Notes under the pieces: model-generated | What the model saw: the letters and a program-made list of their open reading frames with translations, nothing else | Database searches by the model: none | What the model was told of the DNA's origin: nothing | Translations under genes and position numbers: made by a program | Assembly: GCA_020631245.1 (NCBI GenBank) | Contig: JAHDHP010000002.1 | Span: forward strand, 1 to 46,224 | Direction: 5' to 3' | DNA from: Bacteroidota bacterium | Lineage (GTDB): Bacteria > Bacteroidota > Bacteroidia > Chitinophagales > UBA2359 | DNA: 46,224 nucleotides | Shown: positions 1-46,224 of the stretch, piece after piece | How the letters are laid out: each line of letters opens with the position of its first letter | How positions within the stretch are numbered: position 1 is the first letter of the stretch

Positions 1-106
1 CACATCAGTATTAATATGCCTAACTTTTTCATTGCATGTGATTTTAATGATTAAATTTTGCTGCAAAAATACAGAGAATTTTTATGAAATTGTTTTTTCA
101 TGCTTA

Positions 107-122
107 AAAGATGATCATCTTT
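107..122. promoter_or_regulatory. Perfect 16-bp palindrome upstream of the barrel-protein gene
   Basis: AAAGATGATCATCTTT is a perfect inverted repeat about 80 bases upstream of the start at 201, inside an AT-rich leader. It could be an operator for a dimeric repressor, or simply a chance palindrome in AT-rich DNA. A sequence TAAATTTTG near position 53-61 resembles a Bacteroidota -7 element (TAnnTTTG) with one extra spacer base. There is no functional evidence. Confidence 0.3.
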
Positions 123-200
123 AACATAAAATAACTGATTGAGTGACAAGGAAACAGAAGGTAGGTCATAAGATTTAATTAATTAACAAAAGCTAAAATT

Positions 201-899
201 ATGCCTTATAGACAGTTATGTTTGATTGTGACATTATTATTATATTTTTTTAATGATAAGGAGGCGATGGCACAAAGTCCTTTTAAACAAGGAAATCACT
301 ATTTACAAGTAGGTGTAGGGTATCCCAACCTCGTGGCAGGCTCTATTGCTACTTTTAACCAAATTCCTAGTTTTATAACACAGACGGTCATTTCAGGAAA
401 AGGAAAGGCAGGCCCACAATTTAATATTGCTTATGATTTTGGCTTAACAAGTCAGTTGTCAGTAGGACCATACTTTGGTTATGCTTCAGCAACAACTCCC
501 TCTTTCAATTGGAATACACCTGAAATACCTCCTATTCCTTTTTTATTACCCGACGGACTCGAAGCGCGAGTAGGAAATTACACCTATCGCATCTCTGTCA
601 TGTCTTATGGAGGGAAAGCTCTATATCATATCAATCTACTCGAAAATGTGGAATTATATGCAATGGCAATTATTGGTATTAATCAGGTGCGTGTAAAAGA
701 AAGGGGAATTAAACCCAATGCTTATTTTAAAGAGTTAATAGATGTGCCTATTCCACAGGTGAGTTACTCGGGGCATTTTGGTGGGAGATATTTCTTTTCA
801 GACAATATAGGAATTTATTTGGAGATTGGTTATGGCTCAAATGTCGTTAATGGAGGATTGTCATTTCGATTACAAAAAAGAGAGAGAGCCAGAAAATAG
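201..899 (+). CDS. Outer-membrane beta-barrel-like protein with signal peptide
   Basis: A 232-residue exported protein. Residues 1-24 are a signal peptide (hydrophobic core LCLIVTLLLYFF, probable cleavage after EAMA). The mature part alternates aromatic and polar residues with repeated GY/YG patterns (GVGYPN, YFGYAS, GGRYFF, IGYGSN) and ends in an aromatic-containing strand, as in small Bacteroidota porin-like or outer-membrane beta-barrel proteins. I see no catalytic motif. It starts at an ATG after an AT-rich leader and stands alone, about 170 bases before the kinase gene on the same strand. The specific family is not identified; the barrel call rests on composition and strand pattern. Confidence 0.7.
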   Translation: MPYRQLCLIVTLLLYFFNDKEAMAQSPFKQGNHYLQVGVGYPNLVAGSIATFNQIPSFITQTVISGKGKAGPQFNIAYDFGLTSQLSVGPYFGYASATTPSFNWNTPEIPPIPFLLPDGLEARVGNYTYRISVMSYGGKALYHINLLENVELYAMAIIGINQVRVKERGIKPNAYFKELIDVPIPQVSYSGHFGGRYFFSDNIGIYLEIGYGSNVVNGGLSFRLQKRERARK

Positions 900-1070
900 T
901 CATTTGTAGGTATTTATTCCACTGTTTTTACTTGATTAGTGGTATTTATTTTTTAAATTACATCTTATCATGGTATAATTTATGTGTTGTAATTTATGTA
1001 AATGAAATAAAATCAATAGGTGTTATTTTGATACATCAATTAAAATGTCTTCTTATAAACGTTTCTTAAT

Positions 1071-2537
1071 TTGGCAGATATTTCTGAAATAACAATAAAT
1101 CGCAAATTATATCACCAACTTATACAAGTCTATGGTGGTTTAGAACATATACCAGATGTTGTGCGACCTTTAATAGATGCAGTTAGTAGCACCTACGATA
1201 ATTTGGAGTATGAAAATAATTTGTTAACCAAATCTATGGATGCCAGTTACCAAGAATTGTATAAGGCAAATAAGAAATTGGATCAGGAGAGTGAGCAACG
1301 TAATGATGTGATTGATAAACTAAAAAGATCTTTAAATGCATTACTTTCTGTAGATAGAGAATCTGGACCAGTTTTAGGTTTAGATGAGCATGATTTAGAT
1401 GAAGTTATCACAATGGTCGAGGCAGAATCGAGAAAGGTGCGATTATTGGAAGAACAGCTATTGATTATTCGAAAATTAATGGATCAATCAACGGATTCTA
1501 TCCAGGTAGCAGATGAGAGTGGGCAGTTTGTTTTTGTGAATAAGGAGGCGTCTCGTAGAATGGGCTATTCAATAGAACGGCTCTTATCAATGAAAGTACA
1601 AGATATTGAATTGATTTTTAAAGAAGAGGGGAGTTGGGAAGCACATTTGGAAGAATTGAAAGACGCAGATAGTGTTTTTAAAGAGGGAGTCAATGTGCGT
1701 AAAGATGGTTCTACGTTCCCTGTTGAGGTCAATGCTAAATTTGTCGAATTGGGAGGACGAGGCTATGTTATTGCGGTTTCTAGAGATATTAGCAATCGTA
1801 GACAGTCGGAAGTAAGGCAAAAACGTTTAATGGACGATTTAGCTTGGGCAAATAAAGAATTAACCGATTTTGCCTATATTGTATCACATGAGTTGAAAGC
1901 TCCATTGAGAGGAATTGGTACATTGGCTGATTGGTTGGTCGAAGATTATTCAGAAAAATTAGATCAAGAAGGAAAAGAGCATTTACGTTTATTACAACAA
2001 CGTGTAGTGCGATTACATAATTTGATTGAGGGAGTTTTGACTTACTCAAGAATTGGCCGTAAAAAACAAAACATTAGTACCTTTAATGTAAAAGAAGCGA
2101 TTGAGGAGGTACAAGATATCTTAGATGTTTCGGAGGAGGTTTGTACAATTTCTATTAAAGGTGAAATACCAACGATTGAAAATGATCGACAACGCATAAT
2201 GCAAGTGTTTCAAAATTTGATTAGTAATGCAGTCAAATATAGAGATAAGGAACAAGTTCTAATTGAAATAGAATGTGTCGATAAAGGAAAGAAATACGAA
2301 TTTTGTGTTAAAGATAATGGACCAGGTATTCACGCCCGCTATCACCAAAAAATCTTTCAAATTTTTCAAACCTTGCAAGGTGCTGAAAATTATGAAAGTA
2401 CGGGTGTTGGTTTAACAATCGTTAAGAAAATTTTAGAAAGCCAGAAGGGAGAGATTTGGATGGAGTCAGAATTAGGAAAAGGTACTAGCTTCTTTTTTAG
2501 TATTCACAAAAATATTGCATTCGATGAAGGAGCATAA
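1071..2537 (+). CDS. PAS-domain sensor histidine kinase
   Basis: A 488-residue two-component sensor kinase without an obvious membrane segment, so probably cytoplasmic. Residues 20-125 are helical or coiled coil, with a stretch (VSSTYDNLEYENNLLTKSMD) typical of the region before PAS domains in such kinases. PAS spans about 131-250, ending in VSRDISNRR. HisKA has the phospho-acceptor in SHELKAPLRG at His273. The HATPase domain (about 370-480) shows the N box NLISNAVKYRD, G1 box DNGPGI and G2 box TGVGLTI. The start is TTG: the frame is closed by TAA at 1056, no in-frame ATG occurs before residue 56, and residues 20-55 look genuinely conserved. The stop overlaps the next gene, a response regulator, by 14 bases, so the two are probably co-translated partners. 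Confidence 0.9.
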   Translation: MADISEITINRKLYHQLIQVYGGLEHIPDVVRPLIDAVSSTYDNLEYENNLLTKSMDASYQELYKANKKLDQESEQRNDVIDKLKRSLNALLSVDRESGPVLGLDEHDLDEVITMVEAESRKVRLLEEQLLIIRKLMDQSTDSIQVADESGQFVFVNKEASRRMGYSIERLLSMKVQDIELIFKEEGSWEAHLEELKDADSVFKEGVNVRKDGSTFPVEVNAKFVELGGRGYVIAVSRDISNRRQSEVRQKRLMDDLAWANKELTDFAYIVSHELKAPLRGIGTLADWLVEDYSEKLDQEGKEHLRLLQQRVVRLHNLIEGVLTYSRIGRKKQNISTFNVKEAIEEVQDILDVSEEVCTISIKGEIPTIENDRQRIMQVFQNLISNAVKYRDKEQVLIEIECVDKGKKYEFCVKDNGPGIHARYHQKIFQIFQTLQGAENYESTGVGLTIVKKILESQKGEIWMESELGKGTSFFFSIHKNIAFDEGA

Positions 2538-2949
2538 TAATAAACCCATTTTATTAGTCGAAGATGATCTAATTGATCAGCTGACTGTTAAGCGCGCTCT
2601 GAAAGAATTGAATATTAGCAACCCGCTACTATTAGCAGAGAATGGCGAAGAGGCCTTAGACTTATTAGAAGATAAACAAGAAGAAGAACTACCGTATTTA
2701 ATATTGTTAGACATAAATATGCCACGTATGAGTGGTATTGAGTTGCTAGAAATTATTAAACAAAAGGAACGTTATAAACCCATTCCTGTAATTATTTTAA
2801 CCACCTCCAAAGACGAACAAGATCTAAAACGTTCTTATGAACATAGTATCGCTGGATATATGCTTAAACCTATTAAGTATAAAGATTATATGGAGCTAAT
2901 ACGAGTTATACACAATTATTGGACAAAGAGTTTAGTTATTAATAACTAA
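2524..2949 (+). CDS. Single-domain response regulator (Rcp1/CheY-like)
   Basis: A 141-residue receiver domain with no output domain. It has the acidic pair VEDD near the N-terminus, the phospho-acceptor Asp63 in LLDINMP, the conserved Thr in ILTTSKD and the Lys in MLKPIKY. The insert between helix 1 and strand 2 (DLIDQLTVKRALKELN) resembles Rcp-type regulators usually paired with PAS or phytochrome-like kinases. ATG at 2524 is preferred over the in-frame TTG at 2515 because it gives the usual short N-terminus before the receiver strand. It overlaps the end of the kinase gene, which is the likely cognate phosphodonor. It is probably a phosphorelay intermediate, perhaps passing phosphate to the HPt domain of the next gene. 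Confidence 0.92.
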   Translation: MKEHNNKPILLVEDDLIDQLTVKRALKELNISNPLLLAENGEEALDLLEDKQEEELPYLILLDINMPRMSGIELLEIIKQKERYKPIPVIILTTSKDEQDLKRSYEHSIAGYMLKPIKYKDYMELIRVIHNYWTKSLVINN

Positions 2950-3050
2950 CTACGTATTTTACCACCCCTTTTAAATGGGATAAACATTGTCTTGTTTATC
3001 ACCAATATTCCCTAATTATTTGTTATGATTGTTAGATACTAACCTAATCT

Positions 3051-5357
3051 ATGGATATTTTAAATGTACTATACATTGAAGATGATAGTGTAGATCAAAT
3101 GGCGGTAAAACGTCTATTAAAGAAAGAGCAGTTACCTATAAATCTTACTGTAGCTGCCAGTATTGCCGAAGCAGAAGCACTTATTGCATTGCATCCATTT
3201 GATGTGGTTTTATCTGATTATCTATTACCAGATGGTAATGCATTCGATGTACTCAGTTTAGACTATCCTGCTCCTATTATTTTCCTCACAGGAGAAGGAG
3301 ACGAAGAAGTAGCTGTTAAAGCAATGAAATCGGGTTGTTACGACTACCTCATCAAAGATCGTGAACTCAATTATCTCAAAATATTAGGTATCACCATTTT
3401 TCACGCCCACAGTGCCTACAAAAATGAAGAACGACTAAAATTATTGGAGTATTCAATTATGAATGCTCATGACACTTTCGCAGTTGCCAAAAGAAATGAA
3501 GATAAACCTGCCCAAGCTCTAATTATATATCAAAACGATACCTTCAAAAGGCTTTTTAAGCATACGGCTAAAAAAGAGAATCCCAAATTAGGAGATATTT
3601 GTGTTTTACAAGAACAGTTTTTTGACTGGACTGAAGCAGAAAAAAGACTAGAAAAAGGAAAGTCAGTCAGTAAAATGATTCATTATATAGGTGATGAAGA
3701 TGTTTCTATTTACCTAGATGTAGCAATTGTACCTATCTTAGATGATGATGAAATCTGTACTCATTTTGTACTGATTATAAGAGATATTACCGACCTCAAA
3801 ATACAAGAACTCAAACTCCAAAAAGCAGAACAAATTGCAAGTGATGCGCGCAAATCGGAAGAGCATTTTCTAGGAGTTATTAGTCACGAATTACGAACAC
3901 CTGTCAATGCCATTGTCGGCTTTACCAATATGCTTTGGGATACCTCCTTATCCAAAACTCAAAAAGGATATTTAGAAGCGGTAAAAGCCTCAGCCAATAA
4001 TTTGTTGGCAATGATGAATGACTTTTTAGACCTCTCCAAAATTGAACGCGGTCGTATCGAACTCACTAAAAATACCTTCAACTTAGGGCAGCATCTCCAA
4101 AACTGCGTACAGATTTTTCACCTCAATGCACAAGAAAAAAATATAGGACTTGAAAGTGAAATAGCAGACAATCTACATCAAATGGTAGTAGGTGACCCTG
4201 TCCGTTTATCACAAATTTTGTTTAACCTAGTCAATAATGCTATTAAATTTACCGAAAAGGGAAAGGTGTCAGTTCACGCAAAAATGCTGGTGTACGATAA
4301 AGAGAAAATGGTCATTGAAATGGTCGTGCGCGACACAGGTATTGGCATTTCAGCTAAAGGATTAGAACAAATTTTTAATAAATACGAGCAGGCAAATGAC
4401 CAAATTGCAGCTTCATATGGAGGAAGTGGTATTGGCTTGTACGTCGTAAAAAAATTAGTTGATATACAAGGAGGAATGATTGATGTACGAAGTGAAGTAG
4501 GGCGGGGTACCGAATTTAGAGTGGTGCTAACCTATGAAAATGCAGCTATCCCAGTCGAAGAAGTAGCCTTAAAGAAAAGACAAATTACCAGCCTCAAAGG
4601 ACTTCGCATTTTAGCCGCTGAAGATGACCATCTCAATCGTCGTATTCTTATCACCCTTTTAGATAAATGGGAAGCAACTGCCGATGTGGTAGATAATGGA
4701 AAAAAACTAGTAGACTTACTCGAAAAAAATGAATATGATATTGTACTATTAGACCTGCAAATGCCTATAATGAACGGTTACGAAACGGTAGCCTATATTC
4801 GGGAAACACTTCAAAATGACAGCATCCCGATAATTATTATGACCGCTTTTGTAACAAATGATCGGATTATCAGTATAAGAGAGAAGATAAACGGCTGTAT
4901 TCAAAAACCTTATGAGCCAGCTTCTTTATTTGAACTCATACTCAACTACGTTTCACTAAACCCTGAAAACCTTGACAGTATGTCTGATAATCAGCCCTTA
5001 ATTTTAGAAGAAAAAAACTATAATCTCGACTACCTAAGAACCATTTCCAAAAATAATCATGAGTTTATCAACGAAATGATTATCATTTTCATCGAACAAA
5101 CCGATGAACTTTTGGCGCGTTTGCCCGAATATCTGGAAGCAGAAAACTACGAGGAAATTGGCAAACTAGCACACAAATATGCTTCTACTTCTCGTAGCAT
5201 TGGTAATAAAAACATGTCGATTTTATGCCAAAGTATTGAACGAGCAATTGTAATAGATAAAAATGTAGAACCTGTCCCTCTGAAAGTCAAACAATTACAA
5301 GAAATTGCAAACACTACCAAAGAAGAACTAAAACAAGAATTGTCAGAGTCAGCTTAA
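3051..5357 (+). CDS. Hybrid histidine kinase with REC, PAS, HisKA, HATPase, REC and HPt domains
   Basis: A 768-residue multi-domain signalling protein. The N-terminal receiver (1-120) has Asp56 in LSDYLLPDG. A PAS-like segment (about 135-255) ends in IIRDITDLK. HisKA has His279 in SHELRTPVNAIVGF. The HATPase domain shows N, G1 (DTGIGI) and G2 (GSGIGLYVVKKL) boxes around 365-500. A second receiver has Asp568 in LLDLQMPIMNGYE. A C-terminal HPt domain has His708 in LAHKYASTSRSIGN. This is a complete phosphorelay in one chain, and the N-terminal receiver suggests an upstream kinase, possibly the product at 1071. No transmembrane segment is seen. It lies 101 bases after the response regulator on the same strand. 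The output is unknown because no DNA-binding domain occurs in the cluster. Confidence 0.93.
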   Translation: MDILNVLYIEDDSVDQMAVKRLLKKEQLPINLTVAASIAEAEALIALHPFDVVLSDYLLPDGNAFDVLSLDYPAPIIFLTGEGDEEVAVKAMKSGCYDYLIKDRELNYLKILGITIFHAHSAYKNEERLKLLEYSIMNAHDTFAVAKRNEDKPAQALIIYQNDTFKRLFKHTAKKENPKLGDICVLQEQFFDWTEAEKRLEKGKSVSKMIHYIGDEDVSIYLDVAIVPILDDDEICTHFVLIIRDITDLKIQELKLQKAEQIASDARKSEEHFLGVISHELRTPVNAIVGFTNMLWDTSLSKTQKGYLEAVKASANNLLAMMNDFLDLSKIERGRIELTKNTFNLGQHLQNCVQIFHLNAQEKNIGLESEIADNLHQMVVGDPVRLSQILFNLVNNAIKFTEKGKVSVHAKMLVYDKEKMVIEMVVRDTGIGISAKGLEQIFNKYEQANDQIAASYGGSGIGLYVVKKLVDIQGGMIDVRSEVGRGTEFRVVLTYENAAIPVEEVALKKRQITSLKGLRILAAEDDHLNRRILITLLDKWEATADVVDNGKKLVDLLEKNEYDIVLLDLQMPIMNGYETVAYIRETLQNDSIPIIIMTAFVTNDRIISIREKINGCIQKPYEPASLFELILNYVSLNPENLDSMSDNQPLILEEKNYNLDYLRTISKNNHEFINEMIIIFIEQTDELLARLPEYLEAENYEEIGKLAHKYASTSRSIGNKNMSILCQSIERAIVIDKNVEPVPLKVKQLQEIANTTKEELKQELSESA

Positions 5358-5375
5358 AAATGTAATAAAAATTTC

Positions 5376-6308
5376 CTAATCTGGATTCACCATCAACTTC
5401 GTATTCTTCCGAATCAAAGCAACAATCTGCCGCTCAGATAACTTATTCTTTTTACAGTACAAAATCCGCAATTTATCCAAACCCGAAAGAGGAGCTAAAC
5501 TACTAATTTCGTTCTGATTGAAATACAATTTAGTTAAACTTTTCAACGCCTCCACAGCCTTTAAATCGCTAATTTGGTTATTACTAAAATCCAAGATCTG
5601 TATCTTTTTAAAGGCTTTAATCGGAGCCAGTGTTTTAAGATCATTATCACTCACATACAAGCGTTTCAAGTGCTTGTGATCCTTCAAAGGAGCCAAGTTT
5701 TTGATAAAATTGTTCGAGCAATTCAAATCCGTTAACTTCTTTAACGAATTTAATATAGAAATTTCATTCAACAGATTATCGGAGCAAAACAATTGCTTTA
5801 ATTTTTTCAAGCCATTCATTGGTTGAAGACTAGTAATTTTATTTCGATTGCAAGATACATAAGTCAACTCCTCCAATTTCTCAAGCGCATCTAAACTCGT
5901 AATTTGATTGTAAGAACATTCTAAGTGAGTTAGCTTTTTAAAATTATGAATGCCATCTAAACTGGTAAGTTGATTGTCACTACAATCCAAACTGGTAAGT
6001 TCAGTAAAATCCTTGATCGGCAGTAAATCCGTCAATTCATGATCTTGGCAATCGAGGCTTGTTAAATTCCAAATTTGTTTCAACTCTTCTCTACTTGGCG
6101 TATCTGTAATATAGCCCTTGTTAAGTGCCATGTTAAACAAGCGTTTCCAGTTGCTAGGCAAACCATTCCACCAATCCATATGATCGACAATACGCAATTG
6201 GTGCTCCTTGAGAATCTTATTCGTAATTCCCAAGTAGCTACGTACAGTAGACAGTTGATTGACCTTTTTTAAAGTAGGTAATAGCTTGTTTTCGTCCTTT
6301 TTACTCAT
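5376..6308 (-). CDS. SDS22-like leucine-rich-repeat protein, no signal peptide
   Basis: A 310-residue protein of about eleven leucine-rich repeats of 21-23 residues, of the SDS22/internalin type (LTSLDCSDNQLTSLDGI and variants). An N-terminal helical cap contains MDWWNGLPSNWKRLFN. No signal peptide or sorting domain is seen, so it is probably cytoplasmic, unlike the secreted plant-type LRR proteins near 37-43 kb. The start is ATG at 6308 (MSKKDEN); an upstream GTG at 6371 lies in a repeat unit and is not favoured. It converges with the hybrid kinase gene, whose stop is 18 bases away. A protein-interaction role is inferred from the fold; the partner is unknown. Confidence 0.85.
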   Translation of the reverse strand: MSKKDENKLLPTLKKVNQLSTVRSYLGITNKILKEHQLRIVDHMDWWNGLPSNWKRLFNMALNKGYITDTPSREELKQIWNLTSLDCQDHELTDLLPIKDFTELTSLDCSDNQLTSLDGIHNFKKLTHLECSYNQITSLDALEKLEELTYVSCNRNKITSLQPMNGLKKLKQLFCSDNLLNEISILNSLKKLTDLNCSNNFIKNLAPLKDHKHLKRLYVSDNDLKTLAPIKAFKKIQILDFSNNQISDLKAVEALKSLTKLYFNQNEISSLAPLSGLDKLRILYCKKNKLSERQIVALIRKNTKLMVNPD

Positions 6309-6368
6309 TATATGAAATTTATGTAAGTACCTGTACAAAAGTTTTTCTACAAAATTACTCCTATTACG

Positions 6369-6409
6369 CACTACAAAACTCCCCTCCTCGGAGGGGTTGG
6401 GGGTGGGTT
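6369..6409 (+). repeat. Repeat B, copy 1 (CCCCTCCTCGGAGGGG palindrome plus G-rich tail)
   Basis: A unit made of a short lead, the palindrome CCCCTCCTCGGAGGGG and the tail TTGGGGGTGGGTT. It is identical over about 40 bases to the copy at 7889. Other copies lie near 40051, 40155, 43646, 43705, 45618 (degenerate) and 45717. It sits just upstream of the LRR protein start on the minus strand. Confidence 0.85.
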
Positions 6410-6448
6410 ATTACACAATGAAATGTCGAATAATTTATGTCCAGGTAC

Positions 6449-7618
6449 TCATTCCTCTTGTTTAAGTATAGCCAATTCCTTTTCTAATACTTCCTTCGTT
6501 CGTTTAAAATAAGCATCCCAATCCTCAATATCCAACACCAATTGATACGTCTCACTATGTTGAATCTCAAAAATTGCTTTCAATAGCTCATCTATTTGCG
6601 CTTGCAAATACCTATTTGCCTCCAATAAAGCCACACTTTTAGACAATTCCTCATCATTCGAATCAATAAACTGCCGACTCTCTAAGTCCTTCAAAATCTC
6701 CAATACTATCTTCAAGTTATTCGCATCATAAGCCTTTTTCAACTTAATAAACACCTGCATCGCAATCTCTCTAAATGCCTCATTCACCTTATCAGGATGA
6801 CACAAATGCGTCGCCTTTCTAAAAGCCTTCTTTATTTCCTTTTTCTCCCCATCATTCAAATCAAACATCTGCTTTTTTAATTCCTCTGCCACCTCCTTTC
6901 GATAAGCCTCTTCATCGGCTGCTGCCTCCTGGTATTTCTCTGGATCATCTCGAAATTGCTCTTTCCGCCAATGCAATATATCCGCCAACAAATCACCTAA
7001 TTCCATCGAATGACGATGTTGAAATTCATGCAACACCTTTTCCAATTCAATTTTCTCCAAATTATAGGCTTGTAAACGATGCTCAAGCACCTTTTTATCC
7101 AATTGCAATAAGCCCACTGCTGGATCATTCCAAGTACTCAATTGCGTCCCCTTGCTTTCTTCTACCACTTTTACATCAACCACCTCTTTGTCTTTCACCT
7201 TTAGCAAATCCTTACAAGCACCATGTATCATTTGAACCAATACAGTATCCTCATAAATAAACACGACATGCGCATCATAGGTCAAAACGGCTTCCTGCCA
7301 GTTATAGTTGCCAGTAATGAGTAGGGTATCATCAATCAAACAAAATCCTTGGTGCCAAAATTCCTCTTTTTTAAAAGTACGAGGGTAATATTTCCCACCA
7401 AGCTTTTGTAGACGGTCAAAATCGGACTTTTGCTTATTGCTAAGCTCTTTTCTACAGATCAAACAGACAGAACAGCCCCCTCTGGCTTTATCCAAAAGTG
7501 CTTTAATATAAGAAGGGTGTTGAAGATTTTCAGTAACGACTAAAATAGACCGTTCTGCCTTGTTAATTGCTGCCGAAATGCGGTCAACAAGGTCAATAAA
7601 AACTGCTTCTGTTCTCAT
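6449..7618 (-). CDS. Phospholipase-D-like domain fused to a C-terminal J domain
   Basis: A 389-residue protein. Residues 1-140 resemble a PLD-superfamily (PLDc_2) module, with HQGFCLIDD and ITGNYNW at 89-107. The usual HxK..D motif is degenerate: His89 and Asp96 are present but the Lys position is Gly91. A charged, probably coiled-coil stretch follows (about 170-260). Residues 255-320 form a J-domain-like helical pair with the hallmark HPD at 274-276 (KATHLCHPDKVNEAF). The C-terminus (about 330-389) is helical. J domains recruit Hsp70, and PLD folds bind or cleave phosphodiesters, so this may be a chaperone-linked nucleic-acid or lipid-binding protein (inference). ATG at 7618 is preferred over the upstream TTG at 7663. 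No partner gene is adjacent. Confidence 0.82.
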   Translation of the reverse strand: MRTEAVFIDLVDRISAAINKAERSILVVTENLQHPSYIKALLDKARGGCSVCLICRKELSNKQKSDFDRLQKLGGKYYPRTFKKEEFWHQGFCLIDDTLLITGNYNWQEAVLTYDAHVVFIYEDTVLVQMIHGACKDLLKVKDKEVVDVKVVEESKGTQLSTWNDPAVGLLQLDKKVLEHRLQAYNLEKIELEKVLHEFQHRHSMELGDLLADILHWRKEQFRDDPEKYQEAAADEEAYRKEVAEELKKQMFDLNDGEKKEIKKAFRKATHLCHPDKVNEAFREIAMQVFIKLKKAYDANNLKIVLEILKDLESRQFIDSNDEELSKSVALLEANRYLQAQIDELLKAIFEIQHSETYQLVLDIEDWDAYFKRTKEVLEKELAILKQEE

Positions 7619-7839
7619 TTGCAAATGGGTGGTTTTGATGTATGTGATGAAGCTAATAAACAATTTTCAGAAGAACAAAGAATAACACTGTTTAGTTATT
7701 TATATTTGTCATTAGCCGAAATGGAGTGTTAAATTATTGCATCTGTATAGGAAATGTTGTATCTTGTTACTAACATTAACAAACAGGCTTTTTTTTCATT
7801 ATTTTACCTGTATTTGCAAATAAAGTATATTTAAAAAAC

Positions 7840-7885
7840 AAAGACAGCCTCTTAGATGTAATTATCTAAGAGGCTGTCTTTTTTT
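7840..7885. terminator. Strong bidirectional terminator hairpin
   Basis: An 18-bp perfect stem (7840-7857 with 7864-7881) around a 6-base loop. It is followed by seven T on the plus strand and, read on the minus strand, by TTTGTTTTTT. It lies downstream of the minus-strand lipoprotein gene (8002-8655) and upstream of the PLD/J gene. It therefore most likely ends the lipoprotein transcript. Confidence 0.85.
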
Positions 7886-7888
7886 AGC

Positions 7889-7928
7889 ACTACAAAACTC
7901 CCCTCCTCGGAGGGGTTGGGGGTGGGTT
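7889..7928 (+). repeat. Repeat B, copy 2
   Basis: Identical to copy 1 at 6369-6409 over about 40 bases, including the ACTACAAAACT lead. It lies directly after the terminator hairpin. Downstream, at about 7945-7967, is half of another palindromic repeat (GCATGCCTTGTCTCTAT) whose full copies occur near 28840 and 45658. Confidence 0.85.
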
Positions 7929-8001
7929 CACAAACTAACTATACAAAGCATGCCTTGTCTCTATCTCATATTCTCGCTGGTGCTTCTTCACACATTCATT
8001 C

Positions 8002-8655
8002 CTACATCTCCGCCATTGTCGCCAAATCCATACCCTTTAATATATCCTTCAACTGTTCTGTATCCTCCTGATTCTCCCCACTCATGGTAATTAAAAAACG
8101 ATCACCCACTCCCACTGTCAACACAGCCTCCTTCTTATCTTTTTGCAAGACCTCCATCCCAATCACATCATCAATTCCCAAATCCAAAGTTCGAATCAAT
8201 TCATCATCCGACTCACTATAAAAATCACTTTTGATAGCCGCCGCTGCTAACGAATACATTGCCGAAGCCCCCACATAATCAACAATAGAGATACTAATTT
8301 GCTCCCCCTTATCATTCGTAAATTTCTGCTTAGAAGTAGAAATCGACAAGCCCATCGCCTTATTAATATTTCCTTTTGGCCCATCCTCCGAAGTAAAACC
8401 CGCTATATCAGGCATAAACTCCGCCAATTCCTTATAATGTAAAGCCGCCGTATCACCCTTCTCCTTCCGTCGCTCTGCCTTCTTTTTCTGCTCTTTCGCC
8501 AACTCCCCAATCTGCTTTCCCACCTCCGACAATTTATCCTCCATCTCCTCATCCAATTTCAGATTAATCGAGCCATCATCCTTTCCCGATGGCTCCACTT
8601 GGCAAGCCGCAAAGCAAGCAAAAAACAACACTAAAAAACTTAATCGTAGTAACAT
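8002..8655 (-). CDS. Putative lipoprotein of unknown function
   Basis: A 217-residue protein with a short lipoprotein signal peptide (LSFLVLFFACFAAC, lipid-modified Cys18 predicted). A charged helical stretch follows (about 35-75, EQKKKAERRKEKGDT), then a compact mixed region (80-217) with motifs such as ISIVDYVGASAMYSLAAAA and GVGDRFLITMSG. No family is recognised with confidence; similar Bacteroidota lipoproteins are annotated as hypothetical. It is likely attached to the inner or outer membrane facing the periplasm. It starts at ATG 8655, is monocistronic, and has the strong terminator at 7840 downstream. Confidence 0.75.
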   Translation of the reverse strand: MLLRLSFLVLFFACFAACQVEPSGKDDGSINLKLDEEMEDKLSEVGKQIGELAKEQKKKAERRKEKGDTAALHYKELAEFMPDIAGFTSEDGPKGNINKAMGLSISTSKQKFTNDKGEQISISIVDYVGASAMYSLAAAAIKSDFYSESDDELIRTLDLGIDDVIGMEVLQKDKKEAVLTVGVGDRFLITMSGENQEDTEQLKDILKGMDLATMAEM

Positions 8656-8749
8656 AATAATGGTTATTTAAGAATGAATATATGGGTACAAGATATATAC
8701 CAACTAACCAACAATCACTTTGTTTTTTTCGTTCAAATAATTTTCATTT

Positions 8750-8983
8750 GGGCGTGTCCCTTTCATAGTTATTGAGTGGTTGGGTAACTGTGTGGTTGAA
8801 TTTACGAAATAACACAACCACCCAACCACTCAACAACTATTTCGGGTCGGGCTATCCGTTTGTAGTTGCCTCATACCCACTAGTTCAGCATAGTCCTAGC
8901 GGTGTCTTCCGCTGTCAGCCCCGCTAGTCCTTGCTTCTCAATAGTGTCTATTTCACCAAGCTACCACTACTATCCCTCACGCG
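8750..8983 (+). repeat. Element A, copy A1
   Basis: It begins GGGCGTGTCCC. A long variable hairpin follows (arms 8765-8785 and 8820-8840, 20 of 21 pairs), then GGTCGGGCTATCCG, then a hairpin CTAGCGG..CCGCTAG around TGTCTTCCGCTGTCAGC, and it ends CAAGCTACCACTACTATCCCTCACGC-like at 8983. The variable arms are built from GTGATTGR-like 8-mers. No protein is coded; an open frame at 8902-9117 lies within the element and is not a gene. Confidence 0.85.
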
Positions 8984-9045
8984 AAAATCGTGCGAAGTGC
9001 GATGTACTAAGTGCGACGAAGGTACTTTTACCTGCCATTATACAT
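8984..9045 (+). repeat. Short-period heptad array after A1
   Basis: Five quasi-tandem 7-mers (GTGCGAA, GTGCGAT, GTACTAA, GTGCGAC, GAAGGTA) follow directly on the end of element A1. A nearly identical stretch (one mismatch in about 40 bases) follows element A6 at 35041-35085. It has no coding potential. Confidence 0.7.
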
Positions 9046-9126
9046 CATGTATTATCGAATGTATCGCTATTACAAAGGTATAAAGCGAGAAACATGTTAG
9101 AATATATACACAAATAGGAAAGAAAT

Positions 9127-9331
9127 AGCCTCGTAGAGGCTTTATATTGATAAAACGCTGTCAAGCGACCTATGACTACTAGCCTCATAGAGGCTATATG
9201 TTAACATCCCCATGCATCAGTCACATCCCTATAAGCAAAATAGATATAATCTCTATGAGCTTAGTGGGTGGGTTTGGTAATCCTTAGAATGAGCGAATGG
9301 ATGCTCGATGCATCCATGTCCTGAAGGGACA
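9127..9331. repeat. Scattered small hairpins in an otherwise empty gap
   Basis: Short perfect hairpins occur at 9127-9141 (AGCCTC gta GAGGCT), 9181-9195 (AGCCTC ata GAGGCT) and 9317-9331 (TGTCC..GGGACA). The spacing is irregular and no spacer-repeat structure exists, so this is not a CRISPR array. Similar hairpins occur between the two beta-oxidation genes (17520-17563). The rest of 9046-9451 shows no gene. Confidence 0.5.
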
Positions 9332-9451
9332 AAGGCACTAAGACTATAGAACCTGTAATTAATAATATTACATAGATTTAGCAACTTATAAATCAATGAA
9401 AGTTGCTAAAAGTAAAGTTGAAAATAGATTTAATAACACATTTATGTAATC

Positions 9452-9868
9452 ATGGCAATTGAATTTATTGGTAGAAAATTGGAAAAAGAAGTTTTAAAAG
9501 AAGCAATTGATTCTTCGGAAGCAGAAATGGTAGCCGTAATAGGAAGACGTCGGATCGGTAAAACATTTTTGATTACTTCTGCTTATGCACAGCAAATTGT
9601 ATTTGAAATATCAGGACTGCAAACCGTATCTCTAGAAGGGCAATTAAAAAATTTTGCAGCACAATTAACAAAAGTTATAAATCCTGATTTTCCTATTAAA
9701 ACACCGACTGCTTGGTTTGAGGCATTTCAATTATTGATAAATTATCTTAAACCGTCCTGGGTGATGATAACTGCTTTGGGTTTTAAGCCTAATACACATA
9801 GTCTAGAATTAATTGAAAATCATATTACGTTGGAAGCTTTGTTTGAAGATATCTCTTTAGACTTCTAA
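9452..9868 (+). pseudogene. Internally deleted AAA/ATPase_2-type ATPase
   Basis: A 138-residue open frame. Residues 1-93 match the N-terminus of the Bacteroidota ATPase family related to archaeal ATPases: FIGRKLEKEVLKEAI, then the Walker A motif GRRRIGKT, then VFEISGLQ and PTAWFEAFQLLINYL. After residue 95 it jumps to what looks like the far C-terminus of the same family (MITALGFKPNTHSLELIENHITLEALF). The Walker B, sensor and C-terminal domain regions are missing. Full-length members are usually about 380-470 residues, so roughly 250-330 residues appear to be lost by an in-frame deletion. It is probably non-functional. It sits alone in a repeat-rich gap and converges with the acyltransferase gene. 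Confidence 0.7.
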
Positions 9869-9891
9869 GATATTCATACTTCGCACCCTCC

Positions 9892-10749
9892 TCACTTCCA
9901 CCGCTTATGCGACCACAACCAACCCGCAGGCTCCTCCAAAATAATCTGCTCCAAAGTCTGCATAAACTGACGAGTAATCGCCCCCTTTTCCGATTGACTA
10001 GGATGCATTTCTAGTGGAATCAATTCAAAAGTATAATAGCCCCGTTTGACTCGTTGTTGGCGGACATAAAAAACAGGTAAGTTATATTGTTTTGCATAGC
10101 GTTCGACACCCATCAAGCAAGCTGTTTCTTGCCCTAGAAATTTCATCCAATAAGCATTTCGTTTTTTGAAAGGACGCTGATCGGAGAGCATCACAAAGGC
10201 ACGCTTGGCTTGGTGATATCTTTCAAACGTTGTTTGGGTATCTTCGATAGAAACCAAAGTCATATCAAATTTCGCACGAGAACGGCGTAATAGTTGGTCA
10301 ATCTTCGGATTACTCAATGGTTTGTATAAACCAATGGGTGGGTGTGCCACTTGAGGAGCGGCGCAGGTAGCCCCCCATTCCCAATTCACATAATGACTCC
10401 CTGCAACAATGACACTTCGTCCTTGCTCAAAATAAGGAGTCAATATTTCAGGATTAATGGCTTTATAGCGTGATACCATTTCAGCTACTGACAGACTAAA
10501 ACCCCACACACCTTCCACAAAAACGTCCCCCAAGTTTTTATAAAAACCTTGTTCAATTTGCAGGCGTTCTGCTTCACTTTTATGGGGAAAAACAAGGAGT
10601 AAGTTTTGACGAACAGTAGGTAAACGATATTTAACGACTCGATATAAAACCCAAGTGACAAAATCGGCTAAACGATAGAGTAGGTGAGCAGGAAGCCAAG
10701 AGATTAGTAATACTAATAGGCGAAAGAAAAAATATTGTATATATTGCAA
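9892..10749 (-). CDS. Lysophospholipid/lipid A acyltransferase family protein (LpxL/HtrB-like)
   Basis: A 285-residue inner-membrane acyltransferase. An N-terminal hydrophobic helix (about 6-30, FFFRLLVLLISWLPAHLLY) anchors it. The HX4E catalytic motif is in SHYVNWEWG (about residues 117-125). Downstream blocks LYKPLSNPKIDQLLRRSR and MLSDQRPFKK fit the LpxL/HtrB family, and the C-terminal PAGWLWSHKRWK is highly typical of it. The expected role is late acylation of lipid A or a related lipid at the cytoplasmic face. The only plausible start is TTG at 10749; no in-frame ATG occurs before the conserved region. It is transcribed divergently from the gene at 10800. Confidence 0.9.
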   Translation of the reverse strand: MQYIQYFFFRLLVLLISWLPAHLLYRLADFVTWVLYRVVKYRLPTVRQNLLLVFPHKSEAERLQIEQGFYKNLGDVFVEGVWGFSLSVAEMVSRYKAINPEILTPYFEQGRSVIVAGSHYVNWEWGATCAAPQVAHPPIGLYKPLSNPKIDQLLRRSRAKFDMTLVSIEDTQTTFERYHQAKRAFVMLSDQRPFKKRNAYWMKFLGQETACLMGVERYAKQYNLPVFYVRQQRVKRGYYTFELIPLEMHPSQSEKGAITRQFMQTLEQIILEEPAGWLWSHKRWK

Positions 10750-10774
10750 AGTAACTGGATTTATGTAAAATTAC

Positions 10775-10782
10775 TACTTTTG
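10775..10782 (+). promoter_or_regulatory. Bacteroidota -7 element TACTTTTG
   Basis: TACTTTTG matches TAnnTTTG and lies 18 bases before the ATG at 10800, predicting a very short leader. A clear TTTG at -33 is not seen at the usual 20-base spacing. Confidence 0.5.
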
Positions 10783-10799
10783 TTGCAAATGACTTTATT

Positions 10800-11426
10800 A
10801 TGAATTTATTTGAGGTAATTCTTCGCAATTTATTTGCTCCTTCACGAAGCCAAATTTGGGCAGAAGTAGCTAAACATACAGGCGCGAAAATATATGATGA
10901 CTCCCGTTATCGGGCAGGTAAAATGATATTAAGACATCGTAACTGGCATATTGTCCTTGATATATTAAAACAAGGAAGCGGAAAGAATAATGCCCGATTT
11001 ACCCGCATCCGTGCCCCATACATCACCAAAGATGGATTTACGTTCAATATCTATCGAGAAGGCTTTTTTAGCAATTTAGGAAAGCAATTGGGAATGGAAG
11101 ATTTTGAAGTTGGTTATCCTGATTTTGATGAACAATTTATTATCAAAGGGAATGATTATTATAAGTTGATGAAATTCTTAGATAATCAAAATATCCGTAG
11201 CTTAATGCAACGACATCCCAAAGTGAGTTTGGAGGCACTAGATACCGAAGGTTTTCTAATTAGTAGATACCCCAAAGATGTGTATAAGTTAGAGTTTATT
11301 GTACGAGGAGTTATAAAGGACGTAGAATTATTAGTTATCCTATTTTTCTTATTCAAAGAAACACTTGATCAGTTGGTGGAAATTGGTGCGGCTTATGAGC
11401 GAGATCCAGAGGTGATGTTACAATAA
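10800..11426 (+). CDS. Conserved hypothetical protein, DUF3137-like
   Basis: A 208-residue soluble protein with no signal peptide. The central part (about 55-125) has RIRAPYITKDGFTFNIYREGFF and the motif YPDFDEQFIIKGND, which resembles the FDxxFxVxSxD segment of DUF3137-type proteins. The C-terminal region contains a hydrophobic helix (ELLVILFFLFKETLDQLVEIG) that could be membrane-associated. Its function is unknown. It starts at an ATG just after a -7 promoter motif. Downstream is a 578-base repeat-filled gap before the SRPBCC gene on the other strand. The family assignment rests on one motif and is tentative. Confidence 0.6.
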   Translation: MNLFEVILRNLFAPSRSQIWAEVAKHTGAKIYDDSRYRAGKMILRHRNWHIVLDILKQGSGKNNARFTRIRAPYITKDGFTFNIYREGFFSNLGKQLGMEDFEVGYPDFDEQFIIKGNDYYKLMKFLDNQNIRSLMQRHPKVSLEALDTEGFLISRYPKDVYKLEFIVRGVIKDVELLVILFFLFKETLDQLVEIGAAYERDPEVMLQ

Positions 11427-11585
11427 ATGAATGTTTTCATGATCACTTGCAGTTTTATAACAAGCCAGGGCTGCATAAAGTTTGATGAAAATTACTAAAG
11501 TTTATATTCTTCATACTTAATTTGATATTCCTTTGAAAAAATAGTGGATACGTGGTCGAAGAAATTGGCTTTTGCTTATTGGCAG

Positions 11586-11757
11586 ACGACGATTAACGAT
11601 TTAACGTCCGAGGATTGAACGATTAACGATGGAACGAGGAGGGTGTAGGGAGGGGAATGCCTATGTGCTTACCTCTGGTAAAATAGGGAGCACCCATTGA
11701 CACTGTTGCTAATCTCTGTTTAGAACGTAAATCGTTCCATCGTAAATCGTCGGACGT
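11586..11757. repeat. Repeat C inverted-arm element with F-like centre
   Basis: Two arms, 11586-11640 and 11722-11757, are imperfect inverted repeats built from quasi-tandem AACGATTR/AACGATGG units with AACGTCCG. Between them is a degenerate copy of the sequence at 36832-36900 (GGGTGTAGG, CCTATGTG, GAGCACCC). Similar units occur at 40078-40110, 40185-40237, 43679-43697 and 45750-45765. It abuts element A2. Confidence 0.65.
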
Positions 11758-11760
11758 TTT

Positions 11761-12002
11761 CGTGTGAGGGATAGCAGTGGTAGCTTGGCGAAATGGCTGC
11801 TTTTGTGAAGCTACGCCTAGCAGGGCTGACAGCGGAAGACACTGCTAGGCGCAAGCTGAACAAGCAGCTATGAGACAACTACAAACGTATAGCCCGACCT
11901 GAAGCAGGGCTTGTGGGATTGTGGGCTTGAGGGATTGTGTTAATGTTACGCGTACCTGTTATCAAGCCTACAATTTCCCAAGACATGTGGAAGGGCACAC
12001 CC
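11761..12002 (-). repeat. Element A, copy A2
   Basis: Reverse orientation: it starts with the TATCCCTCACAC-type end at 11761 and finishes with GGGCACACCC at 12002, two bases before the stop of the SRPBCC gene. The hairpin CGCCTAGCAG..CTGCTAGGCG is intact (11815-11850). A second stem pairs GGCTGCTT (about 11794) with AAGCAGCT (about 11862). The terminal variable hairpin pairs 11909-11929 with 11962-11982 imperfectly. Confidence 0.85.
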
Positions 12003-12004
12003 GA

Positions 12005-12577
12005 TTAATCATTTATTTCTTCTGTAAATAACTCGTGCAACTTATTGTAAGTCTGCAAGCTTCCCACTCGAAAAGCGGTATATAATTCTTCCCATTCCTT
12101 CCCATTGCCATAACCAATACTCGTAGAAACCACCTCAGTACGCCCATTGCCCAAATAGCGGAATCGGATCACCTCTTGAATACGATCATTGTCTTTTCGA
12201 ATGCGTTTGGGAATACTTTCTGGAAGGATGGTTTCGAAGCAAATCATTTCGTGGGGGAGATAACTCACAATAATACTTTTGACAGTTCCTTCACTTCCCA
12301 TTTTGGCTTCTGGATTCGAATGTGTCCACAGATTGCCGCCGCGTGTAAAATTGATTTTAGCTTGTGCGACCATCCACGATTCTAAGCCCGATTGTGTGCT
12401 AAAAGATTTCCAAACTGTTTCTAAATCGGCAGGGACTACAACTGCAATTCGAATCATTTTTTCACCAGAAACGGCTGTAAATGATTGGTCGTTAGCTTGT
12501 GCGTATGTAAGGCTAGGTATAGCTAAAAGCATTGTAATTACTACAAAACAAGTCGAAAGTATACGAAATAGTAACAA
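12005..12577 (-). CDS. Exported SRPBCC (START-like) domain protein
   Basis: A 190-residue protein with an N-terminal signal peptide (STCFVVITMLLAIPSLTYA, cleavage before QANDQ). A SRPBCC/Bet v1-like ligand-binding domain follows (about 38-185). Family features are VPADLETVWKSFSTQSGLESWM at 48-69, GSEGTVKSI, and a C-terminal helix after GKEWEELYTAFRVGS. Export is unusual for an AHSA1-like SRPBCC protein. The ligand is unknown. The start is TTG 12577, which preserves the signal peptide's positively charged end; the first ATG (residue 16) would cut into it. Its stop abuts element A2. Confidence 0.75.
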   Translation of the reverse strand: MLLFRILSTCFVVITMLLAIPSLTYAQANDQSFTAVSGEKMIRIAVVVPADLETVWKSFSTQSGLESWMVAQAKINFTRGGNLWTHSNPEAKMGSEGTVKSIIVSYLPHEMICFETILPESIPKRIRKDNDRIQEVIRFRYLGNGRTEVVSTSIGYGNGKEWEELYTAFRVGSLQTYNKLHELFTEEIND

Positions 12578-12848
12578 AATGATATTTTTTTGATAAAAAA
12601 ACTTCTTAAATAATAAGATGGTGAATGCTTGTTTATAAACTTGATAGTCTATGTGTTATGAAATAGAATTCTATTATGATTATAGTCTAGATACAGGGCA
12701 ATTTTGAATATGACTATTGACTAATAGCAGATGTTTGTTTATATTTGAAATAGACACTTAAACCATTGCTTTCTCGATGTTGTCAACTTTCATCCCGATT
12801 GTATATCCGACAATACTGAGGAAAACATGTAATTAGCTGTTAAGCAGG

Positions 12849-12877
12849 GGGCAATAATTCGTTTATTGCCCTTTTTT
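12849..12877 (+). terminator. Terminator-like hairpin in an otherwise empty intergenic gap
   Basis: GGGCAATAA pairs perfectly with TTATTGCCC around TTCGT, followed by six T and ATT on the plus strand. It lies six bases beyond the end of the minus-strand gene at 12883, but its T-tract faces the plus direction. The surrounding 12578-12882 holds no gene that I can see. Confidence 0.5.
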
Positions 12878-12882
12878 ATTGC

Positions 12883-15300
12883 TTAATACTTAACAATTTT
12901 CCTCGTTAGAAATCCTTCCTGAGCATTTCCCATTTTGACCAAATAATAACCACTTGGAACACCTGCTCCCCATATAATAGGTGTATTACTAAAAGTCGTT
13001 TGTTGACTTATCAATTGCCCTTGTAAATTATATACTTCCAATTGTATGGGTTGTTGTGAATGACTAGCATTTTTTTGTTGAAGCTCTAGGACGGTTGTTT
13101 GTGCAAACAAAGAAGGTTGAGCGTTTAAGTGATAGTTATTTGGATCTAATGAAGGAATAGCTGTTTGCTTTTCTTCTCGAATTTCGAAGGCATCAAAAGC
13201 CATTTCTGTTACTTTGAAATCGGGAAAGGTGGCTATCGCATGGATACTTAGACGCATGGAATCGGTTAGTGGAAGAAAGTCGCTTGGTCTAAATTCGAAG
13301 TATAACCATTGACTTCTTTGAGCATTATAAGAGTCTATTCGTTGTACTCTTACTTGATCTTCTCCATTTAAAATATTGAAGGTGACATTGTCTGTATTTT
13401 CTTCGAAATCAGAACTATAAAACCAGAGGTAAAAACTAATAACCGCATCTGGTTTATCACTCAAATCGAAAATGGGAGAGGTGATCGCAGTGATGGCTTC
13501 ATCCAAATCAGCATTGTCGGCAAATCCGGGATAATTACCTGTCATATAGCAATAATCTCCTTCGTCGGTATCAACATCTGCTCCGGGGTTGGCAGCATAA
13601 GTAATCTCTCCTGAATTATCGTAGGTGGGAATGGGAATGGCACGAATCCATTCTCCATTTGGGTGAGCATCTCCAGCCAATCGCCATCCTAAATCGGTTC
13701 GAAAATCATCATAGTAACCTGCTTCCATTTCAACAATGATTTCGTATTGGTCATTATTCAACTCCATGACTTGATTTTTTGGATGATAGCCCCAAGCTGT
13801 CACTAATAGTTTATATTCGTCCTCGTAAGCTTCATCTATTACGGAGTAGATTCCTGTTTCATTTTCCACCACCTGATAAGCTGCCACAGAATTTTCAATA
13901 TCTACAACAGCATTGTTGATAGGAGCACCAGTTATTGCATCAATAACTTTTACTGTTAAGGGGAAAGAAGCTTGTTTTTCAAGCGTGATATCTAAAGAGG
14001 TAACTTGTCCACTTTTAAGTGCGATACCTTCTATTTTTTTTGCAAAGTAGCCATACTTATTAATCAGTAAGTCATAGTTGCCTTCTTCGGCAATTCCTAC
14101 TTTATATTTCCCAAAGAGATTTGTTTTTTTCTGTTGGTCTGAATTGGATAATTGTAAATTGGCAGCAAAGATAGGTTGTCCATTTTCTGCATCGATAACC
14201 GTTCCACCTATATAAGCAGCTCGTTGGTAAACGGCATCTAATATAAAAAGACCATTTGCGCGATCTGTTGCCAATAAGTTACCAGAAGGTAAAAAGGGAT
14301 AAGCCCCCCAACAACCCTGAAAGGCAATACTGTCAGCATCTGTTGTATCATAAAAGGCAGTTTCAACGAGGGCATCAGGTTCATTAGCATCGACTATTCT
14401 GACCCCATCCGTATAATGAGAAATGACTAAAAAATCATTGTGTACATGTGCATTATGTGGTACGACAGAACCTCCAGGAGTTGATTGGTAACGATCCACT
14501 TCAGTAATGTCATTTAAGTCTCTAATGTCATAAGCTGTGGTAAAGGCTCCTTGCTTTTCGTCGGTTGTAAAGATATGAGTACCATTATCAGAAAGCCATG
14601 CATTGTGTGTAAATTGTAATGGTGTTTCTACAGTTGCCATACGGGTTGGCTTTGCCCTGTTTCGCACATCAATAATTCCTAACCAGCCATTATAAACTTC
14701 ACTGGTATACATAATGTCATCTCGAACAAATACATCGTGCGCGTATCCATCAAAATAAGCCCCTTTGAAAGTAGGTGAAGTCGGATCATCTTTTAAGTCA
14801 TAAATCATTACCCCTCTATTGTTTACTATGAGGCTATTTTGGAGATTGGTAAATCCTGCGACATATAAGAAACCCGCTTCATCGATATAAAGATTATGAC
14901 TTTTGTTGATCTTCCCGCGATCAATAAAGGAAAAGGTGTCTATCTTTTCGGGTAGTTCACTTAAGTCGATAATCAATAAACCACCTTTTGTTTCATTATT
15001 TATATATGCATAGTGTTCATAGGTTTTTATATCGCGCCAAGTACTTACCTCGCCACCTATATAAAACAATTCTTTTGCTTCAGTTGGAACAGTGACATCT
15101 ACAATAGAGACACCAGATTGGGTACCTACAATGGCATACTCATTGGCAGCATCATCAACATAAGCCCAAATATCATTGACATTTCCAGTAAAGGTCACTT
15201 GACCCAATTTAGGTAATTCTTGTTGCCCAACTGCTACAAGAGAAATACTAAGTAGTATAAGCGTGAGGATTACTTTACTTGTGAATTGATGAAATAACAT
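12883..15300 (-). CDS. Secreted choice-of-anchor B family protein with T9SS type A sorting domain
   Basis: An 805-residue secreted protein. The signal peptide spans about 1-25 (VILTLILLSISLVAVG). Residues 30-360 form LVIVD-type beta-propeller repeats (SIVDVTVPTEAKELFYI, LLIIDLSELPEK, GVRIVDANEPDALVE), as in the choice-of-anchor B family. Two carboxypeptidase-regulatory-like domains follow (about 365-440 and 445-530; GGTVIDAENGQPIFAANLQL). Residues 540-720 form a beta-sandwich (DYCYMTGNYPGF, AITSPIFDLSDKPDAVISFY). The C-terminus (735-805) is a T9SS type A sorting domain (LEVYNLQGQLISQQ, PSGYYLVKM, TRKIVKY). It is expected to be exported and anchored on the cell surface or released. It is monocistronic, starts at ATG 15300, and its function is unknown. 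Confidence 0.9.
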   Translation of the reverse strand: MLFHQFTSKVILTLILLSISLVAVGQQELPKLGQVTFTGNVNDIWAYVDDAANEYAIVGTQSGVSIVDVTVPTEAKELFYIGGEVSTWRDIKTYEHYAYINNETKGGLLIIDLSELPEKIDTFSFIDRGKINKSHNLYIDEAGFLYVAGFTNLQNSLIVNNRGVMIYDLKDDPTSPTFKGAYFDGYAHDVFVRDDIMYTSEVYNGWLGIIDVRNRAKPTRMATVETPLQFTHNAWLSDNGTHIFTTDEKQGAFTTAYDIRDLNDITEVDRYQSTPGGSVVPHNAHVHNDFLVISHYTDGVRIVDANEPDALVETAFYDTTDADSIAFQGCWGAYPFLPSGNLLATDRANGLFILDAVYQRAAYIGGTVIDAENGQPIFAANLQLSNSDQQKKTNLFGKYKVGIAEEGNYDLLINKYGYFAKKIEGIALKSGQVTSLDITLEKQASFPLTVKVIDAITGAPINNAVVDIENSVAAYQVVENETGIYSVIDEAYEDEYKLLVTAWGYHPKNQVMELNNDQYEIIVEMEAGYYDDFRTDLGWRLAGDAHPNGEWIRAIPIPTYDNSGEITYAANPGADVDTDEGDYCYMTGNYPGFADNADLDEAITAITSPIFDLSDKPDAVISFYLWFYSSDFEENTDNVTFNILNGEDQVRVQRIDSYNAQRSQWLYFEFRPSDFLPLTDSMRLSIHAIATFPDFKVTEMAFDAFEIREEKQTAIPSLDPNNYHLNAQPSLFAQTTVLELQQKNASHSQQPIQLEVYNLQGQLISQQTTFSNTPIIWGAGVPSGYYLVKMGNAQEGFLTRKIVKY

Positions 15301-15376
15301 AAATTATTTTTTTCGAAGAGTCATATATTTATCAATAAAATGACTAATTTAAAGTGAAAGACGAAAGTATGACGAA

Positions 15377-15409
15377 TTTGATACAGAGGTTGTGTAAAGA
15401 TAAGGATTG
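15377..15409 (+). promoter_or_regulatory. Possible promoter for the methyltransferase gene
   Basis: TTTG at 15377-15380 is followed after exactly 20 bases by TAAGGATTG (15401-15409), a loose match to TAnnTTTG. It lies 31 bases before the ATG at 15440. The spacing is right but the -7 box is imperfect. Confidence 0.3.
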
Positions 15410-15439
15410 CTCATTCATAAAAATGTTTTTTTTACAACA

Positions 15440-16126
15440 ATGTCTGCCAAAAAATATACAGCTCCTTGGTATATCTATTTATTTAGCTTTTTGTGGGATC
15501 AAGTATTGGAGGTTAGAGAAAATGCAATCAATGAGCATTTAGAGGTATCTCTTAGTAGAGGGCGTCTTAAATTGAATAGTCGAAATGCGACCTATTCTTA
15601 TGAAGACCTATACTCCAATTTTTATAGAACTTTTAAGCAGTTAAAATTTCAAGAAAAGAAGTTTAATGATGTATTAATCATGGGATTTGGATTGGGCAGC
15701 ATTATGATCATGCTAGAGAAATATTTTAGTCAAAATGCAGATTACGTAGGAGTCGAACTAGATGATGATGTAATTGAAATTTGTTATAAATATTTAGGAA
15801 GTGATTTGTTAGACAAAGTAGATTTGTTTCAAGAAGATGCGTTTACCTTTCTATCCACTTACCCAGCTAAAGAATTTGATCTGATTACCATAGATATATT
15901 CATAGATACAGTTACACCCACCAAATTTCGATCACTACCTTTTTTGCAATTACTCAAAAAGCGAATAAAAGCGCAAGGTTATCTCGTTTACAATGTCCTT
16001 GTAACCAATCCAGTGGATGAAAAAGAAGCAAAGAAGTTTTTTCGAAATAAATTTCGATTAGTATTCCCCCAAGCAGATATTGTAAAACTATATGGCAATT
16101 GGATGCTATTCGCACGGATGGATTAA
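15440..16126 (+). CDS. Spermidine-synthase-like SAM-dependent methyltransferase fold protein
   Basis: A 228-residue cytoplasmic protein with a Rossmann methyltransferase core. Motif I is VLIMGFGLGSIMIML (about 76-90), an acidic residue ends the second strand in VGVELDDDVIEICYKYL, and FDLITIDIFID occupies the motif IV position (about 145). The layout resembles spermidine synthase-like proteins and fused-MFS synthase domains, but the polyamine-site residues cannot be confirmed by eye, so the substrate is left open. ATG 15440 is preferred over the upstream TTG at 15407 because SAKKYTAPWYIYLFSF gives a compact N-terminus. It is followed 102 bases later by the thiolase gene, which has its own promoter. 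Confidence 0.75.
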   Translation: MSAKKYTAPWYIYLFSFLWDQVLEVRENAINEHLEVSLSRGRLKLNSRNATYSYEDLYSNFYRTFKQLKFQEKKFNDVLIMGFGLGSIMIMLEKYFSQNADYVGVELDDDVIEICYKYLGSDLLDKVDLFQEDAFTFLSTYPAKEFDLITIDIFIDTVTPTKFRSLPFLQLLKKRIKAQGYLVYNVLVTNPVDEKEAKKFFRNKFRLVFPQADIVKLYGNWMLFARMD

Positions 16127-16146
16127 TGATGTAGATTCGCATTATT

Positions 16147-16178
16147 TTTGCAATCTCTCTTAACAAACCGTATTTTTG
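16147..16178 (+). promoter_or_regulatory. Canonical Bacteroidota promoter of the beta-oxidation operon
   Basis: TTTG (16147-16150), 20 bases, TATTTTTG (16171-16178): a full match to TTTG-N20-TAnnTTTG. It lies about 50 bases before the thiolase ATG at 16229. A second TATTTTTG overlaps the -33 box at 16143-16150. It probably drives both the thiolase and the downstream hydratase/dehydrogenase gene. Confidence 0.75.
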
Positions 16179-16228
16179 CAGCCAATATCTTATCTTCTTC
16201 TTATTATTATCCACAAACAATTCATACT

Positions 16229-17512
16229 ATGCTACCCAAAAAAGTAGTGATAATTGATGGGTGTAGAACTCCTTTTCTACGTTCAGGAACCGACTATATG
16301 GATTTAATGTCTTATCAACTAGGACAATTTGCCATCAAAGGACTCATTGACAAAACAGATATTGATCCCGCCATTGTGGATCGAGTCATTCTGGGAACCG
16401 TTATTTCAAATATCAAAACCAGCAATGTGGCGCGGGAAGCAGCCCTCACAGCAGGTATTCCGCACACTACGCCTTGTCATACGGTAACCCAAGCTTGTAT
16501 TTCCGCTAACAGAGCCATTGCTTCGGGAATTGGAGAAATCGTTATGGGACAAGCAGATGTGGTAATAGCAGGAGGTGTAGATAATACCTCTGATACACCC
16601 ATTGGTTTTAGCAAAGAAATGCGTAAAAAACTCTTTAAAGCACAAAAACTCAAAGGCGCAGGAGATACGCTCAAGTTTGTAACAGGTTTACGCCCCTCCG
16701 ATATTATTCCCGAACGTCCTGCTGTTGCAGAATACTCAACTAACCGTACAATGGGGCAAGATTGTGAAATCTTAGTATCTAATTACGATGTCGGACGTGC
16801 CGAACAAGATGCCTTTTCAGAGCGATCTCACCACCTAGCTGCCAAAGCGATGGAAGAAGGACATCTTCCCGCCGAAATGGTACCCGTTTCTATCCCACCT
16901 AATTTTACTCCCATCAAAAAAGATAATGGGGTAAGAGCAAATACGTCTAAAGAAAAACTCGCCAAATTACGTCCAGCGTTCGATAGAAATCACGGAACAA
17001 TCACCGCAGGAAATGCTTCTTTCTTGACCGATGGGGGAGCGGCCGTATTACTCATGTCCGAAGAAAAAGCCAAAGAATTAGGACTTAAGCCCAAAGCACG
17101 TATTGTAGACTTTGCTTTTTCAGGGCAAGACTTAGACGAAGAATTACTATTAGGACCTACCTACGCCACCGCCAAGTTACTTAAGCGGACAGGCATGAAA
17201 TTAGAAGACATGGATGTTATCGAGTTTCATGAAGCCTTTGCAGGACAAATTCTAGCCAATTTAAAATGCCTTGCTTCCGATGAATTTGCGAAAGAAAAAC
17301 TAGGATTGAAAAAGGCAGTAGGAAAAGTACCGATGGATAAATTTAACCTTTGGGGTGGTTCGCTTTCTATTGGACATCCATTTGGTGCAACAGGTGCAAG
17401 ATTAGTCACCACTGCTGCCAATCGCCTGCATCACGAAAACGGACGTTACGCCTTACTCGCTGCTTGTGCCGCAGGCGCACACGGACACGCCATGATTCTA
17501 GAAAGAATCTAA
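16229..17512 (+). CDS. fadI: Acetyl-CoA acyltransferase (3-ketoacyl-CoA thiolase, FadI/FadA-like)
   Basis: A 427-residue thiolase that cleaves 3-ketoacyl-CoA with CoA in fatty-acid beta-oxidation. The nucleophilic Cys90 is in TQACISANRA, His383 is in GHPFGATGAR and Cys413 in ACAAGAHGHA. The N-terminal VVIIDGCRTPFLRSG and the insertion with FVTGLRPSDIIPERP are typical of FadI and trifunctional-protein beta-type enzymes, longer than AtoB. ATG 16229 gives the normal start; an in-frame TTG at 16148 overlaps the promoter. It is followed after 67 bases by the multifunctional hydratase/dehydrogenase, forming a two-gene beta-oxidation unit. The symbol fadI rests on length and motifs; a fadA-type assignment is possible. 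Confidence 0.93.
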   Translation: MLPKKVVIIDGCRTPFLRSGTDYMDLMSYQLGQFAIKGLIDKTDIDPAIVDRVILGTVISNIKTSNVAREAALTAGIPHTTPCHTVTQACISANRAIASGIGEIVMGQADVVIAGGVDNTSDTPIGFSKEMRKKLFKAQKLKGAGDTLKFVTGLRPSDIIPERPAVAEYSTNRTMGQDCEILVSNYDVGRAEQDAFSERSHHLAAKAMEEGHLPAEMVPVSIPPNFTPIKKDNGVRANTSKEKLAKLRPAFDRNHGTITAGNASFLTDGGAAVLLMSEEKAKELGLKPKARIVDFAFSGQDLDEELLLGPTYATAKLLKRTGMKLEDMDVIEFHEAFAGQILANLKCLASDEFAKEKLGLKKAVGKVPMDKFNLWGGSLSIGHPFGATGARLVTTAANRLHHENGRYALLAACAAGAHGHAMILERI

Positions 17513-17519
17513 ACCATCT

Positions 17520-17563
17520 AATCCCAAAGGGATTACATCAATAACTTAGGATAACATCCTAAG
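17520..17563 (+). repeat. Two small hairpins between the thiolase and hydratase genes
   Basis: AATCCC aaa GGGATT (17520-17534) and CTTAGGA taaca TCCTAAG (17545-17563) lie in the 67-base gap of the operon. There is no T-tract, so they do not look like terminators. They may stabilise the mRNA ends, or be members of the small hairpin repeats seen at 9127-9331. Confidence 0.45.
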
Positions 17564-17579
17564 AATAAAAAATAAACCA

Positions 17580-19730
17580 ATGACCACAAATACTACTTCT
17601 CTAAAACGAGAAGACCTAATCACCATAGAAAAAAAAGATGGACTCGCAACCATCTGGCTCGATAAAAAAGGAGAGAAACTCAATACCATCTCCATGGATT
17701 TTATCCCTCTTTTTGAAAGTAGCTTCGAGGAGGTCCTCAATGATTCCTCTATTCGTGCCGTTGTACTAATCAGTCCTAAAAAAGACTTTATTGCAGGGGC
17801 AGATGTACACACCTTTACCGCTGAAAAACCAGGCGACTTCCAACCCTTCACCCGCAAGGGACACGAAATTCTGAAACGAATTGAAACGAGTTCCAAACCT
17901 GTTGTTGCAGCCATTCATGGAGCCTGTTTCGGACTCGGACTCGAAATAGCCTTAGCCTGTGCAGGTCGAATTATTACCGATGATCGTTCTACCAAACTAG
18001 GACTACCAGAAGTAAAACTAGGACTATTACCAGGCGGAGGAGGAACGCAGCGTTTACCACGTCTAGTAGGGATTCAAAAAGCCCTCGACATGATGCTACA
18101 AGGGAAAAATATCTATGCCCGACCAGCCATCAAAATGGGACTCGCTGATCGCTCCGTACATAAAAGTAAACTCTATAAAGCTGCTTGTGAGTTTGCCCTG
18201 GAAATTGCCAACAATGAATTTACCCGCAAAAGCAAGCTCGATACCAAGGACAAACTCCTAGAAGGAACCAGTTTTGGACGCTCGGTAATTTTTAATCAAG
18301 CCCGCAAAATGGTACAGAAACAAACCAGCGGAAATTATCCTGCTCCCTTCGAAATTATCAAATGTGTGGAGGTAGGAATGGAACAAGGAATCGAAGCTGG
18401 TTTTGCCGAAGAAATTGTCCGTTTCGAAAAATTAATGCTCACACCCGAAAGCCGTCAGCTACGCCATATCTTCTTCAATATGACCGAAAAGAAGAAGAAC
18501 CCTATGGCAGATAAAGCAAAGAAGGTCGAGTGTATCGCCATGCTCGGAGCTGGGTTTATGGGCGCAGGGATTACCGAAGTCAGTATCACCAACGACATCG
18601 ATGTCATCCTAAAAGACATTAGCGAGGATACTATTGCTTCTGCTAAGAAATTGATTTGGAAAAGCTTTAGCAAAAGTGTAAAGCGTAAATCAATGGGCAA
18701 AATAGAAGCAGAACGCCTCATTGGTGAAATCAAAGGACAATTGGATTATAGTGGCTTCAAACGCCCCGAAATAGTAATCGAAGCCGTATTCGAAGACCTC
18801 GATTTAAAACAACGAGTACTTGCAGAAGTAGAAGCAGTTACTAGTAAAGATTGCATTTTTGCGAGTAACACTTCCGCCTTACCGATTTCTGCTATTGCCG
18901 AAAAATCAGCCCGCCCCGAACTTATTATTGGGATGCATTATTTTTCACCTGTTCCCAAAATGCCACTGCTCGAAATCGTTAAAACCGAAAAAACAGCCGA
19001 TTGGGTAGTTGCCACTTGTTTAGACATCGGAATCCGTCAAGGCAAAACATGTATCGTTGTCAAAGATGGTCCAGGTTTCTACACCACCCGCATTCTAGCT
19101 CCATTCATGAACGAAGCCCTTTTGATGCTCGAAGAAGGAGCCAAGATTGATGACCTTGATAAAGGCATGAAAGATTTTGGGTATCCTGTTGGTCCCATCA
19201 CCCTCATGGACGAGGTCGGAATAGATGTTGGTGCCCACATTATGAGCGGCGACCTTATCAAACTCTTTATTGAACAACGAGAAGATGTAAAAATCAGTGA
19301 AGCGATCATGGAAATGAGTAAGATGGGTTACAAAGGGCGCAAAAACAAAAAAGGATTCTACAAATACGATCCAAAAACAGGCAAAAAAGGCGAGTATAAC
19401 CCCGAAGTATATGCCTACTTTGGTGGTGATGAGCGTCGAGAAATGGACAAACAAACCATTCAACGACGTTGTGCCTTAGTAATGGTCAATGAAGCAGCTA
19501 TGTGCCTGCAAGAAGGTATTATCGCCAATCCAACAGACGGAGATGTCGGAGCTATTTTCGGTATCGGATTCCCGCCATTTAGAGGAGGCCCTTTCCGCTA
19601 TGTCGATGAATTAGGAGCCTCAAAAGTGGTCAAACGTCTCGAAAAACTCGCAGAACGTTTCGGAGGTCGCTTCAAACCAGCCGATATTTTGGTCGAATAC
19701 GCTAAGGAAGGCAAAAAGTTTTATCCTTAA
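17580..19730 (+). CDS. fadJ: Enoyl-CoA hydratase/3-hydroxyacyl-CoA dehydrogenase (FadJ-like)
   Basis: A 716-residue bifunctional beta-oxidation enzyme. Residues 10-290 form the crotonase domain: FIAGADVHTF and GACFGLGLEIALACAGRI, with the catalytic glutamates expected in LGLPEVKLGLLPGGGG. Residues 320-500 form the NAD-binding hydroxyacyl-CoA dehydrogenase domain (MLGAGFMGAGI; FASNTSALPISAIA; GMHYFSPVPKMPLLEIV). Residues 500-716 form the C-terminal helical domain (VKDGPGFYTTRIL; GFPPFRGGPFRYVD). The overall length fits FadJ/FadB alpha subunits. Paired with the thiolase, it should form the trifunctional complex. It starts at ATG 17580. An element A copy follows 80 bases after the stop. Confidence 0.94.
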   Translation: MTTNTTSLKREDLITIEKKDGLATIWLDKKGEKLNTISMDFIPLFESSFEEVLNDSSIRAVVLISPKKDFIAGADVHTFTAEKPGDFQPFTRKGHEILKRIETSSKPVVAAIHGACFGLGLEIALACAGRIITDDRSTKLGLPEVKLGLLPGGGGTQRLPRLVGIQKALDMMLQGKNIYARPAIKMGLADRSVHKSKLYKAACEFALEIANNEFTRKSKLDTKDKLLEGTSFGRSVIFNQARKMVQKQTSGNYPAPFEIIKCVEVGMEQGIEAGFAEEIVRFEKLMLTPESRQLRHIFFNMTEKKKNPMADKAKKVECIAMLGAGFMGAGITEVSITNDIDVILKDISEDTIASAKKLIWKSFSKSVKRKSMGKIEAERLIGEIKGQLDYSGFKRPEIVIEAVFEDLDLKQRVLAEVEAVTSKDCIFASNTSALPISAIAEKSARPELIIGMHYFSPVPKMPLLEIVKTEKTADWVVATCLDIGIRQGKTCIVVKDGPGFYTTRILAPFMNEALLMLEEGAKIDDLDKGMKDFGYPVGPITLMDEVGIDVGAHIMSGDLIKLFIEQREDVKISEAIMEMSKMGYKGRKNKKGFYKYDPKTGKKGEYNPEVYAYFGGDERREMDKQTIQRRCALVMVNEAAMCLQEGIIANPTDGDVGAIFGIGFPPFRGGPFRYVDELGASKVVKRLEKLAERFGGRFKPADILVEYAKEGKKFYP

Positions 19731-19809
19731 TTGGAGGGGGATTGTTCTAATTGGAGAATATGACAACATCCAATCACCCAGTCACTCAATCACCCAATCA
19801 CCAATAGCT

Positions 19810-20052
19810 GGGCGTGTCCCAGCCGCAATGCTGCCATCCGCCCGTTCATGCGTCCTCGCATGAACTAAACGGATGACAGCACTGCGGCTGGGTCGGGCTA
19901 TCCGCTTGTAGTTGGCTTGCAGAAAAGGTGTTCGGCGAATACGCCTAGCAGTGTCTTCCGCTGTCAGCCCTGCTAGGCGTGCCTCACTACCTTTCTGTAC
20001 AGACGTTGCACGCAACGTCTCTACGCCAAGCTACCACTACTATCCCTCACGT
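19810..20052 (+). repeat. Element A, copy A3
   Basis: It begins GGGCGTGTCCC at 19810. The variable hairpin (AGCCGCAATGCTGCCATCCG against its near complement, 19821-19880) has loop core GCGTCCTCGC. Then come GGTCGGGCTATCCG, the hairpin CGCCTAGCAG..CTGCTAGGCG, and the second stem CAGAAAAGG..CCTTTCTG. The closing stem GTAGTTGGC pairs with GCCAAGCTAC, and the end is TATCCCTCACG. It is nearly identical to A4 in the conserved half, apart from orientation. Confidence 0.88.
19997..20024. repeat. Nested palindrome D-prime inside A3
   Basis: GTACAGACGTTGC..GCAACGTCTCTAC is a near-perfect 28-base palindrome between the second stem and the closing stem of A3. The same palindrome sits at the same place in A4 (28920-28947) but not in A1, A2, A5, A6 or A7. 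Confidence 0.75.
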
Positions 20053-20145
20053 AAACCAATGAGTGAATTAGTGAATGTGTGATTGAGAGAATAAGCGTTA
20101 CGCTTCACTCATTCATTCACTCAACCACTCAATCACTCGTTTATT

Positions 20146-21222
20146 TTGAACACCTACGGCAAACAATTTCGCATCACTACCTTTGGAGAATCTCACGGCG
20201 TCGGATTAGGCGTTATTATAGATGGTTGTCCAGCAGGTTTAGTAATAGACATAGACTTTATACAATCTGAACTCGCAAGGCGGCGCCCAGGGCAGTCAGC
20301 TATTGTTACCCAACGGAAAGAAGGAGATGAAGTAGAAATCATGTCAGGCATTTTCGAAGGAAAAGCCACTGGCACACCTATCGCCATGATCATCCGCAAT
20401 AAAGATCAACGTTCCCGCGATTATAGCCATATTGTGGACAAGTATCGTCCCTCCCACGCAGATTTTACCTATGATCAAAAATATGGATTCCGCGATTACC
20501 GAGGAGGAGGAAGATCTTCTGCGAGGGAAACAGTGGCACGCGTGGCAGCAGGGGCTATTGCCAAGCAATTCTTAAAACAGCAAGGAATACATATTACCGC
20601 GTGGGTACAACAAGTAGGGAGCCTTAAAGTAGAACAAAGTTACCACGACTTAGATTTTACGCAAATAGAGCAAAATCCCGTCCGCTGTGCCGATCCAAAG
20701 ATGGCCATCGAAATGGAAAAATTAATACGAGCGGTTCGCAAAGATGGAGATACGATAGGAGGATGTGTAGGTGCGGTGATTCAAGGAGTACCAGCGGGAT
20801 TAGGGGAACCTGTCTTTGATAAACTACACGCAGAACTAGCCAAAGCGATGATGAGCATTAATGCGGCTAAAGGATTTGAATACGGTTCTGGATTCGATGG
20901 AGCTATGATGCGTGGATCAGCCCATAATGACCGATTCGTTACGGATGAAGCAGGAGAAATTGTTACGAAAACCAATTTTTCAGGAGGCATACAAGGAGGC
21001 ATTTCAAATGGGATGGATATTTACTTCAGGGTAGCTTTCAAGCCTGTTGCTACGATTATTCCCGACCAAGAGACTGTCGATAAAGAAGGAAAGGCTACGA
21101 CAATCAAAGGAAAGGGGAGGCACGACCCTTGTGTGTTGCCAAGAGCTGTTCCTATTGTAGAGGCAATGGCAGCTTTGGTAATCACAGACTTCTCTTTACG
21201 TCAATTAGCTAGTCGAATTTGA
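20146..21222 (+). CDS. aroC: Chorismate synthase
   Basis: A 358-residue FMN-dependent enzyme that converts 5-enolpyruvylshikimate-3-phosphate to chorismate, the last step of the shikimate pathway. The N-terminus [17 protein letters not shown] is canonical. [18 protein letters not shown] is the FMN-binding signature (about 125-142), and [19 protein letters not shown] is the conserved C-terminal block. The start is TTG at 20146: the conserved N-terminal sequence begins immediately after it and no ATG is available. The TTG lies within TTATTTTG, close to a -7-like motif, and directly after the repeat block that follows element A3. The stop precedes the metalloprotease gene's ATG by 32 bases. Confidence 0.96.
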
Positions 21223-21254
21223 CATTTTTTTTGAATAATAAACTACACTACACG

Positions 21255-23435
21255 ATGAATTTTAAACTTTTAGGATTAATCCTATTAACCCTTCTATGTT
21301 GGTTACCAATAAGCTCACAAGCGCAAGTCAATAAAAATGACTGGAAACTTCATACTCCTAGAAGAAATAATGTAGACCTTAACTTTTCAGCCACTCACAC
21401 TAAATTTCAACAAGCCTATATTTCTATTGAAGATCTCAAAGAAAAAATGCAGCTTGTGACACAAGAAATAGAACTCCCAACACCTGATGGACATTTCGAA
21501 ACCTTTGAGATACAACCAGTACAAGTGGTTGCAAATGAGGTAAAAGATCTGTATACCATCAAAACATTTAGAGGGACTAAAAAAGGGGATGCTACGTCAA
21601 TTATCGCCTGTAATATTAGTGATCAAGGATTTCATGCTGCCGTATATGATGGGGAGGATAGTTATTTTATAGAACCTATACATAATGATCATCCAGAGCA
21701 TGTAGCGATTTTTTATAATCAAGATAGATTATCAAATATTACTTGTCATGTACAAGCATTGGTGAAAGATGATATAACCATAGAGGCTTTATCTCTTCAA
21801 GGTAATTCGAACAAAAAACGTAGCTTTCGACTAGCAATCGCTGCAACAAGTACCTATTGCAACGATTTTGGAGGGGAGCCTTACAGTGACACCAATGTTC
21901 TGAATGCATTAGCTGCGGGAGTTAATTTAATCAATCCTATTTTTCTTCGAGATGTAGGAATAGAGTTTACCTTAGTAACAAATAATGCACTAATCTTTGC
22001 TGATTATTATGAAGATCCATATGATATGTATGATCAAGATGAAGCATCAACTATCAATCATGAAGAGTGTGTAAATGCACTTGGTGAGGATGGTTTTGAT
22101 ATTGGACATGTGATAGGTACCGAGGATGAAGGGGGTGTGGGTAGTTTAGCTTGCATCTGTGATAACGCTACTAAGGGAGAAGGAGTATCTAGTGGACCTA
22201 CTGATATTATTGAGCTTTGGGTAGATCTTGTTAGTCATGAGCTAGGGCATCAATTGGGTTCGGAACACAATTTTTCATCCGAAGAATGTGCAAACTCTTA
22301 TATGGGTCATCGCTTTGAGCCAGGAGAAGGTTCAACGATCATGTGTTATGTAGGTGTCTGCGAAGTGGGACCATCAATAGTTACTACTCCTTATTTTCAT
22401 TATAATTCTATCAAAACGATTCGAACAGCCTTAAATGAGACTGCTTGTACTGGCTCAATTGTGAGTGGGAATACGAATAGCCCTATAGCAGATGCAAAAG
22501 CAGATATTACTATTCCTAAAGAAACTCCCTTTATCTTAGTGGGAAGTGCTACTGATGAAAATGATGGGCTTGAGAACTTAACTTATAATTGGCATCAGTG
22601 GGAAGGAAGTGGTGAGGAAACGGTAGGTCAACCCAATTGTGAGAATTTAGATCAACCTTTGTTTAAATATGTCGCACCTTCCACTGAAAATCATCGTTCA
22701 TTCCCTCAATATATAGATGTCTTAGCAGGCAACAATCATAAGTTTTGGGAAAAACTTCCTTGTGTGGCAGGAGAAATGGACTTTTCATTAGCTGTTCGAG
22801 ATAATAATACCACCTTTGGTAGAATCGCACAAGATATAATGAAGGTAAATGTCGCTGATACGGGACCATTTGAAGTAAGTGCTCCTAATGGTGGTGAAAC
22901 TATCATTGGAGGAACTTCTGAAGCCATAACATGGACGGTGAATGGTACAGATGCACATTGTCCTTTAGTAGATGTTTTGTTTTCATCAGACCGAGGAGTT
23001 ACTTATACGATTATTGCTGATGGAATAGCAAATAATGGTAGTGCATTGTTAGAATTGCCCAATATACCAACTACAAAAGGGCGTATTCTAGTTCGATGTG
23101 ATGTAGAAGGTAAATTTAGGGCTTCCTCTACTTTTTTTGATGTATCTAATAATGATTTTGTCGTTGAGGCAGGAAGTACAGGTACATATGAACTTGCAGG
23201 TTTCAGCATTTCTATTTTTCCTAATCCGACATCAAAACAAATTTCTATCATTCCCTCAAACACAGACTCATTTGCATTTGAGTTGATTGATTTAAATGGA
23301 AGAATTATAAAAGCAGGTGAAATGAACCAAGCAACTAATATAAATGTGCTTGGTATTCCTGCTGGATTGTATTATTTGCGAATAGTAAATCAATATTCAG
23401 GTAAAGCTGTTGCCGAAAAAATAGTTATTGAATAA
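21255..23435 (+). CDS. Secreted reprolysin-like zinc metalloprotease with T9SS type A sorting domain
   Basis: A 726-residue secreted protein. The signal peptide spans about 1-24 (LLGLILLTLLCWLPISSQA). A propeptide-like region follows (about 30-190). The metzincin catalytic domain (about 195-400) has the zinc motif HELGHQLGSEH (His328, Glu329, His332, His338) and a Met-turn-like MCY after GHRFEPGEGSTI. Ig-like regions come next (PKETPFILVGSATDENDGLENLTYNWHQ), then a FEVSAPNGGETIIGG module. The last 75 residues are a T9SS type A sorting domain (FSISIFPNPTSKQISI, LNGRIIKAGEM, PAGLYYLRIV). ATG 21255 is chosen over TTG 21219 because it starts a proper signal peptide. It probably degrades extracellular protein or matures other surface proteins. 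Confidence 0.93.
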   Translation: MNFKLLGLILLTLLCWLPISSQAQVNKNDWKLHTPRRNNVDLNFSATHTKFQQAYISIEDLKEKMQLVTQEIELPTPDGHFETFEIQPVQVVANEVKDLYTIKTFRGTKKGDATSIIACNISDQGFHAAVYDGEDSYFIEPIHNDHPEHVAIFYNQDRLSNITCHVQALVKDDITIEALSLQGNSNKKRSFRLAIAATSTYCNDFGGEPYSDTNVLNALAAGVNLINPIFLRDVGIEFTLVTNNALIFADYYEDPYDMYDQDEASTINHEECVNALGEDGFDIGHVIGTEDEGGVGSLACICDNATKGEGVSSGPTDIIELWVDLVSHELGHQLGSEHNFSSEECANSYMGHRFEPGEGSTIMCYVGVCEVGPSIVTTPYFHYNSIKTIRTALNETACTGSIVSGNTNSPIADAKADITIPKETPFILVGSATDENDGLENLTYNWHQWEGSGEETVGQPNCENLDQPLFKYVAPSTENHRSFPQYIDVLAGNNHKFWEKLPCVAGEMDFSLAVRDNNTTFGRIAQDIMKVNVADTGPFEVSAPNGGETIIGGTSEAITWTVNGTDAHCPLVDVLFSSDRGVTYTIIADGIANNGSALLELPNIPTTKGRILVRCDVEGKFRASSTFFDVSNNDFVVEAGSTGTYELAGFSISIFPNPTSKQISIIPSNTDSFAFELIDLNGRIIKAGEMNQATNINVLGIPAGLYYLRIVNQYSGKAVAEKIVIE

Positions 23436-23477
23436 TAATCAACTAAAATACTAATTCAATTATATAAAAACAGGAAC

Positions 23478-23921
23478 ATGAAGGCACTCATAATATTATC
23501 CTTAATTACAGCTACCATCGTCTGTATTAGTTGTAACAAGCATTCATCAAAAAAAAGTGTTGAAAAGATTGATCACACTTTTGAAGTGGAATACAAAAGA
23601 GGAAAAGGTAGGTCAAAGAGCAAACCTGCTTATACTATTGCACTAAAAGGTAATGTTGTTACATTTAATGGCATTGCTAATGTTGATGTGATGGGAGAAA
23701 AAACCTTTGAAATCTCTACTTCAAAATATAAAGCGATTAAAGAAGCATTTGATAGTAGTAACTTTTCCGAATTTGAAGAGCTGTATCAGGGAAGAATGCG
23801 GGACTTACCGATGATGAAGCTCACTTTTAAGGAGCATACGGTGAAATATCAAGAAAAAGCAGCCCCCGAAAATTTAGCAAAGTTGGGTCAAAAAATGGAA
23901 GAATTATTACCTACTAAATAA
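23478..23921 (+). CDS. Putative lipoprotein, DUF6438-like
   Basis: A 147-residue protein with a lipoprotein signal peptide (LIILSLITATIVCISC, Cys19 predicted). The mature part (about 35-140) has YTIALKGNVVTFNGIANVDVMGEKTFEIS and FKEAFDSSNFSEFEELYQ-like segments, reminiscent of DUF6438 proteins, but it lacks the paired cysteines near the start of that domain. It lies 42 bases after the protease gene on the same strand and may be co-transcribed. Its function is unknown and the family match is by eye only. Confidence 0.6.
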   Translation: MKALIILSLITATIVCISCNKHSSKKSVEKIDHTFEVEYKRGKGRSKSKPAYTIALKGNVVTFNGIANVDVMGEKTFEISTSKYKAIKEAFDSSNFSEFEELYQGRMRDLPMMKLTFKEHTVKYQEKAAPENLAKLGQKMEELLPTK

Positions 23922-23989
23922 AGACATTCATTATGGTCTTCCTGTATCTAAGTAAAGATGAAAAAATAAATTGATCAAATATTGCTAGG

Positions 23990-24183
23990 CTATTTGTTGA
24001 CAAGACAAGGCGATGAACGAGCGATAAAATGCATTGCATTTTTGGATGTCCAGTGGACATTCAAGCGAAGAGAACCGCTTGCGGATGCTTGGCAGCAGTG
24101 GGCTTCTGGCGAGGCTTTTCAACGAAGTATTGTTAGCAAAGAGACAGCTAGATTGGTCAATTTATTCTTTCCTCTTTACCAGC
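23990..24183 (+). ncRNA. Candidate structured RNA or decayed element in an AT-rich gap
   Basis: A GC-richer island inside a gene-poor region. Two adjacent palindromes of 15 bases each have 7-base arms and a single central base: AAATGCA-T-TGCATTT (24027-24041) and ATGTCCA-G-TGGACAT (24046-24060). A third hairpin follows (CAAGCG/CGCTTG, 24062-24081), and a terminator-like hairpin lies downstream at 24184. A 71-codon open frame here has no recognisable protein features. No clear promoter was found, so this may equally be a repeat remnant. Confidence 0.35.
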
Positions 24184-24218
24184 GATGTACTAATTAGTTA
24201 CATCACCTATATTTTTTT
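24184..24218 (+). terminator. Terminator-like hairpin with T-tract
   Basis: GATGTA pairs with TACATC around CTAATTAG (one bulged T), followed after seven bases by TTTTTTT. It may end the lipoprotein transcript (stop at 23921) or the candidate RNA just upstream. Confidence 0.5.
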
Positions 24219-24290
24219 GCCTTTTTAAGCTTGGTTGTAAAATCAAGACAGCTTCTAAACCTTACTTAGACAAAAGTATGACTAAACTAA

Positions 24291-24322
24291 TTTGTAAATC
24301 TGTATTTGCTTCAATACATTTG
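24291..24322 (+). promoter_or_regulatory. Canonical promoter with no gene close downstream
   Basis: TTTG (24291-24294), 20 bases, TACATTTG (24315-24322): a full match to the Bacteroidota consensus. The next gene on this strand begins at 24809. Immediately downstream is a small hairpin and a T-rich run (24328-24366). The gap 24323-24808 is AT-rich and shows no other feature that I can support. Confidence 0.5.
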
Positions 24323-24808
24323 CATTCCTACTTTCGTAGTTAGGTTTAATTTTTTATTTTTTTTTGACAACAATAGTGTTTTTCTCAATTTTAGCTCTAC
24401 CCAATTTCTAGGGACATACAGAAACAGATAACTTACCTTTACATAGGGCTGCTTTGATTTATATTTATTGAGGGTAATTTGATATTTGTACGCAAGTATA
24501 AAATCTTTACATTTTTTTAATTGTAGTAATCTGCAACTATTTTTCTATTTGAAATAGCATAATGATTAGTTATAAATTAAGTAAAAATGTTGATTTGCAA
24601 GGTTTTGTATTTTGTATATAAATAGATTTGAATTTAAGTATCGTCTTTATAGCGTATGTACTGTTATACTTCCTTTTGTACATAGATGAAAGGTAGTAAA
24701 CTCCCCAATTAATTGACTTATGGTATAAATTTTGATCTATAAAGGATTAATACCTCGCAAAAATACCTAAGTGATTGAGTAAAATTTTATGATTAAAAAC
24801 ACTAAACA

Positions 24809-25270
24809 ATGGATTATCACCTTGCTAACCTTGAATCACAAGATTATATTGAATTAGACAAGAAAAGTTGGTTGCAAATTTTAAGTGCAGCTTACCAAGG
24901 AGGATGGCGTCCAAAAGGAACAATTATGCAAATTGGCAATCAGGATATACATGTTACGCATGTAGGAGGAGAAACGATAACAATCGGAAGTGCTATTAAT
25001 AACACGACACATTGGAGCGGGAATTATACGGAAATGAGGCGACAAATTGTTACAGAGAGAGATTCTATCGCATTTGCGCTTGCCTTGAAAGAATCAACTA
25101 TTGACCCGGTAATTATCTCTTTTATAGCTAAAGGAGCTTTTCGAATTGGAAAATCAGCCACTGGAGAAGTAGAACTACAAGAGGGAGCCGCATTAGAGGC
25201 TACTGTTGTTACACTTGAAAATACGATGAATGAAAATCCAGAATTGGATACTTTACAAAGAAGAGCTTAA
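24809..25270 (+). CDS. Hypothetical protein
   Basis: A 153-residue soluble protein with no signal peptide or membrane segment. It begins MDYHLANLESQDYIELDKKSW. A glycine-containing central part follows (GGWRPKGTIMQIG, VGGETITIGSAINN), then a mostly helical second half. I do not recognise the family. The codon use and composition look like ordinary coding sequence for this genome and the ATG is well placed. It is preceded by a long AT-rich gap and converges with the pseudouridine synthase gene, whose stop is 48 bases away. Confidence 0.65.
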   Translation: MDYHLANLESQDYIELDKKSWLQILSAAYQGGWRPKGTIMQIGNQDIHVTHVGGETITIGSAINNTTHWSGNYTEMRRQIVTERDSIAFALALKESTIDPVIISFIAKGAFRIGKSATGEVELQEGAALEATVVTLENTMNENPELDTLQRRA

Positions 25271-25318
25271 AAAGCTTATTTCTTCTTTGATCTAACCCAT
25301 TTTATAGCCTCAATCAAA

Positions 25319-26044
25319 CTACCCATTTTTTTTATCTATTTGTGATAATAGATCTACCCCCCAGTTGAAATGCTTGAACAATAGTTCCAACGGTGTAGAT
25401 AAGGAGGCAGTTAACATCAACTTTTGCTGTGTGAATGGATGCTCAAAAGCCAAGCTTCTGGACATCAATAACAGATTAGGGATTTTTATTTCTTCTCTGA
25501 AAAAGCGGTTATGCTTATTATCTCCGTATAGGTTATCTCCAATAATAGGATGACGTAGGTGTCCCAGGTGTTTTCGCAACTGGTGCTTGCGTCCTGTTAC
25601 TGGTTCAAGATATACGAGTGAATATCTAGCGGTTTGATAACGGCCAACAGCACACGGCAATTCAATGGTTTTAAGTGTGGTTAATTTTGTTACTGCCTCC
25701 TGTTTTATATTTTTTCCCTCCTTTTGTAGTGCATAGTCAATAAGAATACTTGATGGAGTGTATCCCCGCGCCAAAGCAAGATAAGCCTTCTGCACTTTTC
25801 GTTCCATCCATAATATACCCATCTTTTGGGCAGCTTCTTTGTGAAGCCCAAATAAAAGCACTCCTGCGGTCTTTCGATCAAGGCGGTGAATAGGGTAGAC
25901 GCGTTGTTTTATTTGCTTGCGAAGTATTTGTAAGGCAAATAAATCCGTTTCTTCAGCAATTTTGGTGCGGTGAACGAGCAAGCCAGAGGGCTTGTGTACA
26001 GCAATTAGGTGCTCATCTTGATAAATCACTTCTAATCTTTCCAT
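25319..26044 (-). CDS. RluA-family RNA pseudouridine synthase (TruC-like)
   Basis: A 241-residue enzyme that isomerises uridine to pseudouridine in tRNA or rRNA. The catalytic motif is HRLDRKTAGVLLF with Asp56. Further blocks are VHKPSGLLVHRT at the N-terminus, KAYLALARGY and PVTGRKHQLRKHLGHLRHPIIGD. There is no S4 domain, and the length matches TruC, which modifies U65 of certain tRNAs; the exact target is inferred. It starts at ATG 26044 and is divergent from the polyphosphate glucokinase gene. Confidence 0.9.
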   Translation of the reverse strand: MERLEVIYQDEHLIAVHKPSGLLVHRTKIAEETDLFALQILRKQIKQRVYPIHRLDRKTAGVLLFGLHKEAAQKMGILWMERKVQKAYLALARGYTPSSILIDYALQKEGKNIKQEAVTKLTTLKTIELPCAVGRYQTARYSLVYLEPVTGRKHQLRKHLGHLRHPIIGDNLYGDNKHNRFFREEIKIPNLLLMSRSLAFEHPFTQQKLMLTASLSTPLELLFKHFNWGVDLLSQIDKKNG

Positions 26045-26082
26045 CTATATCCGTATAATTTTTTATAACTGACTTAAAACTT

Positions 26083-26090
26083 TAAATTTG
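26083..26090 (+). promoter_or_regulatory. Bacteroidota -7 element TAAATTTG
   Basis: An exact TAnnTTTG match 38 bases before the GTG start of the glucokinase gene. No TTTG is seen at the expected -33 position. Confidence 0.5.
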
Positions 26091-26128
26091 CGCTTATTTA
26101 TTGAATTTACAAGTAAAAACATAATTAA

Positions 26129-26863
26129 GTGAAAGTACTAGGCATAGATATAGGAGGTTCAGGTATGAAAGGAGCACCTGTAGATACTCGTACAGGAGAA
26201 TTATTAGCAGAGCGTTATCGCGTAGAAACTCCTCAACCTGCTACTCCCGAAAGTGTGATTGAAAAAGTGGGGGAGATTGCCCGACATTTTAATTGGCGTG
26301 GACGAATTGGGTGTGGTTTTCCAGCAGCGATTTTACATGGAAAAGTGATGACTGCTTCCAATATAGATAAAGCATGGATTGGCCGAGAGGTAGCTAGTGA
26401 TTTTGAAAAGGTAACGAGTTGCCCTACTAATGTAATTAACGATGCTGATGCAGCTGGATTGGCAGAAGTCGCTTTTGGGGCGGGCAAAAATCGAACAGGG
26501 CTATTGTTTGTAGTAACGGTAGGTACGGGTATTGGCTCGGCTTTGATTAATAGTGGGAAACTCGTTGCTAATACTGAGTTGGGGCATCTACATTTTAATG
26601 GGATGGTAGCTGAAAAATTTGTGGCTGATTCGATCCGCAAAAAGGAAGGCTTAAGCTGGGATGAATGGGGAAAACGTTTTGATCAATACTTAGTACACAT
26701 TTACCGCTTGTTTTATCCAGATATGATTATTGTGGGTGGAGGAGCTAGTAAGAAGTTTGAATTGTACAAAAAGCATTTGTCTATTGCTGATAAGGTGATG
26801 CCTGCAGTGTTGTTGAATAATGCGGGTATTGTAGGGGCTGCGCTTGCTGGGAGATCGAATTAG
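26129..26863 (+). CDS. ppgK: Polyphosphate glucokinase (ROK family)
   Basis: A 244-residue ROK-family kinase expected to phosphorylate glucose from inorganic polyphosphate (and often ATP). The N-terminal phosphate loop is [17 protein letters not shown]. The sugar-site block [17 protein letters not shown] contains the catalytic aspartate, and [12 protein letters not shown] is the second phosphate motif. LGHLHFNG replaces the zinc-finger segment of other ROK kinases, as is usual in PPGK. The length is normal. The start is GTG 26129; the conserved loop begins two residues later and there is no alternative ATG. A TAAATTTG promoter box lies upstream. Confidence 0.92.
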
Positions 26864-26867
26864 TCCA

Positions 26868-26940
26868 CCACCGATTTCTCTGATTTACACGGATTTAATG
26901 ACCACTGATTTCTCTGATTTACACGGATTTTGCACAGATT
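26868..26940 (+). repeat. Left arm of the repeat flanking the GxxExxY gene
   Basis: Two direct copies of CCACYGATTTCTCTGATTTA-type units, each continuing into CACGGATTT (26868-26896 and 26902-26930), are followed by TGCACAGATT. The sequence is an imperfect inverted copy of the block at 27484-27528 on the other side of the GxxExxY gene. Confidence 0.75.
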
Positions 26941-27056
26941 GATTGTGTTAGGCGTTATAAGATGAAATAATTATTGGGATAAATAATAGTGTTCTCTTAT
27001 TAATCTGTGATATTAATTACAACCGATTAACTATTAATTTTAGAAAACGATAGTTT

Positions 27057-27449
27057 ATGTCGATCATTCGAAATCTGAAGGCATTAAATGAAATTTCATA
27101 TACAATAATTGGAGCAGTTTATAAAGTACATCGAACTTTAGGACCTGGATTACTTGAATCGACTTATGAGGTTTGTCTGGAATATGAATTGTTAAAACAA
27201 GACTTAAAAGTTATAAGACAAAAAGCTTTACCTGTTGTATATGAGGAAATTAAACTAGATGCAGGTTATCGTATTGACCTATTGGTTGAAAACAGCATTA
27301 TCTTAGAATTAAAGGCTGTTGAGGCAATTGAGCCTATTCATAAAGCGCAGATAATGACCTATCTGAAATTGTCTGAAAGAAAATTAGGCTTACTATTAAA
27401 TTTTAATGTGGAAAATATGCAAAAAGGGATTACACGAATCATCATGTAA
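27057..27449 (+). CDS. GxxExxY family protein
   Basis: A 130-residue small protein with the family signature GPGLLESTYEVCLEYEL (about 29-45). The block YRIDLLVENSIILELKAVE (about 70-88) carries the D-(x)n-ExK pattern seen in PD-(D/E)XK nuclease folds. The family is widespread and often found next to short repeats. A nuclease-like fold is plausible from the D..ExK arrangement, but its function is unestablished. It starts at ATG 27057. Its last codons form the 5' arm of a terminator hairpin, and it lies between inverted repeats (26868-26940 and 27484-27528), which suggests a cassette. Confidence 0.88.
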   Translation: MSIIRNLKALNEISYTIIGAVYKVHRTLGPGLLESTYEVCLEYELLKQDLKVIRQKALPVVYEEIKLDAGYRIDLLVENSIILELKAVEAIEPIHKAQIMTYLKLSERKLGLLLNFNVENMQKGITRIIM

Positions 27450-27458
27450 TCCCTTTTT
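27421..27458. terminator. Bidirectional terminator between converging genes
   Basis: A 14-bp perfect stem (27421-27434 with 27445-27458), A-rich at one side and T-rich at the other, so it can end transcripts from both sides: the GxxExxY gene (plus) and tonB (minus, stop at 27531). Its left arm overlaps the last codons and stop of the GxxExxY gene. Confidence 0.8.
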
Positions 27459-27483
27459 ATTTTGTGAGTATTCAATTTTTATA

Positions 27484-27528
27484 ATCTGTGCAAAAATCCG
27501 TGTTAATTTGCGAAATCCGTGGTTGAAC
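27484..27528 (-). repeat. Right arm of the repeat flanking the GxxExxY gene
   Basis: Read on the minus strand: AACCACGGATTTCGC, AAATTAACACGGATTTTT, GCACAGAT. This matches the left arm at 26902-26940 with about three-quarters identity, in inverted orientation. It ends just before the tonB stop. Confidence 0.7.
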
Positions 27529-27530
27529 AC

Positions 27531-28805
27531 CTACTTGAACTTAAAGTTGAAGGTCATTGTCCCACCCTGTCGTTCCACAGCCTTCGAATCTTTAGAGAAT
27601 TTAGAGGCACGAGCCGCCTTTTCCGCCATTTTTTGTAACTCTCTGTTAGTGGTTGTAGAACCAGCACCAGTCGCTCTTGCTTCAATCACCTTTCCGTTTC
27701 TATCCACTCGAATTTTGACGACTACCTTACCAGTAGTCTGTGTATTATCTTTGATTTTAGGTACATACACTAAGTCTCTATTTCCTAAGCTATAACCTAC
27801 ACCAACATCCCCTTTTCCATAGCTTTTATCTCCTTTATTAAAAGAAATATCTTTCTTACCCATTTTTGAACCTAAATCACTTTTCTTGTCCTTATCTTTT
27901 CCTTGCGAGGTGCTTTTAGAATCTTTCTTTCCTTTAAATAAGGCTGATTGATCTACTTCAGGTTTCTTCTGCGGTTTTGGTGCAGGAGGAGCAGGTACCG
28001 GTTGTGGTGCAGGCTCTGCTGCGGGAGTAGGCGCAGGAGGAGATGGTTGTGGTTTGGCTGCTTTTTTAGGAGCAGGTTTGGGAGCCTCTTTTTTAGGAGG
28101 TGCCTTTGTGGGTTGTGGCTTTGGAGCAGGTTGAGCTGTTTCAACTGGCTTTGCTGGCTTAGGAGCCGGCTTTTCTGCTGGTTTAGCTGGTTTTTTAGGA
28201 GCTTTTACTTCCTTTGGTATTGGCTTGGCACTTGCCTTGCTTTTTTGCGTTTCTTTTTTAGGTATTTCCTTTGCCGCCTTTTTACTAGATTTTTTAGACG
28301 TTTCTTTTGCCTTTGTTTTAGTAGGCGGCTTAGGAGTTGGAGGTGTTTTTTTCTTAGGTTTAGGAGCGGGCTTTTTCGCTTGTTCTGTCTTTTTCTTGTT
28401 GCGATCGTTTTTCTTTGGCAGCGCGGGAGCCTTTTCGTTTTCAGTCGTTTGAATTTTATTTTCTACAATTCCTTTGGGGGCTTCTGGTTGGGCGGGAGCT
28501 TCTACATTTGGTGGAGCAGCTTCTGCGGCTTCGGCTGGTGTTGCTTCTGCCTCGGCAGCTTCTGCTTCAGCGAGTAGTGCGCTTTCTTCGGCGGGCATAC
28601 TGGCTTCGGTAACGGGTTGTACCTCGCCTGATCCTTCATCGGTAGTACCAAAGTTGATGAGAATGCCTTCGATGGGCTTGTCTTCGACTGGTTTGTCCAT
28701 AGCAAAGAAGAAGAAAACGAGTAGTAATAGGGCGTGGTATAGGATCGTGCCGATTAGCCCTCTGGTGGATAGCCCTTCTTTTTTATTTAGAGATATTGTA
28801 GACAT
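27531..28805 (-). CDS. tonB: TonB-like energy transducer
   Basis: A 424-residue periplasm-spanning protein. A membrane anchor lies at about 18-36 (IGTILYHALLLLVFFFFAM). A very long linker rich in Pro, Ala and Lys follows (about 65-310, with many KPAPKP and PKKA units), then a small lysine/glycine-rich spacer. The C-terminal domain (about 335-424) has TGKVVVKIRVDRNGKVIEA and MTFNFKF, typical of TonB C-terminal domains. It should transmit energy from ExbB-ExbD to outer-membrane receptors. Gene order on the minus strand is exbB, exbD, then element A4, then tonB. The linker is unusually long, and a TolA-type role cannot be excluded. Confidence 0.85.
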   Translation of the reverse strand: MSTISLNKKEGLSTRGLIGTILYHALLLLVFFFFAMDKPVEDKPIEGILINFGTTDEGSGEVQPVTEASMPAEESALLAEAEAAEAEATPAEAAEAAPPNVEAPAQPEAPKGIVENKIQTTENEKAPALPKKNDRNKKKTEQAKKPAPKPKKKTPPTPKPPTKTKAKETSKKSSKKAAKEIPKKETQKSKASAKPIPKEVKAPKKPAKPAEKPAPKPAKPVETAQPAPKPQPTKAPPKKEAPKPAPKKAAKPQPSPPAPTPAAEPAPQPVPAPPAPKPQKKPEVDQSALFKGKKDSKSTSQGKDKDKKSDLGSKMGKKDISFNKGDKSYGKGDVGVGYSLGNRDLVYVPKIKDNTQTTGKVVVKIRVDRNGKVIEARATGAGSTTTNRELQKMAEKAARASKFSKDSKAVERQGGTMTFNFKFK

Positions 28806-28806
28806 G

Positions 28807-28867
28807 TGTTAATGAGTGATTGAGTGATTGGGTGATTGAGTAGAGACAAGGCATGCCTTGTCTTTAC
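28807..28867. repeat. 8-mer array and D palindrome beside element A4
   Basis: GTGATTGA-type 8-mers (28812-28838) are followed by the palindrome GTAGAGACAAGGC..GCCTTGTCTTTAC (28840-28867). The palindrome recurs at 45658-45685 and as a half copy near 7945. It lies between the tonB start and element A4. Confidence 0.75.
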
Positions 28868-28891
28868 GAATGTCATCCATTCATTGTTTTT

Positions 28892-29146
28892 GCGTGAGGG
28901 ATAGTAGCGGTAGCTTGGCGTAGAGACGTTGCGTGCAACGTCTGTACAGAAAGGTAGTGAGGCACGACTAGCAGGGCTGACGGAGGAAGACACTGCTAGG
29001 CGTATTAGCCGAACACCTTTTCTGCAAGCCAACTACAAGCGGATAGCCCGACCTTGAATAGTGGTTGAGTGGTTGGGTGATTGAATTGTTGAGTTAACGA
29101 TGTAACACAAATCCCAACCACTCAACCACTATGAAGGGGCACGCCC
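28892..29146 (-). repeat. Element A, copy A4, inside the exbB-exbD-tonB cluster
   Basis: Reverse orientation, with the TATCCCTCACGC end at 28892 and GGGCACGCCC at 29146. The terminal variable stem pairs ATAGTGGTTGAGTGGTTGGG with its complement (29058-29132), and its sequence is unrelated to that of A3 although the conserved halves are nearly the same. It contains the nested palindrome at 28920-28947. It separates exbD (stop at 29158) from tonB by about 350 bases. Confidence 0.87.
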
Positions 29147-29157
29147 AAAAAAAATAT

Positions 29158-29562
29158 TTAATCATCCTCAAGAGGAGTCGTTGCTAATATCATTTTTACT
29201 TGCAGATTTTTGGCGATATTCATGACTTCAATCGCCTTTTCTACTGCAATAGATTTATCCATATAAAGAACGATCGTAGGATCTTCTTTGGTACTTACTA
29301 GTTCTTGCAATTGCGGTTCCAGTTGTTCGAAAGCAACTTCTTCTTCATTGATTTTGTAGACTTCTTCGTTGTTAATAGCCACTGTGATGGGTTCTTGGGC
29401 AACGAGAGCTTGCGAATTGGAACTGGGTAATACGAGGTCAACTCCATTGGGAGTGACAAAGTTGGAGGTCAACATGAAAAAGATCAGTAACAGAAAAATG
29501 ATGTCTGTTAGCGAGGACATGTTGAAATTTGGATTCCGTTTATTGGAGGGTCTAAGTGCCAT
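29158..29562 (-). CDS. exbD: ExbD/TolR-family biopolymer transport protein
   Basis: A 134-residue inner-membrane protein with one N-terminal transmembrane helix (about 14-36, LTDIIFLLLIFFMLTSNFV). It carries the conserved Asp of the proton channel in SSLTDIIFLLLIFF. A periplasmic domain follows. It works with ExbB to energise TonB using the proton motive force. It lies 25 bases downstream of exbB on the minus strand, clearly in the same operon, and starts at ATG 29562. Confidence 0.93.
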   Translation of the reverse strand: MALRPSNKRNPNFNMSSLTDIIFLLLIFFMLTSNFVTPNGVDLVLPSSNSQALVAQEPITVAINNEEVYKINEEEVAFEQLEPQLQELVSTKEDPTIVLYMDKSIAVEKAIEVMNIAKNLQVKMILATTPLEDD

Positions 29563-29587
29563 TGTGTGAGCAGTTTAGTGGGGTGAA

Positions 29588-30319
29588 TTAGGCCTTTTCC
29601 ATAATTTTGGCAGGCTCTTGTAAGAAATCAATAAACTGAACGGTGGTGGCTTCCATTTTATAAACGACTTTTTCGACTTGTGCGACTAAAAAGTTGTAGC
29701 AGATAAAGGCGATAATTCCGATGGTGAGTCCTGCTGCAGTCGTGACGAGTGCTTGGTAAATACCTCCTGCTAACATACCAGGGTCTACTTTTCCACCTGC
29801 TGCTGTGAGGGTGGAGAGTTTGTAGAAGGCTTGAATCATACCTGTTACGGTTCCCAAGAATCCAATCATGGGGGCTGCACCTGCAATGGTGGCGAGTGTC
29901 GCTAGGTTTTTTTCTAGTTGTAAGAGTTCTAATTTTCCTTCGTTTTCGATGGCTACTCGAATGCTGGATAATGGTTTTCCAATACGAGAGATTCCTTTTT
30001 CGACCATGCGTGCAATGGGGGTATTTTTGTCACGACAGAGGGCTTGTGCTGCTGTCATATTTCCCATGAGCATGTATTCGCGGATACGAGAAATGAAGTT
30101 GTCATCTACGCGTCCTGCATTGCGAATTTTGATGAATCGGTCGATGAAAATATAGATGGCGATGATAGAGAGAATTAGGAGTGGGATCATAAATGCCCAT
30201 CCTCCTTTTGCGAGTAATTCTAGGATACTGAGTTTTTCTACCGTGTCACCTGTGTTGGAAATGGTATTGGCTGCTAGTGCAGCGGAGTCGGTTACTTGTA
30301 GTAAGAAAAGTTTTAGCAT
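29588..30319 (-). CDS. exbB: ExbB/TolQ-family proton channel protein (MotA/TolQ/ExbB)
   Basis: A 243-residue protein with three transmembrane helices (about 42-62, 150-172 and 195-215). The first is MIPLLILSIIAIYIFIDRF. The family block TIAGAAPMIGFLGTVTGMIQAF and the following GGIYQALVTTAAGLTIGIIAF are diagnostic. It forms the pentameric proton channel with ExbD. It is first in the exbB-exbD-tonB cluster, with a -7 box TAATTTTG about 100 bases upstream. It starts at ATG 30319. Confidence 0.94.
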   Translation of the reverse strand: MLKLFLLQVTDSAALAANTISNTGDTVEKLSILELLAKGGWAFMIPLLILSIIAIYIFIDRFIKIRNAGRVDDNFISRIREYMLMGNMTAAQALCRDKNTPIARMVEKGISRIGKPLSSIRVAIENEGKLELLQLEKNLATLATIAGAAPMIGFLGTVTGMIQAFYKLSTLTAAGGKVDPGMLAGGIYQALVTTAAGLTIGIIAFICYNFLVAQVEKVVYKMEATTVQFIDFLQEPAKIMEKA

Positions 30320-30420
30320 GGGTGCCTCAGTTAGGGTTTGGTTGTTAAAAAAGCTTGATTAAACTATTGTACGTAAATTGTGGTAATAAGTTAACAAAAT
30401 AAATGATTAATCTTGACTAT

Positions 30421-30428
30421 CAAAATTA
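30421..30428 (-). promoter_or_regulatory. Possible -7 element for exbB
   Basis: On the minus strand TAATTTTG matches TAnnTTTG, about 100 bases upstream of the exbB ATG. No clear -33 TTTG is seen. It is the best candidate promoter in the 251-base gap between fmt and exbB. Confidence 0.4.
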
Positions 30429-30570
30429 AAAATGTGCTAATTTACATACATATGGAGGGTGAAAAGAAGAGTTACTGGGATACTGCGTAGTGGTAATTGT
30501 ATATATTACCAGTATTAGAACGTCAAAAGTTCCCCCTGATATTGTGTAAGACCGTTATATTAGGGACATA

Positions 30571-31518
30571 TTAAATGATCGGATGGTTTAGTAGCGTTCC
30601 TGATTCTATTTTATACCCTCTAAGAAAGTCGGTTATTGGCATTCTTTTTTTACTTTCTAATTGTAAATCTAGGATGGATAATGCTTGGTCACAAGTACCA
30701 ATATGGAGCCAGTTTTTACCATCTGTATGTATTTCACCAGGAGCTAAGTATTTTTCTTGTTCTTCTACTATATTGGTCGCAAACAGTTTGAGTTTTTTGT
30801 TATGGAGAGTGGTATAGGCCGCAGGGTAGGGAGATAGTCCGCGAATATGATTATAGATTGTTTCGGCAGATTGGTCCCAATTGATTTCGCAAGTTGATTT
30901 ATAAATTTTTGGTGCTTTTTTGATGTCACCTTCTGGCAATACTTGTGGGGTGCGTGGAGCGGTTCCATCTTCGATTCCTTGCACTGTTTTGAGTATTACA
31001 TTTGCCCCAATTTGCATCATGCGGTCATGTAGATCTCCTGCGGTATCCGTTTTGTGAATCGGAATTTTTTCTTGGTAAATGAGTTCGCCTGTATCTATTT
31101 TTTGTTCGATAAAAAAGGTCGTAACTCCTGTTTCTGTTTCACCATTGATGACTGCCCAATTGATGGGGGCTGCGCCTCGGTATTGAGGGAGTAGGGAGCC
31201 ATGTAAGTTGATACAGCCTTTGGGAGGCATTTCAAAAACGAGGGCTGGTAGCATCCGAAATGCTACCACTACTTGTAAATCGGCTTGTAAACTTTCGAGT
31301 TCAGCCAGAAAATCTTTATTTTTAAGATTGGTAGGTTGTAGGATATGTAGCTCTTTTTTGAGTGCGTATTCTTTTACGGGAGAAAAACGCAATTTTTGCC
31401 CTCTTCCTGCTGGACGGTCAGGGGCGGTTATGACGCCTACTATGTCGTAGCCATTTTCTACCAATATATTTAAGGAAGGCACTGCAAAATGGGGTGTACC
31501 CATGAAGATTATTTTCAT
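30571..31518 (-). CDS. fmt: Methionyl-tRNA formyltransferase
   Basis: A 315-residue enzyme that formylates initiator Met-tRNA using 10-formyl-tetrahydrofolate. Catalytic residues Asn104, His106 and Asp142 are in CINLHGSLLPQYRGAAPINW and KIDTGEL. The N-terminal IIFMGTPHFAVPSL and the loop TAPDRPAGRGQKL are family signatures. The C-terminal tRNA-binding domain spans about 205-310. The length is normal. It starts at ATG 31518, directly followed upstream by the E1 repeat. The gene probably ends about 250 bases before exbB on the same strand, without a clear terminator. Confidence 0.96.
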   Translation of the reverse strand: MKIIFMGTPHFAVPSLNILVENGYDIVGVITAPDRPAGRGQKLRFSPVKEYALKKELHILQPTNLKNKDFLAELESLQADLQVVVAFRMLPALVFEMPPKGCINLHGSLLPQYRGAAPINWAVINGETETGVTTFFIEQKIDTGELIYQEKIPIHKTDTAGDLHDRMMQIGANVILKTVQGIEDGTAPRTPQVLPEGDIKKAPKIYKSTCEINWDQSAETIYNHIRGLSPYPAAYTTLHNKKLKLFATNIVEEQEKYLAPGEIHTDGKNWLHIGTCDQALSILDLQLESKKRMPITDFLRGYKIESGTLLNHPII

Positions 31519-31528
31519 ATTAAAAATT

Positions 31529-31661
31529 TAGGAGTCAGGGGACAGGTTTCAGGAGTCAGCGAAAAGGCATGTTTATTACTTGTTGAATGTGTGAAATTTT
31601 AAAATGTAATGATTTTTTCAACAAAAAAACTGATTCCTGACTCCTGAAACCTGACCCCTCA
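31529..31661. repeat. Repeat E, copy 1 (inverted arms)
   Basis: A left arm (31529-31559, AGGAGTCAGG, GACAGGTTTC, AGGAGTCAG) and a right arm (31629-31661) are inverted copies separated by about 70 AT-rich bases. It is a MITE-like stem between fmt and the gene at 31746. A related copy lies at 33512-33655. No coding function. Confidence 0.75.
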
Positions 31662-31745
31662 GTGAACTTTTTACTATGTTTAACAAGTTTTTCTAACGTC
31701 TTTCTGCGCAAAGATGTTTAATTTTACTAAATAATTAAAGAAACT

Positions 31746-32231
31746 ATGGAATACGGTGAATTAATATTGTTAGGAATCGCAGCAGTAATTGTGATTGCTA
31801 TTTTTGCGAAGTTATTGAAAACGATTTTTAGAGTAGCAGTAGTGGTAGCAGTTTTGGGAGGTGTTTATTGGTTTTGGTCGGGTGGTAGTTTTGGACAGAT
31901 GACAGAAGATAAGATCGAAGGAATGCTTCAAAATACGACGATCACTGAGCTGATGAATACCCATTGTACAGAGTCTAAAAAAGAATCGGTACGTTGTAAA
32001 TGCATTATTACGCCTGTTTATAATGATATGAATTATAATTATAGCAAGCGAGATATTGAAGATATGGAACTCAATAACCGAGATGAAATGGCTCGTATCA
32101 TGATGTCGAGTTTTAAAACGAAGAAGCCTGAAATTATGGAATGTGTCAACCAAAAGAAAGAAGGTGCTTTCGAATGGTTGGGTAAAATCAAAGATGTGTT
32201 AGGCTCTATAGTTGGTTTAGTGGGTAGTTAG
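31746..32231 (+). CDS. Small membrane protein of unknown function
   Basis: A 161-residue protein with N-terminal hydrophobic segments (about 5-20, LILLGIAAVIVIAIFA, and 27-44, VAVVVAVLGGVYWFW). The soluble part has a cysteine-containing motif HCTESKKESVRCKCII and MECVNQKK, then ends with a helix (IKDVLGSIVGLVG). I do not recognise the family. The cysteines suggest a disulfide or metal site in an extracytoplasmic domain (inference). It starts at ATG 31746 and converges with the amine-oxidase-like gene, whose stop is 6 bases away. Confidence 0.7.
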   Translation: MEYGELILLGIAAVIVIAIFAKLLKTIFRVAVVVAVLGGVYWFWSGGSFGQMTEDKIEGMLQNTTITELMNTHCTESKKESVRCKCIITPVYNDMNYNYSKRDIEDMELNNRDEMARIMMSSFKTKKPEIMECVNQKKEGAFEWLGKIKDVLGSIVGLVGS

Positions 32232-32237
32232 TTCGCT

Positions 32238-33500
32238 TTATTTTGATAAGGCTAATTCCCAAGAGATGGCTTCGGCTGTAATACGCGCATTTTCCATAAC
32301 GCCGTTGATAGAGCCATAGTAATTGTGGTCACCACACATATAGACGCCTCTTTTAACCTGTTGAATATCATTTCGATTGGGCAAATCAATTGATTCTTTG
32401 GCAGGTAGTGCATAAGGTATGCGATAGGTTCTTAATGCTTTCCAATATAATACCTCTTGGTTATACCATTTGGATAACTCCATTTTTACTTCCGATTCAA
32501 GTTTTTCATCGGTCATATCCGATACATCTTCCAAAATAGTTACCGATACCAAATGGCGTCCGTGTGGTGCATAATGCGGGTGAACCACGCTCGGCACACA
32601 AAGGTTGTTGACCAAGCCAAAAGGCTCTCCATTCAATACTAAAATAGGATTTATAACAGGAGGCTTTGCTGCTTCAAAATACATACAGGTCACCGATTTG
32701 CCTTTTGTATTTACTTTTGTTTTGGGAGCCAATTTTTGTGCAGCAGGGGCATCAGTAGCAATCAGAAAGGCACGAGCTGTCAATTTTTCTCCATTCTCTA
32801 AAATGGCTGTTTTACGGCTTATTTTTTCCACTTTGGTATTGAACAAAATAGAATCTCTTTTCAAACGCAATTCTAATTGTTGTGGAATGGCTTGCATCCC
32901 TTCAGCAGGGAGAGCCGCATAGCCTTCCGAAAACATTTTAAAGATAAATCGAAACATTCGACTAGAGGTGTGTAGCTCCTTATCTAAAAACACCCCTCCC
33001 AAAAAAGGGCGAAAGAAAGAGCGCACCATATTGTCGGAAAAATTCCAATCACGTAAATAATCAATGGTTGATTTTTCGGGACGTTTAAATATTTCTTTCT
33101 CATCAAATCGCTTAAAACGATTTTGTAAAGCCAGTACTTTTAGCTTATCACCTGTATTGCTAATAGGATTGAACAGGGTACTAATTGCTCCGCCGGGTTT
33201 GCGAAAAGGGTCGGCAAATCGGTGAAATTTATCATTATACCGAATCAATGCACCTGGATAGAAGTTCTTCAAACCCAACGCGTCAAAGTCAATCATACGA
33301 CGGGTTTCGGGATAGGCTGTTTGTAGTACTTGAAAGCCGTGGTCGAGTAAGAAGCCATTTACCACATCCGTTTTGATGCGTCCTCCTGCACGATTTGTCG
33401 CTTCTATTATTTTGACATTTAAGCCTTCATTTTGAAGGTGTACGGCAGCAGTGAGTCCAGAAACACCTGCACCTATGATGATTACGTCGTATTGTGGCAT
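32238..33500 (-). CDS. FAD-dependent amine oxidase/phytoene-desaturase-like oxidoreductase
   Basis: A 420-residue flavoprotein. The N-terminal dinucleotide fold is YDVIIIGAGVSGLTAAVHL, followed by the GG motif EATNRAGGRIKTD. The C-terminal FAD block is GVYMCGDHNYYGSINGVMENARITAEAI. The fold fits NAD(P)/FAD-dependent amine oxidases, protoporphyrinogen oxidases and carotenoid desaturases. No carotenoid genes lie nearby, so the substrate is not assigned. It starts at ATG 33500. The E2 repeat lies immediately upstream. Confidence 0.88.
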   Translation of the reverse strand: MPQYDVIIIGAGVSGLTAAVHLQNEGLNVKIIEATNRAGGRIKTDVVNGFLLDHGFQVLQTAYPETRRMIDFDALGLKNFYPGALIRYNDKFHRFADPFRKPGGAISTLFNPISNTGDKLKVLALQNRFKRFDEKEIFKRPEKSTIDYLRDWNFSDNMVRSFFRPFLGGVFLDKELHTSSRMFRFIFKMFSEGYAALPAEGMQAIPQQLELRLKRDSILFNTKVEKISRKTAILENGEKLTARAFLIATDAPAAQKLAPKTKVNTKGKSVTCMYFEAAKPPVINPILVLNGEPFGLVNNLCVPSVVHPHYAPHGRHLVSVTILEDVSDMTDEKLESEVKMELSKWYNQEVLYWKALRTYRIPYALPAKESIDLPNRNDIQQVKRGVYMCGDHNYYGSINGVMENARITAEAISWELALSK

Positions 33501-33511
33501 ATCTTTTTTTT

Positions 33512-33655
33512 AAGTTTCAGGGGTCAGGTTTCAGGGGTCAGGTTTTTTGTGTCATTCATATATTGGTATTCGTATGATTGATGATAGTAAATACAATAAC
33601 TCAAAAGAAAAAGTGTGTATAAACTGACTACTGACCCCTGAAGCCTGTCTCCTTT
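33512..33655. repeat. Repeat E, copy 2 (inverted arms)
   Basis: The left arm (33512-33543) is GGTTTCAGGGGTCA-type repeated units with a 14-15 base period. The right arm (33622-33655) is its inverted copy with some changes. The layout matches E1 at 31529. It lies between the amine-oxidase-like gene start and mdh. Confidence 0.75.
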
Positions 33656-33792
33656 TGACGTGCAAATATAAACAATCCCCCCAATTACTATCAAAAAAAA
33701 TCGACAGAGTAAAACGATCCATCTACAAACGACTTTTTTGTCAGGAAAAATCAAAACTTGCCTATACAATAGCGGAATCTAGGAAAATAATG

Positions 33793-33800
33793 TACCTTTG
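33793..33800 (+). promoter_or_regulatory. Promoter -7 element TACCTTTG of mdh
   Basis: TACCTTTG is an exact consensus -7 box 19 bases before the mdh ATG at 33819, giving a short leader of about 12 bases. The TTG inside this box is not a start codon. A TTTG -33 is not obvious at N20. Confidence 0.6.
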
Positions 33801-33818
33801 CAGCAAAATTTAACAACT

Positions 33819-34757
33819 ATGAAGATTTCTGTTATAGGAGCAGGTAATGTTGGGGCAACCTGCGCAAATGTAATTGCCCACAATAACTTCGCCAATGAAG
33901 TTGTATTATTAGATATTAAAGAGGGAATTGCCGAAGGTAAAGCTCTTGATATGTGGGAAACATCTCCCATTAACTCTTACAGTACTCGAACTATTGGTGT
34001 AACAAATGACTATACTGCAACGGCTGGTTCTGCTGTTACCATTATTACATCTGGTATTCCACGTCGTCCAGGGATGAGCCGTGACGATTTGATTGGTACC
34101 AATGCTGGTATTGTAAAATCAGTTACAGAGCAAGTAGTAAAACATTCTCCAGATACGATTATTATCGTTGTAGCGAATCCATTAGATGTGATGACCTACT
34201 GTGCTTATTTGACCTCTGGTTTAGATTCAAGCAAAGTATTTGGTATGGCAGGTATTTTAGATACTGCACGTTACCGTTCTTTCTTAGCAATGGAATTAGG
34301 TGTTTCTCCTCGTGACATCCAAGCTGTATTGATGGGTGGACATGGTGATACGATGGTGCCATTGCCACGTTATACGACTGTTGCTGGTATTCCAATTACC
34401 GAATTAGTTGGAAAAGAGCGTTTAGATGCGATTATCCAACGTACAAAGAAAGGTGGTGGAGAATTGGTGAAATTGATGGGTACTTCTGCTTGGTATGCAC
34501 CAGGTGCTGCGGCTGCTCAAATGGCGGAGACAATTGTGAAAAATGAGCGTCGTATTTTCCCTTGTTGTACTTGGTTGACAGGTGAGTATGGTTTGAGCGA
34601 TATTTACTTAGGAGTTCCTGTTATTTTAGGCTCTAATGGTATCGAAAAAATCATCGAACTAGACTTAAATGCAGAAGAAAAAGCTGATTTGAATACATCT
34701 GCTGAAGCAGTAAGAGGAGTAATGAAGGTATTGGATGATATGAATGCGGCTGTGTAG
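33819..34757 (+). CDS. mdh: Malate dehydrogenase
   Basis: A 312-residue NAD-dependent enzyme that interconverts malate and oxaloacetate in the TCA cycle. The NAD-binding motif is ISVIGAGNVGATCAN. The substrate loop SGIPRRPGMSRDDL carries the substrate-binding arginines, and the catalytic His is in GGHGDTMVPLPRY. The LDH-like MDH type is typical of Bacteroidota. The start is ATG 33819; the longer reading from TTG 33798 would begin inside the promoter. A good terminator follows at 34786. Confidence 0.96.
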   Translation: MKISVIGAGNVGATCANVIAHNNFANEVVLLDIKEGIAEGKALDMWETSPINSYSTRTIGVTNDYTATAGSAVTIITSGIPRRPGMSRDDLIGTNAGIVKSVTEQVVKHSPDTIIIVVANPLDVMTYCAYLTSGLDSSKVFGMAGILDTARYRSFLAMELGVSPRDIQAVLMGGHGDTMVPLPRYTTVAGIPITELVGKERLDAIIQRTKKGGGELVKLMGTSAWYAPGAAAAQMAETIVKNERRIFPCCTWLTGEYGLSDIYLGVPVILGSNGIEKIIELDLNAEEKADLNTSAEAVRGVMKVLDDMNAAV

Positions 34758-34785
34758 ATAGGGTGTAAAAGATTAAACAAAAATG

Positions 34786-34820
34786 AATGGCATTTCTCGA
34801 AAGAGGGATGCCATTTTTTT
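34786..34820 (+). terminator. mdh terminator
   Basis: AATGGCAT and ATGCCATT pair, with an inner CTC/GAG continuation closed by GAAA. Seven T follow. It lies 28 bases after the mdh stop, and element A6 begins seven bases after it. Confidence 0.85.
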
Positions 34821-34826
34821 ATTTTT

Positions 34827-35034
34827 GGGCGTGCCCTTTTCCGCTTCGCCTGTTTATGCGTGAACGCATGAACAGGCACGAAGCGAAAAAGGTCGGGCTT
34901 TCGGCTAATATGTGGCTACTCGACTACTGTTCAGCATAGTCGTCCCTTGTCTTCGCTTATTTCGCTCAGCCTGCGGCACTCCTTGCTTCACAAGTAGCCT
35001 CCTGACGCCCCATTCCGCCTCTATCCCTCACGCG
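34827..35034 (+). repeat. Element A, copy A6 (divergent)
   Basis: It begins GGGCGTGCCC. The variable hairpin pairs CTTTTTCCGCTTCG-like with CGAAGCGAAAAAG. Then comes GGTCGGGCTTTCGG, and the second stem is GGCTACT/AGTAGCC. The end is CTATCCCTCACGCG. The central hairpin (CTAGCAG type) is lost or replaced by an unrelated sequence, and the closing GTAGTTGG stem is changed, making this the most divergent copy. Confidence 0.75.
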
Positions 35035-35040
35035 AGAAAT

Positions 35041-35085
35041 GTGCGAAGTGCGATGTACTAAGTGCGAGGAAGGTACTTTTGCTCT
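35041..35085 (+). repeat. Heptad array after A6
   Basis: GTGCGAA/GTGCGAT/GTACTAA/GTGCGAG units match the array after A1 (8991-9030) with a single mismatch in about 40 bases. The rest of the gap to 35300 is AT-rich, with a weak CCTG/CAGG hairpin followed by T6 near 35137-35155, and no gene is seen. Confidence 0.7.
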
Positions 35086-35300
35086 CCATTACATATGGTT
35101 TATTTTTGAATTACTATAACAATATAATCGTGTTGCCTGTGAACAGGTTTTTTAAATGAAATCGCAAAATACGCTTATTGCTATTTGTTGTTTCTTAAGT
35201 GGTTTTTGAGTCTGACAGTTAGTTGATTTGTAAGATTTTAGGTTGTTTTTTTGTTGGTTTTTATTGGGAGGAATTAGGATGCAAAAAGCGAATCCATCTT

Positions 35301-36794
35301 TTACTTAACTAGCGTTATATTGCCTTTTTCAAGAATGTTATCCCCATCCACAGTTGTGTATTTAATAACCCAGACATACGTTCCAATGGGACTATTATTA
35401 TTATAGGTGCCATCCCAAAATATTCCTTTTTCCTCTGTTCGAAAAACTTGATTTCCCCACCGATCATATACGACATGCTGAAAATCAATTAACTCACAAT
35501 TAATTTGATAGAAGAATGAATCATTTATATCATCATTATTTGGCGAAAAACCACTAACAATAATTGATAGACATGGCTCACAATTTTCTCCTATTTCTAC
35601 TTTAGAAACGATTATGCTATCACAACCCAATTGATTGGTAAAAAACGAATTGTATTCACCAGGCTCAGTGACGACCTCTCCACTAGGTAAGGTAAAACTA
35701 TCTCCCTCACAAAAGTATGCAACAGGATTAGTAATGATGGTATCAGAAACAAGTTCTACTTTAGAAACGATTATGCTATCACAACCCAATTGATTGGTAA
35801 AAAACGAATTGTATTCACCAGGCTCAGTGACGACCTCTCCACTAGGTAAGGTAAAACTATCTCCTTCGCAAAAGTATGCAACAGGATTAGTAATGATGGT
35901 ATCTGAAACTTCTACTTTAGTAACGATAATGCTATCACAGCCAAATTGAGTTGTAAAAAACGAATTGTATTCGCCTGATTCAGTGACTATCACTCCATTA
36001 GGCAAAGTATAACTATCTCCTTCACAAATGTTGACCTGATCATTTGATATATACTCTTCTCCAATAAGAATATCAGTTTGGTAACTTAAAGAACAATTAT
36101 TGATTAAATCAACTACGGTTAAACTAGCACTATAAAGGCCAGGTTCATTAAAGGTGATGTCGGGATTAGCTTCATCTGAGGTTTCTCCATTTGAAAACTC
36201 CCATTGATATTCATAACAAGGTATTGCCGTAAATGTAAAAGCAATTTCTCCTCCATTATCACTATATTGAGTATCATCAAAATGGTATTTTATATCTTCT
36301 CCAGTACCAAGGTATTTGTATTCGTAAATATGGTTCTCATTATAATTATTGGGAATTATCTGACTGGGTTTAGGTTCAATATTACTAAACACACCACCCT
36401 CTGGGCCGGAAATAAAACCAGTAACGAGATCAAATTTTCCAAAACCATCGAACCAATCATTAAAAGTTGGAGATCCAGGCCCGTCATCCCATACAGTCAT
36501 TATCCCTTCTACTTCAAGGGTGTATAAACAACCTTCTACAGTCGGAAAATTAATAATGACTTCTTGGAAATAATCAGTGGTTAATTTACGAAGCTCAATA
36601 TTAGAGGACTTTTCTTCTAGTATAGAAGTGAAATTGACCGTGTTGGGAAATAGGCAATCTTCGTTTTGATTATATTGTATATCTATGTCTTCTAAATTAC
36701 ATTGGGCTTTCACTTGTTGAGTAAAAAAGCTACTTATCAAAAAGGCTAGTAGTGCAACTTGTAATAACTGATAATTAATTGGTATGTTTTTCAT
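35301..36794 (-). CDS. Secreted PKD-domain protein with T9SS type B sorting domain
   Basis: A 497-residue secreted protein. The signal peptide is 1-30 (VALLAFLISSFFTQQVKA). A beta-sandwich region follows (about 35-200). Residues 195-245 form a PKD-like domain (YQWEFSNGETSDEANPDITF). Three tandem units of about 52 residues (about 248-400) share CEGDSFTLPSGEVV and GCDSIIVSKVE. The C-terminus (about 408-497) is a type B sorting domain (gliding-motility-associated type; FSPNNDDINDSFF, YDRWGNQVFRTEEKG, PIGTYVWVIKY). Two of the tandem units are almost identical at nucleotide level. The start and leader resemble those of the neighbouring secreted genes. Confidence 0.9.
   Translation of the reverse strand: MKNIPINYQLLQVALLAFLISSFFTQQVKAQCNLEDIDIQYNQNEDCLFPNTVNFTSILEEKSSNIELRKLTTDYFQEVIINFPTVEGCLYTLEVEGIMTVWDDGPGSPTFNDWFDGFGKFDLVTGFISGPEGGVFSNIEPKPSQIIPNNYNENHIYEYKYLGTGEDIKYHFDDTQYSDNGGEIAFTFTAIPCYEYQWEFSNGETSDEANPDITFNEPGLYSASLTVVDLINNCSLSYQTDILIGEEYISNDQVNICEGDSYTLPNGVIVTESGEYNSFFTTQFGCDSIIVTKVEVSDTIITNPVAYFCEGDSFTLPSGEVVTEPGEYNSFFTNQLGCDSIIVSKVELVSDTIITNPVAYFCEGDSFTLPSGEVVTEPGEYNSFFTNQLGCDSIIVSKVEIGENCEPCLSIIVSGFSPNNDDINDSFFYQINCELIDFQHVVYDRWGNQVFRTEEKGIFWDGTYNNNSPIGTYVWVIKYTTVDGDNILEKGNITLVK
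35597..36040 (-). repeat. Tandem 159-bp coding repeats inside the PKD protein gene
   Basis: A unit of 159 bases (53 residues) begins at 35597 and again at 35756, with only a few differences between the two copies. A third, more diverged copy begins at 35912. The near identity of the first two implies a recent tandem duplication. Confidence 0.85.
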
Positions 36795-36831
36795 GCTGAA
36801 ATTTTAGTTTGTGTATTTGGGGGAGGCAATA

Positions 36832-36900
36832 TCGTAGGGGGTGAACCTATGTGTTCGCCTTTGTTCAAAGAGGACAGACACATAGGTCTGCGCCCTACGA
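36832..36900. repeat. Palindromic repeat F upstream of the PKD protein gene
   Basis: TCGTAGGG..GAACCTATGTGT and its inverted counterpart ACACATAGGTCTGCGCCCTACGA form a 69-base hairpin-type unit. A degenerate relative lies at the centre of the repeat at 11586-11757, and a half (CACCCTACGA) lies near 45703. It sits between the secreted genes at 35301 and 36920. Confidence 0.7.
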
Positions 36901-36919
36901 TAGCACAGAATAATTCTTC

Positions 36920-39805
36920 TTATCTAATCATCACCTTACCCTTCGCCACTCTACCCTTTGTTGATTGAATATGATAGAGATAAACCCCTGCCTGCACTTG
37001 TGGCAATTGTTTTTGATGTAAGGGGATGCTTAGGTTGGGAATAAAGTCTACTTCTTGTCCTAATAAATTGAACAGTTGGAGGGAGAACTGCTCTCCTGCT
37101 TGTATTTGGTTAATTTGAATGCTTAGTTGTTTACGGTCATAGTTGACATTGGCTACCAACATGTCTAGGTCATAAATGGGGGTAGGTGTAGTATAAGTAT
37201 GTATCGTGTCAGGCTCTGAAAGTCCGACTGTGTTAAATACCTCATTGGTAATAATAGGCACATTATAATCGAAGTAAATGGCTGCTTTATTGGTGATGAG
37301 ATCATCATACTTATTGTCTGCTTGTTGTTTCAAGGAATAAGAGATGAAGCCTTGACTAGCTGCTTGATTACTTGCACTATCGGGCAATAAAATTTGATCA
37401 AAGGTGAAGAAGATAACATTACTATCTTCAACTACTAAGTTATAATCGTGGCTAAAGGCAGTTACCTCTAAGCTGGGGAGATATAACTGCTCAACGTCTA
37501 TGGTATCAATAATGATGACCCGATAGGCAACGGCATTACCTGTATTTTGAAAGCGGATGCGATAGTTTAAATCTACGAAATCAGGGATGCGATTCTCTTC
37601 TAGAACACCTGATGGAAACACTATTTTGTCATTCGGATCGTAAGAACCAACAATTTCTTGACAGTCAAAATCGAAGAGTGGATTATCGTCGCCATCCCAT
37701 TGTGAATTTACTAATCCAAAAGAAAAGGGAATATTACCACAACCTTCTACGACCTCTGTGATAGTTGTAATAGAAGGATGTACCAAACTTTGTTTTACGG
37801 TAAGTCTATAAGTCGCTCCTGTAGCTTCATAACTAAGCACCAAACTACCTCCACTTTCCAATTGATAGGTTTCTGTAGCCACTAAAATATTATCTATGTA
37901 TAGTCTGTATGGCCTTGGCGATGACATATCCATACCTGTATTCGTGATCGTAAACCGCACCGAATCCCCTACACATTCGCCCTTTACTTGCAGGTCTTCC
38001 CCTTCCCAAGAAGGATTACTCACACAAGGATCATTAGGAAAAGCGTAAGCATCTACACAAACGGTACTTCTTAGTGTTGCCGCACAACTTATCGAATCGA
38101 GTAGGGTAAAGGAGCCACATTCTAAAACTCCCACATCTCCTATATCAAAAATCAGATAATCGTCCTCTTGCACAAAAGGAATGGAACTGCTTTGAGGGAT
38201 GATTACATCAGGAAAATACAGTTCGATAAAGGCATCTTCAGCAGTAACAGTTCCTATATTGCAATAATTGATCGTGTATATATTTTCAAAACATCTGACA
38301 AGTAAAGGCGTACCGATATTTACGTTCAGTTGAGGGCAATCAACAATAGGTTCGTAGGCATAATTTAAATTGCCAATACTATCAGTAAGACTCGTAAATG
38401 TTGCGCTATAAGGAGTAGTGGGACAGGTTAATGACCATATATCACTTTGCCAATAATTAGTAAAGGTATAGCTACCTATATCTGTTTTTAGGACATAGAA
38501 TCCATCTTCATCTGTTAGGGTAAGAAACTGCTCATCATCTGTATAAACAAATACATTAGGGATGCCTTTTTCGTTTTCGTCTTTAATACAATTACCATTT
38601 TCGTCATAAAAAACATATCCAGTAACTTGGGCCGATTGGACACAAGAAAAATCAACAGCCTCTAGGTCAAGCAAGGGACAAAACATAAAGTTGGGAACCC
38701 CTCCTTGTAAATTATTAGGACAAACTTGGAGTGTTTCTAAACTAGGTAAGTTACTAAAATTAGGAAGCTTACCTGATAAGTCATTATCATCTAGATACAA
38801 CCATCCTAAATTCGGTAAATTACTAAAATCAGGAATCGTACCTGATAAGTCATTTTTATCTAAATACAGCCATTCTAAGTTCGGCATACTACTAAAATCG
38901 GGAATCGTGCCTGATAAGTTATTGCGCCCCAACCAAAGCCATTCTAAATTCGGTAAATTACTAAAATCAGGAATCGATCCAGATAAACTATTATCAAATA
39001 ACATAAGCCTTACTAAATTCGGCATATTGCTGAAATCAGAAATGCTTCCTGTAAGCGCATTATTATTTAATCTAAGCTCAATTAAATTCGGTAAATTACT
39101 AAAATTAGGAATCGATCCAGAGAGGTTGTTTTGATGAAAATCTATTCTTGTTAAGTTTTGCAAATTGCTAAAGTCAGGAATAGCACCTGATAAGTTATTA
39201 TCACTCAATCGAAGCTCTATTAAATTCGGCAAATTGCTAAAATTGGGAATAGCATCTGATAATGTATTTACAAATAAATGAAGGACCTCCAAATTCGGCA
39301 AATTACTAAAATCGGGAATAGCACCTGATAAGTTATTATACTCCAAAGAAAGCCATTTTAAATTCGGCAAATTACTAAAATCGGTAATCGTGCCCGATAG
39401 CTCATTATTACCTAAATTAAGCTCTGTTAAAATCGGCAAATTGCTAAAATCAATTATTGATCCTGAAAGCATATTTTGCGACACATCCAGTTTTTTTAAT
39501 TGGGGCAACTGCAAATCAATTAATGCTCCTTCTAACTGATTAAAATTCATTTCTATTTCTTCGACATTACATCCATCCGATGTTAGGCTTATACCAAACC
39601 ATTGTTCAACAGGAGCTGCTAACCAACCACTATTATTTGCCCAATTAACACCATTAGTGGCATTATAAAAATCCACTAGGACTAAAGAATCACTTTCTGC
39701 TACTGTTGAGCATTGGGCCTGTGCTTGTTGCGTAGTAAAACTTCCCATTAAAAGGCTTAGAAATACTATTGGCAATAAGTACTGATAAATGTTAAGCTTA
39801 TTCAT
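36920..39805 (-). CDS. Secreted plant-type LRR protein with SdrD-B-like, DUF7619-like and T9SS type A domains
   Basis: A 961-residue surface protein. The signal peptide is 1-30 (LPIVFLSLLMGSFTTQQAQA). An LRR cap follows (SDSLVLVDFYNATNGVNWANNSGWL), then twelve 23-residue repeats of the LPNLxxLxLxxNxLSGxIPDFSN type (about 105-385). A VTGYVFYDENGNCIKDENE domain of the SdrD B-like kind spans about 398-470. A long beta-rich region leads to a DUF7619-like domain (SYDPNDKIVFPSGVL; YRIRFQNTGNAVAYRVII; KAAIYFDYNVPIITNEV). The T9SS type A sorting domain is at the end (LSIQINQIQAGEQFSLQLFN, VAKGKVMIR). It is paralogous to the genes at 40227 and 45767. It may serve adhesion (inference). Confidence 0.93.
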   Translation of the reverse strand: MNKLNIYQYLLPIVFLSLLMGSFTTQQAQAQCSTVAESDSLVLVDFYNATNGVNWANNSGWLAAPVEQWFGISLTSDGCNVEEIEMNFNQLEGALIDLQLPQLKKLDVSQNMLSGSIIDFSNLPILTELNLGNNELSGTITDFSNLPNLKWLSLEYNNLSGAIPDFSNLPNLEVLHLFVNTLSDAIPNFSNLPNLIELRLSDNNLSGAIPDFSNLQNLTRIDFHQNNLSGSIPNFSNLPNLIELRLNNNALTGSISDFSNMPNLVRLMLFDNSLSGSIPDFSNLPNLEWLWLGRNNLSGTIPDFSSMPNLEWLYLDKNDLSGTIPDFSNLPNLGWLYLDDNDLSGKLPNFSNLPSLETLQVCPNNLQGGVPNFMFCPLLDLEAVDFSCVQSAQVTGYVFYDENGNCIKDENEKGIPNVFVYTDDEQFLTLTDEDGFYVLKTDIGSYTFTNYWQSDIWSLTCPTTPYSATFTSLTDSIGNLNYAYEPIVDCPQLNVNIGTPLLVRCFENIYTINYCNIGTVTAEDAFIELYFPDVIIPQSSSIPFVQEDDYLIFDIGDVGVLECGSFTLLDSISCAATLRSTVCVDAYAFPNDPCVSNPSWEGEDLQVKGECVGDSVRFTITNTGMDMSSPRPYRLYIDNILVATETYQLESGGSLVLSYEATGATYRLTVKQSLVHPSITTITEVVEGCGNIPFSFGLVNSQWDGDDNPLFDFDCQEIVGSYDPNDKIVFPSGVLEENRIPDFVDLNYRIRFQNTGNAVAYRVIIIDTIDVEQLYLPSLEVTAFSHDYNLVVEDSNVIFFTFDQILLPDSASNQAASQGFISYSLKQQADNKYDDLITNKAAIYFDYNVPIITNEVFNTVGLSEPDTIHTYTTPTPIYDLDMLVANVNYDRKQLSIQINQIQAGEQFSLQLFNLLGQEVDFIPNLSIPLHQKQLPQVQAGVYLYHIQSTKGRVAKGKVMIR

Positions 39806-39844
39806 ATTGGAATTTTTATTTGTATAGTTTCTTTTTGTTTTTTT

Positions 39845-40046
39845 GGACGTGCCCTTTTCCTCCTCGCCCGTTCATGCGTCCTCGTATGAACAAGCACGAG
39901 GAGGAAAAGGTCGGGCTATTCGCTTGTAGTTGTCTCATAGCTACCCGTTTCGCATAGTCCTAGCGGTGTCTTCCGCTGTCAGCCCCGCTAGTCCTTGCTA
40001 CACAAAGGTAGCTATTTCGCCAAACTACCGCTACTATCCCTCACGC
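39845..40046 (+). repeat. Element A, copy A5
   Basis: It begins GGACGTGCCC. The variable hairpin pairs CCTTTTCCTCCTCG with CGAGGAGGAAAAGG, with loop core GCGTCCTCG. GGTCGGGCTATTCG, the second stem ATAGCTACC/GGTAGCTAT and the hairpin CTAGCGG/CCGCTAG follow. It ends CTACTATCCCTCACGC. Directly after it lies a B/C repeat composite. Confidence 0.87.
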
Positions 40047-40048
40047 AA

Positions 40049-40237
40049 TTCCCCTCCTCGGAGGGGTTAGGGGTGGGTTCGATGGAACGATTGACGATGC
40101 GACGTCCGACGGGGCTGCCGCCAGCGTCTTCGCTGGTGGTCACTACGACTTTATACCCACCCCTCGCCCCTCCGAGGAGGGGATTATCGTTCCATCGTCG
40201 GACGTCAATCGTTCCATCGTCGCACGTCAATCGTTAA
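40049..40237. repeat. Composite of repeats B and C in inverted arrangement
   Basis: B (plus, 40051-40079) and B (minus, 40155-40182) face each other. Between them are repeat C units and a hairpin CCGCCAGCG tctt CGCTGGTGG (about 40120-40140). Further C units follow (40185-40237). The last C unit runs into the 3' end and stop codon of the LRR gene at 40227. Its open frames are not genes. Confidence 0.75.
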
Positions 40238-43200
40238 TCATCACCTTCCCTTTCACCACTCTTCCTTTCGATGATTGAATGCGATAGATATAAACACCTT
40301 TTGGTATCGGTGGTACTATTTCTTGGTGTAGTGGTACACTAAGATTCGGAATCAAACCCACTTCTTGCCCCATTATATTGAACAGTTGGAGGGAGAACTG
40401 CTCACCTGCTTGTACCTGATTGATTTGAATACTTAGTTGTTCATTGGCATAGTTGACGGTAGCTTCCAAATCATCTTTAATAATGTGGATTTCTGGTACC
40501 GAGGTATGTACAAAGTCGGCAGTGGTCGTATCAGGAATGCCCACTGTGTTAAATACTTTGTTGGTAATAACTGGCTCATTATAATCAAAGTAAATGGCTG
40601 CTTCATTAGTAATGAGATCACCAATAGCATTACCTTCTTTTTGTGCTAGAGTGTAGGTAATAAATCCATGACTAGCGGGTTCATTGTTAGTGCTATCGGG
40701 CAATAAAATATCATCAAAAGTGAATTGGAGGATATTACCATCTATAACGTCTAATTCAAAATTGTGGCTATAGGCTCCTAGTTCTAAACTGGAGAGTTGT
40801 AAGTGTTCAATGTCTATAGTATCTATGATAACAACCTTATAAGCGACAGCATTACCCGTGTTTTGAAAGCGAATGCGGTAGGTGAGATCAACAAATCGGG
40901 AAATGTGATTGCCCGCTAACACACCAGAAGGAAATACGGTTTTATCATTTGGATCGTAAGAACCAACAATTTCTTGGCAGTCGTAATCAACAAAGGGATT
41001 ATCATCTCCATCCCATTGTGAGTTGACTAAACCGCCCGTAAATGGACCCGCTCCACAGCCCTCTATGGCTTCAGTGACAATCGTACCAGCAGGATTTCCT
41101 AAAGGTTGTTGTAGAGTCAATCTAAAAGTAATATTGGAAGCCTCACGACTTATTATGATACTATCGCCACTTTCTAATTGAAAGGTACTGTTAGCAGCTA
41201 ATACATCATTTTCGTATAGAAAATATGGCTTCTCCAAAGTCATATTGGAGCCTGTATTTTTGATAATAAACTGTACTTCATTACCCAAACATTCGCCTTT
41301 TACCTCTAGGTTTGCTCCACTCCATATAGGACTAATCGTACAAGGGTCATTTGGAAAAGCATAGGCATCTACACAAGCGGTACGCCCCAATACAGCCTCG
41401 CAGCTTACTGAATCGAGTACAGTGAAGGAGCCACATTCCAAAATGCCTATATCTCCTATGTCAAAAATCAGATGATCGTCTGCTTGTACATAAGGAATAG
41501 AGCTACTTAGTGGTACTAGTTCTTCAGGAAAGTAGAGCTCGATATAGGCATTTTCGGCTGGTAATGAACCTTCATTACAATAATTGATCGTATACGTATT
41601 GTTGAAGCACCTAGTAAGCCCAGCACTACCGATTTCTACTTTCAGTTGAGGACACTCTACGCTAGGATTGTAAGCATAATTCATATTGCCAATACTATCA
41701 GAATAAGTGGTAAATGTGGCAGTATGGGGAGAGGAGGATGCTGGACAGCTCTGTGACCACGTTCTACTTGTCCAAGAACTGCCAAAGATATAAGAGCCAA
41801 TATCTGTTCTTAATACATAAAATCCATTCTCATCAGTTCTAGTAATAGTCTGTTCGTCATCTGTATAAACAAATACATTAGGAATGCCTTTTTCGTTTTC
41901 GTCTTTTACACAATTGGCATTTTCATCATAAAATACATAGCCAGATACCTGAGCTGATTCTACGCAAGAAAAATCTGTATCTTCAATAACAAGCAATGGA
42001 CAAAATATAAAGTTAGGAATAGTTCCTTGTAAATTATTGGGACAAACAGTAAGTTCTTTTAAGGATGGTAAATTGCTAAAATTAGGAATAGCACCTGATA
42101 AGTTATTATACTCTAAATAAAGTAGTTTTAAATTGGGCAACTGATTAAAATCAGGTATACTACCTGATAAGTTATTATTATATAAATAAAGTCTTTCTAA
42201 ATTGGGCAATTGATTAAAATCAGGTATACTACCTGATAGATCATTTTCATATAAATAAAGTTTTTCTAAATTCGGCAAATTGCTAAAATTGGGTATACTA
42301 CCTGATAGGTTGTTTTCATTTAAATAAAGTCTTTCTAAATTCGGCAAATTGCTAAAATCAGGTATACTACCCGATAAATCATTATTCGACAAACTAATTC
42401 CTTCTAAACTTGGTAAATGATTAAAATCAGGAATGGTGCCTGACAAGCTATTCTCATATAAGGAAAGAGATGTTAAATTCGGCAACTGATTAAAATCAGG
42501 AACGGAGCCTGTTAAGTTATTATTACCTAAAGAAATCGATTCTAACTTCAGTAAATGATTAAAATCAGGAATGGTGCCTGACAAGCTATTATTACGTAAA
42601 GAAAGAGATATTAAATTGGGCAACTGATTAAAATCGGGTATACTACCTGATAAGTTGTTCTCATATAAATAAAGTTTTTCTAAATTCGGCAAATTGCTAA
42701 AATTGGGTATGCTACCTGATAAGTTATTATTGTTTAATTGAAGTACTCCCAAATTCGGCAAGTTGTTAAAATCAGGAAGACCAGTTAAGTGATTTTCAGC
42801 TACATTCATCGATTCTAAATTGGGCAAATTACTAAAATTGGGTATACTACCTGATAATTTATTTCCCCATAAAAAAAGGGTTGTTAACTTCGGCAAATTA
42901 CTAAAATCGGGAATACTGCCTACTAAGAAACTAGCATCTATGCTAAGCGATTCTAAATTGGGCAAATTACTAAAATCGGGAATACTATTATATGAAAAAT
43001 TATTACTTCCTAAATCAAGATTTATTAAATTGGGCAAATTGCTAAAATCGGTAATATTGTTTAAAAAGCGATTCCCATTTAAATTAAGCGATTCTAAATT
43101 GGGCAAATTACTAAAGTCGGTAATCATACCAGTGAAATTATTCCTATCCAAATTAAGCGTTGTTAAATTCGGTAAATTAGTAAAATCAGGAATGCTTCCA

Positions 43201-43535
43201 TTTATCTCATTTTTACTCAAACTAAGTGATGTTAAATAGGGTAATTGTAGATCTGTTAACTCTCCAGCCAAGTTCCGATTCCAGAAATATATTTTCTCAA
43301 CATGGCAACCATCAGAAGTGAGCGTAATACCATACCATCGTTTAACTGGCTTTACTAGCCAACCACTGTTAATGTCCCAATTATCTCCACCAGTAGCATG
43401 ATAAAAGGCAACTAACTCCAAAGAGTCGCTTTCCGATACACCTGAGCATTGGGCTTGTGTTTCTTGAGTAGTAAAAAAGTTGAGAAGGGCTAGTAGTACT
43501 ACTTGTAAATGATAATTAATGATTATGTTTTTCAT
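40227..43535 (-). CDS. Large secreted plant-type LRR protein with T9SS type A sorting domain
   Basis: An 1102-residue paralog of the protein at 36920. The signal peptide is 1-28 (VVLLALLNFFTTQETQA). The cap is SDSLELVAFYHATGGDNWDINSGWL. Eighteen LRRs of 22-24 residues follow (about 100-515, LPNLxxLxLxxNxLSGSIPDF). The SdrD-B-like VSGYVFYDENANCVKDENE, a DUF7619-like region (SYDPNDKTVFPSGVL; AAIYFDYNEPVITNKV) and the sorting domain (LSIQINQVQAGEQFSLQLFN) follow. The chain ends VKGKVMIND, whereas paralogs end VMIR or VMVR, because the stop lies in a C repeat. ATG 43535 is preceded by the leader seen before other secreted genes. Confidence 0.93.
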   Translation of the reverse strand: MKNIIINYHLQVVLLALLNFFTTQETQAQCSGVSESDSLELVAFYHATGGDNWDINSGWLVKPVKRWYGITLTSDGCHVEKIYFWNRNLAGELTDLQLPYLTSLSLSKNEINGSIPDFTNLPNLTTLNLDRNNFTGMITDFSNLPNLESLNLNGNRFLNNITDFSNLPNLINLDLGSNNFSYNSIPDFSNLPNLESLSIDASFLVGSIPDFSNLPKLTTLFLWGNKLSGSIPNFSNLPNLESMNVAENHLTGLPDFNNLPNLGVLQLNNNNLSGSIPNFSNLPNLEKLYLYENNLSGSIPDFNQLPNLISLSLRNNSLSGTIPDFNHLLKLESISLGNNNLTGSVPDFNQLPNLTSLSLYENSLSGTIPDFNHLPSLEGISLSNNDLSGSIPDFSNLPNLERLYLNENNLSGSIPNFSNLPNLEKLYLYENDLSGSIPDFNQLPNLERLYLYNNNLSGSIPDFNQLPNLKLLYLEYNNLSGAIPNFSNLPSLKELTVCPNNLQGTIPNFIFCPLLVIEDTDFSCVESAQVSGYVFYDENANCVKDENEKGIPNVFVYTDDEQTITRTDENGFYVLRTDIGSYIFGSSWTSRTWSQSCPASSSPHTATFTTYSDSIGNMNYAYNPSVECPQLKVEIGSAGLTRCFNNTYTINYCNEGSLPAENAYIELYFPEELVPLSSSIPYVQADDHLIFDIGDIGILECGSFTVLDSVSCEAVLGRTACVDAYAFPNDPCTISPIWSGANLEVKGECLGNEVQFIIKNTGSNMTLEKPYFLYENDVLAANSTFQLESGDSIIISREASNITFRLTLQQPLGNPAGTIVTEAIEGCGAGPFTGGLVNSQWDGDDNPFVDYDCQEIVGSYDPNDKTVFPSGVLAGNHISRFVDLTYRIRFQNTGNAVAYKVVIIDTIDIEHLQLSSLELGAYSHNFELDVIDGNILQFTFDDILLPDSTNNEPASHGFITYTLAQKEGNAIGDLITNEAAIYFDYNEPVITNKVFNTVGIPDTTTADFVHTSVPEIHIIKDDLEATVNYANEQLSIQINQVQAGEQFSLQLFNIMGQEVGLIPNLSVPLHQEIVPPIPKGVYIYRIQSSKGRVVKGKVMIND

Positions 43536-43629
43536 GCTGAAATTTTTTTAGCACCTTAGTTCTTTGTAAGGCAATTCTATATTTTTTATGAACACATTAA
43601 ATAGGTTTTATTAAAAATAAATAAGCTTT

Positions 43630-43732
43630 GGGGGCACGTCCAAAAACCCACCCCTTGCCCCTCCGAGGAGGGGATTCTTGTTCCATCGTCGCATGTCGCA
43701 CAAAACCCACCCCTAACCCCTTCGAGGCAGGG
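43630..43732. repeat. Orphan element A end plus two B copies
   Basis: GGGGGCACGTCC at 43630-43641 is the terminal block of an element A in minus orientation with the rest of that element missing. Next are B copies in minus orientation at 43646-43673 and 43705-43732, with a C fragment (TTCCATCGTCGCATGTCG) between them. These lie between the LRR gene start and element A7. Confidence 0.65.
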
Positions 43733-43736
43733 AACT

Positions 43737-43950
43737 GCGTGAGGGATAGTAGCGGTAGCTTGGCGAAATAGAAAGGTAGTGACGCTTTTTCTAGCAGGGC
43801 TGACGGAGGAAGACACTGCTAGAAAAATAGCGGAACCCCTTTTCTATGAGCCAACTACAAGCGGATAGCCCGACCCCATTTTGGTTATGAAAATGCCACC
43901 TGCGAGGACGCTGGTGGGAGCATTTTCATAAGCAAAATGGGGGCACGCCC
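43737..43950 (-). repeat. Element A, copy A7
   Basis: Reverse orientation: the TATCCCTCACGC end is at 43737 and GGGCACGCCC ends at 43950. The central hairpin is CTAGCAG/CTGCTAG with a T-rich/A-rich extension (TTTTTCTAGCAG with CTGCTAGAAAAA) in place of the GC-rich extension of A3. The variable terminal stem pairs CCCCATTTTGG..GCCACC with its complement, with loop TGCGAGGACGCT. It ends five bases before the stop of the gene at 43956. Confidence 0.87.
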
Positions 43951-43955
43951 AACAA

Positions 43956-45578
43956 TTAAAATTTAACTAACTTCTCCACTGTTCGCTCGTTTTCTCCTTC
44001 AATAGAGAGATAATACATCCCACTAGGATATTCTGATATATTTATGGTATATTGTTCCTTTTCGATGGCAATAGATTTGATCCTTTTACCAAATGAATCG
44101 AATAATTGGACATTTATTTCCTTTAAGTGAACGGAAGGAATGTTGAGTGTTATATGGTCGTTGCAGGGATTGGGTAGTAAGCTAATCTGTTCTGAAAGGG
44201 GCTTTTCTGTTGATGTTGCACCTGTTATCATGACCTCTATAGACGTTTTTTGGTAACAATCCCAAGCGGACGGATTATCAACAATGAGTGTAATAGTTCC
44301 AAAACCCATTGATCCCCATTCTACATTAATTGTATGATCGTCCATGTTGGTTACAGTACCACCTGTTACAGACCAAGTATAGGAATAAGCAGAATTGGGA
44401 GGAGTTGAATATCTACTGGTTGTTCCTCCCTGAACAATAGTGGGTCCCTCAATTTCGCCCTTTTCAGCGGGTAGTGGATTTCCGATATAAGTTTGTAGCT
44501 TATTGTCCCAAATTGGATTTAAAATAACCGTATCACCAGAGACAGAAAGTGCATGAATCGTTGACCAATTTTGACTGTGATACGAGATGTCCCAACAGGT
44601 AGCTTCTGCATTATCTTCTCTAAGTTGAGCGATCCGATATTTGCCTTTACCACCCAATTTCCACGCATTGCTTCCTACCCATATAAAATCTCCATCGGCG
44701 GCAAGGTTGAGCACTTCATGGCTACTTGCTGATTGGCTCCAGGGCAACAGATTGCCTTCTAAGTCGTAGGCAGCTACTCCTTTTCTTGCTTGTCCTGCCA
44801 CCTCGCTAAAGGAGCCTCCTACAAAAATAGCGTTGTTTGTTTTCACAATTGCCGTAACTCCAAAGTTCCCACCATCGGTTATCCCAGCAATCCAATCAGT
44901 ATCCAAGGCACCAGTTGTTAAATCAAATCGACATAAATGATTATATCTGGAATCTCCTGAGATGAAGTAAAAATCTCCTCCTACATATAAATGGTTTCCC
45001 TCAATAAAAAGCTGATTAACCCCATGAGCAGTACGGAATTCGTCCGTTTCCCAATCTAGGAATGATGCTGTAGAAACATCATAAGCAACAATTTTGTGGG
45101 GATTTCTATTGACATAGTAAATTACATTTCCACGTGCGCAAATTCCACTTCTCCAACCAGGATACATTGCACGACCTTCAAATGGTACTATTGCTCCCGT
45201 TTCAAGATCAAATATGCAGATTCCTAAGTATTGCTCATCGTTAATTTCTTGAAAGCTCCCAGTTACGACTATCTTATCAGCAACTATTTCCATGTTATCT
45301 ATGCTGCCTGTCATGGAGGAAATAGGTGTCCAATCGCTTAGCTCTCCCGTTTTAGCATCATACCTAGCTAATCCTTTTCGGGGTTCTCCGTTAATTTCCC
45401 TGAATTTTCCTCCAATGTAAACGGTGTTACCAGCCTGTTTTATAGCAAATACATCTTCGACATCAGGAGTAATATAAGATAATCTTTGGGCATGTACTTG
45501 TTGGGTAGTTAAACTACCAATAATAATGGCAAGTACTGCCAATTGAAATAAATGATAATTAATGATTAAGTTTTTCAT
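43956..45578 (-). CDS. Secreted beta-propeller protein with T9SS type A sorting domain
   Basis: A 540-residue secreted protein. The signal peptide is 1-30 (LAVLAIIIGSLTTQQVHA). Residues about 35-400 form repeated propeller-like units (NTVYIGGKFREINGEPRKGLARYDAKTGEL; NAIFVGGSFSEVAGQARKGVAAYDLEGN), as in delta-60-type or PQQ-like repeats. A PKD/Ig-like segment follows (YTWSVTGGTVTNMDDHTINVEW), and the C-terminal T9SS type A sorting domain has ISLLPNPCNDHITLNI and PSGMYYLSIEG. ATG 45578 is chosen: the 64 residues that an upstream TTG or ATG would add come from repeats B and D and are not a signal peptide. Its function is unknown. Confidence 0.88.
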   Translation of the reverse strand: MKNLIINYHLFQLAVLAIIIGSLTTQQVHAQRLSYITPDVEDVFAIKQAGNTVYIGGKFREINGEPRKGLARYDAKTGELSDWTPISSMTGSIDNMEIVADKIVVTGSFQEINDEQYLGICIFDLETGAIVPFEGRAMYPGWRSGICARGNVIYYVNRNPHKIVAYDVSTASFLDWETDEFRTAHGVNQLFIEGNHLYVGGDFYFISGDSRYNHLCRFDLTTGALDTDWIAGITDGGNFGVTAIVKTNNAIFVGGSFSEVAGQARKGVAAYDLEGNLLPWSQSASSHEVLNLAADGDFIWVGSNAWKLGGKGKYRIAQLREDNAEATCWDISYHSQNWSTIHALSVSGDTVILNPIWDNKLQTYIGNPLPAEKGEIEGPTIVQGGTTSRYSTPPNSAYSYTWSVTGGTVTNMDDHTINVEWGSMGFGTITLIVDNPSAWDCYQKTSIEVMITGATSTEKPLSEQISLLPNPCNDHITLNIPSVHLKEINVQLFDSFGKRIKSIAIEKEQYTINISEYPSGMYYLSIEGENERTVEKLVKF

Positions 45579-45617
45579 GCTGAACTTTTTATTTGTATAG
45601 TTTGGACTGTCTTCAAG

Positions 45618-45765
45618 TCTCCTCTTGGGAGGAGATTTAGAGGTGGGTTTTGTGCGAGTAGAGACAAGGCATACCTTGTCTTTACGAGTGCGAAGTGCTC
45701 TGCACCCTACGATTATACCCACCCCTTGCCCCTCCGAGGAGGGGAATATCGTTCCATCGTTATTC
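45618..45765. repeat. Composite of repeats B, D and C between secreted genes
   Basis: A degenerate B unit in plus orientation (45618-45651), the D palindrome (45658-45685), a fragment resembling the F end (CACCCTACGA), a B copy in minus orientation (45717-45744), and a C fragment (ATCGTTCCATCG) that ends at the stop of the next gene. The arrangement is much like 40049-40237. Confidence 0.75.
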
Positions 45766-45766
45766 G

Positions 45767-46224
45767 TCACCTCACCATCACCTTCCCCTTCACAATTCTT
45801 CCTTTCGATGATTGAATACGATACAGATAAACACCTCTTGGTATCGGTGGTAATAATTCTTGATGTAATGGTATACTTAGATGAGGAATCAAACCTATTT
45901 CTTGTCCCATTATATTGAACAGTTGGAGGGAGAACCGCTCTCCTGCTTGTACTTGGTTGATTTGAATATTGAGTTGGCTATTATCATGGTTGACAGTAGC
46001 ACCTAAATGATCTTTAATAATGGGGATTTCTGGTACAGAGGTATGTACAAAGTTGGCAGTGGTCGTATCAGGAATACCGACCGTATTAAACACTTTATTC
46101 GTAATGACTGGCTCATTATAATCGAAATAAATGGCAGCTTCATTGGTGATGAGATCGCCAATAGCATTGTCTTTTTGGGCTAAAGTGTAGGTAATAAATC
46201 CATGACTAGCGGGTTCATTGCTGG
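45767..46224 (-). CDS. C-terminal part of a secreted LRR-family paralog (cut by window edge)
   Basis: The frame stays open to the window end, so only the last 152 residues are visible. They match the C-terminus of the protein at 40227 closely: PASHGFITYTLAQKDNAIGD, AAIYFDYNEPVITNKVFNTVG, then the T9SS type A sorting domain (LNIQINQVQAGERFSLQLFN, PPIPRGVYLYRIQSSKG). The end is VKGKVMVR. A start proposed at 46093 is an internal GTG and is not real. The upstream part presumably carries the same domain order as the other paralogs (inference). Confidence 0.88.
   Translation of the reverse strand, partial: SNEPASHGFITYTLAQKDNAIGDLITNEAAIYFDYNEPVITNKVFNTVGIPDTTTANFVHTSVPEIPIIKDHLGATVNHDNSQLNIQINQVQAGERFSLQLFNIMGQEIGLIPHLSIPLHQELLPPIPRGVYLYRIQSSKGRIVKGKVMVR

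Follow-up and report, generated by a model that had tools for sequence, protein, structure and literature searches.

What does it mean when adjacent genes for secreted proteins begin alike at the DNA level and then lead into mature parts without detectable homology? The question is raised by an array of genes in a 46,224-nucleotide stretch of DNA (the window), which is one whole contig (C117) of a draft Bacteroidota genome (4.44 Mb in 428 contigs, 78% complete and presumably metagenome-assembled). A preliminary description of this DNA had pointed to protein starts of the form MKNxxINY, signal peptides with T(T)Q(Q/E)xxAQ-type ends and the bases TTCAGC before the ATG, and had proposed domain shuffling in which an expression and export cassette is reused. 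All of these elements are present, and the domain labels assigned there (PKD with type B sorting, LRR and beta-propeller) are confirmed by Pfam and NCBIfam.

Organization of the array

Read 5' to 3' on the minus strand, the array consists of the 3' end of LRR3, the propeller gene, LRR2, LRR1 and the PKD gene. Its features are as follows:

35301..36794, minus: PKD gene, 497 aa; signal peptide, N-terminal part, PKD domain, 3 repeats, T9SS type B sorting domain (CHU_C / TIGR04131); Pfam PF18911 and PF13585, TIGR04131 at 39.4 bits
36702..36824, minus: cassette copy of the PKD gene, made up of 31 signal-peptide codons and the 30 bases before them; BLAST and block z-scores
36920..39805, minus: LRR1 gene, 961 aa; signal peptide, LRRs, SdrD_B-like stretch (below cut-off), DUF7619, T9SS type A tail; Pfam and NCBIfam
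39713..39835, minus: more divergent cassette copy of LRR1 (MNKLNIYQY); E 9.7e-13, 74% to the propeller cassette
40050..40183, no strand: palindromic intergenic repeats (CCCACCCCTnnCCCCTCCGAGGAGGGGA) between LRR2 and LRR1
40227..43535, minus: LRR2 gene, 1102 aa; paralogous to LRR1, with which it aligns at 65% identity
43449..43565, minus: cassette copy of LRR2 with 29 signal-peptide codons; E 8.0e-14, 76% to the propeller cassette
43956..45578, minus: beta-propeller gene, 540 aa; a signal peptide followed by a DUF5122/Rax2-like propeller, a stretch resembling PKD_6 (below cut-off) and a T9SS type A tail; Pfam, NCBIfam and BLASTP
45486..45608, minus: cassette copy of the propeller gene; BLAST and all-vs-all scores
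45767..46224, minus: LRR3, a third gene of LRR/DUF7619 type, of which the contig includes the 3' end

Each complete protein of the array combines an N-terminal signal peptide, judged by inspection, with a type A or B C-terminal sorting domain, as expected of T9SS cargo. TIGR04183 scores over the NCBIfam cut-off in LRR1, LRR2, the propeller protein and the LRR3 tail, and TIGR04131 does likewise in the PKD gene; Pfam PF18962 stays below its own cut-off in all three LRR proteins. The type A tail of the propeller protein gives no BLASTP match to those of the LRR genes. The three repeats of the PKD protein are ~52 aa each, two of them nearly identical. Along the 151 aa of its tail, LRR3 shares 86% identity with LRR2, and the 5' end of the same gene may be the LRR-type start at position 6516 of another contig, C197. 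The propeller gene likely starts at the ATG at 45578 and not at the GTG at 45770 given in the mechanical ORF list. To the left of the array, the two genes scanned (33798-34757 and 32238-33500) encode metabolic enzymes.

An LRR 3' end directly precedes both the PKD gene (by 125 bases) and the propeller gene (by 188 bases), so that the 5' flanks of these two genes align with each other back into the LRR tails. The palindromic repeat of the spacers has 53 copies in the genome at no more than 2 mismatches; the reversed control has 0. The propeller gene is bracketed by further copies at 43647-43674 and 45718-45745, and three same-orientation copies bound the propeller gene and LRR2 on both sides. 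These spacer repeats could promote rearrangement.

Homology of the leader DNA

The leaders themselves are MKNIPINYQLLQVALLAFLISSFFTQQVKAQ (PKD), MKNIIINYHLQVVLLALLNFFTTQETQAQ (LRR2), MKNLIINYHLFQLAVLAIIIGSLTTQQVHAQ (propeller) and MNKLNIYQYLLPIVFLSLLMGSFTTQQAQAQ (LRR1). The PKD, LRR2 and propeller proteins start with MKNIPINY, MKNIIINY and MKNLIINY, respectively, and in all three genes TTCAGC stands immediately 5' of the ATG; the signal peptides end in FFTQQVKAQ (PKD), TTQETQAQ (LRR2), TTQQVHAQ (propeller) and TTQQAQAQ (LRR1). Exactly 3 copies of TTCAGCATGAAAAA occur in the 4.44 Mb genome, all at the array, and AAACTATACAAATAAAAA is common to the LRR1 and propeller cassettes as 18 identical bases. 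The propeller leader equals that of LRR1 from -25 to -8 and is nearly that of LRR2 from the ATG to codon 10, matching LRR2 and PKD around the ATG. On C197, near the contig end, a gene start encodes MKKIMSTDCIWQMILLILIIGSLSTQRVQAQCSGVTVSDSLELVAFYN, an N-terminus resembling those of LRR1 and LRR2. By inspection, all five leaders have A-Q at the expected place, with Gln at +1. In a lipobox, A, G or S precedes the Cys; here the leaders end in A-Q, and the residue before any Cys is Q, contrary to that rule.

A BLAST search of the whole 4.44 Mb genome with the 120-base propeller cassette recovered the cassettes of PKD (E 2.0e-18, 77% identity), LRR2 (E 8.0e-14, 76%) and LRR1 (E 9.7e-13, 74%), along with the LRR-type gene start at the end of C197 (E 3.9e-8, 74%); beyond these three sister genes and C197, the best E-value in the genome was 0.25. 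The PKD, LRR2 and LRR1 leaders thus differ from the propeller copy by 23-26%. An exact protein-pattern search matched only LRR2, its gap range being too narrow for 31-codon leaders.

For an all-vs-all comparison we assembled 117 T9SS 5' ends, namely the five group members and 112 further type A genes, with the PKD gene as the only type B gene. The 112 derive from a genome search with TIGR04183, in which 150 of 215 first-look candidates were scored and 142 of these matches entered, after removal of six that lie on the window contig and two others of odd form; leaving out 12 that were cut at a contig start reduced the set to 130, of which 120 were fetched and 112 had a usable start (some guessed). 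The window's two other T9SS genes (matches 23214-23429 and 12889-13065) stand outside this comparison. Among 6711 background pairs without detected homology of their mature parts the maximum score was 182, and of the 65 background pairs whose mature parts are homologous, two score 235 and 240. Within the group the scores are 340 for PKD-propeller, 300 each for propeller-LRR1 and propeller-LRR2, 287 for PKD-LRR2, 269 for propeller-C197, 223 for PKD-LRR1, 211 for LRR1-LRR2 and 207 for LRR1-C197; PKD-C197 at 185 lies just above the background maximum and LRR2-C197 at 166 inside the background. The mature part available on C197 spans only ~14 residues, so its pairs count as 'not homologous' in this comparison for having too little sequence; it is 87.5% identical to LRR2 over 16 aa. 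The propeller cassette is the top-scoring partner of each of the other four. Another 30 T9SS pairs lie on a common contig, 4 of them homologous, and the best non-homologous score there was 114.

At sites with the same residue, identical codons exceed the expectation from codon usage in PKD-LRR2 (16/18 vs 8.1), propeller-LRR2 (13/15 vs 7.4) and PKD-propeller (13/18 vs 8.3), and are near it in LRR1-C197 (5/10 vs 4.4). Because of the BLAST results, the pair scores and this excess of identical codons, we regard common descent of the cassette DNA of PKD, propeller, LRR2 and LRR1 as a well-supported reading of these sequences. A tree of the five cassettes did not resolve their branching (supports 14.9/37 and 24.4/41).

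Extent of the homology and position of the seam

When the aligned genes were divided into blocks and compared with shuffles, the signal peptide past its first 24 nt gave z-scores of 7.4-13.3 in all ten pairs. The block from -30 to -1 ranged from -0.4 to 6.3, significant in some pairs only, and the block from -60 to -31 showed no similarity beyond the shuffles (z at most 1.9). Across the first 45 nt of the mature part, z was at most 1.5 in every pair with PKD or propeller and 5.7-13.6 among the LRR genes, and BLASTP among the PKD, propeller and LRR mature parts returned no match at E <= 10. The homologous block accordingly runs from about -30 to the signal-peptidase site, and since the block similarity ends there for PKD and propeller, the break in these genes lies at or next to that site. 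The sharing between LRR1 and LRR2 is ordinary whole-gene duplication, so that only the PKD and propeller genes are chimeras; the idea of cassette reuse in the preliminary description therefore stands insofar as one 5' segment precedes unrelated mature parts, and not for the LRR pair.

An exact match to the promoter consensus TAnnTTTG is absent from the sense strand of all five genes within 200 bases 5' of the start. The upstream part of the segment covers the translation start and includes no recognisable shared promoter, though one of another type or at a farther position may exist. For what had been called an expression and export cassette, with homology ending at about -30 and no shared promoter found, 'expression' was too strong a word.

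Relatives and possible donors

LRR/DUF7619 genes are common among relatives, a match to LRR1 at E <= 1e-30 being found in 18 of 20 family genomes. Among the best first-look candidates scored, propeller residues 1-368 had no match in the 19 other family genomes; in the family search, no match to the propeller protein outside the window starts before residue 362, so that all of them fall in its PKD-like and sorting parts. At the level of the order, again among the best first-look candidates scored, these residues find matches in 20 of 396 genomes, our own included, and the best homologue is 31% identical over 13-368 and has a different leader, MSVKRNLLVLSIIFSLATDAQ. For the first ~180 residues of the PKD protein, the listed family matches contain no counterpart. 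In the 78% complete assembly, no donor copy of the propeller mature part was found, and none of the PKD mature part among the matches listed.

We also compared the leaders of 69 5' ends, drawn from three loci of our own genome and 20 of relatives, the loci of relatives having been chosen for their LRR/DUF7619 genes and not at random, and only ORFs with a leader found by rule being used. Across these 23 loci, eight within-genome leader pairs score above the between-genome maximum (153), all within the LRR/DUF7619 group, one member being a short ORF that overlaps an LRR/DUF7619 gene. A comparable chimera, i.e. an unrelated gene with the shared leader, was absent from the 20 sampled loci of relatives. 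As these high-scoring leader pairs all fall within the LRR/DUF7619 group, the chimeras look local, even though the leaders of the array have meanwhile come to differ from the propeller copy by 23-26%.

A search for the leader itself in 60 genomes, with at most 14 candidates scored per genome, gave a match at E <= 0.01 in 8, our own included. The matches in the seven others are partial, spanning 22-38 bases with a best E-value of 5e-4, and were taken as chance.

Origin of the chimeric genes

We consider it fairly probable that an LRR gene was tandemly duplicated and that two unrelated T9SS cargo sequences were fused behind spare copies of its leader. What is directly observed here is the homology of the segment, its sharp 3' limit, the lack of detectable homology among the mature parts and the LRR tails upstream of both chimeras. 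The ancestral segment of ~120 bases would have run from an A-rich stretch at the translation start (about -30 to -1) through a Sec signal peptide to the signal-peptidase I site, with copies passed by descent to the four genes of the array and to the fifth LRR-type gene start on C197. Tandem duplication would have generated a head-to-tail array of LRR/DUF7619 surface-protein genes. Two slots of this array, one following LRR3 and one following LRR1, now have the segment joined in frame, at or next to the cleavage site, to the propeller and the PKD/type B cargo, respectively, each of which may have been captured by recombination. The shared leader is predicted to direct Sec export, with signal peptidase I cleaving before Gln, and outer-membrane crossing by T9SS is predicted to depend on each protein's own type A or B C-terminal signal. 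The leader scores pose a difficulty for a simple history with an LRR donor, which does not predict that the LRR1 and LRR2 leaders are less alike (211) than either is to the propeller leader (300 and 300); judging from these scores, the propeller leader as source could also fit. Since the cassette tree is not resolved, we infer the direction from LRR to the other genes and do not take it as observed. Of the domain shuffling originally proposed, then, the shared segment before unrelated mature parts is borne out; the process would be a deduction from it, and gene conversion may also have produced the pattern.

Gene conversion is indeed the main rival, although we think it unlikely: the PKD and propeller genes would be old neighbours with leaders of their own, and one leader would have been copied among all of them. 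The mosaic look of the propeller leader (LRR1 at -25 to -8, LRR2 from the ATG) and a cassette tree without resolution, as repeated exchange would leave it, both suit this reading, but homology in the flanks is normally a requirement of gene conversion, and PKD and propeller have none that is detectable beyond -30 or past the cleavage site. Quite improbable, in our estimation, is a version of events in which the leader is a recurring docking point where in-frame capture of any secreted coding sequence at the cleavage codon of an LRR-array leader yields a working surface protein; the array would then be a chromosomal slot at which unrelated T9SS cargo comes and goes among strains through recombination at the translation-start/signal-peptide DNA and at the palindromic spacer repeats.

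The remaining explanations fare worse. Chimeric joins made by the assembler at the repeated leader might be suspected in a draft so fragmented (428 contigs), with a contig that ends inside an LRR gene; against this, the copies depart from the propeller copy by 23-26%, too much to present the assembler with a long exact repeat at which it could join falsely, and the reading frames are all intact with proper sorting tails, which leaves such an artefact very unlikely. The chance that the array is a programmed switching locus like mycoplasma vsa, with one leader moved among surface-protein genes to alter their expression, is slimmer still, for all that tandem surface-protein genes with a common 5' segment and repeats in their spacers recall one: the four genes carry separate leaders that have diverged (23-26% from the propeller copy), all genes run in the same direction with no inverted repeat of at least 24 bases found at the leaders, and the two left-hand neighbours scanned are metabolic enzymes, not recombinases. 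Finally, signal peptides might be alike merely through common export and codon biases, with no common descent. The A-Q ending lends itself to this argument: as a shared mark it is present just as the preliminary description had it, but it reflects the general Bacteroidetes Q-rule (PMC5837995), and an AQ falls within residues 16-42 in 82 of the 117 T9SS proteins, all five group members included. E-values down to 2e-18, scores above all 6711 unrelated pairs and the excess of identical codons nevertheless speak against it, and for the PKD, propeller, LRR2 and LRR1 cassettes convergence is refuted by the BLAST, score and codon results; we assign it a negligible probability. Identity no higher than signal-peptide composition would give was the outcome that the preliminary description had named as fatal to its proposal, and by BLAST, the 6711 pairs, the shuffles and the codon counts the identity exceeds that level.

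Parallels in known systems

Among known systems the array comes closest to the Erp family of Borrelia burgdorferi (OspE/OspF/Elp, with an 'upstream homology box'), in which one leader precedes surface proteins whose remaining parts are reported to be of many independent origins; the Erp genes encode lipoproteins and occupy a single allelic site on cp32 prophage plasmids, where promoter and operator are shared (PMC10016077). The array resembles Erp in having homologous leader DNA before unrelated mature parts. It differs in being four clustered genes for T9SS cargo with leaders of the signal-peptidase I type and homology reaching only to about -30. A shared promoter or operator like that described for Erp was not found at the array (z at most 1.9 for -60 to -31; no TAnnTTTG in 200 bases), its genes are not of the lipoprotein type, and they stand in tandem on a 46 kb contig with metabolic genes. 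On promoter, lipoprotein nature and plasmid location it is thus not an Erp locus.

The Q-rule, under which A-Q at the signal-peptidase I site is the norm of the phylum and cleavage would expose Gln (PMC5837995), accounts for the residues at the cleavage site only, and not for the identity of whole-leader DNA at the array. Duplicated LRR/DUF7619 genes in relatives also share leaders, as in a pair on G003:C83 (score 275) and another on G002:C185 (551); there, unlike in the chimeras of the array, both genes belong to one group. In the mycoplasma vsa/vpma loci, several surface-protein genes make use of a single promoter and N-terminal coding segment, which site-specific inversion moves to silent genes (PMC4534519), whereas the genes of the array each have their own copy and no sign of inversion was found.

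In a narrow and partial literature search we found no description of a case of this sort among T9SS cargo, Erp being the sole close parallel. The array is a small, tidy instance of an event whose kind is already known: a secretion tag appears to have been recycled as a ready-made part. A fusion seam at the signal-peptidase site means that export signals behave as separable DNA modules, and if strains differ in what lies behind the leader, the locus would show how Bacteroidota diversify their T9SS surface proteins.

A protein family encoded beside T9SS genes

In the course of examining relatives we observed that an ORF of ~470-505 aa with no apparent signal peptide lies near the LRR/DUF7619 gene in 15 of their 20 loci. 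When 24 ORFs of this ~480-aa class were compared, 19 (from 15 loci and our own genome's contig C135) proved mutually homologous and 5 did not. There was no Pfam match over the cut-off for six members, no NCBIfam match for four and no PDB sequence match for one, and tblastn at E <= 1e-3 placed no member in the window or on C197. With a profile built from eight members, all 20 of the 20 family genomes had matches, 388 in total (2 to 43 each, with 20 in our own). Among 12 of these 20 own copies that were examined, 8 are head-to-head with a T9SS type A gene, one each with a TonB-dependent receptor and a C25-peptidase gene, one is convergent with a T9SS gene, and one is without such a neighbour in the stretch seen. 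The family is therefore often found head-to-head with T9SS genes.

Repeats in the spacers and coding regions of the array

The palindromic repeat CCCACCCCTnnCCCCTCCGAGGAGGGGA occurs in 53 copies in the genome at no more than two mismatches, as opposed to none for the reversed control sequence. Four of these lie in the array, all of them between genes, with the remaining 49 at other places in the genome:

40050-40077, palindromic repeat
40156-40183, palindromic repeat
43647-43674, palindromic repeat
45718-45745, palindromic repeat

The spacers 5' of LRR1 and LRR2 (39909-40099 and 43684-43875) each carry long inverted copies of the other's sequence, with matches of 88 nt at 84% complementarity (I1) and of 32 nt at 94% (I4). 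By eye, 34860-34900 also resembles this inverted spacer sequence.

Repetition extends into the genes themselves. The LRR regions of LRR1 (38617-39537) and LRR2 (41939-43236) consist mainly of in-phase repeats of 69 bases (23 aa), with about 60-80% identity across long stretches both within and between the two genes; this repetitiveness perhaps caused the contig break inside LRR3. In the PKD gene, a repeat of about 156 bases occurs three times (35595-36065), and the 98% identity of one pair of copies suggests a recent expansion.

Both LRR1 and LRR2 (within 36920-43535) also contain DUF7619 domains; PMC12617251 lists DUF7619 among the domains that have an intramolecular isopeptide bond of the Lys-Asp-Asn type.

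A protein family beside surface-protein genes

We also observed an unnamed family of proteins of about 480 aa, lacking an apparent signal peptide, in this genome and its relatives (388 matches, covering all 20 family genomes). The members scanned gave no match above the cut-off in Pfam or NCBIfam. Eight named own-genome copies, among others that exist, and an example from a relative are:

C135:3107-4582 (L285)
C11:13608-15062 (L347)
C42:5927-7405 (L348)
C363:2-1456 (L349)
C4:7721-9190 (L350)
C184:2508-3938 (L351)
C44:5880-7397 (L352)
C189:4547-5956 (L346)
L287:8606-10096 (locus in a relative)

Gene neighborhoods were examined for 12 of the 20 own-genome copies: for eight of them the head-to-head partner is a T9SS type A gene, and for two it is a gene for a TonB receptor or a C25 peptidase. 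The family may serve to regulate or assist the neighboring surface protein.
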